Shown here: positions 1 to 64,000 of the stretch, in pieces
Layout: the number at the start of each line of letters is the position of its first letter
Position numbering within the stretch: position 1 is the first letter of the stretch
Position numbers and translations under genes: made by a program
Assembly (NCBI GenBank): GCA_019455325.1
Contig: JACFMQ010000004.1
Location: forward strand, 321,247 to 385,246
Length of the DNA stretch: 64,000 bases
Source: Rhodocyclaceae bacterium
GTDB lineage: Bacteria > Pseudomonadota > Gammaproteobacteria > Burkholderiales > Rhodocyclaceae
Direction of reading: 5' to 3'
The notes under the pieces: generated by a model
Database searches by the model: none
What the model was told of the DNA's origin: nothing
What the model saw: the letters and a program-made list of their open reading frames with translations, nothing else

Positions 1-223
1 TCAGCGCGTGGCAGACGACGACGGCGTTGTCGCCGTCCGGCGAGAGCCGGCCCCAGGTGCGGTAGGCGACGGTCAGGTGCGGCACGACCTCGCCGGATTC
101 GAGCGTGAACGGCTGGCCGAGGACCAGCCGCCGGGTCTCGGGCGAGAGCGCGTGCTCCGTGAACGGCGCCGGCCCGTCGGCCGGGGTTGCTTCGCCGCGC
201 TGGCGGGGCGCCTGCGGCGCCAT
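1..223 (-). CDS. metX: Homoserine O-acetyltransferase, N-terminal part, cut by window edge
   Basis: The first 74 residues are readable on the minus strand before the window ends, and the frame stays open. They contain TLESGEVVPHLTVAYRTWG and end in NAVVVCHAL, the typical N-terminal core of the MetX alpha/beta-hydrolase family, which acylates homoserine for methionine synthesis. The nucleophile serine and the other catalytic residues lie outside the window. The gene starts 59 bases after metY on the same strand, so the two probably form a metY-metX unit in which MetX makes O-acetylhomoserine and MetY sulfhydrylates it. The ATG at 223 has only a weak upstream GAGG. Acetyl versus succinyl specificity cannot be read from this fragment; acetyl is inferred from the metY neighbour. 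Confidence 0.85.
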   Translation of the reverse strand, partial: MAPQAPRQRGEATPADGPAPFTEHALSPETRRLVLGQPFTLESGEVVPHLTVAYRTWGRLSPDGDNAVVVCHAL

Positions 224-282
224 GAACGGCCGGCCTCGCCCGACCCCGTCCGCACGGGCGGGGTCTGCGCTGCGGCGTGCCG

Positions 283-1689
<1,407 letters not shown>

Positions 1690-1772
1690 TCAGATCGATA
1701 TATCCGAACCTTGGCAAGCTCAGACGGGAAGGGGACGGCGCCGGCTACCGAGGGCGCCGCCGCCCCGCCCGC

Positions 1773-1798
1773 GGCCCGCCCCGGACGGCGGGCGGGCC
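1773..1798. other. GC-rich hairpin between doxX and metY
   Basis: A perfect 9-bp stem (GGCCCGCCC / GGGCGGGCC) with an 8-base loop lies 16 bases past the doxX stop codon. No T run follows on either strand, so it is not a convincing intrinsic terminator. It may only reflect high GC. The rest of the doxX-metY gap (1609-1813) shows no clear promoter. Confidence 0.3.
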
Positions 1799-1813
1799 AG
1801 GGTCGAGCGCGGA

Positions 1814-2260
1814 TCAGGCGGCCTGGACGTGCTGCTCCCGCTCCGCTCCCCGGCTCCGGCGCCAGCGGAGCAGCGCCGAGCGCGTGATCGCGTAGCGGCC
1901 GTCGCCGAGCAGGAACTGCGCGACGGCGACGACGGCGAGCAGGATCGGCACTTCGCGGCCGGCGCCCGTGCCGTCGACCAGCCAGCTCGCGCCGCCGACC
2001 AGCCAGGCCGAGGCGAGCAGGACGACGACCGCGCCGAGCGCGACCCAGCGCACCTGGAAGCCGATCAGCAGCGAGACGCCGACGATCGTCTCGGCGACGA
2101 CCAGCGAGTAGATCGTCGCCAACCCCTGCCCGCCCGCCGCGGCCAGCGACAGCAGGCTGCCCGCCGCGTGCGCGACGAGGACGCCGCCGAGCAGCAGGCG
2201 GAGCAGAAAGACGCCGTGGTCGCGGAATCCTTCGGATGAAGCGGAAGCGCTTTGACTCAT
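1814..2260 (-). CDS. DoxX-family membrane protein
   Basis: This is a 148-residue integral membrane protein with four predicted hydrophobic segments (about residues 17-38, 48-67, 71-92 and 103-122). The pattern LLRLLLGGVLVAHAAG near the start and FLLGDGRYAITR near the C-terminus are typical of the DoxX/DUF6041-like four-helix family. Some DoxX proteins are thiosulfate:quinone oxidoreductase subunits or redox-associated membrane proteins, but most are uncharacterised, so no reaction is assigned. A GGAGG site stands just before the ATG. It lies between two YeeE/YedE sulfur transporters and metY, which makes a sulfur-related role possible but unproven. Confidence 0.75.
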   Translation of the reverse strand: MSQSASASSEGFRDHGVFLLRLLLGGVLVAHAAGSLLSLAAAGGQGLATIYSLVVAETIVGVSLLIGFQVRWVALGAVVVLLASAWLVGGASWLVDGTGAGREVPILLAVVAVAQFLLGDGRYAITRSALLRWRRSRGAEREQHVQAA

Positions 2261-2305
2261 GGATAACCTCCGTGGGCAATGTCATGGATGCGGAGTTGCC
2301 CTTGC

Positions 2306-2333
2306 AGTCTATGCACGGCGCGGCCGCCGCCAA
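2306..2333 (-). promoter_or_regulatory. Candidate sigma-70 promoter for doxX
   Basis: On the minus strand TTGGCG (2328-2333) and TAGACT (2306-2311) are separated by 16 bases, about 45 bases upstream of the doxX start. Each hexamer matches consensus only partly. The same TAGACT -10 appears before the YeeE leader and the TetR operon. Confidence 0.35.
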
Positions 2334-2419
2334 CGAAGTTGATGCGATAAGCGTCCGCGGCGCCGGCTGCATTGCTTATTGCCGGGGCGGTAGTGAGCAT
2401 CTGCCGGCGCGCGGTCCGC

Positions 2420-2845
2420 TCAGTCGGACGTCTTTCCCGCCCCGCCCCAGCGCGCGTGGGCGGCCATGCCGGCGAGCATGCCGACGACGAACAGCGCGGC
2501 CGCCGGATTGCCGGCGCCGAGCCCGACCAGCACCGGCCCCGGACAGTAGCCGGCGAGCCCCCAGCCGACGCCGAAGACGGCCGCGCCGGCGAGGACACGG
2601 CGATCCGGCGGCGCCGGCGGCGGCAGGTGCACGGGCGTGTCGAGGAGCGTGCGCCGGCGGCGCATGGCGAAGCGGTAGGGCAGCATGGCGACGCCAATGG
2701 CGCCGAGCATGACCAGCGCCAGCGACGGGTCCCAGCGCCCGGCGAGGTCGAGGAAGGCCAGCACCTTGGCCGGATCGCTCATGCCCGAGACGATCAGGCC
2801 GACGGCGAAGACGGCACCGGCGAGCAGGGAAAGCAGGTTGGCCAC
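2420..2845 (-). CDS. YeeE/YedE (DUF6691) half-size sulfur transporter, second subunit
   Basis: This 141-residue membrane protein belongs to the second half of the split YeeE/YedE (PmpB/DUF6691-like) family, thought to move thiosulfate or other sulfur compounds across the inner membrane. Diagnostic segments are LIVSGMSDPAKVLAFLDL near the start and GLAGYCPGPVLVGLG, with the conserved cysteine, in the C-terminal half. The chosen GTG start at 2845 lies one base past the stop codon of the preceding gene and has CGGAGG upstream. Longer readings enter the upstream gene in another frame and are not credible. The pair is probably co-translated and acts as a heteromeric transporter. Confidence 0.85.
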   Translation of the reverse strand: MANLLSLLAGAVFAVGLIVSGMSDPAKVLAFLDLAGRWDPSLALVMLGAIGVAMLPYRFAMRRRRTLLDTPVHLPPPAPPDRRVLAGAAVFGVGWGLAGYCPGPVLVGLGAGNPAAALFVVGMLAGMAAHARWGGAGKTSD

Positions 2846-2846
2846 G

Positions 2847-3302
2847 CTAGCCTCCGAGCAGATGGCGGACGACGAACACGGTGACGAAGCCGGTGCCCAT
2901 GAAGCCCGCCACCGCCGCCAGCGAGCGCGGCGACAGCCGCGCCAGCCCGCAGACGCCGTGGCCGCTCGCGCAACCGCCGCCGAGCCGGCTGCCGAAGCCG
3001 ACCAGCAGCCCGGCGACGACCGGCACGGCCCAGGCCGCCGCCCCTTCCCGGAGCACCGGCGCCTCGCCCGCCACCGGCAGGCCGAGCAGCGCACCGGCGC
3101 CCGCCGTCGCCACCAGCCCGAGCAGGAAGAAGAAACGCCAGGCGCCGTCGCGCGCCGGGCGTTCGGCCAGCAGTTGCCCGAGGATGCCGCTGATGCCGGC
3201 GACCCGGCCGAGGCCCAGCGCCAGCAGCGCCGCCGCCAGGCCGATGAGCGCGCCGCCGGCGAGCGCGGACCAGGGCGTGAAGGCGAACCAGTCGACGTTC
3301 AT
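2847..3302 (-). CDS. YeeE/YedE half-size sulfur transporter, first subunit
   Basis: This 151-residue membrane protein starts MNVDWFAFTPWSALAGG and carries GGGCASGHGVCGLARLS, the conserved cysteine-bearing motif of the YeeE/YedE family, followed by a last helix MGTGFVTVFVVRHLLG. It pairs with the DUF6691-like gene directly downstream. The frame runs upstream to an ATG at 3374, but that extension reads through a terminator hairpin, and the internal ATG at 3302 gives the family-typical N-terminus. The ribosome site before 3302 is weak. Transcription probably passes a conditional terminator just before the gene (see the leader entry). Confidence 0.85.
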   Translation of the reverse strand: MNVDWFAFTPWSALAGGALIGLAAALLALGLGRVAGISGILGQLLAERPARDGAWRFFFLLGLVATAGAGALLGLPVAGEAPVLREGAAAWAVPVVAGLLVGFGSRLGGGCASGHGVCGLARLSPRSLAAVAGFMGTGFVTVFVVRHLLGG

Positions 3303-3451
3303 TGCCGGGATTCCCGAAAAAAAGGCCCCCGCCGGGCGGCGGGGGCAACAGGAGCGGAGTGACGATACATGCATGGCATCCAGGGTTCGGGAGGGAGAGA
3401 CCTGCCTGCGAACCCTGAACCGAGTCTAGCGACGCGCCTGCCGCCGGCCAA
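3303..3451 (-). promoter_or_regulatory. Promoter plus structured leader, possible attenuator or riboswitch
   Basis: On the minus strand TTGGCC (3446-3451) and TAGACT (3423-3428) are 17 bases apart, predicting a start near 3416. The RNA would begin with a perfect 9-bp hairpin (arms 3409-3417 and 3381-3389, CAGGGTTCG / CGAACCCTG, 19-base loop). An unstructured linker and an intrinsic terminator (3317-3346) follow, ending 14 bases before the YeeE start. The hairpin loop contains GGCAGG, which could pair with CCTGTTGCC (3343-3351), overlapping the 5' arm of the terminator. This order is typical of attenuators, but no known riboswitch class was recognised. Two short overlapping reading frames cross the leader, one with adjacent Cys codons next to the terminator, but neither has a good ribosome site. 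Confidence 0.45.
3317..3346 (-). terminator. Intrinsic terminator
   Basis: A 9-bp GC stem (arms 3338-3346 and 3325-3333) with a 4-base loop is followed on the minus strand by seven T residues (3323-3317). It could end the polyferredoxin operon, whose last gene stops at 3487, or act conditionally in the YeeE leader, or both. Confidence 0.85.
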
Positions 3452-3486
3452 CGATTTCATCGCCATAAGCATATGCGGCGGTGCGC

Positions 3487-4773
3487 TCAGCCGATATGTC
3501 CTTCCGCCGCCAGCAGCACGGCGGCGAAGCCGAGGATGGCGGCGGCCAGGAAAACGCCGCCGGTGCCGCTGCGCCGGCACAGCGCGCGGCCGACGCTCAG
3601 GGACCAGGCGGCGCCGACGGCGATGGCGACGCCGCGCACCGCCGCGCGCGCGCCGGCGACCGCCTGCCCGGCCTCGGCGAGCAGCATGAACGCGTAGTCG
3701 AGCGCGCCGAGGAAGAGGCCGATGCCGGCCAGCGGGATGAGCGCGTAAGAGAGGTGCTGCGCGCGCCGGCGCGCGCCGCCGCCGGCCGCCAGCAGCAGCG
3801 CAGCCAGAAGCGAGCCGACGGCGGCCGCGACGAGCAGCATGGCGGCCAGCGTCGGCACCCAGTCCGGCAGCGCCGGCGCCAGCGCCGAAAGCCAGGCGTG
3901 CAGCCGACCGCCCGGCGCGTTGATGACGCCGTAGGCGAGCCCGCAGAGCACGAAGCAGACGGCGAAGGCGTCGAGGCCGCGCGCGTCGGCCGCGGCCAGC
4001 GTCGCGATCTCGCCGCCGGGCGCGCGCGGCGCCAGCGCCACGGCGTCGCGGTGGCCGCTGCAGCGGCCGCACATGCTGCACTTCTCGTTGCTGCGCAGCC
4101 GCCGCACGTCGAGCAGCAGCGGGCAGTCGACCGGCGCCGGCTGCGGCCGCGGCGCCGCGTCCCAGGCCGCGCGGTCGACCTTGAAGTGCAGCACGGCGCA
4201 GCGCGAGAGCAGCGAGAAGACGCCGCCGGCCGGGCACGCGTAGCGGCACCAGACGCGCTTGCCGCGGCCGAACAGCAGCCCGCTGCCCAGCGCCAGCAGC
4301 GTCATGCCGCCGACGGCGAGCAGCACCAGCGTCGGCCGGCCGTAGGCATCGACCAGGTGCTCCCAGGTGAAGAGCAGCGAGAAGCCGAAGAGCGGCCAGC
4401 CGGCCCGGCGCAGCCAGGCGGGAATCTTGCCGCCGCGGCCGCGCCGGCTGGCGAACTCGGTGAGCGTGCCGTCCGGGCAGAGCACGCCGCACCAGAACTG
4501 GCCGACGAGCAGCACGGAGAGCAGCACGCCCGGCCACCAGACGCCCCAGAAGACGATCTCGGCGAAGCGGGCGACCCGCGCGGCGACGGCCGGCGCGACC
4601 GGCGTCAGCGGCAGCAGCACCGGCAGCAGGAGCAGCGTCAGGTAGACGGCGACGAAGGCCCACTGCACGACGCGGACCGCGTCCTGCCGCCGGCGCAGCA
4701 GGTCGCCGGCCCGCTGCGCGAGGCGTGCAGCGTCGACGCGCGGCCGCAGGCGGGCGAGCGCCTGCCGGATCAT
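3487..4773 (-). CDS. NapH/NosR-type membrane polyferredoxin
   Basis: This 428-residue inner-membrane iron-sulfur protein has several hydrophobic helices (first near residues 38-58) and the cysteine motifs CGVLCPDG, CRYACPAGG and CSMCGRCSGH. This layout matches the NapH/NosR/CcoG group, which passes electrons between quinol and periplasmic or cytoplasmic partners. The C-terminal third adds further helices without new cysteines. Its start overlaps the HEAT-repeat gene by ATGA, so it is the last member of the flavoprotein-ferredoxin operon. I infer that it links the flavoprotein/ferredoxin pair to the quinone pool. A nitrous oxide or nitrate reductase role is unlikely because no nos or nap catalytic genes are present here. 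Confidence 0.85.
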   Translation of the reverse strand: MIRQALARLRPRVDAARLAQRAGDLLRRRQDAVRVVQWAFVAVYLTLLLLPVLLPLTPVAPAVAARVARFAEIVFWGVWWPGVLLSVLLVGQFWCGVLCPDGTLTEFASRRGRGGKIPAWLRRAGWPLFGFSLLFTWEHLVDAYGRPTLVLLAVGGMTLLALGSGLLFGRGKRVWCRYACPAGGVFSLLSRCAVLHFKVDRAAWDAAPRPQPAPVDCPLLLDVRRLRSNEKCSMCGRCSGHRDAVALAPRAPGGEIATLAAADARGLDAFAVCFVLCGLAYGVINAPGGRLHAWLSALAPALPDWVPTLAAMLLVAAAVGSLLAALLLAAGGGARRRAQHLSYALIPLAGIGLFLGALDYAFMLLAEAGQAVAGARAAVRGVAIAVGAAWSLSVGRALCRRSGTGGVFLAAAILGFAAVLLAAEGHIG

Positions 4774-5723
4774 GCCGGCGGCAGCAGTTCGAGCGCGCGC
4801 GCCGCGGTCTTCTGCACGTCGACGTCGGCGTCGGCCAGCGCCGCGGCGAGCGCCGGCCGCGCCGCCGGGTCGCCGATGCGGCCGAGCGCGCCGGCCGCCT
4901 CCTTGCGCAGGTTCGGCACCGGATGGCGCAGCGCGCCGGCGAGCGCGTCCACGGCCGCTGCCGCGCGCAGCCGGCCGAGCGCGCCGGCCGCCTGCAGGCG
5001 CACTTCCCAGGCCGCGTCGCCGGCGAGGGCGGCGACCAGCCCGTCGACGGCGGCGGCGAAGCCGAGCCGGCCGAGGGTGGCGGCCGCTTCCTGCCGCACC
5101 TGCCAGTCGTCGTCCCCGAGCGCGGCGAGCAGCGCCGGCAGCACCGACGCATCCTCGGCATAGGCCAGCGCGCCGACGGCGGCCAGACGCACCGCCGCGT
5201 CGGCATCGGCCGCCGCCACGCCGGCCAGCGCCGGCAGCGCCCGCGCGTCCTTCAGGTAGCCGAGCACGCGCACCGCCTCGCGGCGCGCCGCCGGCAGCGG
5301 GTCGTCGAGGCCGGCGAGCGCCGGCGCCAGGGCGGCCGGCAGGCGCAGCCGGCGCAGGCCGGCGAGGATCGCCGCGCGCGCCGGCGCTGCGGCGCCGGCG
5401 AGGCGGCGCAGCAGCGCCGGGCCGGCGGCGGCGTCCTGGATTTCGGCGATGGACGCCGCCGCCGCCGCGCGCACCGCCGCGTCGGCGTCGGCCAGCAGGT
5501 CGACCAGCGCGTCGACCGCGCCCGCGTCGGCCGTGCCTTCGAGCGCGCGCGCCGCGGCCAGGCGGACGCCGGCGTCGGCGTCGCGGCCGGCGGCGACGAA
5601 CGGTTCAGGGTACTCGTCGGCAAAGTCGGCGATGCCGAGCAGCGCGATGCGCCGCACCGCCGGGTCGGCGTCGGCCAGCCGCGGCAAGGCGGCTGCGATC
5701 TCCGGGTCGTCGATGGCGGCCAT
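4770..5723 (-). CDS. HEAT-repeat protein in redox operon
   Basis: This 317-residue protein consists almost wholly of about nine or ten HEAT/PBS-lyase-type repeats of about 31 residues, each with the pattern D-x-x-V-R-x-x-A-A-x-A-L-G. No transmembrane segment, signal peptide or catalytic motif is visible. The ATG at 5723 follows GAGGTGA, and a GTG at 5729 overlapping the ferredoxin stop is an alternative. It sits between the ferredoxin and the polyferredoxin, 2 bases after one and overlapping the other, so it is firmly in the operon. HEAT scaffolds can act in assembly or protein docking. Here it may hold the soluble flavoprotein/ferredoxin against the membrane polyferredoxin, which is inference. 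Confidence 0.85.
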   Translation of the reverse strand: MAAIDDPEIAAALPRLADADPAVRRIALLGIADFADEYPEPFVAAGRDADAGVRLAAARALEGTADAGAVDALVDLLADADAAVRAAAAASIAEIQDAAAGPALLRRLAGAAAPARAAILAGLRRLRLPAALAPALAGLDDPLPAARREAVRVLGYLKDARALPALAGVAAADADAAVRLAAVGALAYAEDASVLPALLAALGDDDWQVRQEAAATLGRLGFAAAVDGLVAALAGDAAWEVRLQAAGALGRLRAAAAVDALAGALRHPVPNLRKEAAGALGRIGDPAARPALAAALADADVDVQKTAARALELLPPA

Positions 5724-5725
5724 GC

Positions 5726-5974
5726 TCACCTCAGCAGGTAGGGAATCTCGACGCGGATCGCCTGCGTCGGGCAGTCGTGCTGGCACGGCAGGCAGTACCA
5801 GCATTCGTCGTAGGCCATGCGCACCTTGCCGTTGCCGAGGTCGATGACGAGGATGTCGGTCGGGCAGACGTCGACGCAGATGCGGCAGCCCTTGTCGGCG
5901 ATGCATTTGCCTTCGTCGACGATGACCGTGACGGCACTCTGCTGCGCGATGGCGGATGGGTTCGGAGCGGTCAT
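5726..5974 (-). CDS. Double [4Fe-4S] ferredoxin, AprB-like
   Basis: This 82-residue ferredoxin has eight cysteines at 24, 30, 33, 37, 58, 61, 64 and 68, forming CRICVDVCPTDI and CWYCLPCQHDCPTQA, enough for two [4Fe-4S] clusters. Adenylylsulfate reductase beta subunits have a comparable N-terminal ferredoxin domain, but the long C-terminal tail of true AprB is missing. GGAGGG stands right before the ATG. The gene follows the flavoprotein by 10 bases and is presumably its electron-transfer partner in the cytoplasm. A stand-alone ferredoxin serving several enzymes is possible but less likely given the tight spacing. Confidence 0.9.
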   Translation of the reverse strand: MTAPNPSAIAQQSAVTVIVDEGKCIADKGCRICVDVCPTDILVIDLGNGKVRMAYDECWYCLPCQHDCPTQAIRVEIPYLLR

Positions 5975-5984
5975 GGCGCCCTCC

Positions 5985-7721
5985 TCACGCGGCCAGCGGC
6001 GCCGTCACGCGCAGGCGGTCGTAGGCGTCGCGCTCGTCGTCGGCGATCGGGTAGAGGTACGGCGGCACCGGCCGCTTGAAGCATTCCGGCCGGCCGTCGG
6101 CGCCCTTTCGCACCTCGACGAAGACGAACCAATCGCGGTCGTTGCGTTCCTCGTGGTCGGTGCGGTAGTGGTACAGCCCCCAGCGGCTCTCGGTGCGATA
6201 GAGCGACGCGGCGGCGGCCATCTCGGCGCAGTCGAGGATGGCCTGCACCTCGATGGCGCGCATCAGCTCGTGCGGGTTGTTCGCCTTCAGCCGCCCGATG
6301 TCTTCGCGGATCTCGGCGAAGCGCTTCCGGCCGATCTCCATCTTGGCCGTCACCTTCGGCGGCTGCAGGTAGTCGTTCACCATGCGCCGCAGCTTGTACT
6401 CGACCTGCGTCGGCGGCAGGCCCTCGGCGCGCAGCAGCGGCGCGAAGACGCGTTCGCGCTCGGCTTCGACCTCTCCCGCATCGAACGCCGCAAAATCCTT
6501 GCCGGCGATGAAATCGACCGCGTCCTCGCCGGCGATCTTGCCGAAGACGAAGGCGCCGAGCATGTAGTTGTGAGCGACGTTGCACAGGTCGCCGGCGGCG
6601 TAGAGGCCGGGCACGGTGGTGCGCGCGTGCTCGTCCACCCACACGCCGGAGGCGCTGTGGCCGCCGCACAGGCCGATCTCGGAGATGTGCATCTCGACCA
6701 GGTCGCGGCGGTAGTCGACGCCGCGCCCCTCGTGGAACAGACCGCGCGTCGGCCGCTCGGTGACGTGCAGCACGTTCTCGATCTTCGTCACCGTCTCCTC
6801 GGCGAGGTGGTCGAGCTTGAGGAAGACCGGGCCGTTGCCGCCTTCGAGTTCGCGCCAGAATTCGAGCATCATCTGGCCGCTCCAGTAGTCGCTCTTGATG
6901 AAGCGCTCGCCCTTGGCGTTCACCGTGTAGCCGCCGAACGGGCCGGTGACGTAGGCGCAGGCCGGGCCGTTGTAGTCCTTGATCAGCGGGTTGATCTGGA
7001 AGCATTCGAGGCCGGACAGCTCGGCGCCGGCGTGGTAGGCCATGCTGTAGCCGTCGCCGGCGTTGGTCGGGTTCTCGTAGGTGCCGAACAGGTAGCCCGA
7101 ACTCGGCAGCCCGAGGCGGCCGGCGGCGCCGGTGCACAGCACCACGGCCTTGGCGCGGATGACGACGAAGCCGCCGCTGCGCGAGTCGAGCGCCATGGCG
7201 CCGGCTATTCGTTGACTGGGGCCGTCCTCGCCGACGAGCAGGCGCGTCGTCACCAGCCGGTTGCTGACCTCGACGCCGGCCTTGCGGATCTGCTTGAAGA
7301 CGTGCTTCTTGATGTCGTAGCCCTCGGGCATCGGCAGCACGTAGGCGCCGAGGTGGTGCACCTTCTTCACCGCGTAGTCGCCGGTCTCGTCCTTCTCGAA
7401 CTTGACGCCCCAGCCGTCCAGTTCCCTGATCATGTCGTGGCTGCGCACGGCGTAGGCGTTGATCGCCGCCTGGTTCACGATGCCGTCGTTGGCGACGGTG
7501 ATCTCCTTGACGTACTGCTCCGGCGTGGCGTGGCCGGGGATGATCGCGTTGTTCACGCTGTCCATGCCCTCGGCGATGGCGCCGGCGCGCTTGACGTTGG
7601 CCTTGTCGAGCAACAGCACCTTCAGTTGCGGCGCCTTCTGCTTGGCCTTGATCGCCGCCAGCGGGCCGGCGGTGCCGCCGCCGATAACCAGGATGTCGAC
7701 GTCGATGTGTCTGGTTTCCAT
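5985..7721 (-). CDS. AprA/FrdA-like FAD-dependent reductase flavoprotein
   Basis: This 578-residue flavoprotein belongs to the fumarate reductase/succinate dehydrogenase/adenylylsulfate reductase alpha family. It has the N-terminal FAD motif GGGTAG (residues 14-19), a second FAD-contact region GLYAAGDLCNVAHN and the capping-domain segment HISEIGLCGGHSASGVWVD. Its length and the ferredoxin next to it resemble AprA with AprB, but no sat or aprM gene is nearby, so dissimilatory sulfate metabolism is not indicated. No experimentally defined substrate is known to me for this subgroup. It sits behind a GntR gene and a sulfonate-type ABC transporter, so oxidation or reduction of an imported organosulfur compound is plausible. 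AAGGA precedes the ATG. Confidence 0.85.
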   Translation of the reverse strand: METRHIDVDILVIGGGTAGPLAAIKAKQKAPQLKVLLLDKANVKRAGAIAEGMDSVNNAIIPGHATPEQYVKEITVANDGIVNQAAINAYAVRSHDMIRELDGWGVKFEKDETGDYAVKKVHHLGAYVLPMPEGYDIKKHVFKQIRKAGVEVSNRLVTTRLLVGEDGPSQRIAGAMALDSRSGGFVVIRAKAVVLCTGAAGRLGLPSSGYLFGTYENPTNAGDGYSMAYHAGAELSGLECFQINPLIKDYNGPACAYVTGPFGGYTVNAKGERFIKSDYWSGQMMLEFWRELEGGNGPVFLKLDHLAEETVTKIENVLHVTERPTRGLFHEGRGVDYRRDLVEMHISEIGLCGGHSASGVWVDEHARTTVPGLYAAGDLCNVAHNYMLGAFVFGKIAGEDAVDFIAGKDFAAFDAGEVEAERERVFAPLLRAEGLPPTQVEYKLRRMVNDYLQPPKVTAKMEIGRKRFAEIREDIGRLKANNPHELMRAIEVQAILDCAEMAAAASLYRTESRWGLYHYRTDHEERNDRDWFVFVEVRKGADGRPECFKRPVPPYLYPIADDERDAYDRLRVTAPLAA

Positions 7722-7747
7722 GTGGGTTCCTTGTGTGGATGCCCCGC

Positions 7748-8494
7748 TCAGCCGCGCTCGGCGCGCAACTGGTAGCGGAAGGCGTTGCTCCGGTAGTAGA
7801 GGTATTCGAAGTCGATGGCCTGGCCGGCGCGCGTCCAGGCCAGGCGCTCGCAGCGCAGCAGCGGGTCGCCGACGGCGACGCCGAGCTGGCGCGCGAGCGC
7901 GGCGTCGGCGGCGATGGCGTCGATGGTCAGGTCGGCGTGGTCGAGCGGCGTCGCGTAGTCGTTCTCGATGATGACGAAGATGTCGCGCATCGCCAGATCC
8001 TCGCGCGCCAGCCGCTCGCCCAGCTCGCGGCGGACGTAGGTGACGTCGAGCGACACGGTTTCGCCGTCGGCCAGGCGCACGCGGCGGATCTCGGTGAGCG
8101 GGCTGCCCTCGGGCACCCGCAGCCGGGCGGCGACCGTGGCGTCGGCGGCGACCGTGACGATGCCGACGACGCGGTTGCTGACGGCGATGCCGAGCCGCTG
8201 CATGGCCTCGCCGAAGCCCTGCAGCCGCACCGACTCCTGGAACGGCCGCGGCTTGGCGACGAAGGCGCCCTTGCCCGGCACCTTGAAGATCAACTGCTCG
8301 TTCTCCAGGTCGCTCAGCGCCTGGCGCACGGTGATGCGGCTGACGCCGAAGCTGCGCATCAGCTCGCTCTCCGACGGCAGCCGGTCGTGCTGGCGCCAGG
8401 TACCGTCGACGATGCCCTCGCGCAGCGCCTCCTTGATCTGCGCGTAGAGCGGCAGCGGCTGCGCCGGGGCGGCGCGGTGGGTTTGCGGGTTCAT
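7748..8494 (-). CDS. GntR-family regulator, HutC/UTRA type
   Basis: This 248-residue regulator has an N-terminal winged helix (recognition helix around VSRITVRQALSDLENEQL, residues about 51-68) and a C-terminal UTRA ligand-binding domain ending in FEYLYYRSNAFRYQL. Such proteins normally sense a pathway substrate. It lies 26 bases before the flavoprotein gene and 66 bases after the ABC ATPase gene, so it probably controls uptake and redox genes together. A perfect 14-bp palindrome just upstream (8510-8523) is a candidate autoregulatory operator. AGGA precedes the ATG. Confidence 0.92.
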   Translation of the reverse strand: MNPQTHRAAPAQPLPLYAQIKEALREGIVDGTWRQHDRLPSESELMRSFGVSRITVRQALSDLENEQLIFKVPGKGAFVAKPRPFQESVRLQGFGEAMQRLGIAVSNRVVGIVTVAADATVAARLRVPEGSPLTEIRRVRLADGETVSLDVTYVRRELGERLAREDLAMRDIFVIIENDYATPLDHADLTIDAIAADAALARQLGVAVGDPLLRCERLAWTRAGQAIDFEYLYYRSNAFRYQLRAERG

Positions 8495-8509
8495 CGTTCG
8501 TCGTCCTGT

Positions 8510-8523
8510 CCGGTCATGACCGG
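8510..8523. promoter_or_regulatory. Candidate GntR operator (14-bp palindrome)
   Basis: CCGGTCATGACCGG is a perfect palindrome 15 bases upstream of the GntR start codon, between the ATPase gene and the regulator. GntR regulators often bind short palindromes near their own genes. Binding is inferred from position and symmetry only. Confidence 0.4.
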
Positions 8524-8560
8524 TGCGTTTGCAATGCGGGAGCGCCTGCGCGCCCCGCGC

Positions 8561-9397
8561 CTAGATGAAGGCGCCGGCGAGGGCCGCCGGCTCGCCGCGC
8601 GCGCCGAAGGCGCGCTCGTGCTCGTCGCGCATCAACGCCATGCAGCGGCGCTTGAGACGCAGGAATTCGTCCGAGGTCAGCCATTCCTGGCCGCGCGGGC
8701 GGCCGGCCGGAATCGCCAGGTCCTCGCGGATGCGGCCGGGCCGGTGCGACATGACCAGGATGCGGTCGGCGAGGAAGATGGCCTCGTCGATGTCGTGCGT
8801 GACGAAGACCACCGTCGTCTTCACGCGCGACCAGACGTCGAGCAGCAGTTGCTGCATGACCCAGCGCGTCTGCGCGTCGAGCGCGGCGAAGGGCTCGTCC
8901 ATCAGCAGCACGCGCGGCCGGTTGATCAGCACGCGGGCGATCTCGACGCGCTGCTGCATGCCGCCGGAGAGCTGCACCGGATACTTGTCCTCGAAGCCGG
9001 CCAGGCCGACCAGTTCGAGCAGCTCGCGGGCGCGGGCGCGGCGCTCGGCCCGGCCGACGCCCTTCATCTTCAGGCCGAAGGCGACGTTGTCGACGACGCG
9101 CTTCCACGGGAACAGCGTGTGCTGCTGGAAGACCAGGCCGCGCTCGGGCGCCGGGCCGAAGATCTTCTCGTCGTCGAGCCAGGCGCCGCCGGTGGCCGCC
9201 GGCAGATGGCCGGCGACGGCGCCGAGCAGCGTCGACTTGCCGCAGCCCGACGGCCCGAGCAGGCAGACGAACTGGCCGGCGGGAATGGCGAAGGAGACGC
9301 GCTCGACGGCGCGGAAGCGGTCGGCGCCGGCGCCCAGCTCGATGCTCAGCTCGCGCACGTCGACGCGGCCGGGCGCGTCGTTCGGAGTTTCAGTCAT
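8561..9397 (-). CDS. ABC transporter ATPase, SsuB/TauB type
   Basis: This 278-residue cytoplasmic ATPase has Walker [10 protein letters not shown] (residues 48-56), the signature LSGGMQQR and Walker [13 protein letters not shown] with the switch His in FVTHDIDEA. The sequence resembles the nitrate/sulfonate/taurine importer group (SsuB, TauB). It overlaps the permease gene by 8 bases. With the permease and binding protein it forms a complete importer. The substrate cannot be fixed from the ATPase. Confidence 0.93.
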
Positions 9398-10259
9398 GGC
9401 GCCCGCCCTTGATCTGGTACCACGGCGTCAAGAGCGCGCCGAAGCGGCGCACGGCGACGCTGCTGCCCATGCCGAGGACGCCGATCAGCAGCATGCCGAC
9501 GACGATGTTCGGATACGCCTGCACGGTGTAGGACTCCCAGGTGTAGTAGCCGATGCCGTACTGGCCGGCGATCATCTCGGCGGTGACCAGGCAGAACCAG
9601 CAGGTACCCATGCCGATCGACAGGCCGGTGACGATGCTCGGCGCGGCGCCCGGCGCGATCACCTCGGAGAACAGGCGCAGGCCGCGCGTGCCCAGGCTGC
9701 GGGCGGCGGCGACGAGGCGCGCGTCCACCGCCTCGGCGCCGTGGATGGTGTTGAGCAGGATCGGGAACAGCGCGCCGACGAAGGTGATGAACACCATGCT
9801 GCCCTCGGACGACGGAAACATCAGGATGGCGAGCGGAATCCAGGCCACCGCCGGAATCGGCCGCAGCACCTCCAGCGGCGGCAGCAGCGTCAGCCGCGCC
9901 CAGGTCGAGCGCCCGATGGCCAGCCCGAGCGCGACGCCGAGCACGGCCGCCGCGCCGAAGCCGAAGCCGACGCGCGCCAGGCTGCTGGAGAGATGCGGCC
10001 ACAGCTTCGGCGAATCCAGCAGCGCCCGCGCCGCGTCGAGCACCTCGGCCGGCGGCGGCACGTTGGCGAAGGTGACGAAGCCGAGATGCAGCTGGCGGCT
10101 CGACGCCCACTGCCACAGCAGCAGGCAGATTGCCAGCGACAGCAGTTGCAGCGGCAGCCGGGCGACGGCGCGCGCCCGGCGCCGCGCCCCGCCGGCGGTG
10201 GCGGCGGCGGACGGCGCGGAATCGGAACGATCAGAACGATCGGAACGGACGGCGCTCAC
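9390..10259 (-). CDS. ABC transporter permease, SsuC/TauC type
   Basis: This 289-residue inner-membrane permease of the BPD-transporter type has about six helices. The coupling motif region [20 protein letters not shown] fits the EAA loop of SsuC/TauC permeases. I chose the GTG at 10259, which has GGAGAG upstream and follows the binding-protein stop by 20 bases. Reading further upstream would run into the binding-protein gene in another frame. The N-terminal stretch before the first helix is Ser/Arg/Asp-rich and low complexity. Confidence 0.88.
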
Positions 10260-10279
10260 GAAAGCCTCTCCGCGCGCCT

Positions 10280-11683
10280 TCAGCGCCCGGCCCTGGCGAC
10301 GGCCTGCGCGCCGGCGAAGTCGAGCACGCGCCCCTTGTTCGCCGCCGCGTGGGCGGTGGCCGCGTCCTTCTGCAGGAAGGCGCTGAGCCGGCCCTGGGCG
10401 TCCGCCGCGTACCAGCTCGTCGGCGCCAGCAGCTTGATGCCGTGCGCCAGGTCGTGCACGTACACCGCCCGCGCCTTGCCGCCGCCCTCCTCGATCCGGC
10501 GCAGGTCGGCGAGCGCGCCCTCGATGCTCGCGTAGTGGCGCACCCTGGCCTCGCCCTGCACCCAGACGCTGGCCGCGCGCCGGAGGTCGGCGATCGGCTT
10601 GCCGGTGAGCGCGTCGTCGGCCTTCAGCGGCAGCCTGTCGTAGCTGGCCAGCCGCGCCTCGTAGTCGAGGCCGGCCTGCCTGAAGGCGGCGCGCAGGTAG
10701 CTGTCGTCGATGAAGGTCTCGGCGTTCAGCGGCGACGGCCGGCCGAGCAGTTCGAGCGTCTCGATCGAGGTCTTCAGCGCCCGGCGGTACTCCGGCTTCC
10801 ACGTGAAGTCGCGCGTCTGCAGGCCGAGCGGGCCGTGGTACAGATAGTTCACCGCCGCCTCGATGCCGGTCACCTTCTCGATCAGCTCGCTGTACTTCTC
10901 CGGCTCCTCGGCGATCAGCCGGTCGGCCTCGATGGCGGCGCGCAGGAAGGCGACGACGATCTCCGGATACTTCTTCGCGTACTCGCCGCTGACCAGCGAG
11001 CCGTGGTAGGTGGGCGCGCCGGCCTGGGCGCCGTCGAAGATCTTGCGCGCGATGCCGCGGTGCTCGAACAGCTCGGCGAAGGGCACGAAGTCGGCGTGCG
11101 CCTCGATCTTGTTGGCCTGCAGCGCCGGGCCGGCGACCTCGGGCGCCTGCGTGATGATGTTCACGTCCTTCTGCGGGTCCCAGCCCTGCGCGGCGACGGC
11201 GCGCAGCAGCATGCCGTGGGCGGTCGAGGCGAACGGCACCGAGATGGTCCGGCCCTTCAGCTCGGCCAGCGAGGCGACGTTCGACTGCCGCGGCACGACG
11301 ACGCCGTTGCCGCTGCCCAGCGTGCTGCCCGAGAGGACGGTGATGAAGAAACTCTGCTTGCCCGCCTTCAGAAAGGCGGCGCCGTTGTTCGAGCCGGGGA
11401 AGTCGGCCATCGAGCCGATGTCGAGCTTGCCGGCGACCATCTCGTTGGTGAGCGGCGCGCCGGACGTGAAGTTCTTCCACTGGATGTCGTAGGTGACGTC
11501 CTTGTAGCGGCCGTCCTTCGGCAGGTACTTCTCCAGCAGCTTCAGCTCGCGGATGAGCAGGCCGCCGGTGGCGCAGTTGATGGTCGTGTCCTGCGTGCCG
11601 ATGGCGACGCGGATGGTTTCGGCCGAGGCCGTGCCGACGGCCAGCGCCAGCGCCAGCCCGATCAGTTTGCGGTAGGGGTGCAT
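10280..11683 (-). CDS. ABC substrate-binding protein with NosL-like C-terminal domain
   Basis: This 467-residue exported protein has a signal peptide cleaved after ALAVGTASA (residue about 21). Residues about 22-340 form an SsuA/TauA/NMT1-like binding domain ([31 protein letters not shown]). That is about 120 residues shorter than the whole protein. The extra C-terminal part carries [11 protein letters not shown], then a WYAADA turn, [17 protein letters not shown] and RVLDF, which follows the order seen in NosL copper-binding lipoproteins. The fusion is my reading and needs a profile search. GAGAGGAACG precedes the ATG. It is first in the importer operon and is predicted to bind a sulfonate-like or other organic anion. 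Confidence 0.85.
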
Positions 11684-11759
11684 CGTTCCTCTCCACGTTG
11701 GGGATTTCGTGGAGGGGAGATTAGTCAGCGCCCGGCGGCGCCAGAACGATTAATTGCCG

Positions 11760-11769
11760 ATATCGATAT
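11760..11769. promoter_or_regulatory. AT-rich palindrome upstream of binding-protein gene
   Basis: ATATCGATAT is a perfect 10-bp palindrome about 77 bases before the binding-protein start. The metY upstream region (about 1690-1705) carries the same core ATCGATAT. It may be an operator, but a clear promoter could not be placed beside it. Confidence 0.25.
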
Positions 11770-11810
11770 GGCCTGTCATGTCAGCCGGACGCGGCCGCGC
11801 AGGCCCGGAA

Positions 11811-11843
11811 AAGAAAAACCCCGCTCCTGCCGGAAACGGGGTT
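11811..11843 (-). terminator. Intrinsic terminator of ssb
   Basis: A 7-bp stem (AACCCCG 11817-11823, CGGGGTT 11837-11843) is followed on the minus strand by a T-rich tract at 11818-11811. It lies 20 bases after the ssb stop codon. Confidence 0.8.
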
Positions 11844-11863
11844 CGTCCGAGGGCGGGCGGGGA

Positions 11864-12325
11864 TCAGAACGGGATGTCGTCGTCCATGTCGTCGAAGCTC
11901 GGTTTCTTCGCCGCGCTCGGCTTGGCGCCGCCGTAGGACGGCGCCGGCGCGTCGCCGCCACCTCCGCCGTAGGACGGTTCGCCCTGGCCCTGGCGGCTGC
12001 CGAGCATCTTCATCTCTTCCGCCTCGATCTCGGTCGTGTAGCGCTCCTGGCCGTCCTTGTCCTGCCACTTGCGCGTGCGGATGCGGCCCTCGATGTAGAC
12101 CTGCGAGCCCTTCTTCAGATACTGGCCGGCGATCTCGGCCAGCCGCCGGAAGAAGACCACGCGGTGCCACTCGGTGGCCTCCTTGCGCTCGCCGCTCGCC
12201 TTGTCCTTCCAGGTCTCGGTCGTCGCCAGGCGGACGTTGGTCACCGGGTCGCCGGAGGGCAGGTAGCGCGTTTCGGGGTCGGCGCCGAGGTTGCCGACGA
12301 GGATCACTTTGTTGACCGAAGCCAT
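11864..12325 (-). CDS. ssb: Single-stranded DNA-binding protein
   Basis: This 153-residue SSB starts [18 protein letters not shown], has the OB-fold segments [19 protein letters not shown] and [16 protein letters not shown], a Gly/Pro/Ser-rich linker and the acidic tip DDMDDDIPF that recruits partner proteins. The length is normal for proteobacterial SSB. The ATG at 12325 has GGGAG upstream, and the frame further upstream lacks SSB similarity. ssb often lies near uvrA and an MFS gene in betaproteobacteria. Here those are 7-9 kb away, with the iron locus in between. Confidence 0.97.
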
Positions 12326-12394
12326 CGTTTGTCTCCCTTCCTGGCGCGCGGACAGCGACTTCCGTCGCCGCGCGCCGCAAAAATCGATGAAATG

Positions 12395-12420
12395 AACTGG
12401 GGAAGTATACATTGATACAT
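12395..12420 (-). promoter_or_regulatory. Candidate ssb promoter region
   Basis: On the minus strand a TATACT -10-like hexamer lies within the imperfect palindrome GTATCAATGTATAC, about 75 bases before ssb. No good -35 was found, and no CTGT-N8-ACAG SOS box is present here. Confidence 0.3.
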
Positions 12421-12478
12421 CGTGTCGAGAGGCGCGTCGGCACGGCTTTTCCTTTCCGCAGGCCCCTCCCCGAAGTGG

Positions 12479-12523
12479 TTGCCTGCCGGCCGCCGCCCAT
12501 GGATAATCGAGAGTGATTCCCAT
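12479..12523 (+). promoter_or_regulatory. Fur-box promoter of the fecI-type gene
   Basis: TTGCCT (12479-12484) and GATAAT (12502-12507) are 17 bases apart. The next bases, ATCGAGAGTGATTCCCAT (12506-12523), match the reverse of the Fur consensus ATGAGAATCATTCTCAT at 15 of 18 positions. The box overlaps the -10 and start point, as expected for iron repression by Fur. The sigma factor gene begins 33 bases downstream. Confidence 0.65.
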
Positions 12524-12555
12524 TTTGACAAGACCGCCCTACGGCCAGGGCTCGC

Positions 12556-13080
12556 TTGCGCACTCGCCCCGTGAAATCTTCGGACTGCGCCAACTCCTCC
12601 GTCGAAGCCCTCTACCGCGACCACTCGACCTGGCTGCGCGGATGGCTGCGCCGCAAGCTGGGCAACGCCTTCGACGCGGCGGACATCGCCCAGGACGTGT
12701 TCATCCGCATCCTCGGCCGGCAACAGCCGCCGCAGCCGGCCGAGCCGCGCGCCTACCTGTCGTCGATCGCGCGCGGCCTGGTCATCGACCACTGGCGGCG
12801 GCGGGAGCTGGAAAAGGCCTGGCTGGAAACGCTGGCCGCCCTGCCGGAGGCGCAGGCGCCTTCGCCGGAGAATCGCCTGCTCCTCCTGGAGGCGCTGGTG
12901 GCCATCGACCGCATGCTCGACGCGCTCAGGCCGCCGGTCCGGCAGGCCTTCCTGCTGGCCCAACTGGAGGGGCTCACCTGCCCGCAGATCGCGGAGAGGC
13001 TGGGCGTTTCGCTGTCCACCGTCGAGCGCCACATCGCCAAGGCGCTGCGGCACTGCTACGAAGTGCAGTTCGCGGCATGA
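12556..13080 (+). CDS. fecI: FecI-type ECF sigma factor
   Basis: This 174-residue ECF sigma factor has region 2 (ADIAQDVFIRIL) and region 4 (CPQIAERLGVSLSTVERHIAKALRH) and belongs to the FecI group that is held by FecR and released by a TonB receptor signal. Its stop overlaps the FecR start by ATGA. The Fur-type promoter upstream fits iron-starvation control. The ATG at 12556 is used, and a GTG six codons later is possible. The likely target promoter is that of the TonB receptor gene at 15035, but I could not identify the FecI-type promoter sequence. Confidence 0.93.
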   Translation: MRTRPVKSSDCANSSVEALYRDHSTWLRGWLRRKLGNAFDAADIAQDVFIRILGRQQPPQPAEPRAYLSSIARGLVIDHWRRRELEKAWLETLAALPEAQAPSPENRLLLLEALVAIDRMLDALRPPVRQAFLLAQLEGLTCPQIAERLGVSLSTVERHIAKALRHCYEVQFAA

Positions 13081-14078
13081 GCGCACCGGCAACGGCCGGC
13101 GCCAGCCTGCCTGACGGCGTCGTCGACGCCGCGATCCGCTGGTCGGTGAAGATCGACTTCAACCGCGCCGCCCCCGAAACCCTGGCCGCCTTTCAGCAGT
13201 GGCTGGCCGCCGATCCGCTGCACCGGCAGGCCTGGGAGCGCGTCGGTTCGCTGCGCGGCGATTTCGCCAAATTGCCTTCCCGGTTGGCGATGAGCACCCT
13301 ACAGGCCGTCGACTCCCGTCGGCGTACCGACGGCGCCGGCCGGCGCCAGGCCATGAAGCTGCTGTCGCTGGCGGGGATCGCGCTGTTTGCCGGGTGGACG
13401 GCGCGCGACCATGCCCCATGGCAGCGCCTGGTCGCCGACGCCAGCACGGCCACCGGCGAGCAGAAGACGCTCCGCCTCGCCGACGGCACGGTCGTCGTGC
13501 TCAACACCGACAGCGCCGTCAGCGCCGATCTCGCCGGCGAGCGCCGGCTGATCACGCTGCACCGCGGCGAGATCATGATCGCCACCGGCCCGGACGACGA
13601 AGCCGCCGCCAGGCGCCCGTTCTGGGTGCGGACGCCGTTCGGCGCCATGCAGGCGCTGGGCACCCGCTTCGTCGTCCGCCTCGACGACGGGCGTGCCCGC
13701 GTCAGCGTGCAGGAGGGGGCGGTCGAACTCCACCCCGCATCGGGGAACGGCGGGGCCATCGTCCGCGCGGGCGAAAGCCGCTGGCTCGCCGACAACGGCA
13801 GCGAAATCGCCGAAACACACGGCTTCGCGGAAGGCGCCTGGGTAGACGGCGTCATCTCCGCCCAGGACATGCGCCTCGGCGACCTGATCGCGGAGCTCGC
13901 CCGCTACCGCAGCGGCCGCCTCGGCTGCGACCCGCGCGTGGCCGACCTGCCGGTTTCCGGTACCTTCCACCTCAGGAATACCGAGCAGGCCCTCCACTTT
14001 CTCGCACAGACCCTGCCTATCCGCCTCACCTACCGGACCCGTTACTGGGTCAACGTCGGTCCGGCGGCCGACGGCTGA
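13077..14078 (+). CDS. fecR: FecR-type anti-sigma regulator
   Basis: This 333-residue transmembrane regulator has an N-terminal DUF4880 domain with the conserved W (QQWLAADPLHRQAWERV), one membrane helix at about residues 92-109 and a periplasmic FecR domain (TLRLADGTVVVLNTDSAV, VRTPFGAMQALGTRFVVR). It passes the signal from the STN domain of the receptor to the sigma factor. It overlaps the sigma gene by 4 bases. Its usual partner receptor lies about 950 bases downstream, beyond an antisense vapBC module. Confidence 0.93.
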   Translation: MSAPATAGASLPDGVVDAAIRWSVKIDFNRAAPETLAAFQQWLAADPLHRQAWERVGSLRGDFAKLPSRLAMSTLQAVDSRRRTDGAGRRQAMKLLSLAGIALFAGWTARDHAPWQRLVADASTATGEQKTLRLADGTVVVLNTDSAVSADLAGERRLITLHRGEIMIATGPDDEAAARRPFWVRTPFGAMQALGTRFVVRLDDGRARVSVQEGAVELHPASGNGGAIVRAGESRWLADNGSEIAETHGFAEGAWVDGVISAQDMRLGDLIAELARYRSGRLGCDPRVADLPVSGTFHLRNTEQALHFLAQTLPIRLTYRTRYWVNVGPAADG

Positions 14079-14144
14079 AGCCTCTTTCCGCTTCGGCGAT
14101 GGCTTCACGGGAAGCGCCAGGCATAGAAGGAAACGGCCCGGGCC

Positions 14145-14564
14145 TCAGGCTCCCCAGACGCCGACGCCGCACTCGTCGGCCGCCTGCCGCAGCGCGCGGT
14201 CGCGGGTCGCCAACGGCAAGCCCGTCGCCAACGCCGCTTCGAGATAGAGCACGTCATAGCTCGTCAGTCGATGCCGGGCAGCAAGCGCGTGCAGTTCGAA
14301 CAGCGAGGCAGCGGAATCGTGCACGCGGACCGGCAGGCGCTGCAGATGCCGCAGCAGGTCGACCGCCTGGCCGGCCGAGAGGCGTTTGCGCCGCTCCAGC
14401 GACAGCAGCACGTTGAGAATCTCCACGCCCAGCCAGCGCGGCGCCAGGCCATGACCGCCGGCCAGCGCGTCGAGCGACGCTTCCGTGTATTCGTCCGACT
14501 GCTCGTCGAACAGCCAGCCGATGGCGACCGAACTATCGACGACGAACAAGCCGGCGGCCGCCAT
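14145..14564 (-). CDS. vapC: VapC-type PIN-domain toxin
   Basis: This 139-residue PIN-domain ribonuclease has acidic residues in FVVDSSVAIGW (Asp10), LGVEILNVL, TSYDVLYLEAA and LATRDRALR, enough to complete the metal site. The start overlaps the antitoxin stop (TGATG). Such toxins cut tRNA or rRNA when the antitoxin is lost. The module sits on the minus strand between fecR and the TonB receptor, separating genes that usually adjoin, so it was probably inserted there. Confidence 0.9.
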   Translation of the reverse strand: MAAAGLFVVDSSVAIGWLFDEQSDEYTEASLDALAGGHGLAPRWLGVEILNVLLSLERRKRLSAGQAVDLLRHLQRLPVRVHDSAASLFELHALAARHRLTSYDVLYLEAALATGLPLATRDRALRQAADECGVGVWGA

Positions 14565-14806
14565 CAGCGCCGCCCTTCAGCGACCAGCTCGGCAACGTCG
14601 AACTCTCCGACGCGGTTGGCGCGACGGAGCTTGCGAAGCGCCGAAATCGTCTGCGCGACATCGGCCCCGGCGAACTCGCCTTCCGGCGCGCGGATCTCCG
14701 CCACCGGTTTGCCGCGACGAGTCAGCACCACCACTTCGCCTTCGGCGGCGCTCTGCGCCAACTGACCGAGGCTGGCCTTCGCCTCGAAAATACCGACAGT
14801 GATCAT
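14564..14806 (-). CDS. vapB: Phd/YefM-type antitoxin
   Basis: This 80-residue protein starts MITVGIFEAKASLGQLAQSA and has VVVLTRRGKPVAEI, the DNA-binding N-terminal fold of Phd/YefM antitoxins. The C-terminal part, which would neutralise the toxin, ends in LVAEGRR. The ATG at 14806 gives the usual family start. It directly precedes vapC on the minus strand and is likely autoregulated through the symmetric site upstream. Confidence 0.88.
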   Translation of the reverse strand: MITVGIFEAKASLGQLAQSAAEGEVVVLTRRGKPVAEIRAPEGEFAGADVAQTISALRKLRRANRVGEFDVAELVAEGRR

Positions 14807-14817
14807 CTCGAACAGAC

Positions 14818-14843
14818 CTGTTGAACAGTACAGATTGAATATA
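14818..14843 (-). promoter_or_regulatory. vapBC promoter with SOS-like box
   Basis: On the minus strand TATATT (14838-14843) is preceded by TG one base away, an extended -10. CTGTTGAACAGTACAG (14818-14833 on the plus strand) fits the LexA consensus CTGT-N8-ACAG exactly and would cover the transcription start. The inner CTGTTGAACAG is itself a perfect palindrome that could instead bind the antitoxin. Confidence 0.5.
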
Positions 14844-15034
14844 GCACACGCCCCAAACCCGGCAGCACCTCGATCGCCGCGGCGCGGCCGGACCATCGAT
14901 TCCGGGCCGGCCATCCGCACGCAGCCCGAGGCCGCCGAAAAATTTTCAAAAAATGAGGGGATTCCCGATCTCGTCCGGCCTCCTGGATGAAGCGCGCCTT
15001 GCAGCGCATTTGTTCAACCCGCCGAGAAATCGAC

Positions 15035-17512
15035 ATGACCCTGAAAACGACACCTTCGCAACAGACCGAACGACCCGACCGAGTCCTGCCAGGCTTCACT
15101 CCGAAACGAACTTTCCTGGCCGTCACGCTGCATATCGCGCTGACCAGTCTGGCAATTGGCGTCGCAGGCCTGCCGCAGCAGGCCGTGGCCCAGGAAAGCG
15201 CGGCGCAGGAAGCGCAAATCCTGCACTTCGACATCCCCGCCGGACCGCTGGATGGCACGCTCGACCGCTTCGCACGCACGGCCGGCGTCAATCTGAGCTA
15301 CGACCGGGCGCTGGTCGCCGGCCGGACAAGCCGGGGATTGGCCGGCCAGTACGGCGTGCGGGCCGGCCTGCAGGCGCTGCTGGCGGGGACCGACATCGAG
15401 GCGCACCCCCAGGTCGGCGGCGGCTTCGCGCTGAAGAAGGCGGTGACGCTCGAACCGCGTTCCGGCGAAACCACGCTGGCGCCGGTGCGGGTGACGGCCG
15501 GAAACATGCTTCCCGACCAGTTGCCCTCCTCCTATGCCGGCGGCCGGATCGCGCGCGGCGGCCGGGTCGGCATGCTCGGCAACAAGGACATGATGGATAC
15601 GCCGTTCAGCATCACCAGCTACACGGCGCAGGCCATCGAGGACCAGCAGGCGACGACGGTGATGGAGGTGCTGCGCAAGGAACCCTCGGTGCGCGCGGTC
15701 TTTCCGGAGGGCAGCCCGGCCGAGTATTTCCATGTGCGCGGCTTTTACATGAACAGTTACGAGTTCGCCTGGAACGGCCTGTTCGGCGTGGTGCCCCAGA
15801 ATCGCGCGCCGACCGAGTTTCTCGAACGGGTCGAAGTCCTCAAGGGGCCGGGCGCGCTGTTGTATGGCATGTCCCTGGGCGGCACGGTGGGCGGGGTGAT
15901 CAACCTGGTGCCCAAGCGCGCCGCCGATACGCCGCTGACGCGCCTGACGACCTCGTTCATGTCGGATTCCCGTCTGGGACTGCACGCCGACGTCGGGCGT
16001 CGTTTCGGAACGGACGGCCAATTGGGCGTCCGGGTCAATGCCGCCAAGATTCACGGGGACGCGGGAGTGGACGATCAGCGGCAGGATCGGGCGCTGGGTT
16101 CGGTGGCGCTCGACTTTCGCGGCGAGCGTCTGCGCGCCTCGCTCGACGTTTACAACATGAAGGAAAAACAGGACGGCGGCCTGCCGCTCCTGGTGACGTT
16201 TGCTTCCTCGCAGATACCGAAGGCGCCGGACCCTGAAACCAATACCATGCCGGGCGCCCATTCCCTTTCGCGCAGCAAGGGGCTGATCGGCCGGATCGAT
16301 GTCGACGTGAGCGAGAACTGGAGCGTTTTCGCCGGCTTCGGTGTAAAACGGCAAACCTCGGCAGGCTACCTCAACGATGCGATCGGGATGAATGCCCAGC
16401 CTTCCGGGAATTACCTGGGCATTGCCAAGCCCATTCGCAACTATTTCGACGCCGATTCCGCGGAAGCCGGCTTGCGCGGCCAGTTCGAGACCGGTGCGGT
16501 GCGGCATCAGCTCGTGCTGAGCGCCAATCGGGTCGGCCAGGAAACCGGCGCCGTGGCGACGCAGACCACCTGGGCGTCGAATCTCTATGCGCCGACGAAA
16601 CCGAATCTGGCGGCGACGCCGGGTTCGCCGCCGAAGCAGACGGAGACGGTTCTCACCGGTTTCGCCCTGGCCGACACGATGTCGTTCATGGACGACAGGT
16701 ATCTGCTCACGCTCGGCCTGCGCCGGCAGGCCGTCGAGTCGAAGAATTACGACGCCGCCGGCAAGGGGGCCGCCCGTTACGACGAGCATGCGCTGACGCC
16801 GGCGGTCGGCTTCGTCGCCAAGCCCTGGGACATGCCGGTTTCCCTTTATGCCAACTATATCGAGGGCCTGTCGCAGGGCGGCCGGGTCACCGATACGACG
16901 GCTGCCAACTACGGCGAGGTGTTCGCGCCGTACAAGAGCAAACAGCACGAACTGGGCGTCAAGTGGGATGCCGGGCGTTCCCTGAACACCCTGAGCCTGT
17001 TCCAGATCACCAGACCGAGCCTGATCAAGGACGTGGCGAGCAACCGTTACAGCGACGATGGCGAACAGCGCAACCGGGGCATCGAATGGACGACCGCCAG
17101 CGAGGTGAGCAAGGGGGTCCGCCTGCTCGGCGGCGCGGCCTACACACGCGCCGTCATGACCAGGAGCGCGGGCGGCGCGCTGGATGGCAAGGTGGCGTAT
17201 GGCGTACCGAAATGGCAAGCCAACCTCGGGGTCGAATGGGATCTCCCCGCGCTGCCGGGCCTGACCCTCGCGGCAGACGCCATCTACACCGGCAAACAGT
17301 ACGTCGACAGCGCCAATACCCAGCAACTGCCGAGCTGGACGCGCTTCGACCTCGGCGCCCGCTATGCGACCAAAGTGGCCGGACGCAAGGTCGTGCTTCG
17401 CGGCAGCGTGGTCAATGCCTTCGACAAGCACTACTGGGCGAGCATCTGGAATTCGTACGTCGCGGTCGGCACGCCGCGCACCGTGCAGGTTTCGGCGACG
17501 GTCGATTTTTGA
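15035..17512 (+). CDS. TonB-dependent siderophore receptor with STN signalling domain
   Basis: This 825-residue outer-membrane receptor has an N-terminal signal peptide ending near AVAQESA (about residue 54), an STN signalling domain (LHFDIPAGPLDGTLDRFA, LLAGTDIEA), a plug with MMDTPFSITSYTAQAIEDQQA and EVLKGPGALLYG, and a beta-barrel ending in aromatic VSATVDF. The plug resembles FhuE/FpvA-type ferric-siderophore receptors. The STN domain should contact FecR to switch on the FecI-type sigma factor. The ATG at 15035 is preferred, and one at 14987 would add 16 residues before the signal peptide. Small membrane genes and a PepSY protein follow in the same operon. The particular siderophore is not determined. 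Confidence 0.92.
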   Translation: MTLKTTPSQQTERPDRVLPGFTPKRTFLAVTLHIALTSLAIGVAGLPQQAVAQESAAQEAQILHFDIPAGPLDGTLDRFARTAGVNLSYDRALVAGRTSRGLAGQYGVRAGLQALLAGTDIEAHPQVGGGFALKKAVTLEPRSGETTLAPVRVTAGNMLPDQLPSSYAGGRIARGGRVGMLGNKDMMDTPFSITSYTAQAIEDQQATTVMEVLRKEPSVRAVFPEGSPAEYFHVRGFYMNSYEFAWNGLFGVVPQNRAPTEFLERVEVLKGPGALLYGMSLGGTVGGVINLVPKRAADTPLTRLTTSFMSDSRLGLHADVGRRFGTDGQLGVRVNAAKIHGDAGVDDQRQDRALGSVALDFRGERLRASLDVYNMKEKQDGGLPLLVTFASSQIPKAPDPETNTMPGAHSLSRSKGLIGRIDVDVSENWSVFAGFGVKRQTSAGYLNDAIGMNAQPSGNYLGIAKPIRNYFDADSAEAGLRGQFETGAVRHQLVLSANRVGQETGAVATQTTWASNLYAPTKPNLAATPGSPPKQTETVLTGFALADTMSFMDDRYLLTLGLRRQAVESKNYDAAGKGAARYDEHALTPAVGFVAKPWDMPVSLYANYIEGLSQGGRVTDTTAANYGEVFAPYKSKQHELGVKWDAGRSLNTLSLFQITRPSLIKDVASNRYSDDGEQRNRGIEWTTASEVSKGVRLLGGAAYTRAVMTRSAGGALDGKVAYGVPKWQANLGVEWDLPALPGLTLAADAIYTGKQYVDSANTQQLPSWTRFDLGARYATKVAGRKVVLRGSVVNAFDKHYWASIWNSYVAVGTPRTVQVSATVDF

Positions 17513-17513
17513 C

Positions 17514-17801
17514 ATGAGCGGCATCCTGAGCATCGGCGGCGGCATGGCCGCCGCCTTTCTCGCCGGCGCGCTGCTCTACCTCGCCGCGCCCCGGCAAAGG
17601 GCGCTGCCCAGGCCGTTGCCCGCGCTGCCCGCGGTCGCGGCCGCGGCGGTCCTGCTGGCGCTCGGGGCGTGGTGCGCGGCGGCGGCGCTCGGGCCGGCCC
17701 CCGCGTTCTTCGCCACCCTGGCCAACTGGATGCTGGCACTGGTCTGCGCGCCGTGGCTGGCGGCATGGCACGCGCGCGGGAGAAGACATCATGGCGCATG
17801 A
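17514..17801 (+). CDS. Small membrane protein of the iron-uptake operon
   Basis: This 95-residue hydrophobic protein has three likely membrane helices (about residues 5-26, 37-60 and 65-82) and a basic C-terminus RGRRHHG. It begins one base after the receptor stop codon and overlaps the next gene by 11 bases, so it is part of the operon. It resembles the small DUF3649-like proteins found beside siderophore receptors. No biochemical role is known to me. Confidence 0.75.
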   Translation: MSGILSIGGGMAAAFLAGALLYLAAPRQRALPRPLPALPAVAAAAVLLALGAWCAAAALGPAPAFFATLANWMLALVCAPWLAAWHARGRRHHGA

Positions 17802-18060
17802 CCTGGGCAGCAAGAGCGCGGCCGGCGTGCTGCTGGGCTGGCCGCTGGCCTTCGCCCTGGGCGGCCTGTATGGCTATCTCGGGCCGGGAAGCCTGAAGGA
17901 CAACTATCTGGTCGTGCTCTGGCTGCTGGTGCCGGCCTGGACGGCGCTGATCTCGCTCGCCTTCGCCAGCCGGAACGGCCGGCGCGCCTGGGGCTGGCTG
18001 GCGCTGGGCAACGGCGCGGCCTTCGGCCTGCTGTTCCTGGTGCGGCAGTTGCCGCACTGA
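17791..18060 (+). CDS. Small membrane protein, iron-uptake associated
   Basis: This 89-residue protein has about three hydrophobic segments (residues 12-31, 40-58 and 67-84) and the motif NYLVVLWLLVPAWTALISLAF. It resembles the DUF3325-like small proteins next to PepSY genes in siderophore operons. It overlaps the preceding gene by 11 bases and precedes the PepSY gene by 19. Its role is inferred only from context. Confidence 0.75.
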   Translation: MAHDLGSKSAAGVLLGWPLAFALGGLYGYLGPGSLKDNYLVVLWLLVPAWTALISLAFASRNGRRAWGWLALGNGAAFGLLFLVRQLPH

Positions 18061-18079
18061 CCGGTTCTGGAAGATAGCC

Positions 18080-19621
18080 ATGAAGATTCAAGCGAACACC
18101 GTGCGGCTGTTCAAGACCGTGCATGGCTGGACGGGCCTCGTCTCCGGCCTGCTGCTGTTCCTGGCGTTCTACGCCGGGGCGCTGACGATCTTCCGCGAGG
18201 ACATCGCCGCCTGGCAGAACGGCGCGCCGCATCAGATCGGCGAAGCCCTGCTGCCGGACGTGCGGCCCCTGGTCGAGCGCGTCATCGACCGGCATCCGGA
18301 AGCCCGGCAAGGGCTGATGATCAATCTGCCCGACGGGCACGAATCCGGACTCGAAGCGGTCTGGCGGCAGGCCGGGGAGGTGCGCCGCGCCCGGCTGTCG
18401 GCCGATGGCGGCCTGGTCGAGACGGACGATCAGGCCGGCCGGCTGTCCGTGGTCATCGACGAACTGCACCGCACGGCCGGCATCCCCGGCCTGCCGGGGG
18501 AACTGGTCATGGGGACGGTCGCCCTGTTGTACGGGCTGGCGCTGGTCTCCGGCATCATCCTCTATCTGCCGGCGATCTGGCGCAACCTGTTCGCGCTCCG
18601 GCTGGGCAAGAACCTCAAGCTGATGTGGCGGGACGCGCACAACGGCATCGGCGTCCTGAGCCTGCCGTTCCATGTCCTGTTCGCCCTGACCGGCGCCGTG
18701 ATGTGCATCCACGATCCGTTGCTGGCCGGCATGAACGCGCTGATCTACGGCGATCAGGGCAAGTCGCTGCTGATGAGCGTCGCGTCGCCGGCCGGCCGGC
18801 CCGTGCCGAGCGGCGAAACGGCGCAGATGCTGTCCGCCGGGGAGATGGTGGCGGCGGCCCGGGAACGGATTCCCGGTTTCCAGCCGCAGCACCTGATCTT
18901 CATGTCGCCCGGCGACCGGAACGGGATCGTGACGCTGATGGGCGATCAGCCCGGCGTGCTGGCGCACAGCGCCCGGGTCGCCATGTCGAGCGTGACCGGC
19001 GAGGTGCTGGTCGTCGAAACCTCGGGCGATCGCCCTTCCGGCATGACGGCGCTGTCCGGCCTGGCCGCGCTGCACTTCGGCGATTATGGCGGGGCGCCCG
19101 TGGCGTGGGTGTACTTCGCCCTGGGCATGGCCGGCGCCTTCCTGTTCTATTCGGGCAATCTGCTCTGGCTGGAATCCCGGCGCAAGCGCCAGGGCGCGAC
19201 GGGAGCGTGGCAGCACCGGGCATTGGCCCGATTGACGGTCGGTTTCTGCCTGGGCAGTTGTGCGGCATTTTCACTGCTGTTCATCGTCGCCAGGTTTCCG
19301 GCGGGTTCGTTCGGCGATGTTGGCCTGCTGCCGGTGTTCTGGACGGGGGTGGCGCTTGCCATCGGCTGGAGCGCGTTCCGGCCGCCGGTCAAGGGCGCGC
19401 GCGATCTGCTGATCGTCGCCGCGGCGGCGAGCGCCGGCATCCCACTGGCCTACTGGCTGACGGAAGGGCACCTGGCCTGGTCCGGCGTCGATCTGACGGC
19501 AGTGGCGGCGGCGCTGTTTTTCCTGGCATTGGCGCGGCTGACCGCACACCGCTCGAAAAAAACGCTTGGCGCCAGCGTCTGGGATGCGGGCGAGGTGGAG
19601 GCGTTGGTCAAAGCCCGCTAG
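18080..19621 (+). CDS. PepSY-associated transmembrane protein, likely ferric-siderophore reductase type
   Basis: This 513-residue membrane protein starts [27 protein letters not shown], with an early histidine, then has a periplasmic PepSY region and further helices with [20 protein letters not shown]. This is the PepSY_TM (PiuB/FoxB-like) family, members of which are implicated in reducing ferric siderophores or haem at the inner membrane. It is longer than a minimal PepSY_TM protein, with three or four extra helices at the C-terminus ([19 protein letters not shown] onward). It is last in the receptor operon and converges with the MFS gene. Confidence 0.88.
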
Positions 19622-19640
19622 CCCGTCGGGCCGGCGCGAC

Positions 19641-20861
19641 TCAGTTCGGCTGCGGCGCCGGCTGCGGTTCCTTGGCGCGTACCGGCAGCGGCGCCATGCT
19701 CAGGCCGAGGCCGAGCCAGACCAGCGTCAACAGGCCGCAGGCGACGAACACCGCGTCGGCGCCCAGGCGCTGCGCGAGGAAGCCGCCGAGGAAGCCGCCG
19801 GCGGCCAGCCCCAGCGCCTGCGTCGTGTTGTAGATGCCGAGCGCCAGGCCCTTGGCCTGCGGCGGCGCGATGCGCGAGATCATCGACGGCAGCGAGGCTT
19901 CGAGAATGTTGAAGCCGGCGAAGAAGAGGAAGAGGAAGAAGGCCAGCGACCAGAGGCTGCCGCCGAACAGCCAGAAGCCGAGCTGCGTGGCGAGGACGGT
20001 GACGATGGCGCCGACGAACACTTCCTTGGTCTTCTGCCGGCGCTCGCCGAAGACGATGGCCGGGATCATCAGCACGAAGGAGAGCAGCAGCGCCGGCAGA
20101 TAGACCTTCCAGTGGTCCGGCAGCGCCAGCCCGCCGGCGTTCACCAGCGCCAGCGGGACGACGACGAACATCGCCATCTGCGCCAGGTGCAGCGTGAAGA
20201 TGCCGAAGTTCAGCCGCAGCAGCTCCGGGTCGAGGGCGATGCGCGAGAACGGGATCGTCGTCGCATGCGGCTCGGGCGGCGGCGGCTCGGGCACGACGTA
20301 GCGCACGAGCAGGATCGCGGCCAGCGCCAGGATGCCGGTCATGCCGAACAGCCCGCCCATGCCGATCGCCTTGTAGAGCACCGGCGCCAGCACCAGCGAG
20401 AGCGCGAAGACCACGCCGATCGACGAGCCGATCATGGCCATCACCTTGGTCCGGTGCTGTTCGCGCGTGAGGTCGGCGGCGAGCGCGGTGACGGCCGCCG
20501 AGATGGCGCCGGCGCCCTGCAAGACGCGGCCGGCGATGATCCAGTAAATATCCGGCGCGAAGGCGGCGACGAAGCTGCCGAAGGCGAAGATGAGCAGGCC
20601 GATGACGATCACGCGCTTGCGGCCGAAGCGGTCGGAGGCGGCGCCGAAGGCGATCTGCAGCAGCGACTGGGTGAGGCCGTAGGCGCCGATGGCGATGCCG
20701 ACCAGGGTCAGGTCGTTGCCGCCGGGGATGTCCTGGGCGTGCACGGCGAACACCGGCAGGATCAGGAACAGGCCGAGCATGCGCAGCGCGAAGATGGCGG
20801 CGAGGCTGGCGCCGGCGCGCTTTTCGTCGCGCGTCATCGGGTCGGCCGAGGGGGAGAGCAT
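19641..20861 (-). CDS. MFS exporter, YajR-like
   Basis: This 406-residue, 12-helix major facilitator protein has the loop 2-3 motif [16 protein letters not shown] and the drug/H+ antiporter group pattern [13 protein letters not shown] in helix 1. It belongs to the YajR/Bcr-like family and should export small molecules by proton antiport. It is divergent from uvrA, an arrangement often seen in betaproteobacteria. The start at 20861 lacks a clear ribosome site, and an ATG at 20837 is equally possible. The substrate is unknown. Confidence 0.88.
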
Positions 20862-20875
20862 GGCGGGGATCGGGC

Positions 20876-20905
20876 TTGGTTCGTGCCAAAAGAAGCGCGT
20901 ATATT
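20876..20905 (+). promoter_or_regulatory. Candidate uvrA promoter
   Basis: TTGGTT (20876-20881) and TATATT (20900-20905) are 18 bases apart and 34 bases before uvrA. No CTGT-N8-ACAG LexA box is seen in the gap, so SOS control is not supported here. Confidence 0.45.
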
Positions 20906-20938
20906 AGCAGGTTTGCTTCCCAGCCTCCCCGACCCCCG

Positions 20939-23770
<2,832 letters not shown>

Positions 23771-23777
23771 ACACCTA

Positions 23778-23867
23778 CCGCAGAGGCGCAGAGACGCAGA
23801 GATTCGCAGAGGAAAACCGAGAAAAAGCATTTCTCTGCGTTACCTCTGCGTCTCTGCGCCTCTGCGG
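23778..23867. repeat. Long imperfect hairpin with 24-bp perfect terminal arms
   Basis: Perfect complementary 24-base arms at 23778-23801 and 23844-23867 (starting CCGCAGAGGCGCAGAGACGC) flank a 42-base centre that itself contains CGCAGAG / CTCTGCG. The core CGCAGAG repeats within each arm. It starts 7 bases after the uvrA stop codon and has no coding content. It could be a REP/MITE-like palindromic repeat or a bidirectional terminator. Other copies were not seen in this window. Confidence 0.8.
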
Positions 23868-23908
23868 TGGACGTCAGCCTTTTCATCCGATCGTCCCGCC
23901 CGACGAAC

Positions 23909-23941
23909 TTGCCCAGCCAGGCTTGGTCACATATCATGACC
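23909..23941 (+). promoter_or_regulatory. phd/vapC promoter with overlapping operator
   Basis: TTGCCC (23909-23914) and TATCAT (23932-23937) are 17 bases apart. The inverted repeat GGTCA-N7-TGACC (23925-23941) covers the -10, as expected for antitoxin autoregulation. Confidence 0.5.
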
Positions 23942-23958
23942 AACTTCAGGAGGCTGCC

Positions 23959-24183
23959 ATGAGTCAGTTCAACATCGCCGAAGCCAAGGCCCATTTTTCC
24001 GAGCTGGTGCAGAAGGCCGCGCTCGGCGAGGAAATCGTCATCGCCCGCGGCAACAAGCCGCTGGCGCGGATCGTGCCTTTCGCCGCGGTCGCGGCGCCGC
24101 GCGCGCCCGGCTCGGCCAAGGGGCAGATCCACATGGCCGAGGATTTCGACGCGCTGCCGCCGGGCTTCGAGGAATACGCGTGA
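23959..24183 (+). CDS. Phd/YefM-type antitoxin
   Basis: This 74-residue antitoxin starts MSQFNIAEAKAHFSELVQKA and contains IVIARGNKPLARIVPF, the Phd/YefM fold, with an acidic C-terminus EDFDALPPGFEEYA that should wrap the toxin. A perfect AGGAGG stands 6 bases before the ATG. It overlaps the PIN toxin start by 4 bases (GTGA). Confidence 0.9.
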   Translation: MSQFNIAEAKAHFSELVQKAALGEEIVIARGNKPLARIVPFAAVAAPRAPGSAKGQIHMAEDFDALPPGFEEYA

Positions 24184-24569
24184 GCCGCGTGCTGCTCGAC
24201 ACCGGCGCCTTTCTCTGGTGGCTGGACGACTCGCCGCTGCTGTCGCGGCGGGCGCGGAAGACCATCGGCAGCGCCGACAACGACTGCCTGGTCAGCCTCG
24301 CCAGCGCCTGGGAGATGGCGATCAAGGCCGGGCTCGGCAAGCTGCGGCTGCCGCAGCCGGTGGCGCGCTTCTTCCCCGAGCAGCTCGCCGCCAACCGTTT
24401 CTCGGCGCTGGCCATCGAGCTGCGCGCCATCGCCGCGGTGGAAACCCTGCCGCCGCATCACCGCGATCCGTTCGACCGCCTGCTCGTCGCGCAGGCGCTG
24501 ACGGCCGGCCTGCCGGTCGTGTCGGCGGACGCGCAGTTCGACGCCTACGGCGTGAAAAGAATCTGGTAG
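24180..24569 (+). CDS. VapC-type PIN-domain toxin
   Basis: This 129-residue PIN-domain nuclease of the PIN_Sll0205-like group has VLLDTGAFLWWL (Asp7), SAWEMAIKAGLGKL, HHRDPFDRLLVAQA and VSADAQFDAYGV. The metal-binding acids are all present. The start is GTG, overlapping the antitoxin stop. It lies 8 bases upstream of dgkA, so read-through into dgkA is possible. Confidence 0.9.
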   Translation: MSRVLLDTGAFLWWLDDSPLLSRRARKTIGSADNDCLVSLASAWEMAIKAGLGKLRLPQPVARFFPEQLAANRFSALAIELRAIAAVETLPPHHRDPFDRLLVAQALTAGLPVVSADAQFDAYGVKRIW

Positions 24570-24577
24570 GAAAAAGA

Positions 24578-24955
24578 ATGAGTTCTCCCTTCAAGGGCGC
24601 CCAGGGCCTGCGCCGCCTGATCAACGCGCTCGGCTACTCGCGCGACGGGCTGGCTTCGGCGTGGCAGCACGAGGCCGCCTTCCGCGAGGAGACGCTGCTC
24701 GCCGCCGTCGCCGTGCCGCTCGGCCTGTGGCTGGGCGAGGGCGGCGTCGAGAAGGCGCTGCTCGTCGGCTGCATCCTGCTCGTCCTCGTCGTCGAACTGC
24801 TGAACTCGGCGGTCGAGGCCGTGGTCGACCGGGTGTCGGACGAGCATCACGAGCTATCCAAGCGCGCCAAGGACATCGGCAGCGCCGCCGTGCTGCTGAC
24901 GCTGCTGCTGGCCGCCGGCACCTGGGGCCTGATCCTCGTGCCGCGCTACCTGTAA
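24578..24955 (+). CDS. dgkA: Diacylglycerol kinase
   Basis: This 125-residue membrane kinase phosphorylates diacylglycerol released during membrane-derived glycan or lipid A modification. It has three helices and the motifs EAAFREE, ELLNSAVEAVVDRVSDEHHELSK and KDIGSAAV, including the catalytic glutamates of DgkA. Length and topology are typical. The ATG at 24578 is used. A phosphoethanolamine transferase, whose reaction releases diacylglycerol, lies about 3 kb away. Confidence 0.95.
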   Translation: MSSPFKGAQGLRRLINALGYSRDGLASAWQHEAAFREETLLAAVAVPLGLWLGEGGVEKALLVGCILLVLVVELLNSAVEAVVDRVSDEHHELSKRAKDIGSAAVLLTLLLAAGTWGLILVPRYL

Positions 24956-24979
24956 CCCCCTTCACCGCCGAGATTCGCC

Positions 24980-27598
24980 ATGCGCACCGAAACGCCGCAG
25001 ACCATTCATCGCGCCGACTACCGGCCGCTCGCCTGGACCGTCACCGACGTCGACCTGCATTTCGCGCTCGACCCGGCCGCCACGCTGGTCAGCAGCCGGC
25101 TGACGCTGGCGCGCAACCCGGCGGCGCCGGCCGGCCCGCTGGTGCTGCTCGGCGACGAACTGGAACTGGTGTCGCTGAAGATCGACGGCATGGAACCCGC
25201 CGCGCCGCGCATCTCGTCGACACGCATCGAGATCGACCTCGACGGCGAAACGGCCGTCGCCGAGATCGTCACGCGCATCGCGCCGGAAAAAAACACCGCG
25301 CTCTCCGGCCTGTACACCTCGCGCGGCGGCTTCTTCACGCAGTGCGAGGCCGAGGGCTTCCGTCGCATCACCTGGTTCCCGGACCGTCCGGACGTGATGG
25401 CGCGCTTCACGGTGACGCTCGAAGCGGACAAGGCGAAATACCCGGTGCTGCTCTCCAACGGCAACCTCGCCGGCCAGGGCGACCTGCCCGACGGCCGCCA
25501 CTTCGCGCGCTGGCAGGACCCGTTCCCGAAGCCCTCGTATCTCTTCGCGCTGGTCGCCGCCGACCTCGCCGTGAACGAGCGCCGCATCCAGACGGCCTCT
25601 GGTCGGGACGCGCTGCTGCAGATCTGGACCGAGGCCGGCGCGCTCGACCGCACGGAACACGCCATGGATTCGCTGGTGCGCGCCATCCGCTGGGACGAGC
25701 AGCGCTTCGGCCTGGAACTCGACCTCGAACGCTTCATGGTCGTCGCCGTCTCCGACTTCAACATGGGCGCGATGGAGAACAAGGGCCTCAACATCTTCAA
25801 CTCGAAGCTGCTGCTGGCCACGCCGGAGACCGCCACCGACGTGGACTACGAACACATCGAGGCCGTCGTCGCGCACGAGTATTTCCACAACTGGACCGGC
25901 AACCGCGTCACCTGCCGCGACTGGTTCCAGTTGACGCTGAAGGAGGGCCTGACCGTCTTCCGCGATCAGGAGTTCACCGCCGACATGCTCGCCGCCGAAG
26001 GCGGCGACTCAGCGCGCGCGGTCAAGCGCATCGACGACGTGCGCGTGCTGCGCGCCGCGCAGTTCCCCGAGGACGCCGGCCCCATGGCGCACCCGATCCG
26101 GCCGGACGCCTACCAGGAGATCAACAACTTCTACACCGCCACGGTGTACGAAAAGGGCGCCGAGGTGATCCGCATGATCGCCACGCTGCTCGGCCGCGAC
26201 GGCTTCCGCTTGGGGCTGGACCTCTACTTCCAGCGCCACGACGGCCAGGCCGTGACCTGCGACGATTTCGTCGCGGCCATGATGGACGCCAACGGCCGCG
26301 ACTTGACGCAGCTCCTGCGCTGGTACTCGCGCGCCGGCACGCCGGTGCTCAGGGCCAAGGGCGCCTACGACGCGGCGGCGAAGACCTGGGCGCTGACGCT
26401 CGCCCAGGAATCCGGCGGCGAAGAGCCGCTGCTCATCCCGGTCGCCGTCGGCCTGATCGGCGCCGACGGCCGCGACCTGCCGGGCACGAACCGCCTGCTC
26501 GAACTCGACGCCGCCGAGAAGACCTGGATCTTCGAGAACGTCGGCGAACGCCCGGTGCCGTCGCTGCTGCGCGGCTTCTCGGCGCCGGTGATCGTCGATT
26601 TCGCCGAGGACGACGCCACGCTCGCCTTCCGCATGGCGCACGACGCCGACCCGTTCAACCGCTGGGACGCGGCGCAGCGCTTCATGGAGCGCACCGTCCT
26701 CGGGCTGGCCGCCGACGTCGCCGCCGGCCGGCCGCCGGCGACGCCCGAACCCTTCGCCGCCGCCTACGGCGCGCTGCTCGCCGACGCGTCGCTCGATGCG
26801 GCCTTCCGCGCGCAGGCGCTGGCCCTGCCCGGCGAAGCCTACCTGCTCGAACGCATGGCCGCCGCCGATCCGGCGGCGCTGCGCGCGGCGCTGATGCACC
26901 TGATGCGCGAACTCGGCCGGCGCTTCCTGAACGGCTGGCGCGACGCGCACGCCGCCTGCCGCGTCGACGGCGACTACCGCTACCACCCGGCCGACGCCGG
27001 CCGGCGCGCGCTCGCCAACCTGTGCCTGCGCTACCTCTGCGCCGCCGGCACGAACACCGGCCGGCAACTGGCGATGCGCCAGTTCGACGCCGCCGGCAAC
27101 ATGAGCGAATGCCTCGGCGCGCTGACCGCGCTGGTGCAGAGCCCGGCAGCGCCCGAGCGCGCAGACGCCCTCGCCGCCTTCCACCGCCGCTTCGCCGACG
27201 ACGCGCTGGTTCTCGACAAGTGGTTCGCGCTGCAGGCCGCCGCCTGGCGCTGGACCGCAGACGCCGAGCCGACGCTCGCCCGCGTGCGCGCGCTGCTCGC
27301 GCATCCGGCCTTCGCCGCGACCAACCCGAACAAGGTCTACGCGCTGCTCGGCACCTTCTTCCGCGCCAATCCGGGCGAGTTCCACACGTCGGCAGGCCAC
27401 GCCTTCTGGGCCGAGCAGGTGGTCGCGCTGGATACGCTGAACCCGCAGGTGGCGGCGCGCATGGCGCGCGCGCTCGAACGCTGGCGCGGCTTCGCGCCGG
27501 CATTGCAGGATTCGATGCGCGCGGCGCTGGAAAAGGTGGCGAAGACGGAAGGACTCTCGCCGGACGTCGCCGAGATCGTCGGCAAGGCGCTCGGCTGA
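24980..27598 (+). CDS. pepN: Aminopeptidase N (M1 family)
   Basis: This 872-residue zinc aminopeptidase removes N-terminal residues from peptides in the cytoplasm. It has GAMENKGLN and the zinc motif HEYFHNWTGNRVTCRDW (first His at residue 299) with the downstream Glu in LKEGLTVFRDQEF. The length equals E. coli PepN (870). C-terminal DUF3458-type domains are present up to VAEIVGKALG. It starts 24 bases after dgkA and converges with the lipid A transferase gene. Confidence 0.97.
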   Translation: MRTETPQTIHRADYRPLAWTVTDVDLHFALDPAATLVSSRLTLARNPAAPAGPLVLLGDELELVSLKIDGMEPAAPRISSTRIEIDLDGETAVAEIVTRIAPEKNTALSGLYTSRGGFFTQCEAEGFRRITWFPDRPDVMARFTVTLEADKAKYPVLLSNGNLAGQGDLPDGRHFARWQDPFPKPSYLFALVAADLAVNERRIQTASGRDALLQIWTEAGALDRTEHAMDSLVRAIRWDEQRFGLELDLERFMVVAVSDFNMGAMENKGLNIFNSKLLLATPETATDVDYEHIEAVVAHEYFHNWTGNRVTCRDWFQLTLKEGLTVFRDQEFTADMLAAEGGDSARAVKRIDDVRVLRAAQFPEDAGPMAHPIRPDAYQEINNFYTATVYEKGAEVIRMIATLLGRDGFRLGLDLYFQRHDGQAVTCDDFVAAMMDANGRDLTQLLRWYSRAGTPVLRAKGAYDAAAKTWALTLAQESGGEEPLLIPVAVGLIGADGRDLPGTNRLLELDAAEKTWIFENVGERPVPSLLRGFSAPVIVDFAEDDATLAFRMAHDADPFNRWDAAQRFMERTVLGLAADVAAGRPPATPEPFAAAYGALLADASLDAAFRAQALALPGEAYLLERMAAADPAALRAALMHLMRELGRRFLNGWRDAHAACRVDGDYRYHPADAGRRALANLCLRYLCAAGTNTGRQLAMRQFDAAGNMSECLGALTALVQSPAAPERADALAAFHRRFADDALVLDKWFALQAAAWRWTADAEPTLARVRALLAHPAFAATNPNKVYALLGTFFRANPGEFHTSAGHAFWAEQVVALDTLNPQVAARMARALERWRGFAPALQDSMRAALEKVAKTEGLSPDVAEIVGKALG

Positions 27599-27608
27599 CC
27601 TCCGCCGC

Positions 27609-29339
27609 TCAGGCGGCGCCGCCTAGCCGGCGGCAGCCGGCGGTGAAATCCCAGTCCGCGTCGTAGACCGCGGTGCGCACGTCGAGCAGGCCGAGCAGCG
27701 AGTGGAACAGGTGGTCGTGCGCCGCCGGCCGCGTTGCCCGCTCGCGCAGGCAGGCGGCGTCGACGCCGAAATTCGCGGCGAAGGACGGCGACAGCCACAG
27801 CGCCATCGGCACCTCGACCTGCTGCCGCGGCGCGATCGCGTACGGCACGCCGTGCAGGAACAGGCCGTTCTCGCCGAGCGATTCCCCGTGGTCGGAAACG
27901 TAGAGCAGCGCCGCGTCGTGGCTCGCCGAGCGCGCCTCCAGGAAATCGATGGCGCGGGCGAGCACGTGGTCGGTGTAGCGCAGCGCGTTGTCGTAGGCGT
28001 TCACGATTTCCGCGCGCGTGCAGCGGGCGAGGTCGGCGTCGCGGCAGTCCGGCGCGAAGTGGCGGAACGCCTCCGGGTAGCGCCGGGAGTAGGCCGGGCC
28101 GTGGTTGCCGAGCATGTGCAGCACGAGCACGAGGTTGCCGGTGGCGTCGGCGACGACGCCATCCAGACCCTGCAGCAGAGCCTCGTCGAGGCAGCGTTCG
28201 CCGTCGCACAGGCCGGCGGCGCGTACCGCTTCGACGGCCGCCATGCGCTCCTCGCCGAGGCCGTCGCAGACGCCCTTGCAGCCGGACTGGTTGTCGCGCC
28301 AGCGGACCGCGAAGCCGACGCGCGCCAGCACGTGCAGCAGGCCCTCGCTGCCGCGGATGCGCCGCTCGTCGTAGTCGCGCCGGCCGACGGCCGAGAACAT
28401 GCAGGGCAGCGAGACCTCGGTGTTGGTGCCGCAGGCGCTCACCCGGCCGAAGTCGATCACGTCGCCGCGCGCGGCGAGCTGCGGCGTCGTCGGCCGCTCG
28501 TAGCCGGACAGTTGCCAGTTCGCCGCGCGCGCCGTCTCGCCGACGACGAGCACGAACAGCGCCGGCCGCCTCCGCTGCGCCCAGCCCGGACCGAGGACGG
28601 CGTCCTCGCCGACCGGCCGGCGCGGTACGGCGGCGCCGGCCTGGCGCGCCTCGCCGGCGAGCGCGCGCACGCCGGAGTAGAGATAGTTGCCGGGAATCGC
28701 CAGGTAGCGCAGCTCTCGCTGGTTGCGCAGCAGCGAGGCGAGATCCTGGTAGGCGGCGAAGAGCAGGCCGCCGGTCGTCGCCAGCAGCGCCAGCGTCCAG
28801 CCGATGCGGACGGCGAGCGCGCGCAGCGCCGGCGGGCGGCGCAGTTCGACGCGCGCCAGCAGGAACAGCGGCGGCCCGCACCAGACGAGGAGATGCAGCG
28901 CCAGCGCCGGCGTCAGCAGTTCGCCGGCCTCGCCCCAGTCGGTGCGCAGCGCGTTGCGCAGCATGTCCGGGTCGAGGTAGACGCCGTAGCGGTCGACGAA
29001 GTGGCCGGCGACGGCGGCGGTGACGAGCAGCAGCGCGATCGCCGGCTTCGCCGTGCGCCGCGTCGCCACCGCGGCCAGCGGCAGGAAGGCGCCGGCGACG
29101 AGCAGCGCCAGCAGCGCCGCGGCCAGCGCCCAGGCGCGGCCGTCGGCGAGGTCGCGGCCGGCGAGCGCCGCCGACCAGAAGGCGCCGTTGCCGGCGAGCG
29201 CGACGTAGAGCGCGGCGAGCAGCAGCACCGGCTCGATGCGCAGCGCCGGCCGCCATCGGGCATCGGAACCCGGCGCAGGTGCCGGCGCGGATGCCGGCGC
29301 AGGCAGCGGCTGGACGGCCAGCGTTTCGCCATCGGACAT
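27609..29339 (-). CDS. eptA: Lipid A phosphoethanolamine transferase, EptA-like
   Basis: This 576-residue protein has five N-terminal membrane helices (about residues 36-57, 69-92, 98-113, 144-162 and 178-197) and a periplasmic sulfatase-fold domain. Metal and nucleophile regions are VLVVGETARAANW (Glu268), SACGTNTEVSLPCMFS (Thr305 or 307) and LYVSDHGESLGENG. It would move phosphoethanolamine from phosphatidylethanolamine to lipid A, lowering binding of cationic peptides. The Ala/Pro-rich first 30 residues are unusual, and translation may start later. No two-component regulator is adjacent. Confidence 0.9.
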   Translation of the reverse strand: MSDGETLAVQPLPAPASAPAPAPGSDARWRPALRIEPVLLLAALYVALAGNGAFWSAALAGRDLADGRAWALAAALLALLVAGAFLPLAAVATRRTAKPAIALLLVTAAVAGHFVDRYGVYLDPDMLRNALRTDWGEAGELLTPALALHLLVWCGPPLFLLARVELRRPPALRALAVRIGWTLALLATTGGLLFAAYQDLASLLRNQRELRYLAIPGNYLYSGVRALAGEARQAGAAVPRRPVGEDAVLGPGWAQRRRPALFVLVVGETARAANWQLSGYERPTTPQLAARGDVIDFGRVSACGTNTEVSLPCMFSAVGRRDYDERRIRGSEGLLHVLARVGFAVRWRDNQSGCKGVCDGLGEERMAAVEAVRAAGLCDGERCLDEALLQGLDGVVADATGNLVLVLHMLGNHGPAYSRRYPEAFRHFAPDCRDADLARCTRAEIVNAYDNALRYTDHVLARAIDFLEARSASHDAALLYVSDHGESLGENGLFLHGVPYAIAPRQQVEVPMALWLSPSFAANFGVDAACLRERATRPAAHDHLFHSLLGLLDVRTAVYDADWDFTAGCRRLGGAA

Positions 29340-29447
29340 GGATGCGGCGGGGCAACGGCCCCGGAAGTCGGGATGCCGCGCACTCTAGGCGTCCGCGCGT
29401 GAGCGATTCGTCGGGCGAACGTGAGATTTTCGTTGGCCGGCCGGGGG

Positions 29448-30344
29448 CTACAGCCCGCGCGCCCAGTCCGGACGCAGCGGCGCCGCCGCCGGCGTCTCGA
29501 TCGCCCGGCGCAGTTCGCCGAGCAGCCGCGCCTTGTCGGCGCCGAGCGTGCCCTTGAGCGGCAGCCAGTTCGACGCGTGGTCGCTGCGGAACACCGTCCG
29601 CTTCAGTGCCAGCGCGCCGATGAAGCGTTCCAGCTCGACGAAGAGGCCGTGCCGGTCGAGCGGCGCCCAGCCGGGGAAAGCGACGCGGAAGCGTTCCTCG
29701 CCCAGCGGGAAGCTGACCACCAGCGTCGACAGGTATTCCGGCTGCGTCGCGTTCATCAGCCGCGCCGATTCGTCGGCGTGCTGCGCCGAGAGCGCCTGCC
29801 CGCCGAGGCCGTTGAGGATCATCACCGAGCGCACGATGCCGGCTGCGCCGAGTTTGTCGAGCGCCGCGCGCGTGCTGTCGAAGGTTTCGCCCTTGTTCAC
29901 CGCCGCCAGCACCGCGTCGTCGCCGGACTCGGCGCCGACGTAGACCATGGAGAGGCCGGCGACGGCGAGCGCGTTCACTTCCTCCTGCGACTTCTTCCGC
30001 AGGTTGCGCGGCAGGCAGTAGCTGGAAATGCGGCGCACGCCCGGCAGGTGCTCGCGGATCGCGTCCAGCACGGCGAGCAGGCGCCGCGTCGGCAACACCG
30101 TGGCGTCGCCGTCGGCGAGGAAGACGCGCTTCACCTCGCCGCCGAAGCGCTCGCCGCAGCGGCGGATCGTCTCCATCACCTCGGCCTCGTCGCGCGCGCG
30201 GAAGGCTTTCTGCGGCGCGGTGTACATCTCGCAGAAGGCGCAGCGGTTCCACGAGCAGCCGTCGGTGACGGGCAGGATCAACGACTGCCCTTCGCTCGGC
30301 GGGCGGAAGACGGGTTCGACGTAGCGGACGGGAACAGAGAACAT
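29448..30344 (-). CDS. Radical SAM protein
   Basis: This 298-residue radical SAM enzyme has its cluster cysteines in [15 protein letters not shown] (Cys30, Cys35, Cys38), a CX4CX2C spacing rather than the common CX3CX2[14 protein letters not shown] and [10 protein letters not shown] match the SAM-binding strands of the Elp3/HemN-like part of the superfamily. The start at 30344 gives [16 protein letters not shown]. The earlier in-frame ATG adds a low-complexity lead. The substrate is not known. It is divergent from tpx with a 176-base gap. Confidence 0.85.
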
Positions 30345-30520
30345 CGGCGGACGGCATCGCGGGGCGCAACGGACGGCCGCCATTTTCCCCGCTCGCCGGC
30401 GAAAGCGGAAGCCGGCGAACTTTTCCGGCGCGGCGCTGCCCAATCCGGACCCGAAGGGAGGCCATCCGGGATGCCCTTTGGGATACCCTGTTTCCCCCGT
30501 CACAAGAAAAGGAAAGCACG

Positions 30521-31024
30521 ATGACCCGTACCGTAACCCTCGGCGGCAATCCCGTTCCCGTGGAAGGCGACTTCCCGCAGGTCGGCCGGCAGGCGCCGGC
30601 CTTCTCGCTCGTCGGCAAGGACCTCGCCGACGTCGGACTCGCCGCCTTCGCCGGCAAGCGCAAGATCCTGAACATCTTCCCGAGCATCGACACGCCGACC
30701 TGCGCCACCTCGGTGCGCAAGTTCAACCAGAGCGCGGCCGGCGCCAGGAACGCCGTCGTCCTCTGCATCTCGGCCGACCTGCCGTTCGCGCAGGCGCGCT
30801 TCTGCGGCGCCGAGGGCCTGGACAACGTCGTCACGCTGTCGACGATGCGCGGCCGCGAGTTCATCCGCGACTACGGCGTCGCCTTCGCCGGCGGCCCGCT
30901 GGTCGGCCTCGCCGCGCGCGCGGTGGTCGTCCTCGACGAGAACGACAAGGTGCTGCACGCCGAGCTGGTGCCCGAGGTCAAGCAGGAGCCGGACTACGAC
31001 GCGGCCTTGAAGTCGCTCGCCTGA
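30521..31024 (+). CDS. tpx: Thiol peroxidase, 2-Cys peroxiredoxin
   Basis: This 167-residue Tpx reduces hydroperoxides with electrons from thioredoxin. The peroxidatic Cys61 lies in [10 protein letters not shown] and the resolving Cys95 in ARFCGAEGL, both at normal positions, and the N-terminus [18 protein letters not shown] is typical. GGAAAG lies before the ATG. The downstream 140 bases to azlC show no clear terminator. Confidence 0.96.
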
Positions 31025-31164
31025 GCGGCGCCCCGCTTTCCGGCGGCGCCCGCCCGGCGCCGCGCTCCGCCCCGCCCGCCGGCACGCATCCGCTGCCGCG
31101 CGGGCTGTGTTATTTTCCCGGCTCCCATCCGGACCCCTTTGCCGCGCGCCGGCCACGAGCCGCG

Positions 31165-31896
31165 ATGCGCCGACGACACATGCACGCCTTCCCCTCCCCC
31201 TGCTTCCGCGCCGGCGCGCGCGAAGGCTTCCGCGCCTTCCTGCCGCTCTCCGTGGGGCTCATTCCCTGGGCCCTAGTCACCGGCATGTCGATGGTCGGCA
31301 TCGGCATGACGCCGCTGCAGGCCATGGGCATGAACGTCATCGTCTTCGCCGGCACGGCGCAGCTCGGCACGCTGCCGCTGATCGCCGCCGGCGCGCCGCT
31401 GTGGCTGATCGTCGCCACGACGCTGGCGCTCAACCTGCGCTTCGTCATCTTCAGCGCCGCCATCGCGCAGGGCTTCCACGGCCACGGCGCCGGCACCCGC
31501 TGGCTGTGCGGCCACCTGCTCACCGACGGCGTCTTCGCCGCCTGCATGGTGAAGATGCTGGAAACCGAGGACAAGGACTGGCGGCTCGGCTACTACTTGG
31601 CGCCGTCGCTGTGGAGCTGGCTGCTGTGGCAGGTCTTCGCGCTCGTCGGCGTGCTCGCCGCCGGCTCGATCCCGAAGGACTGGTCGCTGGAGTTCATGGC
31701 GACGATCGCGCTGCTGGTGCTGCTGCTGCCGATGGCGAAGCTGCGGCCGATGCTCGCCGCCGCCGGCGCCGGCGGCGCCACGGCCGTGCTGCTGAACGGG
31801 CTGCCGCTGAAGCTCGGCCTGTTCGCGGCGATCTTCGTCGGCATCGGCGCCGGGCTGGCGGTCGACCATCGGCAGGGGAAAGGGCGGGCCGCATGA
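31165..31896 (+). CDS. azlC: Branched-chain amino acid exporter large subunit, AzlC family
   Basis: This 243-residue membrane protein with about six helices carries REGFRAFLPLSVGLIPWALVTG and NLRFVIFSAAIA, typical of AzlC (YgaZ) proteins, which with AzlD export valine and related amino acids. The start may be the ATG at 31165 or at 31180. Its stop overlaps the azlD start by ATGA. Confidence 0.92.
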   Translation: MRRRHMHAFPSPCFRAGAREGFRAFLPLSVGLIPWALVTGMSMVGIGMTPLQAMGMNVIVFAGTAQLGTLPLIAAGAPLWLIVATTLALNLRFVIFSAAIAQGFHGHGAGTRWLCGHLLTDGVFAACMVKMLETEDKDWRLGYYLAPSLWSWLLWQVFALVGVLAAGSIPKDWSLEFMATIALLVLLLPMAKLRPMLAAAGAGGATAVLLNGLPLKLGLFAAIFVGIGAGLAVDHRQGKGRAA

Positions 31897-32228
31897 CGAT
31901 ACCGTTCGACGACGCCTCACTGTGGCTGATCTTCGTCCTCGCCGGGCTGGCGACGACGCTGCCGCGCGCCAGCTTCATCGTGCTCGGCGGCCGCGTCGCG
32001 CTGCCCTCGCTGGTGCAGCGCGCGCTGCGCTACGCGCCGGCGGCGGCGCTTGCCGCCATCGTCGTGCCGGACGTGCTGCTCGTCGCCGGCGAGTTCGCTC
32101 CGCTCAACCCGAAGCTCGCCGCCGCCGGCGCGGCGGCCGGCGCCGCGCTGCTCTCGCGCAACCCGTGGCTGCCGTTCATCGCCGGCATGGGCGTGCTGCT
32201 CGCGCTGCGCCTGGGCTTCGGGCTGTAG
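31893..32228 (+). CDS. azlD: Branched-chain amino acid exporter small subunit, AzlD family
   Basis: This 111-residue membrane protein has about four helices with LAGLATTLPRASFIVLGGR and NPWLPFIAGMGVLLALRL, matching AzlD/YgaH. It is translationally coupled to azlC and converges with the outer-membrane factor gene of the RND operon, only 7 bases away. Confidence 0.92.
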   Translation: MTIPFDDASLWLIFVLAGLATTLPRASFIVLGGRVALPSLVQRALRYAPAAALAAIVVPDVLLVAGEFAPLNPKLAAAGAAAGAALLSRNPWLPFIAGMGVLLALRLGFGL

Positions 32229-32235
32229 CGCGGCC

Positions 32236-33642
32236 TCAGCCGGCCGGCGACGCCTCGTCGCCGCCGAGCGCCTTGTACAACTGCGCGGCGGCGGAGAGCA
32301 GCGCGCGCCGGGTCTGGATCACGCCCTGGCGCGCGGTGAAGGCTTCGCGCTGCGCGTCGAGCACTTCCAGGAAACTGGACACGCCCGCCTCGTAGCGCGC
32401 CTCGGCGAGGGTCAGCCGCTGCCGCTGCGTGCGGTCGAAGGCTTCCTGCGCGACGAGCTGCTCGGCCAGCTTCTCGCGCGCGACGAGCAGGTCGGCGACT
32501 TCGCGGAAAGCCTGCTGGATCGCCTTCTCGTACTCGGCGACGGCGATTTCCTTGCGCGCCTCGGCAAGGTCGAGGTTGGCCGACAGACGGCCGCCGTCGA
32601 AGATCGGCAGCGACAGCGTCGGCTGGAAGCTCCAGGCGCGGCTGCCGCCCTCGAACAGGCCCGAAAGCTCGGCGCTGGCCGTGCCGGTCGAAGCGGTCAG
32701 CGCGATGCGCGGGAAGAAGGCGGCGCGCGCGGCGCCGATGCTGGCGTTGGCGGCGAGCAGGCGCTGCTCGGCGGCGAGAATGTCCGGGCGGCGGGTCAGC
32801 GTCTCCGACGGCAGGCCGGGCGCGAGGTCGGGCACGATGCCCTGCTCGACGAGGCTGCGGCCGGCCGGCCAGTTTTCCTGCTCGACGCCGACCAGCGCGC
32901 GCAGGTAGTTGTCGGCCACCGCGCGCTGCCGTTCCAGGCTGGCCAGTTCGGCGCGCGCCGCTTCGTGCGCGCCGTCGGCCTGCAGGTAGTCGAGGTCGCC
33001 GGCCAGGCCGACCTCGCGCCGCTTGGCGACGAGGCGCAGCGTCTCGGCGCGGGCGACGACCGTCTGCCGCGCCAGCTCGGCGCGCTCATCGGCTTCCCGC
33101 AGCGTCAGGTAGGCGTCGGCAACGCCGGCGATCAGCGACAGGCGGAAGGCGCGGCGCGCTTCCTCGGTGGCCAGGAAGGAGGCTTTCGCCGCCTCGCTCA
33201 GGCTGGCCACGCGGCCCCAGAAATCGAGTTCGAACGAGACCAGCGAGACGTTCACGTCGTAGCGCCGCGAGACCATGCTGCGGCCGGCCGAGTTCAGGTC
33301 GGCCGGCGTGCGCGAGGCGCTCTCGCCGGCGCCGACGTTGAAGTTCGGCAGACGGTCGGCGCGCTGCACGCCGTAGAGCGCGCGCGCTTCGTCGACGCGG
33401 GCGACGGCGATGCGCATGTCGCGGTTGTGTTCGAGCGCGGCGGCGATCAGCGCCTGCAGCCGCGCGTCCGGGAAGTAGTCGCGCCAGTCGAGCGCGGCCG
33501 CGGCGCGGACGCCGTCGGCGCGCACCGTCGCCGGCCACTGCTGCGACACCGGCGGCGCCGGCCGCAGGTACTCGGGAACGAACGAGCAGCCGGCGGCGAG
33601 CGCGGCGGCCAGCGCGACGGCGAGGGTGGCGGGCTTACGCAT
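32236..33642 (-). CDS. RND efflux outer-membrane factor, OprM/NodT family
   Basis: This 468-residue outer-membrane lipoprotein has lipobox LAAGC (Cys about 19) and the two-repeat OEP architecture, with WRDYFPDARLQALIAAALEHN and DFWGRVASLSEAAKA. It forms the exit duct of the tripartite pump encoded upstream. The start at 33642 overlaps the RND gene by 8 bases. This is the last gene of the operon. Confidence 0.94.
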   Translation of the reverse strand: MRKPATLAVALAAALAAGCSFVPEYLRPAPPVSQQWPATVRADGVRAAAALDWRDYFPDARLQALIAAALEHNRDMRIAVARVDEARALYGVQRADRLPNFNVGAGESASRTPADLNSAGRSMVSRRYDVNVSLVSFELDFWGRVASLSEAAKASFLATEEARRAFRLSLIAGVADAYLTLREADERAELARQTVVARAETLRLVAKRREVGLAGDLDYLQADGAHEAARAELASLERQRAVADNYLRALVGVEQENWPAGRSLVEQGIVPDLAPGLPSETLTRRPDILAAEQRLLAANASIGAARAAFFPRIALTASTGTASAELSGLFEGGSRAWSFQPTLSLPIFDGGRLSANLDLAEARKEIAVAEYEKAIQQAFREVADLLVAREKLAEQLVAQEAFDRTQRQRLTLAEARYEAGVSSFLEVLDAQREAFTARQGVIQTRRALLSAAAQLYKALGGDEASPAG

Positions 33643-36600
33643 GGTTCTTGTCCTCGGCGGAGCCATCGGTATCGTCGGCGTGTCGGCGCGGGTGGCTGGG
33701 GAAGACGCGCTGCACGACCAGGAAGAAGACCGGCACCAGGAACACGGCGAGCGCCGTGGCGGCGATCATGCCGCCCATGACGCCGGTGCCGATGGCGTGC
33801 CGGCTGGAGGCGCCGGCGCCGGTCGAGATGGCGAGCGGCAGCACGCCGACGATGAAGGCGATGGAGGTCATCAGGATCGGCCTAAAGCGCAGGCGGCAGG
33901 CCTCGACGGCCGCCTCGATGGTGCTCATGCCCTGCTCCTTCAGCTCGCGCGCGAACTCGATGATGAGGATGGCGTTCTTCGAGGAGAGGCCGATGATGGC
34001 GATCAGGCCGACCTTGAAGTAGACGTCGTTCGGCAGCCCGCGCAGGTGCACGGCGGCGAGCGCGCCGAAGACGCCGAGCGGCACGACGAGGATCACCGAG
34101 AAGGGGATCGACCAGCTCTCGTAGAGCGCCGCCAGGCAGAGGAAGACGACGATCAGCGAGATGGCGAAGAGCAGCGGCGCCTGCGCGCCCGAGAGGCTTT
34201 CCTCGAACGAGGTGCCCGACCACTCGTAGCCGATGCCCGCCGGCATCTGGCCGGCGATGTCGGCCATCGCCGCCATCGACTCGCCGGTGCTCTTGCCGTG
34301 CGCCGGGTTGCCGGAAAGCTTGAGCGCCGGCACGCCGTTGTAGCGGTCGAGCTTGGGCGAACCGACGATCCAGCGCGGCGTGACGATCTCGGAGAGATGC
34401 ACCATCGTTCCCTGCTTGTTGCGCACCGGCACCGCCAGCAGATCCTCCGGCCGCGTGCGTGTGCCGGCCTCGGCCTGCATCTGCACGCGCAGGATGCGGC
34501 CCTGGCGCTCGAAGTCGTTGATGTAGGCGGTGCCGAACAGCGACTGCATGGTTTCGTTGAGCGTCGCCATGTCGATGCCGAGCGTCTGCGCCTTTTCGCG
34601 GTCCACGTCGAGCAGCAGTTGCGGGCCGGGCGGCATGCCTTCGAGGCGCGTGCCGGTGAGCGACGGATGCCGGCCGGCGATCTGCAGGGCCAGATCCTTG
34701 GCTTCGTCCAGCTTCTCGCGGCCGAGGCCGCCGCGGTCCTGCAGGCGGAAGTCGAAGCCGCCGACGGCGGCGAGTTCGGGGATGGACGGCGGGCTGATCG
34801 AGAAGATCATCGCCTGCTTGACGCCGAAGAGCGCCATGTTCGCCTTGCGGATCAGCGACTGCGCGGCGCTTTCCGGCGCCTTGCGCTCGTCCCAGTCCTT
34901 GAGGCGGACGAAGATCAGGCCGGCGTTCTGGCCGCGCCCGGAGAACGAGAAGCCGATGATGCCGATGGTGTGGTCCACCTCCGGCTGCTTGAGGAAGTAC
35001 CGCTCGGCCTCGGCGACCACCTCCTGCGTGCGCTCCTGCGTGGCGCCCGGCGGCAGTTGCACCATGGTGATGAAGTAGCCCTGGTCCTCTTCCGGCAGGA
35101 AGCTGCCGGGCAGCTTCATGAACATCCAGCCGGCGGCGACGAGGATCGCGCCGTAGACCGCCAGCCAGCGCCCCGGACGGCCGAGCATGCGGCGCACGGC
35201 GGCGACGTAGCCGTTCGTCGTCCGCGCGAACATGCGGTTGAACCAGCCGAAGAAGCCGGTGGTCGGCAGCACCTCGTGGCCGCCCGGCGCGTGCTTGAGC
35301 ATGGTCGCGCACAGCGCCGGCGTCAGCGTCAGCGCCATCAGCGCCGAGAAGAGCATGGTCAGCACCAGCGTCACCGCGAACTGCCGGTAGATGGCGCCGA
35401 CGGCGCCGGGGAAGAAGGCCATCGGCACGAACACCGCCGAGAGCACCAGGGTGATGCCGATAATGGCGTTGATGATCTGATCCATCGCCTTGCGCGTCGC
35501 CTCGCGCGGGGCAAGCCCCTCGGTGCTCATGATGCGCTCGACGTTCTCGACGACGACGATGGCGTCATCGACGACGATGCCGATGGCCAGCACCATGGCG
35601 AAGAGCGTCAGCACGTTGATCGAGTAGCCCATCACGTAGAGGCCGACGGCGGCGCCGACCAGCGAGATCGGCACGACGATGGTCGGGATCAGCGTCGCCC
35701 GGAAGTTCTCCAGGAACAGGTACATGACGATGAAGACGAGGAAGATCGCTTCGAGCAGCGTCTTCACCACTTCCTTGATCGAGATGTCGATGAACGGCGT
35801 CGTGTCGTAGGGCACGTCCCAGGCCACGCCGACAGGGAAGAACTTCGCCAGATCCTCCATCCTGGCGCGCACCGCGCGCGCCGTTTCGAGCGCGTTCGCC
35901 CCCGGTTGCAGCTTGACGCCGATGGCTGCCGTCTCCTGGCCGTCCAGGCGCGCGTTGATGCTGTAATCCTGGGCGCCGAGTTCGACCTCGGCGACGTCCT
36001 TGACGCGCACCGTGGCGCCGTCCGCCTGCGCGCGCACGACGATGTTGCCGAATTCCTCGGTCGTAGACAGCCGGCCGCGCATGACGATCGACGCGGCGTA
36101 TTCCATGCCCGGCCGCGCCGGCGCCTGGTTGATCTCACCGACGGCGAGCTGCACGTTCTGGCTGCGCACCGCCGCGATCACGTCGCCCGGCGTCAGGCGG
36201 AAACTTTCCAGCCTCTCCGGCTTCACCCACAGCCGCATCGAATACTCGGAGCCGAACAGTTGCGCCTCGCCGACGCCCGGCACGCGGCGGATCGGATCGA
36301 GCAGGTTGGCCGCCGTGTAGCTGGCCAGATCGACGCGGCGCAGGCTCTGATCCGGCGAGTAGATGGCGACGAACATCAGGTAGTTGCGCCGCGTCTTCGT
36401 CACCGTCACGCCGAGGCGGCGAACGTCGTCGGGCAGCCGCGCCTCGACGCGCTTGATGCGGTTCTGCGCCTCGACTGAGGCGATGTCCAGGTTGGTGCCG
36501 GTGCGGAAGGTCAGGTTGATCGTGCCGACGCCCTGCTCGGACGCGGAATCCATGTAGAGCAGGTTCTCGATGCCGTTCATCTCCTGCTCGATGAGAGCGA

Positions 36601-36787
36601 CGACGGTGTCCTCCATCACCTTCGCCGAGGCGCCGGGATAGTTGGCCGAGATGGCCAGCGCCGGCGGCGCCACTTCCGGGTACTGGGCAACGGGGAGGCT
36701 GCGCACGGCCAGTATGCCGGCGAGCAGGATGACGATGGCGATCACCCAGGCGAAGACCGGGCGATCGATGAAGAATTTGGCCAGCAC
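33635..36787 (-). CDS. RND multidrug efflux pump, HAE1 (AcrB/MexB) family
   Basis: This 1050-residue, 12-helix inner-membrane pump starts MLAKFFIDRPVFAWVIAIVI and contains the proton-relay pair in GIVVDDAIVVVENVER and the conserved KNAILIIEFARE. Length and helix layout are those of hydrophobe/amphiphile efflux pumps. It lies between the adaptor and the outer-membrane factor, making a complete MexAB-OprM-type system that should expel drugs, dyes or solvents. The natural substrate is unknown. Confidence 0.96.
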   Translation of the reverse strand: MLAKFFIDRPVFAWVIAIVILLAGILAVRSLPVAQYPEVAPPALAISANYPGASAKVMEDTVVALIEQEMNGIENLLYMDSASEQGVGTINLTFRTGTNLDIASVEAQNRIKRVEARLPDDVRRLGVTVTKTRRNYLMFVAIYSPDQSLRRVDLASYTAANLLDPIRRVPGVGEAQLFGSEYSMRLWVKPERLESFRLTPGDVIAAVRSQNVQLAVGEINQAPARPGMEYAASIVMRGRLSTTEEFGNIVVRAQADGATVRVKDVAEVELGAQDYSINARLDGQETAAIGVKLQPGANALETARAVRARMEDLAKFFPVGVAWDVPYDTTPFIDISIKEVVKTLLEAIFLVFIVMYLFLENFRATLIPTIVVPISLVGAAVGLYVMGYSINVLTLFAMVLAIGIVVDDAIVVVENVERIMSTEGLAPREATRKAMDQIINAIIGITLVLSAVFVPMAFFPGAVGAIYRQFAVTLVLTMLFSALMALTLTPALCATMLKHAPGGHEVLPTTGFFGWFNRMFARTTNGYVAAVRRMLGRPGRWLAVYGAILVAAGWMFMKLPGSFLPEEDQGYFITMVQLPPGATQERTQEVVAEAERYFLKQPEVDHTIGIIGFSFSGRGQNAGLIFVRLKDWDERKAPESAAQSLIRKANMALFGVKQAMIFSISPPSIPELAAVGGFDFRLQDRGGLGREKLDEAKDLALQIAGRHPSLTGTRLEGMPPGPQLLLDVDREKAQTLGIDMATLNETMQSLFGTAYINDFERQGRILRVQMQAEAGTRTRPEDLLAVPVRNKQGTMVHLSEIVTPRWIVGSPKLDRYNGVPALKLSGNPAHGKSTGESMAAMADIAGQMPAGIGYEWSGTSFEESLSGAQAPLLFAISLIVVFLCLAALYESWSIPFSVILVVPLGVFGALAAVHLRGLPNDVYFKVGLIAIIGLSSKNAILIIEFARELKEQGMSTIEAAVEACRLRFRPILMTSIAFIVGVLPLAISTGAGASSRHAIGTGVMGGMIAATALAVFLVPVFFLVVQRVFPSHPRRHADDTDGSAEDKNHA

Positions 36788-36790
36788 GGC

Positions 36791-37948
36791 TTATTTCTCC
36801 TGCGTCGGTTGCGGCGCCGACCCGGCGGCGGCCGGCGGATTCCACGGCACCGGCTTGACGGTGCCGCCGGGGCGCGTCTTCATCAGACCTTCGACGATCA
36901 CCTGCTCGCCTTCCTTGAGGCCGTCAGTGACGATCCACGCGTTGCCGCTCATGCCGCTGGTCTTGATCTGGCGGACGCCGACCTTGCCTTCGCTGTCGAC
37001 GACGAGCACATTCGGCCCGCTCACCGTCATCTGCACGGCGCGCTGCGGCACGCGCACGACGCGCTCGGCCGTGGCCTGCGGGAAGCGGATGCGGACGAAC
37101 ATGCCGGGCAGCAGCTCGCGCTTCGGATTCGGGAACTGCGCGCGCAGCGACACGGCGCCGGTGGCCGGATCGACGGCGAGGTCGGAGAAGAGCAGCTTGC
37201 CGGGCAGCGGATAGACGCTGCCGTTTTCCAGCACCAGTTCCACCTGCGCCCGGTCGGCCGCCTTCCAGCGGCCGGAGTTCACCGCCTCACGCAATGCCGC
37301 CAGCTCGGCGCCGGACTGCGTGAAGTTGGCGTAGAGCGGGTCGATCTGCTCGATGGTGGCGAGCGGCGTCGCCTCGCCGCGGCCGACCAGCGCGCCCTCG
37401 GTGACCAGCGAGCGGCCGATGCGGCCGGAGATCGGCGCCGGCACGCGCGTGTTCTCCAGATCCAGCCGGGCGCGCGCCAGCGCCGCCTCGGCCTGCTTCA
37501 GGCGGGCGACGGCGGTGTCGAACTCCTGCTGGCTGACCGCCTTGATGTCGAGCAGCGGCCGGTAGCGATCGACGAGCAGCCGCGCCGTGTCGACGTCGGC
37601 GCTCGCCGCGTCGAAGGCCGTGCGGTAGGTGCGCGGGTCGATCTCGTAGAGCAGCGCGCCCTCGCGCACGTCGGAGCCTTCGGTGAACAGCCGCTTCTCG
37701 ACGATGCCCTCGACGCGCGCGCGCACCTGCGCCGTGCGCCAGGCTTGCAGGCGGCCGGGCAGATCGCGCGTGAGCACCGCGTCGCCGTAGCCGACGGTGA
37801 GCACGGCGACCTCCAGCGGCGGCGGCGCGGCGCCGCCGGCGGCCGCGCCATTCTTGGCGGCGTCGTTGCCGCAGGCGGCGAGCAGGGCGGCCGCGGCGAA
37901 TGCGGCGAGCACGGAGACGGGACGGAGCGGGGAAATCGTTCGATTCAT
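36791..37948 (-). CDS. RND periplasmic adaptor, AcrA/MexA family
   Basis: This 385-residue lipoprotein has lipobox LLAACG, the barrel-sandwich segments LPGRLQAWRTAQVRARVEGI and PISGRIGRSLVTEGALVG, and an alpha-hairpin between them. It is the membrane-fusion adaptor of the tripartite pump. The ATG at 37948 is preferred over 38002. The pump gene follows after 3 bases. Confidence 0.95.
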   Translation of the reverse strand: MNRTISPLRPVSVLAAFAAAALLAACGNDAAKNGAAAGGAAPPPLEVAVLTVGYGDAVLTRDLPGRLQAWRTAQVRARVEGIVEKRLFTEGSDVREGALLYEIDPRTYRTAFDAASADVDTARLLVDRYRPLLDIKAVSQQEFDTAVARLKQAEAALARARLDLENTRVPAPISGRIGRSLVTEGALVGRGEATPLATIEQIDPLYANFTQSGAELAALREAVNSGRWKAADRAQVELVLENGSVYPLPGKLLFSDLAVDPATGAVSLRAQFPNPKRELLPGMFVRIRFPQATAERVVRVPQRAVQMTVSGPNVLVVDSEGKVGVRQIKTSGMSGNAWIVTDGLKEGEQVIVEGLMKTRPGGTVKPVPWNPPAAAGSAPQPTQEK

Positions 37949-37961
37949 GGTCGGCAAGTCC

Positions 37962-38561
37962 TCAGGGGGCGAGCGTATCGGGATGGTCGGGGGCAAAGGC
38001 ACGCAGGAAACAGTCGACGATGCGCGCGGTCCGGTCCGGCGCCACGTCGTCGGGGAGGGTCGAAGCGAGCAGGCGGCGGCTGCGCTCCATGCCGGCGAGC
38101 ATGCTCAGCAGCATGTCGGTGGCGAAGGCCGGATCGTCGCGGCGCAGCCGGCCGTCGGCCATGGCCCGGCCGATCAGCTCTTCCAGGCAACTGGCGGTCG
38201 TGCCGGGGCCGGCGGCGAACACCGCCTGCGCGAGCTGCGGCACGCGCGGCGCCTCGGCTACCAGCACGCGGTGCAGCGACAGGCCGACCTCGCCGAGCAC
38301 CTTCTCGCGGTAGATGGTGGCGAAGCGCAGCAGGGTCGCGCGCAGGCCGCCGGCGAAACCGTCGAGCGAGACGAGAACGTCGCAGGCCATCTGCTTCGCC
38401 GCCGCCGCGAACAGCTCGTCCTTGCCGGAAAAATGGTGGTAGAGCGTCTGCTTGGCGACGCCGGCGCGGCGGGCGATCTCGTCGACGCAGGTGCGGTAGC
38501 CGGTTTCGGCGAAGGCCTGCGTCGCGGCATCGAGAAGTTTCTGGCGGGTGTCGCTGCTCAT
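37962..38561 (-). CDS. TetR/AcrR-family repressor of the efflux operon
   Basis: This 199-residue regulator has an N-terminal helix-turn-helix (CVDEIARRAGVAKQTLYHHFSGKDELF, residues about 23-48) and a C-terminal TetR_C domain. Unlike classical acrR it is not divergent but first in the pump operon, 13 bases upstream of the adaptor gene. A symmetric site overlapping its promoter suggests autorepression, so ligand binding should raise the whole operon. Confidence 0.93.
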   Translation of the reverse strand: MSSDTRQKLLDAATQAFAETGYRTCVDEIARRAGVAKQTLYHHFSGKDELFAAAAKQMACDVLVSLDGFAGGLRATLLRFATIYREKVLGEVGLSLHRVLVAEAPRVPQLAQAVFAAGPGTTASCLEELIGRAMADGRLRRDDPAFATDMLLSMLAGMERSRRLLASTLPDDVAPDRTARIVDCFLRAFAPDHPDTLAP

Positions 38562-38660
38562 TGAATCTGAATCCGATCGGTCGAAAATGCGCCTGCCACG
38601 CCCGCGCGCCCCACGGCCGAGGGAAAACGGGACGGGTGCCATGCAATGGCCGGCGGCAGT

Positions 38661-38707
38661 ACTGGACTAGACCGTCCAGTCTAAACCACCCAAAAGCGCC
38701 GGGTCAA
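38661..38707 (-). promoter_or_regulatory. Promoter and operator of the TetR-efflux operon
   Basis: On the minus strand TTGACC (38702-38707) and TAGACT (38678-38683) are 18 bases apart. ACTGGAC-N6-GTCCAGT (38661-38680) is a perfect inverted repeat that overlaps the -10 edge and the start point. It is the expected site for the TetR protein encoded 100 bases downstream. Confidence 0.6.
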
Positions 38708-38756
38708 ACCGGGAATCGAGGCCATACCAGCACATCGGTACCGCGAGCATCAAAAC

Positions 38757-38838
38757 ATGATGCATATCAACATTTCCTGATACACATCACGGTCAGTTGA
38801 CATAGATCAAAACCTTACGAAATATAGGGCCATAACAT
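38757..38838 (+). promoter_or_regulatory. Tandem FNR/ANR boxes and promoter of ompW
   Basis: TTGACATAGATCAA (38797-38810) matches TTGAT-N4-ATCAA with one mismatch, and ATGATGCATATCAA (38757-38770) matches it with one mismatch. Their centres are 40 bases apart. TAACAT (38833-38838) can serve as -10, which places the boxes near -41.5 and -81.5. This fits oxygen-responsive activation. The rest of the 324-base gap upstream of ompW belongs to the TetR promoter. Confidence 0.6.
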
Positions 38839-38885
38839 CGGCATCAATCAAAAACATTTATCAACCATCCGATCAGGGAGCCCAT

Positions 38886-39536
38886 ATGCGTTGCACTTTG
38901 AAACTTCTGGCACTTTCCACAGCCCTCCTCGCCGCCCTCCCGGCTGCCGCGCAGCAGTCGGCCGCCGAAGGCAACTGGCTGGTCCGCGTCCGCGCCGTCA
39001 ACGTCGACACCGCCAACAAGTCGACGCCGATCAGCGCCCTCGGCGTGCCGTCCGGTGCCATCCATGTCGCCGACAAAGTCTATCCGGAACTCGACGTCAG
39101 CTACTTCTTCACGAAGAACTTCGCCGCCGAGCTGATCCTGACCGTGCCGCAGAAGCACAACGTGAAAGTCACCGACAGCGCCATCGGCCGCATCGACGCC
39201 GGCAGCTTCTACCTGCTGCCGCCGACGCTGACTGCGCAGTGGCACTTCAATCCGGAGGGTACCTTCCGCCCGTACGTCGGCGTCGGCGTCACCTACTCCG
39301 ACTACTCGCGCGTCAAGCTGTCGGCCGCGGGCATCAACCTGAAGCTCGACGACAACTACTTCGGCCCGGCGGTCCAGGCCGGCTTCGACGTTCAGCTCGG
39401 CAAGCAGTTGTTCCTGAACTTCGACATCAAGAAGGCGCACGTGCGCAGCGACCTGAAGACCGACGCCGGCGTCAAGCTGTCCCGTCTCAAGGTCGACCCG
39501 CTGCTCGTCGGCATCGGCCTCGGCTGGCGCTTCTGA
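38886..39536 (+). CDS. ompW: OmpW-family outer-membrane protein
   Basis: This 216-residue protein has a signal peptide cleaved after ALPAAAQ (about residue 23) and forms an eight-strand beta-barrel ending LVGIGLGWRF. Segments GNWLVRVRAVNVDT, HVADKVYPELDVSYFFTKNFAAELI and FRPYVGVGVTYSDYS are characteristic of OmpW. The family is linked to small hydrophobic molecule uptake and anaerobic adaptation. FNR-type boxes upstream fit that. Confidence 0.93.
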   Translation: MRCTLKLLALSTALLAALPAAAQQSAAEGNWLVRVRAVNVDTANKSTPISALGVPSGAIHVADKVYPELDVSYFFTKNFAAELILTVPQKHNVKVTDSAIGRIDAGSFYLLPPTLTAQWHFNPEGTFRPYVGVGVTYSDYSRVKLSAAGINLKLDDNYFGPAVQAGFDVQLGKQLFLNFDIKKAHVRSDLKTDAGVKLSRLKVDPLLVGIGLGWRF

Positions 39537-40085
39537 CCGACCGCAGGGGGCATGCCGTCCGCGCGTGCCCCCGCGCCGCAGGGACAGCCGGCCATGCCGA
39601 TGGCTGTCCCACTGCGCCTGCTGCGGGCGGGAGGCACGGCCTTCCCACTCGAGACGACGAAGCCGAGATGATTCATCGGCGAATCCTGTAAAGACCATTG
39701 AGTCCGTAGAGCCGGCCGCCCGCGAATGGGTGACTCGGTTCGATCATTGATTGCCGGTGGCTTGAGCCGGCTGGGTACATTCCGCCCGCCGAAGTTGTGG
39801 GCTTTTTCTATTACGACGGCTCGTCGGGCAGTCTGGCTTCCCATTTGCGTTTTGGTGGCTGCAGCCGCCCTGGAATGCCGCGTCCAGATCAGCGTAATCC
39901 GGAGCGTTTCGGGCGGATAACGGTAGGTCGATCCCAGCCTGCTCCAGTTCGTTTTCACCATTAAAAACAATTAATTATCAACCCTGGAACGGGACAGATG
40001 CACGCGTTCGGTAAAAAAACCGGGCATACGAAGTAGGACGGCGGTGGGATATGGCACAGAAACCATACAGACCGCTCATATGTAA
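39537..40085. other. 549-base gap without a convincing gene
   Basis: Two hairpins follow ompW: GGGGGCA / TGCCCCC (39546-39572) and GGGACAGCC / GGCTGTCCC (39581-39610). Neither has a T tract. Short open frames on both strands show no domain, ribosome site or family resemblance. GC falls towards the end, where the AT-rich inverted repeat GATAAAAAT / ATTTTTATC (40088-40107) overlaps the presumed start of the next gene. No transposon ends were recognised. Confidence 0.6.
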
Positions 40086-42389
40086 TTGATAAAAATAGAT
40101 TTTTATCAACACCCGACCCTCATGCTCACCCAGAAGGCTGCCTCCAGCGATGCCGCCGCCGCTGCCGACAAGGCTGCCGGGACGATCACCCAGGGCGACA
40201 TCACCATTGTTGCCGACGCCACGACGACCGCGGTCAGCGTGAAGCAGGATGCTGCCGTCACGGCGGTCAACGCAGCCGAAACCACCGGCGGCGTCACCGA
40301 AAGCGCGAGCGTCAAATTCAGCGCCCTGACCGCCGGTCAGACGATCATCCTCGGCGGCCTGACCCTCACCGCCGACGTTGCCATGACGGCCAACGAAGTG
40401 GCCGCTGCCTTCGCCAATCTGGTCAACGGCGCCGCCTACGGTGCGCTGGTTCCCGCTGGCGACACGCAGAGCGGCGCGCTGGCCACCAAGGGTACCTATA
40501 CCGGCGTGTTCACCGGCTGGACGTCGGGTGCTGCCAGCGGCGACACCGTGGTCTTCACCAGCACCACGGCCAATAGCGACGTTGGCAACCTGGCGAATAC
40601 CGGTACTGGCACCGCGACCGTCACCACCACCGCGGGCAAGGCGCACGACGCCACGCCGGCCGGCGGCAAGGCGGGTATCGTTGCCGGTGCTGTGGCCATC
40701 ACCGGCGGTGCCGCGCTCAAGACTGTGACGGTCGATGGCTACGCCACTGGTCTGTCGCTCACGGGCGGCTCCAACACCGCGCTCGACACCATCAGCCTCG
40801 CCAATGGCGCCAATGCAACCATCGCCAGCGCCGCCTCCACCCTGGCGCTGGTCCTGAAGAACGTCAATGGCACGGTCAACGTGCAGGCCGGCACGACCAC
40901 GCTGAATGCCGACGTCAGCGGTACCGGCACGGCAGCCCTGAAATCCGCGTCTGCCACCGCCGTGAACGTCAGCGGCAGCGGCAGCGTGTCGGGTACCACC
41001 ACCGGCGACCTGACGGCGGCGACCAGCATCAGCACCGCCGCGTTCACCGGTACGGCGACCTTCACCCTCGACAGCACCGCGACTTCCTACACCGGCGGCG
41101 CCGGCAAGGACATCGTGACCTTCAGCAACTCCACGGCGGCCACCAAGGCCATCGACCTCGGCGCCGGCGACGACACGCTGGTGTTCGCGGGTACGAACGT
41201 ACCGACGGTGGTGCTCAAGGGCGGTGAGGGCACCGACACCATTTCGCTGGCTGCGGCCGATGCGGTCACGCTCAGCGGTGCCACCACGTTCGCCTCGAAG
41301 CTCGACAGCTTCGAGCGCCTGGTCATCACGGGCGCCACGGGCGCACAGGCGATCAACGTCGCCAACCTCGGCTTCGCCGACTATGTGACGGTTGCCGGTG
41401 TCGGCGGCGCCGGCACGCTGACGCTGAACGATCTGGCCAACAACGGCACGGTCGTTCTCAACGCGGCCATCACCAACGGGGTTACGGTCAACGTCAAGGA
41501 CGCCGCTGCCGGCACCGCCGACGTGCTGAACGTCGTCGTGTCGAATGCCGCCACCATCGCCGGCGGTAAGCTGACCGCTGCCAACGTCGAGACCATCAAC
41601 CTGACCGCCACCGACAGCGCCGCACCGATCAGCGCCGTGCATACGCTGACGCTGGCTGCCGATGCGGCGACCAGCGCGACCGTGAAGGGCAATGCCGGCC
41701 TGACGCTGACGCTGGACGCTGCGTCCAATAAGCTCGCCACCATCGACGCCTCGGCTCTGACGGGTGCGCTGACGGCGGGTAATACCCTCGGTGCGGTCGC
41801 CATGACCATCACCGGCGGTTCGGGCAATGACGTGCTGACCGCTTCGTCGGGCGCAACGGCCAAGGCCGACGTGCTCAACGGTGGCGCCGGCAACGACACG
41901 CTGATCGCCGGTACCAACGGCGCCAAGCTGACCGGCGGTGCGGGCAACGACCTGTTCGTGGTGACTGCTGTTGATGCCACGTCCGGTACCAAGGAAGCCA
42001 ACACCTACTCGACCATCCTTGACTTCAGCGCTGGCGATCTGCTGAAGCTGGAGTTCTTTAACGATACCGGTAGCGCTGTTGGAGGTGTTGCCGATGGAGC
42101 TACCGGTAAGGCCGCTTCCTTCGCGAAGCTGACGGCCGTTCTGGACGAAGGTACCGCGGTGTTCGCGAACTACGTGACGGCTGCCATGGAGCAGATCGAT
42201 GCCAACTCCGGTGCAGGCGGCGATGCCATCTGGTTCAGCTTCAAGGGCGACTCCTACGTGGTGGTCGACAGCGGTGCGGTAACGACCGGCACCTTCGCCA
42301 ACGGCGAAGACTTGGTCATCAAGCTGACCGGCGTCGATCTGACCAACGCCTCGTGGAACGCCACTCAGGGCACCATCGCACTGGTCTGA
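40086..42389 (+). CDS. RTX/S-layer-like secreted surface protein, start uncertain, possibly 5'-truncated
   Basis: This 767-residue Ala/Thr/Gly-rich, cysteine-free protein is made of beta-strand repeats of the S-layer/adhesin type. RTX-like nonapeptides occur late (GGSGNDVLT, GGAGNDTLI, GGAGNDLFV; residues about 577-628). The C-terminus WFSFKGDSYVVV...DLVIKLTG resembles that of the 2101-residue protein at 55918 and is likely a type I secretion signal. The frame opens only at a TTG (40086) or an ATG (40122), neither with a ribosome site, and the protein begins inside a repeat-like region without the DUF4214 start of its relative. It may be a truncated paralogue. A strong terminator follows. Confidence 0.8.
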   Translation: MIKIDFYQHPTLMLTQKAASSDAAAAADKAAGTITQGDITIVADATTTAVSVKQDAAVTAVNAAETTGGVTESASVKFSALTAGQTIILGGLTLTADVAMTANEVAAAFANLVNGAAYGALVPAGDTQSGALATKGTYTGVFTGWTSGAASGDTVVFTSTTANSDVGNLANTGTGTATVTTTAGKAHDATPAGGKAGIVAGAVAITGGAALKTVTVDGYATGLSLTGGSNTALDTISLANGANATIASAASTLALVLKNVNGTVNVQAGTTTLNADVSGTGTAALKSASATAVNVSGSGSVSGTTTGDLTAATSISTAAFTGTATFTLDSTATSYTGGAGKDIVTFSNSTAATKAIDLGAGDDTLVFAGTNVPTVVLKGGEGTDTISLAAADAVTLSGATTFASKLDSFERLVITGATGAQAINVANLGFADYVTVAGVGGAGTLTLNDLANNGTVVLNAAITNGVTVNVKDAAAGTADVLNVVVSNAATIAGGKLTAANVETINLTATDSAAPISAVHTLTLAADAATSATVKGNAGLTLTLDAASNKLATIDASALTGALTAGNTLGAVAMTITGGSGNDVLTASSGATAKADVLNGGAGNDTLIAGTNGAKLTGGAGNDLFVVTAVDATSGTKEANTYSTILDFSAGDLLKLEFFNDTGSAVGGVADGATGKAASFAKLTAVLDEGTAVFANYVTAAMEQIDANSGAGGDAIWFSFKGDSYVVVDSGAVTTGTFANGEDLVIKLTGVDLTNASWNATQGTIALV

Positions 42390-42437
42390 TCTCCCCTGCG
42401 GAGACCTCCCCCGGAACATAGGGGGAGCGCAAGACCC

Positions 42438-42473
42438 AAAACCCCTGGTACTTCGGTGCCGGGGGTTTTTTTA
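42438..42473 (+). terminator. Intrinsic terminator with UUCG loop
   Basis: A 12-bp stem with two G-U pairs (42440-42451 and 42456-42467) closes a TTCG tetraloop and is followed by a T run to 42472. It ends transcription of the surface-protein gene. Confidence 0.93.
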
Positions 42474-42704
42474 TTCCGCTTTGACATCGGAATCGGCAGA
42501 GCCAAGCCGTATTTGATTACTGCTTCACCGGAAGTCCGATGACGAACACCCTGGCTGCCATTGCAGAAGTCGCTCAATTTGTTGGGGTGCAAGGGGCTCG
42601 AAGCCCTGACCTATCTGAACGAGAAACGCATTCCAGAACCCCGTCCAGGGGATTGTGCTACGGGCCGTCGGCGTCACGGGCCGGCTGGCCGCGCAGAACC
42701 TGCC
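42474..42704. other. Gap without a convincing gene
   Basis: After the terminator I see an inverted repeat ATTCCG / CGGAAT (42473-42493) and short frames with no ribosome site or recognisable family. Nothing else is supported here. Confidence 0.5.
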
Positions 42705-43994
42705 TCAGATTTTCTTCATCTGCTGGTGAAGCAGCCAGGCGGTATAGGTATTGGAAACGTCGCCGTGCCCCGATATACGCTCGCCCAGACTGCCGTCGAA
42801 GGCGATGAGGCATTCCTCGCGCAGCGCGGGAGTCGCCGTACCCGGCATGGGCAGTTCGGAAACCAGTATCTCTCCGGCGTCGCGCGGGCCGTAGCCACCG
42901 AGTGCGGCAAATCTGTTCGGTGGGGCGCCGGCGGCATCGAGGGCTTCGGCGGCGACATCCAGTTCGCCGGGATCGTTCTTCATCCACATGATGCGGTGAT
43001 AGAACCAATGAAGAGAACTGTCCCACCGGCTGAAGGTGGCGGCGACCGACCCGGCGGTGCGCGAGAGGGCGATGCGATAGGCTCCGGGCAACCCCCTTTC
43101 CGGTACCTTTTCGGCAAAGCAAAGATACGAGATGGCCGGCTGCAGGAGCAGCAGGCTGTCGACCTTGCGCGGTAGCGACTGGGCGGCGACGGCTGCGAGG
43201 ACGACCTTCGCGCCGTAGGAATGGCCGATGAGGTGAAGCGGCCCCCGCGACTTCCTGAGGATGTCCCGGACGAGGCGCGAGACCCCTTGCCTGCCGACCA
43301 TGCCGGCACGGTTCTTCATCACGAAGACCGAAAGCACGCGTAGCGGAAAGAGCGTGTCGACGTACCAATCCTTGCCCCGCACGGCCCCGCCGTCTGCGGG
43401 AGAATCCCGATCCGCCTGCAGCGCCTGCAGAGTGGCCAGCAGGCTTTTCCTGTCGATGCCGGAGGCCTCGGCTCCCTCGATGTCGGCGGCCCCCAGGCTT
43501 TGCAGCGACGGGCCGAACAGGTCGGCCAGTTCCCCGACTTCGCTTTCGGAAAGCCGCGGTAGATCGGCGAGCGCACGGAAGCGCCGGCGATCGGCTTCGA
43601 GCAATTCCTCTGCCAGTTCCTCCTTCAGTTGCGCAAGCCCGACGGCCTCGGCGTTGGCCATGCCGGCTGCGGCCGGTGCTTTGTCGAAGGGAAACCACAT
43701 GCTGGGCCAGCGCAGGCCGACGAAGATCGGCGGTCGCGCCGACCCGCCGTGGGTGGAGAAATGCGTCTGGAGGTTTGCGAGAAATTTGGCGTAGCGCTCC
43801 GTCGCATACTTGTCGTTGTTGTTCCAGCCGTGCGAAAAGACGATGACGGGAGAGTCCGGCGTCGCGGCAAGGCGGTCGAGTAGCACCTGCGGGGTATCCG
43901 GCGATGTGTTCCCGCCATGCTTGTCGAAGCGGACGATCCAGGTTTCAAGGGAGATGCCGGGCAAGGGGGCCGGTCCTGCGGCGTTCGCCTCCAT
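42705..43994 (-). CDS. Alpha/beta-hydrolase fold serine hydrolase
   Basis: This 429-residue protein has VIVFSHGWNNN (oxyanion region, about residue 62), a helical insertion of about 150 residues and the nucleophile elbow LIGHSYGAK with Ser259. Late His/Asp candidates lie in the C-terminal third. It resembles large uncharacterised lipase/esterase-like proteins (DUF676/DUF900-like). No signal peptide is evident, so it should be cytoplasmic. The ATG at 43994 has AGGAGG upstream, and a start 12 codons earlier is less good. It stands alone between a surface-protein gene and a toxin-antitoxin pair. The substrate is unknown. Confidence 0.8.
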   Translation of the reverse strand: MEANAAGPAPLPGISLETWIVRFDKHGGNTSPDTPQVLLDRLAATPDSPVIVFSHGWNNNDKYATERYAKFLANLQTHFSTHGGSARPPIFVGLRWPSMWFPFDKAPAAAGMANAEAVGLAQLKEELAEELLEADRRRFRALADLPRLSESEVGELADLFGPSLQSLGAADIEGAEASGIDRKSLLATLQALQADRDSPADGGAVRGKDWYVDTLFPLRVLSVFVMKNRAGMVGRQGVSRLVRDILRKSRGPLHLIGHSYGAKVVLAAVAAQSLPRKVDSLLLLQPAISYLCFAEKVPERGLPGAYRIALSRTAGSVAATFSRWDSSLHWFYHRIMWMKNDPGELDVAAEALDAAGAPPNRFAALGGYGPRDAGEILVSELPMPGTATPALREECLIAFDGSLGERISGHGDVSNTYTAWLLHQQMKKI

Positions 43995-44116
43995 TTTGTC
44001 CTCCTCTGCGAGTGAATGCCCATGCAGCATATATGCGACGTGGGAAAACGCAATGCGGTAGGAAGATTGAACGTTGAAAGGGGCCGGGCTTGCCTTCCCT
44101 CTTTCACTCGGGACGA

Positions 44117-44530
44117 TCAGTCCGACCAGGGATTGAAGATTTCGACGGGCAGGCCGGCGAAATCCCTGACATTGCGGGTGACCAGCACCAGATCGTGTGC
44201 CAGTGCGGTAGCCGCGAGTAGGCTATCGATGGCCGGCAGCGGCCGTCCCGCCGAAGCGGTCAGGCGTCCCCAGCGGTCGGCCACCGCAGCATCCACGGAG
44301 AGGATACGCCCGGTGAAAAAGGCCGACAGGTCGGTCTCCAGCCAATCGACCAGCGACTGCCGGCGGGTTTTATCCCCGATGCCTTCGATGCCCTTGCGGA
44401 TTTCCCCGAGCGTCAGCACGGAGAGGTACAGGGTGGCCGGCGGCCGCTGCGAGAACCAGGCGACGACGCCGGCGTCGGCCGACCTGCGCCGAAGCTCGGA
44501 CAGTACGTTGGTGTCGATCAGGTAGCTCAA
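44117..44530 (-). CDS. FitB/VapC-type PIN-domain toxin
   Basis: This 137-residue PIN-domain nuclease begins MSYLIDTNVLSELRRR, with further acids in LGEIRKGIEGI, LPAIDSLLAATAL and TRNVRDFAGL, and ends EIFNPWSD, all typical of the FitB subgroup. Its start overlaps the antitoxin stop by 4 bases. It should be a ribonuclease restrained by the protein encoded upstream. Confidence 0.93.
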   Translation of the reverse strand: MSYLIDTNVLSELRRRSADAGVVAWFSQRPPATLYLSVLTLGEIRKGIEGIGDKTRRQSLVDWLETDLSAFFTGRILSVDAAVADRWGRLTASAGRPLPAIDSLLAATALAHDLVLVTRNVRDFAGLPVEIFNPWSD

Positions 44531-44775
44531 AACGCGACCTTGCGCGTCAGGCTCCGATCGCGCTCAAAAACAATATCCTCTGCGTCATACAGCGGCGAGC
44601 GGCACATGAAATCCACCAGCGAGTCCTGGGTCTGCGACAGGCGGTCGAAGGTCTCGCGCGAGATGACGACGGCCACCGACTTGCCGTGCAGGGTGATGTC
44701 CTGGGGTTGCGTTTGCGCCCGCTTGACCAGTTCGGACATCCGCGCCTTGGCTTCCTGCATTTGCCATGTATGCAT
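44527..44775 (-). CDS. Phd-type antitoxin
   Basis: This 82-residue antitoxin starts MHTWQMQEAKARMSELVKRA with DITLHGKSVAVVISRETFDRL, the Phd/YefM pattern. The ATG at 44775 follows GAGGGGTGA. It is coupled to the FitB-like toxin. Confidence 0.92.
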   Translation of the reverse strand: MHTWQMQEAKARMSELVKRAQTQPQDITLHGKSVAVVISRETFDRLSQTQDSLVDFMCRSPLYDAEDIVFERDRSLTRKVAF

Positions 44776-44790
44776 TGCTTCACCCCTCGA

Positions 44791-44809
44791 TCTGACCAAT
44801 CAGGTCAGA
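44791..44809. promoter_or_regulatory. Candidate antitoxin operator
   Basis: TCTGACC-N5-GGTCAGA is a perfect inverted repeat 15 bases before the antitoxin start, in the position expected for autoregulation. Confidence 0.5.
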
Positions 44810-44860
44810 CTTTAGCCGGGGTCTCGTTTTCCGGCAAGCCCCCGGCTCAGGCCGACGGCC

Positions 44861-46225
44861 TCACCCGCCCAGAGTGCCGAGATAGCCGTTGATCGACATC
44901 AACAGCTCTTCGTCGACGCTGCCGGCCAGCGCGTGCAGCCGCAGCCGGGCCATGATGAATTCGTAGCGGGCCTGGGCCAGGTCGCGGCGCGCGCTCATCA
45001 GTTGCTGCTCGGCGTTGAGCAGGTCGATCTGCGTCCGGGTGCCGGCCTGGATGCCCTTGCGGGTCGAGAAGATCAGCCGGCCCGCCGATTGCTCGGCCTG
45101 TTCGTAGGCGCGAATCTTCAGGAGGCCCTCGGCCACGGCCTGGAATTCGCGGCGGACCCTGACCGAGGTGTCGAGGCGCTTCGCTTCGTATTCGTGGCGA
45201 TACCGTTCCAGCGAGGCGCGGGCGCGGTCGGTGCTGGCCGAGGTATGGCCGCCGGCGAACAGGGGGATGTTGATCTGCACGCCGACCATGGTGTTGTCGT
45301 AGCCGGAGCTGGACGAGGTCGGGTTGTCGCTCTGCGCGTCGGTTTTCTGGGCGACGAGATCGAGCGTCGGCAGGTGGCCGGCGCGCTGCTTGCTGAGTTC
45401 GCGTTCGGCGGCGGCGACGGAGGCGGCGAGCGAGCGCAGCTCGGGGTTGGCGGCCTCCGCCTTGTCGATCCAGCCGGCGAGCTGCGCCGGCTCGACCGCC
45501 TGCAGCGAGAGACGCGCCGGGTCCAGCCGGGCGAGCGATTCGACCGGGCTGTCGATCAGCGCCTCGAACTGGTGGCGGGCGGCGAGCAGCGCCTGTTCGG
45601 CGACCAGTTGCTGGGCCAGGCTGAGATCGAGCCGGGACTGGGCTTCGTCGATGTCGGTGCGGGTGCCGGCGCCCTTTTCGAAGCTGCGCTGGGCGGACTT
45701 GAGCAGCCCGTCGGTGGCGGCGACCTGGGCGCGGACGTGGTCGAGCTGGTCCTGGGCGAGCAGGGTTTCGAAATAGGCGCCGCCGATCTTCACGGCCAGG
45801 TCCTGCGCGCTCTGGTCGAGGCGCGCTTCCGCGGCCTCGACCACGGCCTCGGCCTGCCGGTAGCCGTAGTAGAGCTGCGGGCGGAACAGGGGCTGGCGCA
45901 GGGTCAGGGTCTTGTTGTGGCTGAAATAGTCGGATTCCGAGGTGACGGTCTGGCCCAGGATGTTCTTGTTGCGGGATTCGAGGTCGTTCTTGAAGCGGCT
46001 CATCGACCAGGACAGGTTCGGTAGCATCTGCGCCCGCGCCATCGGCATTTCCTGGCGGTCGGCGTCGGCCTGGGCGCGGGCGGCGAGCCAGGTCGGGTTC
46101 TTGGCGAGCGCCAGGCGCCAGCTTTCGAGTAGGTCGATCGACCAGGCGGGGCCGGCGAGCAGGCCGCCGAGGCCGAGCGCCAAGATCAGGCGGCGCGGAA
46201 TGTCGAGGCGGCGGCGCATGTTCAT
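44861..46225 (-). CDS. Type I secretion outer-membrane channel, TolC family
   Basis: This 454-residue protein has a signal peptide ending near GPAWS (about residue 29) and TolC-type repeats with long helices (SIDLLESWRLALAKNPTWLAAR, GTRTDIDEAQSRLDLSLAQQL, GTRTQIDLLNAEQQLMSARRDLAQARYEFI). It forms the outer-membrane duct for the ABC/HlyD exporter encoded upstream. An ATGA overlap with the HlyD gene supports the ATG at 46225. It is the last gene of the secretion operon. Confidence 0.93.
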   Translation of the reverse strand: MNMRRRLDIPRRLILALGLGGLLAGPAWSIDLLESWRLALAKNPTWLAARAQADADRQEMPMARAQMLPNLSWSMSRFKNDLESRNKNILGQTVTSESDYFSHNKTLTLRQPLFRPQLYYGYRQAEAVVEAAEARLDQSAQDLAVKIGGAYFETLLAQDQLDHVRAQVAATDGLLKSAQRSFEKGAGTRTDIDEAQSRLDLSLAQQLVAEQALLAARHQFEALIDSPVESLARLDPARLSLQAVEPAQLAGWIDKAEAANPELRSLAASVAAAERELSKQRAGHLPTLDLVAQKTDAQSDNPTSSSSGYDNTMVGVQINIPLFAGGHTSASTDRARASLERYRHEYEAKRLDTSVRVRREFQAVAEGLLKIRAYEQAEQSAGRLIFSTRKGIQAGTRTQIDLLNAEQQLMSARRDLAQARYEFIMARLRLHALAGSVDEELLMSINGYLGTLGG

Positions 46226-47613
46226 TCCTCCGTCAGCGAGGCGGCGACGCGCTTGACCAGCGGATGCAGCAGGTAGGTCAAGAGCGACCGGTGCCCGGTC
46301 TTGATCACGACCTCCGCCGGCATGCCCGGCTGCATGGTCCGCTTGCCGAGTTTTTCCATGCCCTGGGGCGTGATCGCGGCGCGGGCGAGGTAGTACGGCG
46401 GAATCTGGCCCGCGGGGTCGGAGAGCAGGTCGCCGGAAATCGACAGCAGGCGGCCTTCGACCACGAGCTGCGGCGAATGCGCGAAGGCGTTGAAGCGCAC
46501 GTCGACCAGGTCGTCGGGCTTGACGCGGTCGATCAGGTGGGGCGGCACGTGGATTTCGAGGAGCAGGGTCTCGTTGTCCGGGACCACGTCCATCACCGTC
46601 TGGTAGGGCTGGACGACGCCGCCGACCGTCTGGATCTTCAGGCCGACGACCTGGCCGGTGGTCGGCGCCTTGATCTCGGTGCGGCCGAGCTCGGCGGCGG
46701 CGGCGCGCAGCTTGTCGGCGTCGGCCTCGACTTCGCGGCGCACCTCGGCGAGATGGGTGTCGATTTCCTTCTGGTATTCCTGCTTGCGCTGCAGGGTGCG
46801 CATCTTCAGTTCGGCGATCGCGTTCGCCGTGCGCGCGGCGTTGCCCTGGAGGTCGGCGGTGCTGGCGCTGACGTCGGCGAGCAGGCGCTCCAGCTCCATC
46901 TGCCGGGTGCGCGGCGCGTAGCCTTCGGCGACCAGTTCGCGGATGCCCGTCAGTTCCTCGCGCAGCAGGGCGATCTGGCTGTTGCGGTGCGGCAGCATTT
47001 CCTTGAAGCCCTGCTGGATCGACTGCTGGCCGCGGATCGATTCCTCGATGCCCTGCAGCTCGGCCTGCAGGGCGAGGCGGCGGGCGCGCAGCAGGGAGGT
47101 CTGGTTGTCCATGTGCTGCTTGACGAAGGGATCGCCCGCCGCGGCGACGAGGTCCGGGTGGAAGTCGATCGCCTCGGCGCCGAGTTGTTCGGCCAGCAGG
47201 CGGCCTTCGAGCGCGCGCAGGGCGACGTAGTGCTGGCGGATGGCCTCGTAGTTGGCGCGGGTGGTGCCGTCGTCGAGGCGGATGACCGTGTCGCCTTCGC
47301 GGACCGTCTGCCCTTCGTGGACCAGGACTTCCTTGACGATGCCGCCCTGCTGGTGCTGCACCGACTTGCGCTTGGTGTCGAGCATGACCGTGGCCGCCGC
47401 CGGCACGCCCTCGTCGAGCGGCGCGAAGGCCGCCCACAGCAGGAACAGCCCCAGCCCGTAGCCGAGCACGCGGTAGCCGAGGCGCATCGGGCGGGCGGTG
47501 TCGACGGCGAGCTCCGGCGCGCCGTCGAGGGTTTCGCTCGCGTGCGCCCGGCTCGGCAGGAGTTTTTGCAGCGGCCTGGCGAGGAGCGAGGTCTTGTCGT
47601 TCTTGTCGTCCAT
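46222..47613 (-). CDS. Type I secretion membrane-fusion protein, HlyD/PrtE family
   Basis: This 463-residue protein has one membrane helix at about residues 46-64, long coiled-coil helices (about residues 150-300) and lipoyl-like halves with GGIVKEVLVHEGQTVREGDTVIRLDD and IKAPTTGQVVGLKIQTVGGVV. It bridges the ABC ATPases and the TolC-like channel. It lies 37 bases after the first ABC gene and overlaps tolC by 4 bases. Confidence 0.95.
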   Translation of the reverse strand: MDDKNDKTSLLARPLQKLLPSRAHASETLDGAPELAVDTARPMRLGYRVLGYGLGLFLLWAAFAPLDEGVPAAATVMLDTKRKSVQHQQGGIVKEVLVHEGQTVREGDTVIRLDDGTTRANYEAIRQHYVALRALEGRLLAEQLGAEAIDFHPDLVAAAGDPFVKQHMDNQTSLLRARRLALQAELQGIEESIRGQQSIQQGFKEMLPHRNSQIALLREELTGIRELVAEGYAPRTRQMELERLLADVSASTADLQGNAARTANAIAELKMRTLQRKQEYQKEIDTHLAEVRREVEADADKLRAAAAELGRTEIKAPTTGQVVGLKIQTVGGVVQPYQTVMDVVPDNETLLLEIHVPPHLIDRVKPDDLVDVRFNAFAHSPQLVVEGRLLSISGDLLSDPAGQIPPYYLARAAITPQGMEKLGKRTMQPGMPAEVVIKTGHRSLLTYLLHPLVKRVAASLTEE

Positions 47614-47650
47614 GGTGAATCCAGAAAGGTGTCGAGTAGGTGTGTCGGAA

Positions 47651-49402
47651 TCAGGCGCCGGCGGCCGGTGTCTGCAGGGCGCGGATCACCTCGTCGCGCG
47701 GGCCGTAATGCTGGATGCGGCCCTGCACGAGCACGAGCAGGGCGTCGGCGACGCCGATGATCTGCGGCCGGTGGGTGGTCAGGAAAACGGTCTTGCCGGC
47801 GGCCTTGAGGGCGAGGATGGTCTTCTGCAGCGCGGCCTCGCCCTCGCTGTCGAGGTTGGCGTTGGGTTCGTCGAGCACGATCAGCGACGGATCGCCGTAG
47901 ATCGCCCGGGCCAGCGCCAGGCGCTGGCGCTGGCCGCCGGAGAGGGCGCTGCCCGCCTCGGCGATCGGCGAATCGTAGCCCTTGGGGAAGCGCAGGATGG
48001 TTTCGTGCAGCCCGGCGGTCTTGCTGGCGGCGATGACCTTCTCCGGGTCGACCGTGTCGAAGCGGGCGATGTTCTCGGCGATGCTGCCGTCGAACAGTTC
48101 GACGTCCTGCGGCAGGTAGCCGACGTAGCGGCCGAGTTCGTTCCTGTCCCAGCGCTGGATCGGTTCGCCGTCGAGCAGCACCTCGCCCTCGGTCTGCGGC
48201 CAGATGCCCAGCAGGCAGCGGGCCAGCGTGGACTTGCCGGAACCCGACGGGCCGAGGATGGCGGTGACGCTGCCGGCGGGGAATTCGGCGCACAGGTCGT
48301 GCAGGATCGGCGTTTCCCGGCCCGGCGCGCGGGCGTACAGGTGTTCGAGCCGGACCGCCGGCGAAAGCTCGGTCGGCGTCAGTTGGCCGCTGCGCTCGGG
48401 GTGTTCGGCGAGCAGCCCTTCGAGCCGGACGAAGGCGTCGCGCGCCTTGAAGAAGCTCTGCCAACTGCCCATGATCATGTCGATCGGCTGCAGGGCGCGG
48501 CCCATCAGCACGTTGGCGGCGATCATGGCGCCGACGGTGAGGTCGCCCTCGATCACCAGCAGCGCGCCGGCGCCGAGCACCAGCGATTGCTGCGAGTAGC
48601 GGAAGAACTTGCTGATCGACTGGATGCGCTGGCCGACGTCGGTGTTCAGCGACTGCGCGGCCAGCGCGTTGCGGTGCCGGCCGAGCCAGCGCTGGCGCAG
48701 CGCCGGCAGCATGCCCATGGCTTCGATGACTTCCGAGTTGCGCAGCTTGCTCTGGGCGAAGCGGCTCTCCTGCAGCGCGGCCTCGGCGGCGCCGGCCTGC
48801 GGCTGGCGGGCGAGGTGCTGGGAGGCGACGGCCAGGCCGACGAACAGGGCGGCGAAGCAGACGGCGATGAGCCCGAGCCACGGACTCAGCAGGCAGAGGA
48901 CGAGAATGTAGATCGGCGTCCACGGCGCGTCGAAGAAGGCGAAGGCGCCGTTGCCGGTGGCGAACTGCCGGACCTGGGCGAGGTCACCGAGCGCCTCGCG
49001 CGAAACGTGCGTCTGCCCCTTGAGGTTGGCCTCGAAGGCGGCGTGGAAGACGCGCGGGCTGAGCACCTTGTCCATCTTGACGCCGATGCGCACCAGCAGG
49101 CGCGAGCGGATCCACTCGGAGAAGGCCATCACCGCGAACAGGAAGAGCGTGATCAGCGAGAGCACGACCAGCGTCAGCATGTTCTGGCTGATCATGACGC
49201 GGTCGAAGATCTGCAGCATGTACAGCGTCGGCGTCAGCATCAGCAGGTTCACCACCAGGCTGAAGACGGCGATGGCCCGGAATTCCGGCAGGAATCCGGC
49301 CAGCGAGCGGGTCAGTTCGCTGCGCGCGAAGAAGGCGCGGATCTTCCCCGACGGGGCGTCCGGGCGGGCCGTGGCGGCGGCGGGCAGGGTCAGGCTTTTC
49401 AT
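47651..49402 (-). CDS. Type I secretion ABC transporter, PrtD family (first of two)
   Basis: This 583-residue protein fuses a six-helix membrane domain to an ATPase domain with Walker A GPSGSGKST, signature LSGGQRQR, Walker B LIVLDEPNANLD and a switch His in LTTHRP. No C39 peptidase domain is present, as expected for the PrtD/HasD group that exports RTX-type substrates. The ATG at 49402 gives MKSLTLPAAA. It lies 7 bases after a second ABC gene of similar size, so the two may form a heterodimer. Confidence 0.93.
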   Translation of the reverse strand: MKSLTLPAAATARPDAPSGKIRAFFARSELTRSLAGFLPEFRAIAVFSLVVNLLMLTPTLYMLQIFDRVMISQNMLTLVVLSLITLFLFAVMAFSEWIRSRLLVRIGVKMDKVLSPRVFHAAFEANLKGQTHVSREALGDLAQVRQFATGNGAFAFFDAPWTPIYILVLCLLSPWLGLIAVCFAALFVGLAVASQHLARQPQAGAAEAALQESRFAQSKLRNSEVIEAMGMLPALRQRWLGRHRNALAAQSLNTDVGQRIQSISKFFRYSQQSLVLGAGALLVIEGDLTVGAMIAANVLMGRALQPIDMIMGSWQSFFKARDAFVRLEGLLAEHPERSGQLTPTELSPAVRLEHLYARAPGRETPILHDLCAEFPAGSVTAILGPSGSGKSTLARCLLGIWPQTEGEVLLDGEPIQRWDRNELGRYVGYLPQDVELFDGSIAENIARFDTVDPEKVIAASKTAGLHETILRFPKGYDSPIAEAGSALSGGQRQRLALARAIYGDPSLIVLDEPNANLDSEGEAALQKTILALKAAGKTVFLTTHRPQIIGVADALLVLVQGRIQHYGPRDEVIRALQTPAAGA

Positions 49403-49409
49403 GAGGGAC

Positions 49410-51146
49410 TCAGGCAGCGGAGGGGGAAGCGGCCGGAACGGCGGCGGGCCGCGGCGCATTGTTGCCGGAAAGCGCGGCGAGAACCTCGTCGCGCGGGCCG
49501 AAGAGCTGGGCCTGGCCGTCGCGCAGGACGAGCATCTTGTCGACGACCGACAGGATGTTGGTGCGGTGCGTGATCAGGACGAGGGTGGTGCCGCGCGACT
49601 TCAGCGTCGCCAGCGTGTGCAGCAGGGCCTGCTCGCCGCTCTGGTCGAGGCTGGCGTTCGGCTCGTCGAGGACGAGCAGGCTCGGGTTGCCGTAGATGGC
49701 GCGGGCGAGCGCCACGCGCTGGCGCTGGCCGCCGGAGAGGAAGCTGCCTTCCTCGCCGATCAGCGTGTCCAGGCCGTCCGGCAGGGCGTCCACCAGGTCG
49801 CGCAGGCCGGAGAGGTCGATGGCCTCGGCCAGTTGGGCGGGGTCGACCTCGCCGAAGCGGGCGATGTTCTCCGCCAGCGTGCCGTCGAACAGCTCGACGC
49901 CCTGCGGCAGGTAGCCGATGGCCGGGCCGAGTTCGTCCTTGTTCCAGGCGAAGATGTCGGCGCCGTCGAGCCGGACCTTGCCGCTCAGCGTCGGCCAGAC
50001 GCCGACCAGCAGGCGCGCCAGCGTGGTCTTGCCCGAGGCCGAGGGACCGACGATGGCCAGCGCCTCGCCGGCGTTCAGGGCAAAGCCGACGCCGCGCAGG
50101 ATGGGCACCTGGCTGCCCGGCGCGCCGGCGACGACGCCTTCGACCGACAGTTGCCCCCGCGGGCGCGGCAGCGACATGCTTTCCGGCTGCGCGGGGAAGG
50201 CCGTCAGGAGCTTGTCCAGGCGCGCATAGGCGTTGCGGGCGCCGACCAGGGACTTCCACTGCGTCACGAGCTGGACCAGCGGCGCCAGCGCCTTGGCGCC
50301 GACGATGGAGGCGACGATCATCATGCCGGCGCCGCCGGCGAGCGTGCCCTGCAGCGCATAGACCACGCCGAGCGCGAGCAGCCCGGAGGACAGCGTCTGC
50401 TGCAGGAACTTCGAGGCCGCGCCGTTGGCGCCGGCGTGGTCGGAGGCCACGGCCTGCTTGGCCAGCATTTCGTCCTGGTGCTTGAGCCAGCGCTGGTAGA
50501 TGGGCTGGATCATGCCCATCGACTCGATCACCTGCGCGTTCTTCAGGGTGTTGCCGACGTAGGTCTGCGCGGCGATGCCGGCCTGGTTGGCCTCGGTCAG
50601 CGGCTTCTGGGTCTTCAGCTCGGCGCGCCAGGTGAGCGCCACCTGGCCGAGCAGCGCGACCAGCGTCACCGCCCCGAGCATCGGGTGCATCAGGAAGACC
50701 AGGAACAGGTAGAGCAGCGAGAACGGCGCGTCGAGCAGCGCGAGCATGGCGCGCGAGCCGAGAAAGTCGGCGAAGGCCCGGAAGTCGCGCAGCGCCTGGA
50801 GCTGCGAGCGGCCGCTGCGCAGCCCGGCGGCGAAGACGGCGTCGAACACGCGCCGGCTCAGGCGTTCGTCGAACTCCAGGGCGCCGTGGTGCATGACCTG
50901 CTCGCGCACCCATTCGAGAATCTCCAGGAGCGCGTACAGGCCGAGCGCGAGCACGGTCAGCATCAGCAGGGTGACGCCGTCGCGGCTGTTCACCACGCGG
51001 CCGTAGACTTCCAGCATGTAGAGGCTGGGCGTCAGCGACAGCAGGCTGCACAGCAGCCCGAGGCTGAACAGCCGGCGCAGGAAGCGGCGCAGGGCGTTGA
51101 CTTCGCCCGCCAGCTCGGGCGTTGCGGCGGAGGGTTGCCGGCTCAT
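49410..51146 (-). CDS. Type I secretion ABC transporter, PrtD family (second of two)
   Basis: This 578-residue ABC exporter has six helices and an ATPase domain with Walker A GPSASGKTT, signature LSGGQRQR and Walker B LLVLDEPNASLD. All catalytic motifs look intact. It differs clearly from the neighbouring ABC protein, so it is not a recent duplicate. Its start overlaps the TnpB-like gene by 4 bases. Paired PrtD-type ATPases are less common than single ones in type I systems. Confidence 0.93.
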   Translation of the reverse strand: MSRQPSAATPELAGEVNALRRFLRRLFSLGLLCSLLSLTPSLYMLEVYGRVVNSRDGVTLLMLTVLALGLYALLEILEWVREQVMHHGALEFDERLSRRVFDAVFAAGLRSGRSQLQALRDFRAFADFLGSRAMLALLDAPFSLLYLFLVFLMHPMLGAVTLVALLGQVALTWRAELKTQKPLTEANQAGIAAQTYVGNTLKNAQVIESMGMIQPIYQRWLKHQDEMLAKQAVASDHAGANGAASKFLQQTLSSGLLALGVVYALQGTLAGGAGMMIVASIVGAKALAPLVQLVTQWKSLVGARNAYARLDKLLTAFPAQPESMSLPRPRGQLSVEGVVAGAPGSQVPILRGVGFALNAGEALAIVGPSASGKTTLARLLVGVWPTLSGKVRLDGADIFAWNKDELGPAIGYLPQGVELFDGTLAENIARFGEVDPAQLAEAIDLSGLRDLVDALPDGLDTLIGEEGSFLSGGQRQRVALARAIYGNPSLLVLDEPNASLDQSGEQALLHTLATLKSRGTTLVLITHRTNILSVVDKMLVLRDGQAQLFGPRDEVLAALSGNNAPRPAAVPAASPSAA

Positions 51147-51793
51147 GGGGAGACTCCGGTCTGGGCCTGGGGTGGCGGGGGGACGAGGGGCACGGGATCG
51201 TTCTCGGTGATCAGCAGGTATTCCGGCAGTTCGGGCGCGTCGCCCTTGGCGGCCGGCGTTTCATCGGCATTCGGGCTGCCCAGCCGGAAGCGCAGCGCAT
51301 AGCGGCCGCCGGTTTCGGACAGGCAGATTTCCTTCAGTTTCTCGTGGGCGAACATGGCTTCCTGCGTTTCATTGAGATTCACGCGGAACTTCATGCGGCC
51401 TTCGAGGGTATACATGGACAGCACCCCCTTGCGCAGGCTCAGCGTGTGGCGGTCGAAATACACCGGCGCCGACGGCGCGAAGCGCACCTGCGGCAGCGGG
51501 CGGTTGCCGGCGGCCGGGGCATGGAACGGGCTTTGCGGATTCTGGAACAGCAGGCGACAGGCGCGGGAGACCGAATAGATGGCATTGCACACCATTTGCG
51601 AACCCAGGTCGGGAAAGCGTTCCCGCATCTCGTGGTAGACGAGGTGGTGCAGGGCGACGCGGTTCCAGCAGCGCTGGGCGAGCGCGCGCCCGGCCACGGC
51701 GTTGCAGACCTCGGCGAAGGTCTGCTGCAGGGCGTGCAGGCTCTGGCGCTGCGCCGGGCTGGTGTCGAGCGGAATGGCGATCAGGTGATCCAT
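51143..51793 (-). CDS. TnpB/OrfB-like N-terminal protein without RuvC domain, first gene of secretion operon
   Basis: This 216-residue protein has the TnpB (IS200/IS605 OrfB) N-terminal layout: a PTPEQ-like start (DTSPAQRQSLHALQQTF), FAEVCNAVAGRAL, NRVALHHLVYHEMRERF, LGSQMVCNAIYSV, then VRFAPSAPVYFDRHTLSL and MYTLEGRMKF. In TnpB these belong to the REC and WED parts that hold guide RNA and target. The protein ends just where RuvC should begin and continues as an Asp/Pro-rich tail, so no nuclease acids remain. It is the first gene of the secretion operon, overlaps the ABC gene by ATGA and shows no transposon ends. It could be a domesticated regulator, as in TnpB-derived repressors, or have another role. 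The ribosome site (GGGAG) is unusually far, 14 bases upstream. Confidence 0.75.
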   Translation of the reverse strand: MDHLIAIPLDTSPAQRQSLHALQQTFAEVCNAVAGRALAQRCWNRVALHHLVYHEMRERFPDLGSQMVCNAIYSVSRACRLLFQNPQSPFHAPAAGNRPLPQVRFAPSAPVYFDRHTLSLRKGVLSMYTLEGRMKFRVNLNETQEAMFAHEKLKEICLSETGGRYALRFRLGSPNADETPAAKGDAPELPEYLLITENDPVPLVPPPPQAQTGVSP

Positions 51794-51810
51794 GGGCGGC
51801 GATCTTACTC

Positions 51811-51834
51811 CCTATATGAAAAAATTCATATAGG
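51811..51834. promoter_or_regulatory. Perfect 24-base palindromic hairpin upstream of TnpB-like gene
   Basis: CCTATATGAA / TTCATATAGG with a 4-base A/T loop lies 17 bases before the TnpB-like start and is markedly AT-rich. It may be an operator for the divergent secretion and manC transcripts or a leader hairpin. The only ribosome-site-like GGGAG overlaps its lower edge. Confidence 0.55.
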
Positions 51835-51907
51835 TTGGGTTATCATGGCGGCTGAACCGGAAACGCCGGCGCCGGGAAACCCCGATCCGGCGGAAACGCG
51901 GGCTTTC

Positions 51908-51937
51908 TTGACAGCCGGTATATGTGAGCGGGATGAT
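51908..51937 (+). promoter_or_regulatory. Candidate manC promoter
   Basis: TTGACA (51908-51913) matches the -35 consensus fully, and GATGAT (51932-51937) follows after 18 bases. It lies about 105 bases before manC. Confidence 0.4.
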
Positions 51938-52041
51938 CGCGGGTCGCTCCGTCCGGCCCGTCCGTGCAAGGATCGGGCTTCCCGCCCCCGCCGGCGACGG
52001 TAGCGTCTCGGCCACCCACGCAAATGACACGTCGTACATCA

Positions 52042-53469
52042 ATGCATCCAGTACATATCGTTCCCACCATCCTCTGCGGCGGCGTCGGCTCCCGCCTCTG
52101 GCCGCTTTCCCGCGAGGCGCACCCCAAGTCGTTCATCCGGCTGGAAGACGGGCAGAGCCTCGTGCAGAAGGCGTTCCTGCGCGGCGCGACGCTGCCGGGC
52201 GTATCCGAAGTGCTGACCGTGACCAACCGCGATCTCTTCTTCAAGATCGAGGACGAGTTCGCGGCGGTGAATCCGGGCGATACCGCCACCGCCTTCATCC
52301 TCGAACCCTTCGGCCGGAACACGGCGGCGGCCGTGGCCGCCTCCGCCCTGTACGTCCAGGAGACGCACGGCGAGGACGCGCTGCTGCTGATCCTCGCCGC
52401 CGACCACCTGATCGCCGACCCGCAGGCGTTCTCGGCGGCGGTCGCCGAGGCGGCCCGGCTGGCCGCGGACGGCGGGCTGGTGACCTTCGGCATCCGGCCG
52501 CATGCGCCGGAAACGGGCTACGGCTACATCGAGGCGCAGGGGACGCAGGTGCTGCGCTTCGTCGAGAAGCCTTCGCTCGAAAAGGCGGAGGCATTCGTGG
52601 CGTCGGGGCGCTTCTACTGGAATTCCGGGATTTTCTGCTTCTCCGCCGGCTGCATCCTGGAGGCGATGGCGAAGCACTGTCCGGCGGTCCTCGCCGCGAC
52701 GCAGGCGTGTTTTGCGCAATCCCGCCGCCGGGCGCAGGGGCAGCGGTTCTTCCAGATGGAACTCGATTCCGCCCGCTTCGAGGCGGTCCCCGACATCTCC
52801 ATCGACTACGCCGTGATGGAGAAGGCGGAGAACGTCGCCGTCGTTCCCTGCGACATCGGCTGGAAGGACATCGGTTCGTGGACGGCGCTGGCCGATCTGG
52901 GCGAACCCGACCCGGACGGCAACCTGATCCGGGGCGACGTCACGCTGCTCGAAACCCGCAACTGCATCATCCAGAGCGACGACCGGCTGGTCGGCGCCGT
53001 CGGCATCGAGGACCTGATCGTCATCGACACGCCGGATGCGCTGCTCATCGCCGAAAAAGGGCGGGCGCAGGACGTGAAGCACCTCTACGCCGAACTGAAG
53101 GCCCAGGGGCATGAGGCCCACCGGCTGCACCGGACGGTCCACCGGCCCTGGGGCACCTATACGGTCCTCGAAGAGGGCGAGGGATTCAAGATCAAGCGGC
53201 TCGTGGTCAAGCCCGGCGCCAGCCTCAGCCTGCAGATGCACCGCCACCGGAGCGAGCACTGGGTGGTCGTCAGCGGCACCGCCCAGGTGGTCAACGGCGA
53301 CAGCGAACTGCTGATAAACACCAACGAGTCGACCTACATTCCCGCGGGCAACCGCCATCGCCTGTCGAACCCCGGCCAGCTCGACCTCGTCGTGATCGAG
53401 GTGCAGAGCGGCGGCTACCTCGGCGAGGACGACATCGTCAGGTTCGACGACATCTACGGCCGGGCATGA
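52042..53469 (+). CDS. manC: Mannose-1-phosphate guanylyltransferase / mannose-6-phosphate isomerase
   Basis: This 475-residue bifunctional enzyme makes GDP-mannose. The N-terminal nucleotidyltransferase has ILCGGVGSRLWPLSREAHPKS and FVEKP. The C-terminal cupin isomerase has HRPWGTYTVLEEGEGFKIKRL and MHRHRSEHWVVVSGTA. Length matches ManC/AlgA. It is divergent from the secretion operon and overlaps the next gene by ATGA. GDP-mannose could feed exopolysaccharide or glycosylation of the secreted surface proteins, but no glycosyltransferase is in this window. Confidence 0.95.
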   Translation: MHPVHIVPTILCGGVGSRLWPLSREAHPKSFIRLEDGQSLVQKAFLRGATLPGVSEVLTVTNRDLFFKIEDEFAAVNPGDTATAFILEPFGRNTAAAVAASALYVQETHGEDALLLILAADHLIADPQAFSAAVAEAARLAADGGLVTFGIRPHAPETGYGYIEAQGTQVLRFVEKPSLEKAEAFVASGRFYWNSGIFCFSAGCILEAMAKHCPAVLAATQACFAQSRRRAQGQRFFQMELDSARFEAVPDISIDYAVMEKAENVAVVPCDIGWKDIGSWTALADLGEPDPDGNLIRGDVTLLETRNCIIQSDDRLVGAVGIEDLIVIDTPDALLIAEKGRAQDVKHLYAELKAQGHEAHRLHRTVHRPWGTYTVLEEGEGFKIKRLVVKPGASLSLQMHRHRSEHWVVVSGTAQVVNGDSELLINTNESTYIPAGNRHRLSNPGQLDLVVIEVQSGGYLGEDDIVRFDDIYGRA

Positions 53470-53993
53470 GGCCGGCGGGCACGGACGCCATGCGGCAATT
53501 GCAGCGCATCACCACCGAATACGTCGAGGCCGAGGACCGCATCCGCCTCTGCGGCGAAACCGAGTCCGGCGAAACGGCCGTCCTCTGGCTGACCCGGCGG
53601 CTGCTCGCCCGCCTCGTCCCGCACCTGTGCGACTGGCTGACGCAGTCGGCCGGAGACGACGCGCGCGCGGCGCTGCTGAACGGGTTTGCGCAGCAGGCAG
53701 CGGCCGGCGCGCTGGTGCCGCAGCCGCCGGTGCGGGCTGCGGCCGAGGGCGGGAAGCGGGTGGTGCGCTCGATCGACGTCACGGTCGGTGGGGCGGCCGT
53801 GCAGCTGGCGTTCCGCTGCGACGACGGCGCCGACGCCGGCCTCGTCCTGCAGGCGACGCCGCTCCGGCAGTGGCTGGGCATTCTGCACGCGCAGTGCCTC
53901 AAGGGAGAATGGCCGGCGACCGACTGGCCGGCCTGGATCGCCGAGGGCCGCCTGCCGGTGTCGGCGGGCGGTGGGGCGGTGGTTCTGCACTGA
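53466..53993 (+). CDS. Conserved-looking protein of unknown function, coupled to manC
   Basis: This 175-residue soluble protein has no signal peptide or membrane helix. It starts near RQLQRITTEYVEAEDRIRLCGE and contains VLWLTRRLLARLVPHLCDWL, an alanine-rich middle, and DWPAWIAEGRLP near the end. I do not recognise the family. The ATGA overlap with manC argues for a real, co-translated gene. Its place beside the secretion locus suggests a part in surface-protein production, which is unproven. Confidence 0.7.
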   Translation: MRPAGTDAMRQLQRITTEYVEAEDRIRLCGETESGETAVLWLTRRLLARLVPHLCDWLTQSAGDDARAALLNGFAQQAAAGALVPQPPVRAAAEGGKRVVRSIDVTVGGAAVQLAFRCDDGADAGLVLQATPLRQWLGILHAQCLKGEWPATDWPAWIAEGRLPVSAGGGAVVLH

Positions 53994-54019
53994 AACGGCA
54001 TCTGGCACGCCGGCATTCG

Positions 54020-54349
54020 TCATATTTCGACATGCCGGGTCAAATCCATGCTGTCGTGCAGGATGCGCAGCACATCGATGCAGCAGTCCTCGCTGGTTCG
54101 AAAGACAACGAAGTGCCGACCGTGCCGACCCCGTCGTGCCACATGCAGCGTGCGAATGCCCGGCAGAATGTCATCGCGCCCTTTGGCTCCGGACGCACCG
54201 GGCCCGTCGGTCAAGGCTTCCAGTGCCAGGGTCAGCGTTTCCGCATAGACGCCGGCCTGCCGGGAACCGAAGTGCTCCTCCGTCCACGCCAGAATATCCG
54301 CGATGTCTTGCTCCGCCTGGCGGGCAAGGCGGACTGTCCATGCCGCCAT
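54020..54349 (-). CDS. parE: ParE-type toxin
   Basis: This 109-residue RelE/ParE-fold protein has VRLARQAEQDIADILAWTEEHFG and GRHFVVFRTSEDCCIDVLRILHDSMD, the pattern of ParE toxins that poison DNA gyrase. The start overlaps the ParD stop (TGATG). It is convergent with the gene of unknown function after manC. Confidence 0.93.
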   Translation of the reverse strand: MAAWTVRLARQAEQDIADILAWTEEHFGSRQAGVYAETLTLALEALTDGPGASGAKGRDDILPGIRTLHVARRGRHGRHFVVFRTSEDCCIDVLRILHDSMDLTRHVEI

Positions 54350-54630
54350 CAGCGCGAAGACGCGACTCGCTTGCCTATGGCTGCGATATGCGCGCGCAAC
54401 GAGGCGGCATCGCCGAACGCCGTGTAGCGTCCGGCCTCGATGTCATCCGCGCCGATGACCGCCGCCTCCCGCAGAGCCTGCAATCGTGCTGCATGTTCCT
54501 GCTCTCGCTGCTGAATCAGGCGCAAACCATCGCGCAGCACCTCGCTGGCATTCTGATAGCGGCCAGAAGAAACCAGCTGCTCGACGAAACGAGCCTGGGG
54601 ATCGGTCAGAACGACATTGCGCGTTGGCAT
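54349..54630 (-). CDS. parD: ParD-type antitoxin
   Basis: This 93-residue antitoxin starts MPTRNVVLTDPQARFVEQLV and has SGRYQNASEVLRDGLRLI, the ribbon-helix-helix of CopG/ParD proteins, then a toxin-binding tail. The ATG at 54630 is preferred, and an earlier ATG at 54657 would add nine residues. The inverted repeat ATATT-N5-AATAT (54656-54670) upstream could be its operator. Confidence 0.92.
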   Translation of the reverse strand: MPTRNVVLTDPQARFVEQLVSSGRYQNASEVLRDGLRLIQQREQEHAARLQALREAAVIGADDIEAGRYTAFGDAASLRAHIAAIGKRVASSR

Positions 54631-54655
54631 GGCAAGCCCCGAAAGAATGCTTGGC

Positions 54656-54670
54656 ATATTCTGCCAATAT
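54656..54670. promoter_or_regulatory. Candidate ParD operator
   Basis: ATATTCTGCCAATAT is an inverted repeat (5-bp arms, 5-base centre) 26 bases before the parD start. Confidence 0.35.
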
Positions 54671-54709
54671 CTCTGAAACACCACAACCAGCTTCCCGACA
54701 GGCGCGCCC

Positions 54710-55021
54710 TCACGGCGCCTTCTCGTCGTCGCCGCCGACCGCATCGACGACCGCCGCGCCGGTCTTGACCACCCCCTTGCCAACGAGCACCGCCCCGTCG
54801 ACGGCCACGCCGGCCGCCGTCGTCGCCACGCCGACGGCGGCGCTGGTCACCACCACGGCGGTGGACACCACGCCGCAGCCCGAGAGGCACAGGGCCACGA
54901 GCGCGGCGCCGGCCAGGCGCCGCAGTCCGGCAGTACCTCGCCGGCCGTTTCCCGCGCCGATGCGTCCGCAAGCCTCTGTCGGGATTCGCTTGTAAATACG
55001 TGGCAGCGCCATCATGCGCAT
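54710..55021 (-). CDS. Small lipoprotein, NF038104-like
   Basis: This 103-residue protein has a hydrophobic signal (about residues 35-48) with lipobox LSGC (Cys49), followed by the low-complexity Val/Ala/Gly stretch VVSTAVVVTSAAVGVATTAAG and an acidic end. This matches small proteobacterial lipoproteins of unknown function. Translation may begin later than 55021, since 30 residues precede the signal. It follows the SapC-like gene by 6 bases on the same strand and probably shares its transcript. Confidence 0.75.
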   Translation of the reverse strand: MRMMALPRIYKRIPTEACGRIGAGNGRRGTAGLRRLAGAALVALCLSGCGVVSTAVVVTSAAVGVATTAAGVAVDGAVLVGKGVVKTGAAVVDAVGGDDEKAP

Positions 55022-55027
55022 CGCGGT

Positions 55028-55810
55028 TCAGAGATTCCCCAGATTGATCGACTCGTCATTGCTCAGCAGGCCCGAGAACAACTCGGCCGCCGCCGCCCGC
55101 CTTCCTTCGTCGAGCCGGGCATGGGCATCGGCGAGTTCTCCCAGTTTCCGCGCATGCTGCATCGAAAGCAACTGGCAATAGGCAATCGCCAGTGCCCCGG
55201 CATCGCGCAGATTTTGCAAGACAGCGCCCTCCAGGGCATTGAGCGCCGTTTCGTCCACGGCGAATATGCCCGCCAGTTGCACATTGCCCGCTGCTGTGGG
55301 AATCACCGGGTTCCAGGGGCGGATCAGGCCAGTTTCTTCCAGCGCTGCGAGCGCCGCGTGCGTATGCCGCTGGTTGGCCACCAGATCCCGGCATTCCTGC
55401 AGAACGGCCGCCGTTTCAGGCCCCAGGTCGCCGCCATCGGTGTAAAAGGCGATCCCTCCACTCTCCAGCGGCCGCCACCAGGCATCGTTGACGCACAGGA
55501 CATCCTCGCCGGTTTCGCTTCTGGCCAGCGCAAAGGGCGCCAGGCGCAGGCGCAGCGGCCAGTGGCCGCCCAGCCAACTGCCGTCGGCGGCCACGAACAG
55601 GTTCTTGCCGGGCTGGACGCTCAACACGGCCTGCAGCGTCCACGGCCCTTCCCCCAGGCGCAGCAGCCCTACCGGCAGATGGCAGATGGCGGCTGGCAGT
55701 TCGCTGGCGTTGAGTTCCACCAGGCCGACCTCGCGGGCAAAGGCGCTGTCGGGCATGGGCTGCCAGCGGGCGCCGGCGAATCGTTCGGGGTTCAGGGGAA
55801 TGAGCGACAT
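55028..55810 (-). CDS. SapC-family protein
   Basis: This 260-residue protein starts MSLIPLNPERFAGARWQPMPD and has LPVGLLRLGEGPWTLQAVLSVQPGKNLFVAADGSWLGGHWPLRLR and DEGRRAAAAELFSGL. These are marks of the SapC family, named for an S-layer-linked gene but of uncertain function. No signal peptide is visible. AAGGAG stands before the ATG. It lies 107 bases after the giant surface-protein gene on the same strand, beyond a terminator, so it may be made from read-through or its own promoter. The neighbourhood supports a surface-layer role. Confidence 0.85.
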   Translation of the reverse strand: MSLIPLNPERFAGARWQPMPDSAFAREVGLVELNASELPAAICHLPVGLLRLGEGPWTLQAVLSVQPGKNLFVAADGSWLGGHWPLRLRLAPFALARSETGEDVLCVNDAWWRPLESGGIAFYTDGGDLGPETAAVLQECRDLVANQRHTHAALAALEETGLIRPWNPVIPTAAGNVQLAGIFAVDETALNALEGAVLQNLRDAGALAIAYCQLLSMQHARKLGELADAHARLDEGRRAAAAELFSGLLSNDESINLGNL

Positions 55811-55835
55811 CAGGGACTCCTTCTGAAGTGTCAGG

Positions 55836-55872
55836 GTAAAAAAAACCCCACACCCGTAGGAATGTGGGGTTG
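55836..55872 (-). terminator. Intrinsic terminator of the giant surface-protein gene
   Basis: A 9-bp stem AACCCCACA / TGTGGGGTT (55844-55852 and 55863-55871) is followed on the minus strand by eight T residues. It lies 46 bases after the stop codon. Confidence 0.93.
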
Positions 55873-55917
55873 GCATCGGAGCACCTTCCCCGAGGGGAAG
55901 GTGTCCTTGCATGCGGC

Positions 55918-58900
55918 TTAGATGGTCAGCGTTTCGACACCAGCGCCGGCATTGAAGACCGAAGCGGTGAGGTCGTGCAGACCCACCAGCTTGACCACGA
56001 TGTCGTTGGCGTCCAGGCCCGTCTGCTGCACCGCGGTAGCGGTGTCGTTCACCATGGCCACCACGTAGGTGTCGCCACCGTACTGGAACCACGTGATCGC
56101 GGCCGTGTTCGCCGCCAGATCGGCCGTGGCCGCCGCCGTACCTTGATCCTGCACCAGCAGCGTGTAGTTGGCGGCCAGGTTCAGGGCATCGGTCAGGCTG
56201 GTGGCGGAAGCCACGTTGACCTGGGAAGCGGCAGTGCTGGCACCGAGCAGGGAGAATGCAGCGGTGCCCACGGTTGCATCGAAGTCGATCACCGTACCCG
56301 TGGCGGCCACCCCCGTTGCGAAGCTGATGGTGGTCATGGCGAAGTTGTCCGCCGTGCCGCCCGTCACCGCGCGATCCACGATGATGGTTTCGGCGCCGGC
56401 GTTGGCCGTGTTGGCCGTACCGATGTTCACCGTGGCATTGGTACCCACCGTGATCGAGGTAGTACCGACACCCGAGGCAACGTTGAACTTCACATCCGCG
56501 CCGGTGGCGGTAATGGTGTTGGTACCCGTACCGACGCTGATGGTGTTACCGGCACCGTTGGCGGTGATGATGTTGGCACCGTTGCTCAGGGTGATGGTGT
56601 TGTTGGCACCCGTTGCCGTGAGGGTGACCACGCCGGTACCCACGTTGGTGGCAGAACCTTGGACGAAGGTGTCGCCCGTGCCGCTGGCGAAGATCGTCGC
56701 AGCCTGACCCACCGCCAGATCGAACTTGACGTTGTTCTGGGCGATGGCATCGCTGGCACTCACACCCAACGCCACGGTGCCGGTTGCATTGACCGTGTTG
56801 ATGTTGGTCAGCGCCGTGCCGGTGATCTTGCTGATGGTCGTGGGACCCGCACCTGCGCCCACCTGGACGGTGTTCACGGTGTTGGTGGCGTCCACCAGTT
56901 CGGAGACCGTCAGCGCCTGGCCGCCGTTCTTGAACTGCACCAGCGCATCACCATTGACCGTCAGACGGTTGATGGTGGTGGCGTTGGTCGCTTGCGTCAC
57001 GGTCAGGCTGTTCTTGCCGGAAGCGCCCACTTGCGTGGTTTCCAGCAGGCCCAGGTGAGCGCCGACGGCGGTGGCGTTGACCACCAGCTCGGCCGAAGCG
57101 GCCAGGTTGGCGAACTTGGTGGTGTTGGTGTTGGCCGCGACAGTACCGGCCACAGCCAGCGTTGCCATCGCAAAGCCGGTGTAGTCCAGGTTGCTGCTGG
57201 TCGCCAGGGCTGCCAGATCCACCGTGGCGTTGGTGAGGTTGGTCACCGTGTCGGACACGATGGTGCCATCACCGAAGGTGGAACCGAAGCCCTTGACCGA
57301 GGCCACGTCCTTCAGCTCGACCACGACGTTGTTGGTGTCGCTGCCAGCACCGGCGCTGCTCTGCAGGGTTGCAGCGTTGTCGGAAGCCACCACGTAGCTC
57401 TTGCCGTTGTGCGAGAAGGCCGCCACCCTGTTGGCCCCGCCGGTGGTGCTGGAGTTCACGATGATCTGCGCTGCGTTGATCAGCTCATTCACCGTGAATT
57501 GCGACAGGCTGTTGCCGCCCGTTGCACCGAAGGTGATCACACCGTTGCTGATGGTGTAGGTCAGGTTGGCCAGCTTGGTGTTGAGCGCACCCGTGGAGTC
57601 AAACACGGCCGCCATGTTGGCTGCGTTGTTCAGGGTGTTCACCACACCCGTCACGGCGTTGGCGACGATGGTCTTGGCTTGCGTAGCGTTGTCGGCCGCG
57701 TTGCGGAAGACAACGGTATCGCTGGCCGACTGGCTACCCACGGTGAAGGCGGTGACACCCCCCTTGCTGCCGTTGTCGGTCACGACGGCGCCTTCCCTCA
57801 GCACCAGCGTATCGACCTTGGCGGCGGAAGCCGACAGGTTGACCGTTTCGCTGCCGGAGCCGAACTTCTTGGTCACGGTGCTGAACGAACCACCCAGACC
57901 CGCCTTGTACTCGCCGCCGCCCGAGCCGGTGATGAACTCGTTGTTGACGGTGGTCATGTTGATGGTACGAGCAATCGTCGAACCAGCGTTCCATGTACCG
58001 GACTCATCGACCAAGTTGGTCTGGCCAAGCTGGCTGGTGATCACCACGATGCTGCCCACAGCCACCGCAGAAGAGACACCGGGGACATTGGCCGCCGTAA
58101 TGGCTGCCGCAAGACCGGTAGCACCCTGGGCGGCAGTCTCTACACCGCCGGCCGTATAGGTGTAGGCGACACCGTTGATGGTCGCAATCAGGGTTTCGGC
58201 GCCGGTGCTCGCACCAGAGACCGTGATCACATCCACCTGCTGACCGCCCAGCAGGCTGTCGGCGATGGTGCCGTTGGTCCCGGTTTCGGTAGAGCTCACC
58301 TCAAAGGCCGTACCGGACTGCAGCACGATGTTGCCACCGCTCTGGGTTGCCATGTTGGTTGTGGCGACGCCTGCGCCAGCAGTGGTTCTTACCACCGGGC
58401 CAGTGGTGGCATTGGCGTTGATGGCGGCAGCCAGTGCGGCTGCCACTTCTGCCGCAGTGGCGTTGCCCGCAGCGGTGTAGGTGTAGATGCTCGCGTTATT
58501 ACCCTGGCCGATGGTCACGACGGCCGTCTCACCGAACGCCCAGTTCGGTGCCGCGGAGCCCGCCAGCGTCACCAGCGCCTTCACGTTGCCAGAGTCGTTG
58601 GAACCCGCTGCGACCAGCTTGGAAGCGCCGCCCGTGAAGGTCACGCCGCTGTTGGAGACAGCGGCAGCCGTCACATCCACGGTGGTGCCGGTGTTGCCGG
58701 AAGCGTTGATGCTGGTGAAGCCGGTGTCGGCGGTCAGGGTCAGGCTGGAAGCACCGCCCACGGTCAGCGTGGCTGCGCCGTTGGAGGCTACGCCGTTGAT
58801 GGTGGCGGTGTTGCCGACACCCGCAGCGGTCTTGCCGACGGAATTCACCGTCAGGGCTTCCACGCCATTGGCGGTGATGATGCCGGTGCCGGTGCCGCCG

Positions 58901-61900
58901 CCTGCGGCAGCAATCGCGGTTGTGCCGCTACCCAGGTTGACCGTCATGGCGGTGTTGGTGGCCGAGTAGTTGGCACCGACCACGGAGACAGTATCGTCGG
59001 TGGTGTTTGCCAGCACATCGAGCGTCAGGCCGGTAGCCGTGTTGCTGAAGGTAACGTTGCCGGCGACCGCGCCCACCTGGACGGTGGAGAAGCCGGAGGC
59101 GTCGTAGTTGCCGCCAGCGCTGTTGGCCAATGCACCCAGGCGCAAGATTTCAAAGCCCTTGACGTTGGCGGCGTTGCCAAGCGCCACGTCGGTGCCGGCG
59201 GCGGCGTAGTTGGCGACCAGTACGTCAGCAGAACCGTTGCCGCCATCGATGGTGGCCTTGCTGCTCCAGCCCGAGGCGTTGCTGTTGATGGTGACGGTAT
59301 CCACACCCGAGCCGCCCTTGTAGGACTGCACTTCGTCGGTGGTGGTGGTCATTTGCAGCGCAGCGGTCACGTTGCCCGTTGCGGCCGAGGCGTCCACCGT
59401 CTTGGCCTTGGACAGGTTGCCCGTGCCGAAGCTGCCCGAGGCGGACAGATTCACGTTGCCCGCGCCCTTGAGCGTGACCGTCGCGATGTCGCTCGTTACA
59501 CCGCCCAGATTGATGGCAGCCGCAGCGGCGTTGTCGATGGTGACGGCGGTCGCCTTGGTGGCATCCACTCGCAGGGTGGCGGTGGAGGCGGTGCCGTTGT
59601 CCTTGACGGTGATGCTGCCGGCCTTGGCGTCGACCACCGTGATGGTGTTTGCCGCAGCGGTGTTGTTACCCTGGGTAATGGTCAGCGCGTGAGCGTCGGT
59701 ATTGTTGGTGATGGTGATGGTGTCGCTCAGCGCCTTGGTATTGACCACCGTCAGGTTTTCCAGCGCGTCGGAAGTAATAGCCACGCCGTCGGCGGCTTGC
59801 AGGCTGTCGATGACGACGTTCTTCAGCGTGCTGGTGCCCACGGCCTTGCCGGCATTGCTGCCGCCGGTGGCCAGGGTGGACTGGATATCGACGATGCTGT
59901 CGACGTCGCCACCGGTGACAGAAACGGTTTCGGCGCCGTTGGTGTTGACGTTGACATTGCCCGTGCCGTAGGCGGTCTGGCTGCCGGAGACGGTCTTGTT
60001 GACGATGGTGACGTTGCCGGTCGGCGCCAGGTTGGCGTCCTTCAGCGCGGTGCCGGCCGCGTTGAGTGCGGCGGAGGCGCCGCCGACGGTGATGGCGCCG
60101 GAAGTCTTGGTGGTCGTGATGTCCACCGTGGTGCCGCCCTGGACGGTGACGGTATCCGCACCGACGCCGCCGAAGGTGTTGGTGACCTTGACCGCGCCGC
60201 TGGGCACGGTGTTCACGCCGCCGACCACGCCGCCCACGGCCACGTTGCCGCCGGTGGTGTTGATGGTGACGTCGGTGCCGCCACGCACGGTGACGTTGCC
60301 GGGATTGGTGCCGTTGAGCACGGCGTTGGCGTTGCCGGTGAAGATGTCGGCCTGGTTGACCACCACGGCGCCGGTCGGGGCGCTGGCCACGGCGGTGCCG
60401 ATGTTGACGGTCTGGCCCTTGGCGTTGACGGTGACATCCTTGCCGCCGTCGATGGTGACGGTGCGGCCGAAGCCTGCGCCATTGTGGGTTTGCGTGACGG
60501 TGACGTCGCCGGTGGGGTTGCTGGCCTGGTCGGTGACGGCATTGGCAGCGCGACCGATGGTGACGTTGGAACCCGTGGTGGTGACGGAGACGTCGGTACC
60601 GCCGGTGATGTTGATGGCACCTGCGGCGGCCGCGGTTTCGATACCCGTGTTGGTCACCGTGATGGCACCGGTCGGGTTGAGGGCGTTTTCCCTGGCAGCG
60701 TTGCCCACCTGGCCGACGTTGATGACGTTGGCGGCGTTGGTGGTGATGCTGACATCCTTGCCGCCATGTACGCCGATGGCGCCGCTCACGACGTTGTTGT
60801 TGGCGGAGCCGGCCAGGCCGTTGTAGGCGATCTGGGCGGTTTCGGTGATGGTGACGTTGCCCTTGGGCAGGTTGGAAGGGTCGCGATAGAGGACATCGCC
60901 GACGGTGATGGCGCCTGCGCCGCTCAGCGCCGTGCTGGCAATGGTGACGATGTCGCCGCCGAAGACGGTGACGGCGCCGGTGCCGGCGGTGTCGACGGTG
61001 ATGTCGCCGGAGGCGTTGGCGATGGCGCCGGCCTTGTTGTTGCCGGTGTTAGCGGCGGTGTTGCCGATATTGATGGCGCCGGTGTTGGAGGTGGAGGTCA
61101 CCGTGGCCTTGACCGTGGTACCGCCGAACACGTTGATGCCGCCTGCTGCCGTGTTGTTGACGGTGACGTCAACCGCGCCGGTGGCAACCTGCTGGGCGGT
61201 GGGCACCGACGCCAGGGTCTGGTTGCCGACCCGCACGCCCGCGCCGCCGTTGGCGGTGACGGTGACGTCGTGGCCGCCGTCGACGCGCACGCCCGAGAGC
61301 GGGTCAAACGAGAGCTGCGTGACGGTGACCTTGGTCGCCGTGCCGAAATTTTCGTTGCCGGCGATGTAGAGATCAGCGTTGCCCGCACCCTGGGTGCTGG
61401 CCTTGAGTTCATTGACCGAAGCGAAGTCGCGCGTGCGCAGGCCGCCGCCGGCGGTGTTGGCAGCGGAGTCGAGCTCGACGATCTGGACGTTGTGGAGCGT
61501 CACGCCGGCCGGCAGGTTGTTCTGTGCTGCATCCGGCGTCAGGTCGGTGATCAGCAGCTTGTTGTCGGTGCGGCCGTCCGTGCCGCGGAGCACATCGCCC
61601 GGATTCAGCGTCGGGCCCTTGCCGTCCACGTTGTAGCGGGTTTGCGAGGCGATGAAGGTGTGGGCGGTCCGTTCGTCAAGACCCGTAGTGAGCGTGAAGG
61701 TTTCGCCAGCGAGACCGCCACCGGCGGCCGACACATTGACGACGGCTTGGTTGACCTGCTCTTGAGTCGCGGGCGTGGTGCTGACGGTCTTCAGGAAATC
61801 GCGGGCGGCGTTGGCAGCGGCCGTGCCGCTGTAGCCCAGGATTTCAGCGGTGGTGTCCAGACCGTCGGTGAACAGCTTGGAAGAGGCGAGCTTGTTTTCG

Positions 61901-62223
61901 ACAGCCGTCTTGTCTGCGTTGGCAGCGCCGTTGAGGATGCCGAGGGCGGCTTCCAGCGGCTTCAGGCGGCCGCTGTAGACTTCGTTGGTCCAAAAGGCCA
62001 GGCCGGCGGGTTCGGCGTCGCGATTGAACAGGATGTTGTAGATCGCGTTGACCTGAGCGGCGTTGAACTCGGAGCCGTAGAGGGCCTTGGATTCGTTGGA
62101 GGCGCTGAAACCGGCGATCACTTCAGCGTCGGTCTTGCTGGCCCAGTACTGCAGACCATCGAAGTCGACCGGACGGCCGAAATATGCCAGGTATGCCTTG
62201 GTCAGAAAATCACGGCTAGCCAT
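55918..62223 (-). CDS. Giant DUF4214-containing S-layer/adhesin-like secreted protein
   Basis: This 2101-residue protein has no cysteine. Residues about 1-125 carry two DUF4214-like units (YLAYFGRPVDFDGLQYW, ILFNRDAEPAGLAFW). Residues about 311-745 hold eight repeats of about 55 residues marked by GG[TKH][DT]V. The rest is beta-rich with sparse RTX-like motifs. The C-terminus WFQYGGDTYVV...DIVVKLVG resembles that of the 40086 protein. A similar piece recurs near residues 1600-1641. No Sec signal is present, which fits type I export by the operon at 44.8-51.8 kb. Base composition is less GC-rich than its neighbours. AGGAG precedes the ATG. It is probably a surface layer or adhesin. Confidence 0.9.
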   Translation of the reverse strand: MASRDFLTKAYLAYFGRPVDFDGLQYWASKTDAEVIAGFSASNESKALYGSEFNAAQVNAIYNILFNRDAEPAGLAFWTNEVYSGRLKPLEAALGILNGAANADKTAVENKLASSKLFTDGLDTTAEILGYSGTAAANAARDFLKTVSTTPATQEQVNQAVVNVSAAGGGLAGETFTLTTGLDERTAHTFIASQTRYNVDGKGPTLNPGDVLRGTDGRTDNKLLITDLTPDAAQNNLPAGVTLHNVQIVELDSAANTAGGGLRTRDFASVNELKASTQGAGNADLYIAGNENFGTATKVTVTQLSFDPLSGVRVDGGHDVTVTANGGAGVRVGNQTLASVPTAQQVATGAVDVTVNNTAAGGINVFGGTTVKATVTSTSNTGAINIGNTAANTGNNKAGAIANASGDITVDTAGTGAVTVFGGDIVTIASTALSGAGAITVGDVLYRDPSNLPKGNVTITETAQIAYNGLAGSANNNVVSGAIGVHGGKDVSITTNAANVINVGQVGNAARENALNPTGAITVTNTGIETAAAAGAINITGGTDVSVTTTGSNVTIGRAANAVTDQASNPTGDVTVTQTHNGAGFGRTVTIDGGKDVTVNAKGQTVNIGTAVASAPTGAVVVNQADIFTGNANAVLNGTNPGNVTVRGGTDVTINTTGGNVAVGGVVGGVNTVPSGAVKVTNTFGGVGADTVTVQGGTTVDITTTKTSGAITVGGASAALNAAGTALKDANLAPTGNVTIVNKTVSGSQTAYGTGNVNVNTNGAETVSVTGGDVDSIVDIQSTLATGGSNAGKAVGTSTLKNVVIDSLQAADGVAITSDALENLTVVNTKALSDTITITNNTDAHALTITQGNNTAAANTITVVDAKAGSITVKDNGTASTATLRVDATKATAVTIDNAAAAAINLGGVTSDIATVTLKGAGNVNLSASGSFGTGNLSKAKTVDASAATGNVTAALQMTTTTDEVQSYKGGSGVDTVTINSNASGWSSKATIDGGNGSADVLVANYAAAGTDVALGNAANVKGFEILRLGALANSAGGNYDASGFSTVQVGAVAGNVTFSNTATGLTLDVLANTTDDTVSVVGANYSATNTAMTVNLGSGTTAIAAAGGGTGTGIITANGVEALTVNSVGKTAAGVGNTATINGVASNGAATLTVGGASSLTLTADTGFTSINASGNTGTTVDVTAAAVSNSGVTFTGGASKLVAAGSNDSGNVKALVTLAGSAAPNWAFGETAVVTIGQGNNASIYTYTAAGNATAAEVAAALAAAINANATTGPVVRTTAGAGVATTNMATQSGGNIVLQSGTAFEVSSTETGTNGTIADSLLGGQQVDVITVSGASTGAETLIATINGVAYTYTAGGVETAAQGATGLAAAITAANVPGVSSAVAVGSIVVITSQLGQTNLVDESGTWNAGSTIARTINMTTVNNEFITGSGGGEYKAGLGGSFSTVTKKFGSGSETVNLSASAAKVDTLVLREGAVVTDNGSKGGVTAFTVGSQSASDTVVFRNAADNATQAKTIVANAVTGVVNTLNNAANMAAVFDSTGALNTKLANLTYTISNGVITFGATGGNSLSQFTVNELINAAQIIVNSSTTGGANRVAAFSHNGKSYVVASDNAATLQSSAGAGSDTNNVVVELKDVASVKGFGSTFGDGTIVSDTVTNLTNATVDLAALATSSNLDYTGFAMATLAVAGTVAANTNTTKFANLAASAELVVNATAVGAHLGLLETTQVGASGKNSLTVTQATNATTINRLTVNGDALVQFKNGGQALTVSELVDATNTVNTVQVGAGAGPTTISKITGTALTNINTVNATGTVALGVSASDAIAQNNVKFDLAVGQAATIFASGTGDTFVQGSATNVGTGVVTLTATGANNTITLSNGANIITANGAGNTISVGTGTNTITATGADVKFNVASGVGTTSITVGTNATVNIGTANTANAGAETIIVDRAVTGGTADNFAMTTISFATGVAATGTVIDFDATVGTAAFSLLGASTAASQVNVASATSLTDALNLAANYTLLVQDQGTAAATADLAANTAAITWFQYGGDTYVVAMVNDTATAVQQTGLDANDIVVKLVGLHDLTASVFNAGAGVETLTI
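59990..61293 (-). repeat. Eight coding repeats of about 55 residues
   Basis: GG[TKHD]-[DTI]-V-[TSK] motifs occur at residues about 316, 367, 422, 487, 541, 593, 648 and 697 of the giant protein, spaced 49-65 residues. Units are divergent at the DNA level. Confidence 0.75.
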
Positions 62224-62354
62224 TGTGTATATCTCCTAGGAGGGAAAAAAATTACAACCAAAGGTGTAGATATCTGTATCGGCAGGCAGGCTTTCAGCCC
62301 TGTACGGTCGCGCGACAAGCCGCCCGTCGTACCCGGATACACCTACGCGGCCGA

Positions 62355-62398
62355 ACTTTAACCGAGCAAACCGGGAAAACTTGTGACGCAGGTCACAA
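62355..62398 (-). promoter_or_regulatory. CRP-type class II promoter of the giant gene
   Basis: TTGTGACGCAGGTCACAA (62381-62398) contains TGTGA-N6-TCACA exactly. TAAAGT on the minus strand (62355-62360) lies where a -10 should be if the site is centred at -41.5. The start point would be near 62348, giving a leader of about 125 bases. Confidence 0.65.
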
Positions 62399-62492
62399 AG
62401 TCAGCTCCCGCCGTTCATGGCGATTGTCATGCCGGCACCTCGTTCCCGAGCCTGGCGGGGCGGAGCCGTCGGCGCCGAAAGCGGGGCGGACA

Positions 62493-63743
62493 TCAGCGTC
62501 GCCAATGGGTTATGCCGCTGACCGTCTGCGACGGCGCGACGCCGGCGGAGAAAACATAGGCGGCTTCCGCGTTGGTGGCGCCGAGCACGCCGTTCACGTT
62601 CATGTTCGCCCGCCCGGAGAACTGCCCTGCGCCTTCGAGGGTGCCGTTGCCGAGCACGGCGCCCGTCGAGTAGAGGTTGTAGCGCTGGTCGCCGGTCACC
62701 ACATCGAGGCTGGTGGCGAAGGTGCTGTTGGTGAAGTTGACCTGCAGGCGGCCGTTTTCGACGGCGGCCGGCGTCAGGTTCGGATTGCCGTCACGGTGGA
62801 CCACCGCCTGCGCCGACTGCAAGGCGAAGCCAATGCTGCCCTGGGCCGGGCGCCAGCCCGAGTCGCGGTCTTTCAGGATGGCGTAAGGGCCGCTGAGTGC
62901 AGCCAGGCCGTATCCGGCCTTTTGCAGTTCGGCAAGCACGAACTCGGGCGGCTGATTCAGCACAGGCTGCCAGCGCCCCCAGACGATACTGGGTCGTGTG
63001 TTGCCGGGATCCGTCGGGCGCGCGGCGGATTCCAGGTTCTTCGTGGGCGCTAGGTCGATGGCGGCGCCCGCGTCGAGCTTTCCGGGCTCGCCCTTGCCCG
63101 GCGGGGCAATCTTGTCCGGGGCCATGGTGCCGGACTCGATCAGACGGGGGGCGGTGTCGCCGCGGCTGACCTGGATCAGCTTGTCCGCCCGTCCGGCGTA
63201 AAGTTCGAGGCTGGAAAGCCCCTCGCAGGGACCGCCCCCCTCGGGCGCGCAGCTTGCCGAGAAGGGGGCGACGATGACACCGCCCGAGGTGACCGATACG
63301 CGAGATACGGCGGCATCGGTGAACACGGTGAAGTCGGTGCCCCTGACGCCGATGGCGGCGACCGGCGTATTCAGACGGAAATTCTGCCGCGCGGCCTTGA
63401 CGGCCTCCCCGGAGATCACGCGCGCCACGCCTTGCTTGAGTTCGTAGCGGATGCGATTGTTGGCCGGAGTCTGCTCGTCCACGAAATAGGCTTCGACGCG
63501 AGCCTCGGTGTTCGGGCGCAGGATGAGGAAACCCTTGTCCTTCGTCTTCACGTAGAGGTAGCTGCCTTCCTGCGTCTCCAGCCGGTCCCCGACCTTGACC
63601 TCCTGGCCGTTCTTCGCCGCCTGGCCGGAGATCCTGGCCTGGCCGAGAACGAAGACGATCTCGCCCGCCGTCTCGGCAAGCGCGGACGCGGCCGGGAGCA
63701 GCGAGCCGGCCAGCAGGGAAATTGCCACGAACAATGTACGCAT
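62493..63743 (-). CDS. Secreted FecR-domain protein
   Basis: This 416-residue protein has a Sec signal cleaved near ASALAE (about residue 23), then a FecR domain (VGDRLETQEGSYLYVKTKD, RLNTPVAAIGVRGTDFTVF), a linker and a C-terminal region of alternating beta strands (LQVNFTNSTFATSLDVVTG, SGRANMNVNGVLG) ending HWRR. It has no membrane helix or sigma partner, so it is not an anti-sigma factor like the gene at 13077. The tail looks like a small beta-barrel domain seen in surface lipoproteins. The ATG at 63743 is used. It lies 269 bases upstream of the giant surface gene on the same strand. Confidence 0.85.
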   Translation of the reverse strand: MRTLFVAISLLAGSLLPAASALAETAGEIVFVLGQARISGQAAKNGQEVKVGDRLETQEGSYLYVKTKDKGFLILRPNTEARVEAYFVDEQTPANNRIRYELKQGVARVISGEAVKAARQNFRLNTPVAAIGVRGTDFTVFTDAAVSRVSVTSGGVIVAPFSASCAPEGGGPCEGLSSLELYAGRADKLIQVSRGDTAPRLIESGTMAPDKIAPPGKGEPGKLDAGAAIDLAPTKNLESAARPTDPGNTRPSIVWGRWQPVLNQPPEFVLAELQKAGYGLAALSGPYAILKDRDSGWRPAQGSIGFALQSAQAVVHRDGNPNLTPAAVENGRLQVNFTNSTFATSLDVVTGDQRYNLYSTGAVLGNGTLEGAGQFSGRANMNVNGVLGATNAEAAYVFSAGVAPSQTVSGITHWRR

Positions 63744-63808
63744 AGCCAAGCCCCAGAAACGTGCGCGGATGCCCGCGCAGGGTGATCCAACTTCGAACGA
63801 TAGTCAAA

Positions 63809-63837
63809 ATTCTCGAATAATCAGGGGATTTTCGCAA
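63809..63837 (-). promoter_or_regulatory. Weak promoter candidate for the FecR-domain gene
   Basis: TTGCGA (63832-63837) and GAGAAT (63809-63814) on the minus strand are 17 bases apart, 65 bases before the start codon. Confidence 0.3.
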
Positions 63838-63879
63838 TCCCGCCGTGCCGGAGCGGGAAGGCCCGGGTCGGAGCGATGC

Positions 63880-63885
63880 TATAAT
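63880..63885 (+). promoter_or_regulatory. Extended -10 promoter near the window end
   Basis: TGCTATAAT at 63877-63885 gives an extended -10 with a perfect TATAAT core. No good -35 is present. It reads toward the window edge. Confidence 0.55.
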
Positions 63886-63908
63886 TGCGGCCTTTTTCGA
63901 GAGCTGCG

Positions 63909-64000
63909 ATGCGATTTCTGCCGGACAGGACAGGAGGCGCCGGGCGGCTTGGGCGGCGCCGGGGCCGGCTGCCGGATAGCGAGGGTTCGGGTTGGGCGGA
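63909..64000 (+). CDS. Possible 5' end of a gene leaving the window
   Basis: An ATG 24 bases after the TATAAT opens a frame that stays open for 30 codons to the window edge. The residues are Gly/Arg-rich and not recognised. A weak GAGAG lies upstream. The real start may lie further downstream outside the window. Confidence 0.25.
   Translation, partial: MRFLPDRTGGAGRLGRRRGRLPDSEGSGWA

Follow-up and report, generated by a model that had tools for sequence, protein, structure and literature searches.

The window, that is, the whole 64,000-nucleotide stretch of a Rhodocyclaceae bacterium genome analysed here, carries on its minus strand a type I secretion operon whose first gene, tnpB-N (51143..51793; 216 aa), encodes the WED-REC lobe of a TnpB protein without its RuvC domain. 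It is followed, in the order ABC1, ABC2, HlyD and TolC, by genes on the same strand for two PrtD-type type I secretion ATPase/permeases (ABC1, 49410..51146, and ABC2, 47651..49459; NCBIfam TIGR01842, E = 1.6e-189 and 3.5e-201, respectively), a HlyD-type membrane fusion protein (46222..47613; TIGR01843, E = 4.1e-94) and a TolC-type outer-membrane protein (44861..46210, with an approximate start and a name given by position and sequence). The TGA of tnpB-N and the ATG of ABC1 share the ATGA at 51143-51146, which bears out the coupling to the ABC gene noticed in an earlier sequence-only reading of this DNA, and the open reading frame that this reading had described as TnpB-like is real; the four motifs quoted for it are all present in the order stated, on the minus strand, a strand that the reading had left unstated. 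The gene has a single copy in the window genome. The same reading had seen neither tnpA nor transposon ends, and we find likewise no match to the Y1 transposase (PF01797) anywhere in the window genome and, in the 267 bp 5′ of tnpB-N, only two listed inverted repeats (that is, an operator palindrome and one GC-rich pair). The GC-rich pair (51864-51892; 13 nt, imperfect, 77%) lies about 70-100 bp upstream of tnpB-N, a position similar to that of the left-end hairpin of related transposons, and could be due to chance.

The palindrome consists of two putative operator half-sites, TTCATATAGGG (51810..51820, minus strand), which differs from the 11-bp sequence TTCATATAGGA by one mismatch, and TTCATATAGGT (51825..51835, plus strand), which stands back to back with it in inverted orientation. 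Between these and the start codon, a weak candidate −10 element, TAAGAT (51802..51807, minus strand), can be picked out by eye; it is not among the elements found by a promoter scan and is called by analogy with other loci. The wider neighbourhood holds a repetitive DUF4214 protein of 2101 aa (55918..62223, minus strand), a likely export substrate, whose N-terminal relatives are encoded near the operon at two other loci (L055 and L147). On the plus strand, 53466-53993 encodes a 175-aa protein with no Pfam match that adjoins a mannose-1-phosphate guanylyltransferase/isomerase gene and has homologues near seven other tnpB-N loci (L033, L034, L037, L040, L046, L146 and L148). A ParD/ParE-type toxin-antitoxin pair (54020-54783, minus strand) and a PIN-domain protein adjoining the secretion operon (44117-44530, minus strand) were also observed.

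Sequence profiles recognize the product of tnpB-N poorly. Alone it has no Pfam match, its score against the NCBIfam transposase N-terminal domain TIGR01765 (16.6 bits, E = 0.0056) lies below the cut-off of 47.25, and this model detects only 1 of 28 short members of the family; a phmmer search of the PDB returned a single match judged irrelevant (E = 0.2) and hmmsearch of the PDB with A1 returned none. Structure prediction gave an AlphaFold model of high confidence (pLDDT 90.6, pTM 0.84), for which all 21 Foldseek matches in the PDB at E ≤ 0.001 are chains of Cas12f, dCas12f, TnpB or Cas12k (for example, dCas12f, PDB 9n9c, at 1.9e-6 and ISDra2 TnpB at 2.7e-5, with Cas12f also matched), and the query-normalised TM-scores of these matches, 0.40-0.63, indicate similarity at the level of the fold rather than close superposition. 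A full-length relative is also available: in a genome of the same genus (G217), locus L027/L058 holds a 404-codon open frame with the motif GIDVGENN, a zinc ribbon and matches to PF07282 and PF01385, and over the lobe its product shares 41-42% identity with the window protein. Both Pfam domains are likewise detected in a second full-length protein, L059, and both are absent from tnpB-N, whose 28 aligned short members (197-227 aa) end after WED. The TnpB origin and the missing RuvC domain proposed from the letters alone are thus upheld, by fold as well as by sequence likeness to a full-length TnpB, and we take it as confirmed, on the grounds of modelling and alignment, that tnpB-N corresponds to a TnpB WED-REC lobe without RuvC or zinc ribbon.

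A search of 297 genomes from the window's family yielded 27 with a match no weaker than E = 1.6e-29; of these, 26 encode a short homologue (E < 1e-37), and in the 27th the match is the full-length L027/L058. A profile search across the order (300 genomes) added seven short proteins from families f2, f8, f10 and f49, and a 274-genome sample of the class yielded only the window's own protein, so that the short homologues total 35, all intact open reading frames, in five families of the order. Two of the loci belong to Caenimonas soli (L031) and Tibeticola sediminis (L032), both Comamonadaceae of the Burkholderiales, from which we infer that the remaining genomes are Burkholderiales as well. The alignment of 28 short proteins has a mean column identity of 57%. 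In a tree built from these 35 and the N-termini of 11 TnpBs, all the short proteins form a single clade (bootstrap support 97, or 100 for the branch that separates them from the long proteins), with the TnpBs L058, L153, L182 and L157 nearest to it, and dN is lower than dS in all eight related-genome pairs (dN 0.05-0.21, dS 0.27-1.37; two methods, with two of the eight pairs resting on one method). These patterns indicate that the short tnpB-N genes are under selection and of one descent.

A decaying IS fragment without function, the reading that scattered remnants would have favoured, does have one real representative (the broken remnant L162, described below); set against 35 intact, conserved frames in five families, a fixed neighbourhood and the low dN in every pair, we regard it as scarcely credible. 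Weaker places in the 297-genome search (E 1e-8 to 0.01), seven of which were inspected, lie outside the 35 counted, and one of them, L028/L059, is a full-length TnpB. Another six of these records (L060 in G213, L061 in G073, L062 in G130, L063 in G026, L064 in G174 and L066 in G079) encode REC-like proteins of about 100 aa (for example, FAEACEKLAPFF..RWGNVTLDHLAYRVVRENYPELSFEEVHVLV) with 26-38% identity to the REC part of tnpB-N (E 1e-6 to 0.003) and with no match to WED, the operator or exporter genes in the fetched stretch; these are possibly a further, REC-only derivative, or a chance likeness. A plasmid collection gave one match, a full-length TnpB record, and an unverified 4.9 kb phage scaffold (L186; MT839988.1) contains a stretch at 1863-2300 that is 35% identical to the window protein.

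The linkage to secretion genes is constant. A same-strand ABC exporter gene directly follows tnpB-N at 35 of 35 loci (28/28 for the window and L031-L057, 7/7 for L146-L152), including L041, where the contig ends inside the ABC gene, and L052 and L057, which have one ABC gene only. At three loci (L148, L149 and L151) a same-strand tolC precedes tnpB-N. That a domesticated TnpB lobe has become a fixed member of a secretion operon of type I, as the sequence-only reading had suspected, is well supported.

What the lobe might do there is suggested by the DNA in front of the operon. One to three copies of TTCATATAGGA, in varied orientation, lie upstream of the gene, with an exact copy at 26 of the 35 loci and a copy within one mismatch at 31, where shuffled sequences lead one to expect 0.00 and 0.08 loci, respectively; two or more separate sites are present at 23 of the 35. 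The four loci without such a site upstream of tnpB-N are L032, which has only a variant near the start, and the three at which tolC comes first: L148 and L151 carry two exact copies, 16 bp apart, before tolC as the first gene, and L149 carries only the variant TTCATATA, also before tolC. Of the 39 exact copies counted in 27 whole genomes, 37 are at the tnpB-N operon promoter; of the remaining two, one is elsewhere and the other (L058 3035-3045) overlies the start codon in the full-length TnpB gene, a placement shared with many tnpB-N genes, so that the site may be older than the domestication. Among the 297 genomes, an exact copy occurs in 22 of 26 with the gene and in 22 of 271 without it (G217, with L058, included), the reversed pattern, used as a control, is present in 24, and two exact copies within 35 bp occur in 13, all of which have the gene. 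In the window genome, the pair TTCATATAGGG and TTCATATAGGT represents the sole copies of TTCATATAGG, and one-mismatch matches to the 11-mer number three elsewhere, compared with seven for the control. A rigid dimer site is unlikely given the variable spacing (15-44 for inverted pairs, 13-61 for direct pairs). Coding constraint was rejected as an explanation of the operator, as 40 sites away from the start codon share the same 11 bp (these were chosen at no more than one mismatch, which inflates the inner positions) and as the sites in L148 and L151 stand before tolC.

Operons without the gene provide a second line of evidence. We fetched 15 loci, all with a strong, best-ranking match to ABC1 and all in genomes where no tnpB-N match was better than E 0.001; in eight of these (L165-L169 and L173-L175) the best match was not of the ABC1 type, and they were not counted as double-ABC operons. 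None of the seven double-ABC operons without an intact gene has a site, not even CATATAGG, within the 16-17 kb fetched for each. In an ABC1 tree of 39 operons (FastTree, midpoint root, read without branch supports; L041, L052, L057, L165-L169 and L173-L175 omitted), the seven occupy about five separate places among the gene-bearing operons, for which joint loss of gene and operator is the simplest reading. One of them, L162 (G212), retains a 51-aa tnpB-N remnant just upstream of ABC1 and no operator; its congeners L033, L034 and L037 keep both gene and operator. The sites therefore stand at the gene's own promoter and are absent together with it, as is expected of an autoregulator, and this co-occurrence and joint absence strongly suggest that tnpB-N is what binds the operator. 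The sites do resemble ordinary operators, and they might instead belong to an unrelated transcription factor, with tnpB-N employed otherwise, perhaps in the assembly of the exporter or in RNA binding. Such a factor, however, would leave it to be explained why 37 of 39 exact copies fall at tnpB-N promoters, why all seven operons without an intact gene are free of sites and why the site starts like the target-adjacent motif (TAM) of the protein's own relatives, and we consider it distinctly unlikely.

This last likeness can be read from the transposons themselves. In IS200/IS605 elements, the left-end flank serves as both the target and the TAM. Copies of related full-length elements are alike from TTCAT onwards, with AGAA and then the left-end hairpin coming next: the TTCAT start is found in three copies in G388, in six of the seven copies listed in G315 and in two of three readable copies in G442, and in L058 TTCAT lies 16 nt before the hairpin. 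L153, which is 68% identical to L058, has GTCAT before its hairpin instead, and for L182 the left end could not be placed in the upstream DNA. TTCAT is thus the likely TAM of these relatives, its five-base length being assumed by analogy with ISDra2, and the operator begins with this candidate ancestral TAM and continues with six fixed bases, L153 being the exception among the relatives. ISDra2 TnpB is reported to read TTGAT through Y52, S56, K76, F77, Q80, T123 and N124 (PMC10097598). The positions aligned with the first five of these (Y53, R57, S65, Q66 and C69) show no variation among the 28 aligned short proteins, although the alignment to ISDra2 is weak: MAFFT places gaps at ISDra2 K76/F77, hhalign sets GSQMVCN on ISDra2 residues 75-81 at E = 0.18, and T123/N124 were matched by eye. 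Given the gaps and the hhalign score, the residue mapping is best taken as a lead.

The placement of the sites hints at the effect of binding. At 22 of the 35 loci one copy overlaps the start codon (TATATGA), and an alignment of these 22 shows a preference for T at −13 and A at −12 (14 of 22 each), T at −16 (13 of 22) and G at −15 (12 of 22), which has the look of an extended −10 element between the two sites; no ribosome-binding site is visible by eye. At many loci one site lies over the −35 region and another over the start codon, and in the window the two sites stand back to back at −42 and −27. Binding over the −35 region and the start codon or likely transcription start would block RNA polymerase, and repression is accordingly the effect that we infer. 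The start-codon copy and the ability of inverted sites to pair would also suit translational control by an mRNA hairpin that hides the start codon, and the lobe could alternatively be an activator. However, with a likely −10 between the sites the upstream arm would lie outside the transcript, 10 of the pairs are direct repeats, and in L148 and L151 the sites precede tolC, so that activation or a hairpin seems unlikely to us, and autorepression by the lobe remains the preferred reading.

A further question is whether a guide RNA takes part. The sequence-only reading had guessed at regulation of the exporter or its substrates, perhaps with a small RNA; the regulatory part of this guess has gained a concrete form in sites found almost nowhere but at the operon promoter, whereas the small RNA found no support in cis. 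Shared 8-mers were sought in five regions at up to 32 loci, taking the best six per region (L033, L037 and L047 were left out, and the window stands for L001). Upstream of tnpB-N the best six are all operator, in the ABC2-HlyD gap and after tolC they are shared no more widely than in shuffles, and at the gene junction they look coding. The tnpB-N frame has no extra synonymous constraint (O/E 1.035, compared with 1.129 for ABC2), and a search of 12 kb with Rfam produced nothing at the gathering score; a sub-threshold NsiR1 match at 55837-55890 was judged to be chance. By these three approaches, all confined to cis, no TldR-type guide RNA was found beside the gene.

One signal is consistent with a guide. 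The four bases that follow the core are more alike within a locus than between loci (0.45 compared with 0.30; 0 of 2,000 shuffles; 23 loci), and after thinning of congeners, in an analysis that left out L033, L037, L044, L047 and three loci lacking sites near the gene, the excess persists for inverted pairs (0.47 compared with 0.32, p = 0.004); for the 10 direct pairs it is not significant (0.33 compared with 0.28, p = 0.31), and on the other side of the core there is no significant excess. Such agreement would suit a minimal TldR-like regulator, in which the retained WED-REC lobe relies on a short guide RNA, either supplied in trans or hidden, with a seed AUAGGA that would pair beside the TTCAT TAM at the operon promoter. 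Six bases after the TAM is also the length of the TldR seed, and mutations in seed nucleotides 1-6 are reported to relieve repression by TldR (PMC13418256), which fits RNA guidance. Set against this are the missing guide signal in cis, the direct repeats without extra agreement and the fact that the omega RNA scaffold of TnpB is bound by WED together with RuvC (PMC10097598), which is gone here. We hold such a regulator to be conceivable but doubtful, and rank readout by the protein alone first, as the same 11 bp recur across families in which a guide and its targets could have drifted together and as the RuvC part of the RNA platform has been lost; participation of a guide RNA thus seems improbable.

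On the basis of these comparisons, we propose the following hypothetical scenario. An IS200/IS605-type TnpB may have lost its RuvC/zinc-ribbon half and been captured, in what looks like a single event, at the head of a PrtD-type type I secretion operon. What is left, the WED-REC lobe that clamps the TAM duplex in TnpB, would now bind TTCATATAGGA at the operon promoter with a specificity made up of the likely ancestral TAM, TTCAT, and six fixed bases, and negative autoregulation would keep the level of the exporter steady. That the domesticated lobe binds the promoter of its own operon, probably as an autorepressor, through a TAM-type readout extended by six bases is the reading we favour, with a probability of roughly 0.6. 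We give about even odds to the stricter form, in which a clamping lobe has become a guide-free transcription factor of fixed specificity that autoregulates an export operon through an operator formed by the ancestral TAM and six bases. We know of no isolated TnpB lobe that binds DNA without RNA. If the lobe does so here, TAM readout by itself can evolve into operator specificity, and regulation can pass from RNA-guided to protein-guided; an RNA-guided machine would then have been turned into a conventional DNA-binding regulator. The proposal offers a testable route (one small protein and an 11-bp site) and a lead on the control of PrtD-type exporters in these bacteria.

A search of the open-access literature by title and abstract opening returned no RuvC-less TnpB in a secretion operon, and the arrangement is best placed by comparison with known systems. 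Classical helix-turn-helix autorepressors are encoded at the head of an operon that they repress; the predicted logic is shared, and the DNA-binding module would here be the TAM-reading lobe of TnpB. The best fold matches to this lobe are dCas12f (PDB 9n9c) and other Cas12f proteins, which are longer and, by their PDB titles, were solved with guide RNA; a role with sigma factors has been ascribed to dCas12f, on which a search of the open-access literature listed no paper. Full-length IS200/IS605 TnpBs (that is, ISDra2 and the relatives L058, L153, L182 and L157) share the WED-REC lobe and a TAM of similar kind (TTGAT in ISDra2 (PMC10097598) and TTCAT in the relatives), whereas tnpB-N lacks RuvC and zinc ribbon, has no Y1 transposase match in its genome and heads a secretion operon. 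The closest parallel is TldR, which is likewise derived from TnpB, has lost nuclease activity, is tied to host genes and has a target that starts at a TAM followed by a 6-nt seed (PMC13418256). TldR, however, keeps an inactivated RuvC, has a guide RNA within its cassette and acts to silence flagellin genes. In tnpB-N, the RuvC/zinc-ribbon half is missing, the search in cis turned up no guide, and the sites lie at the promoter of its own operon: where TldR has kept its guide RNA, this protein has been halved, and the TAM appears to be still legible in the operator.
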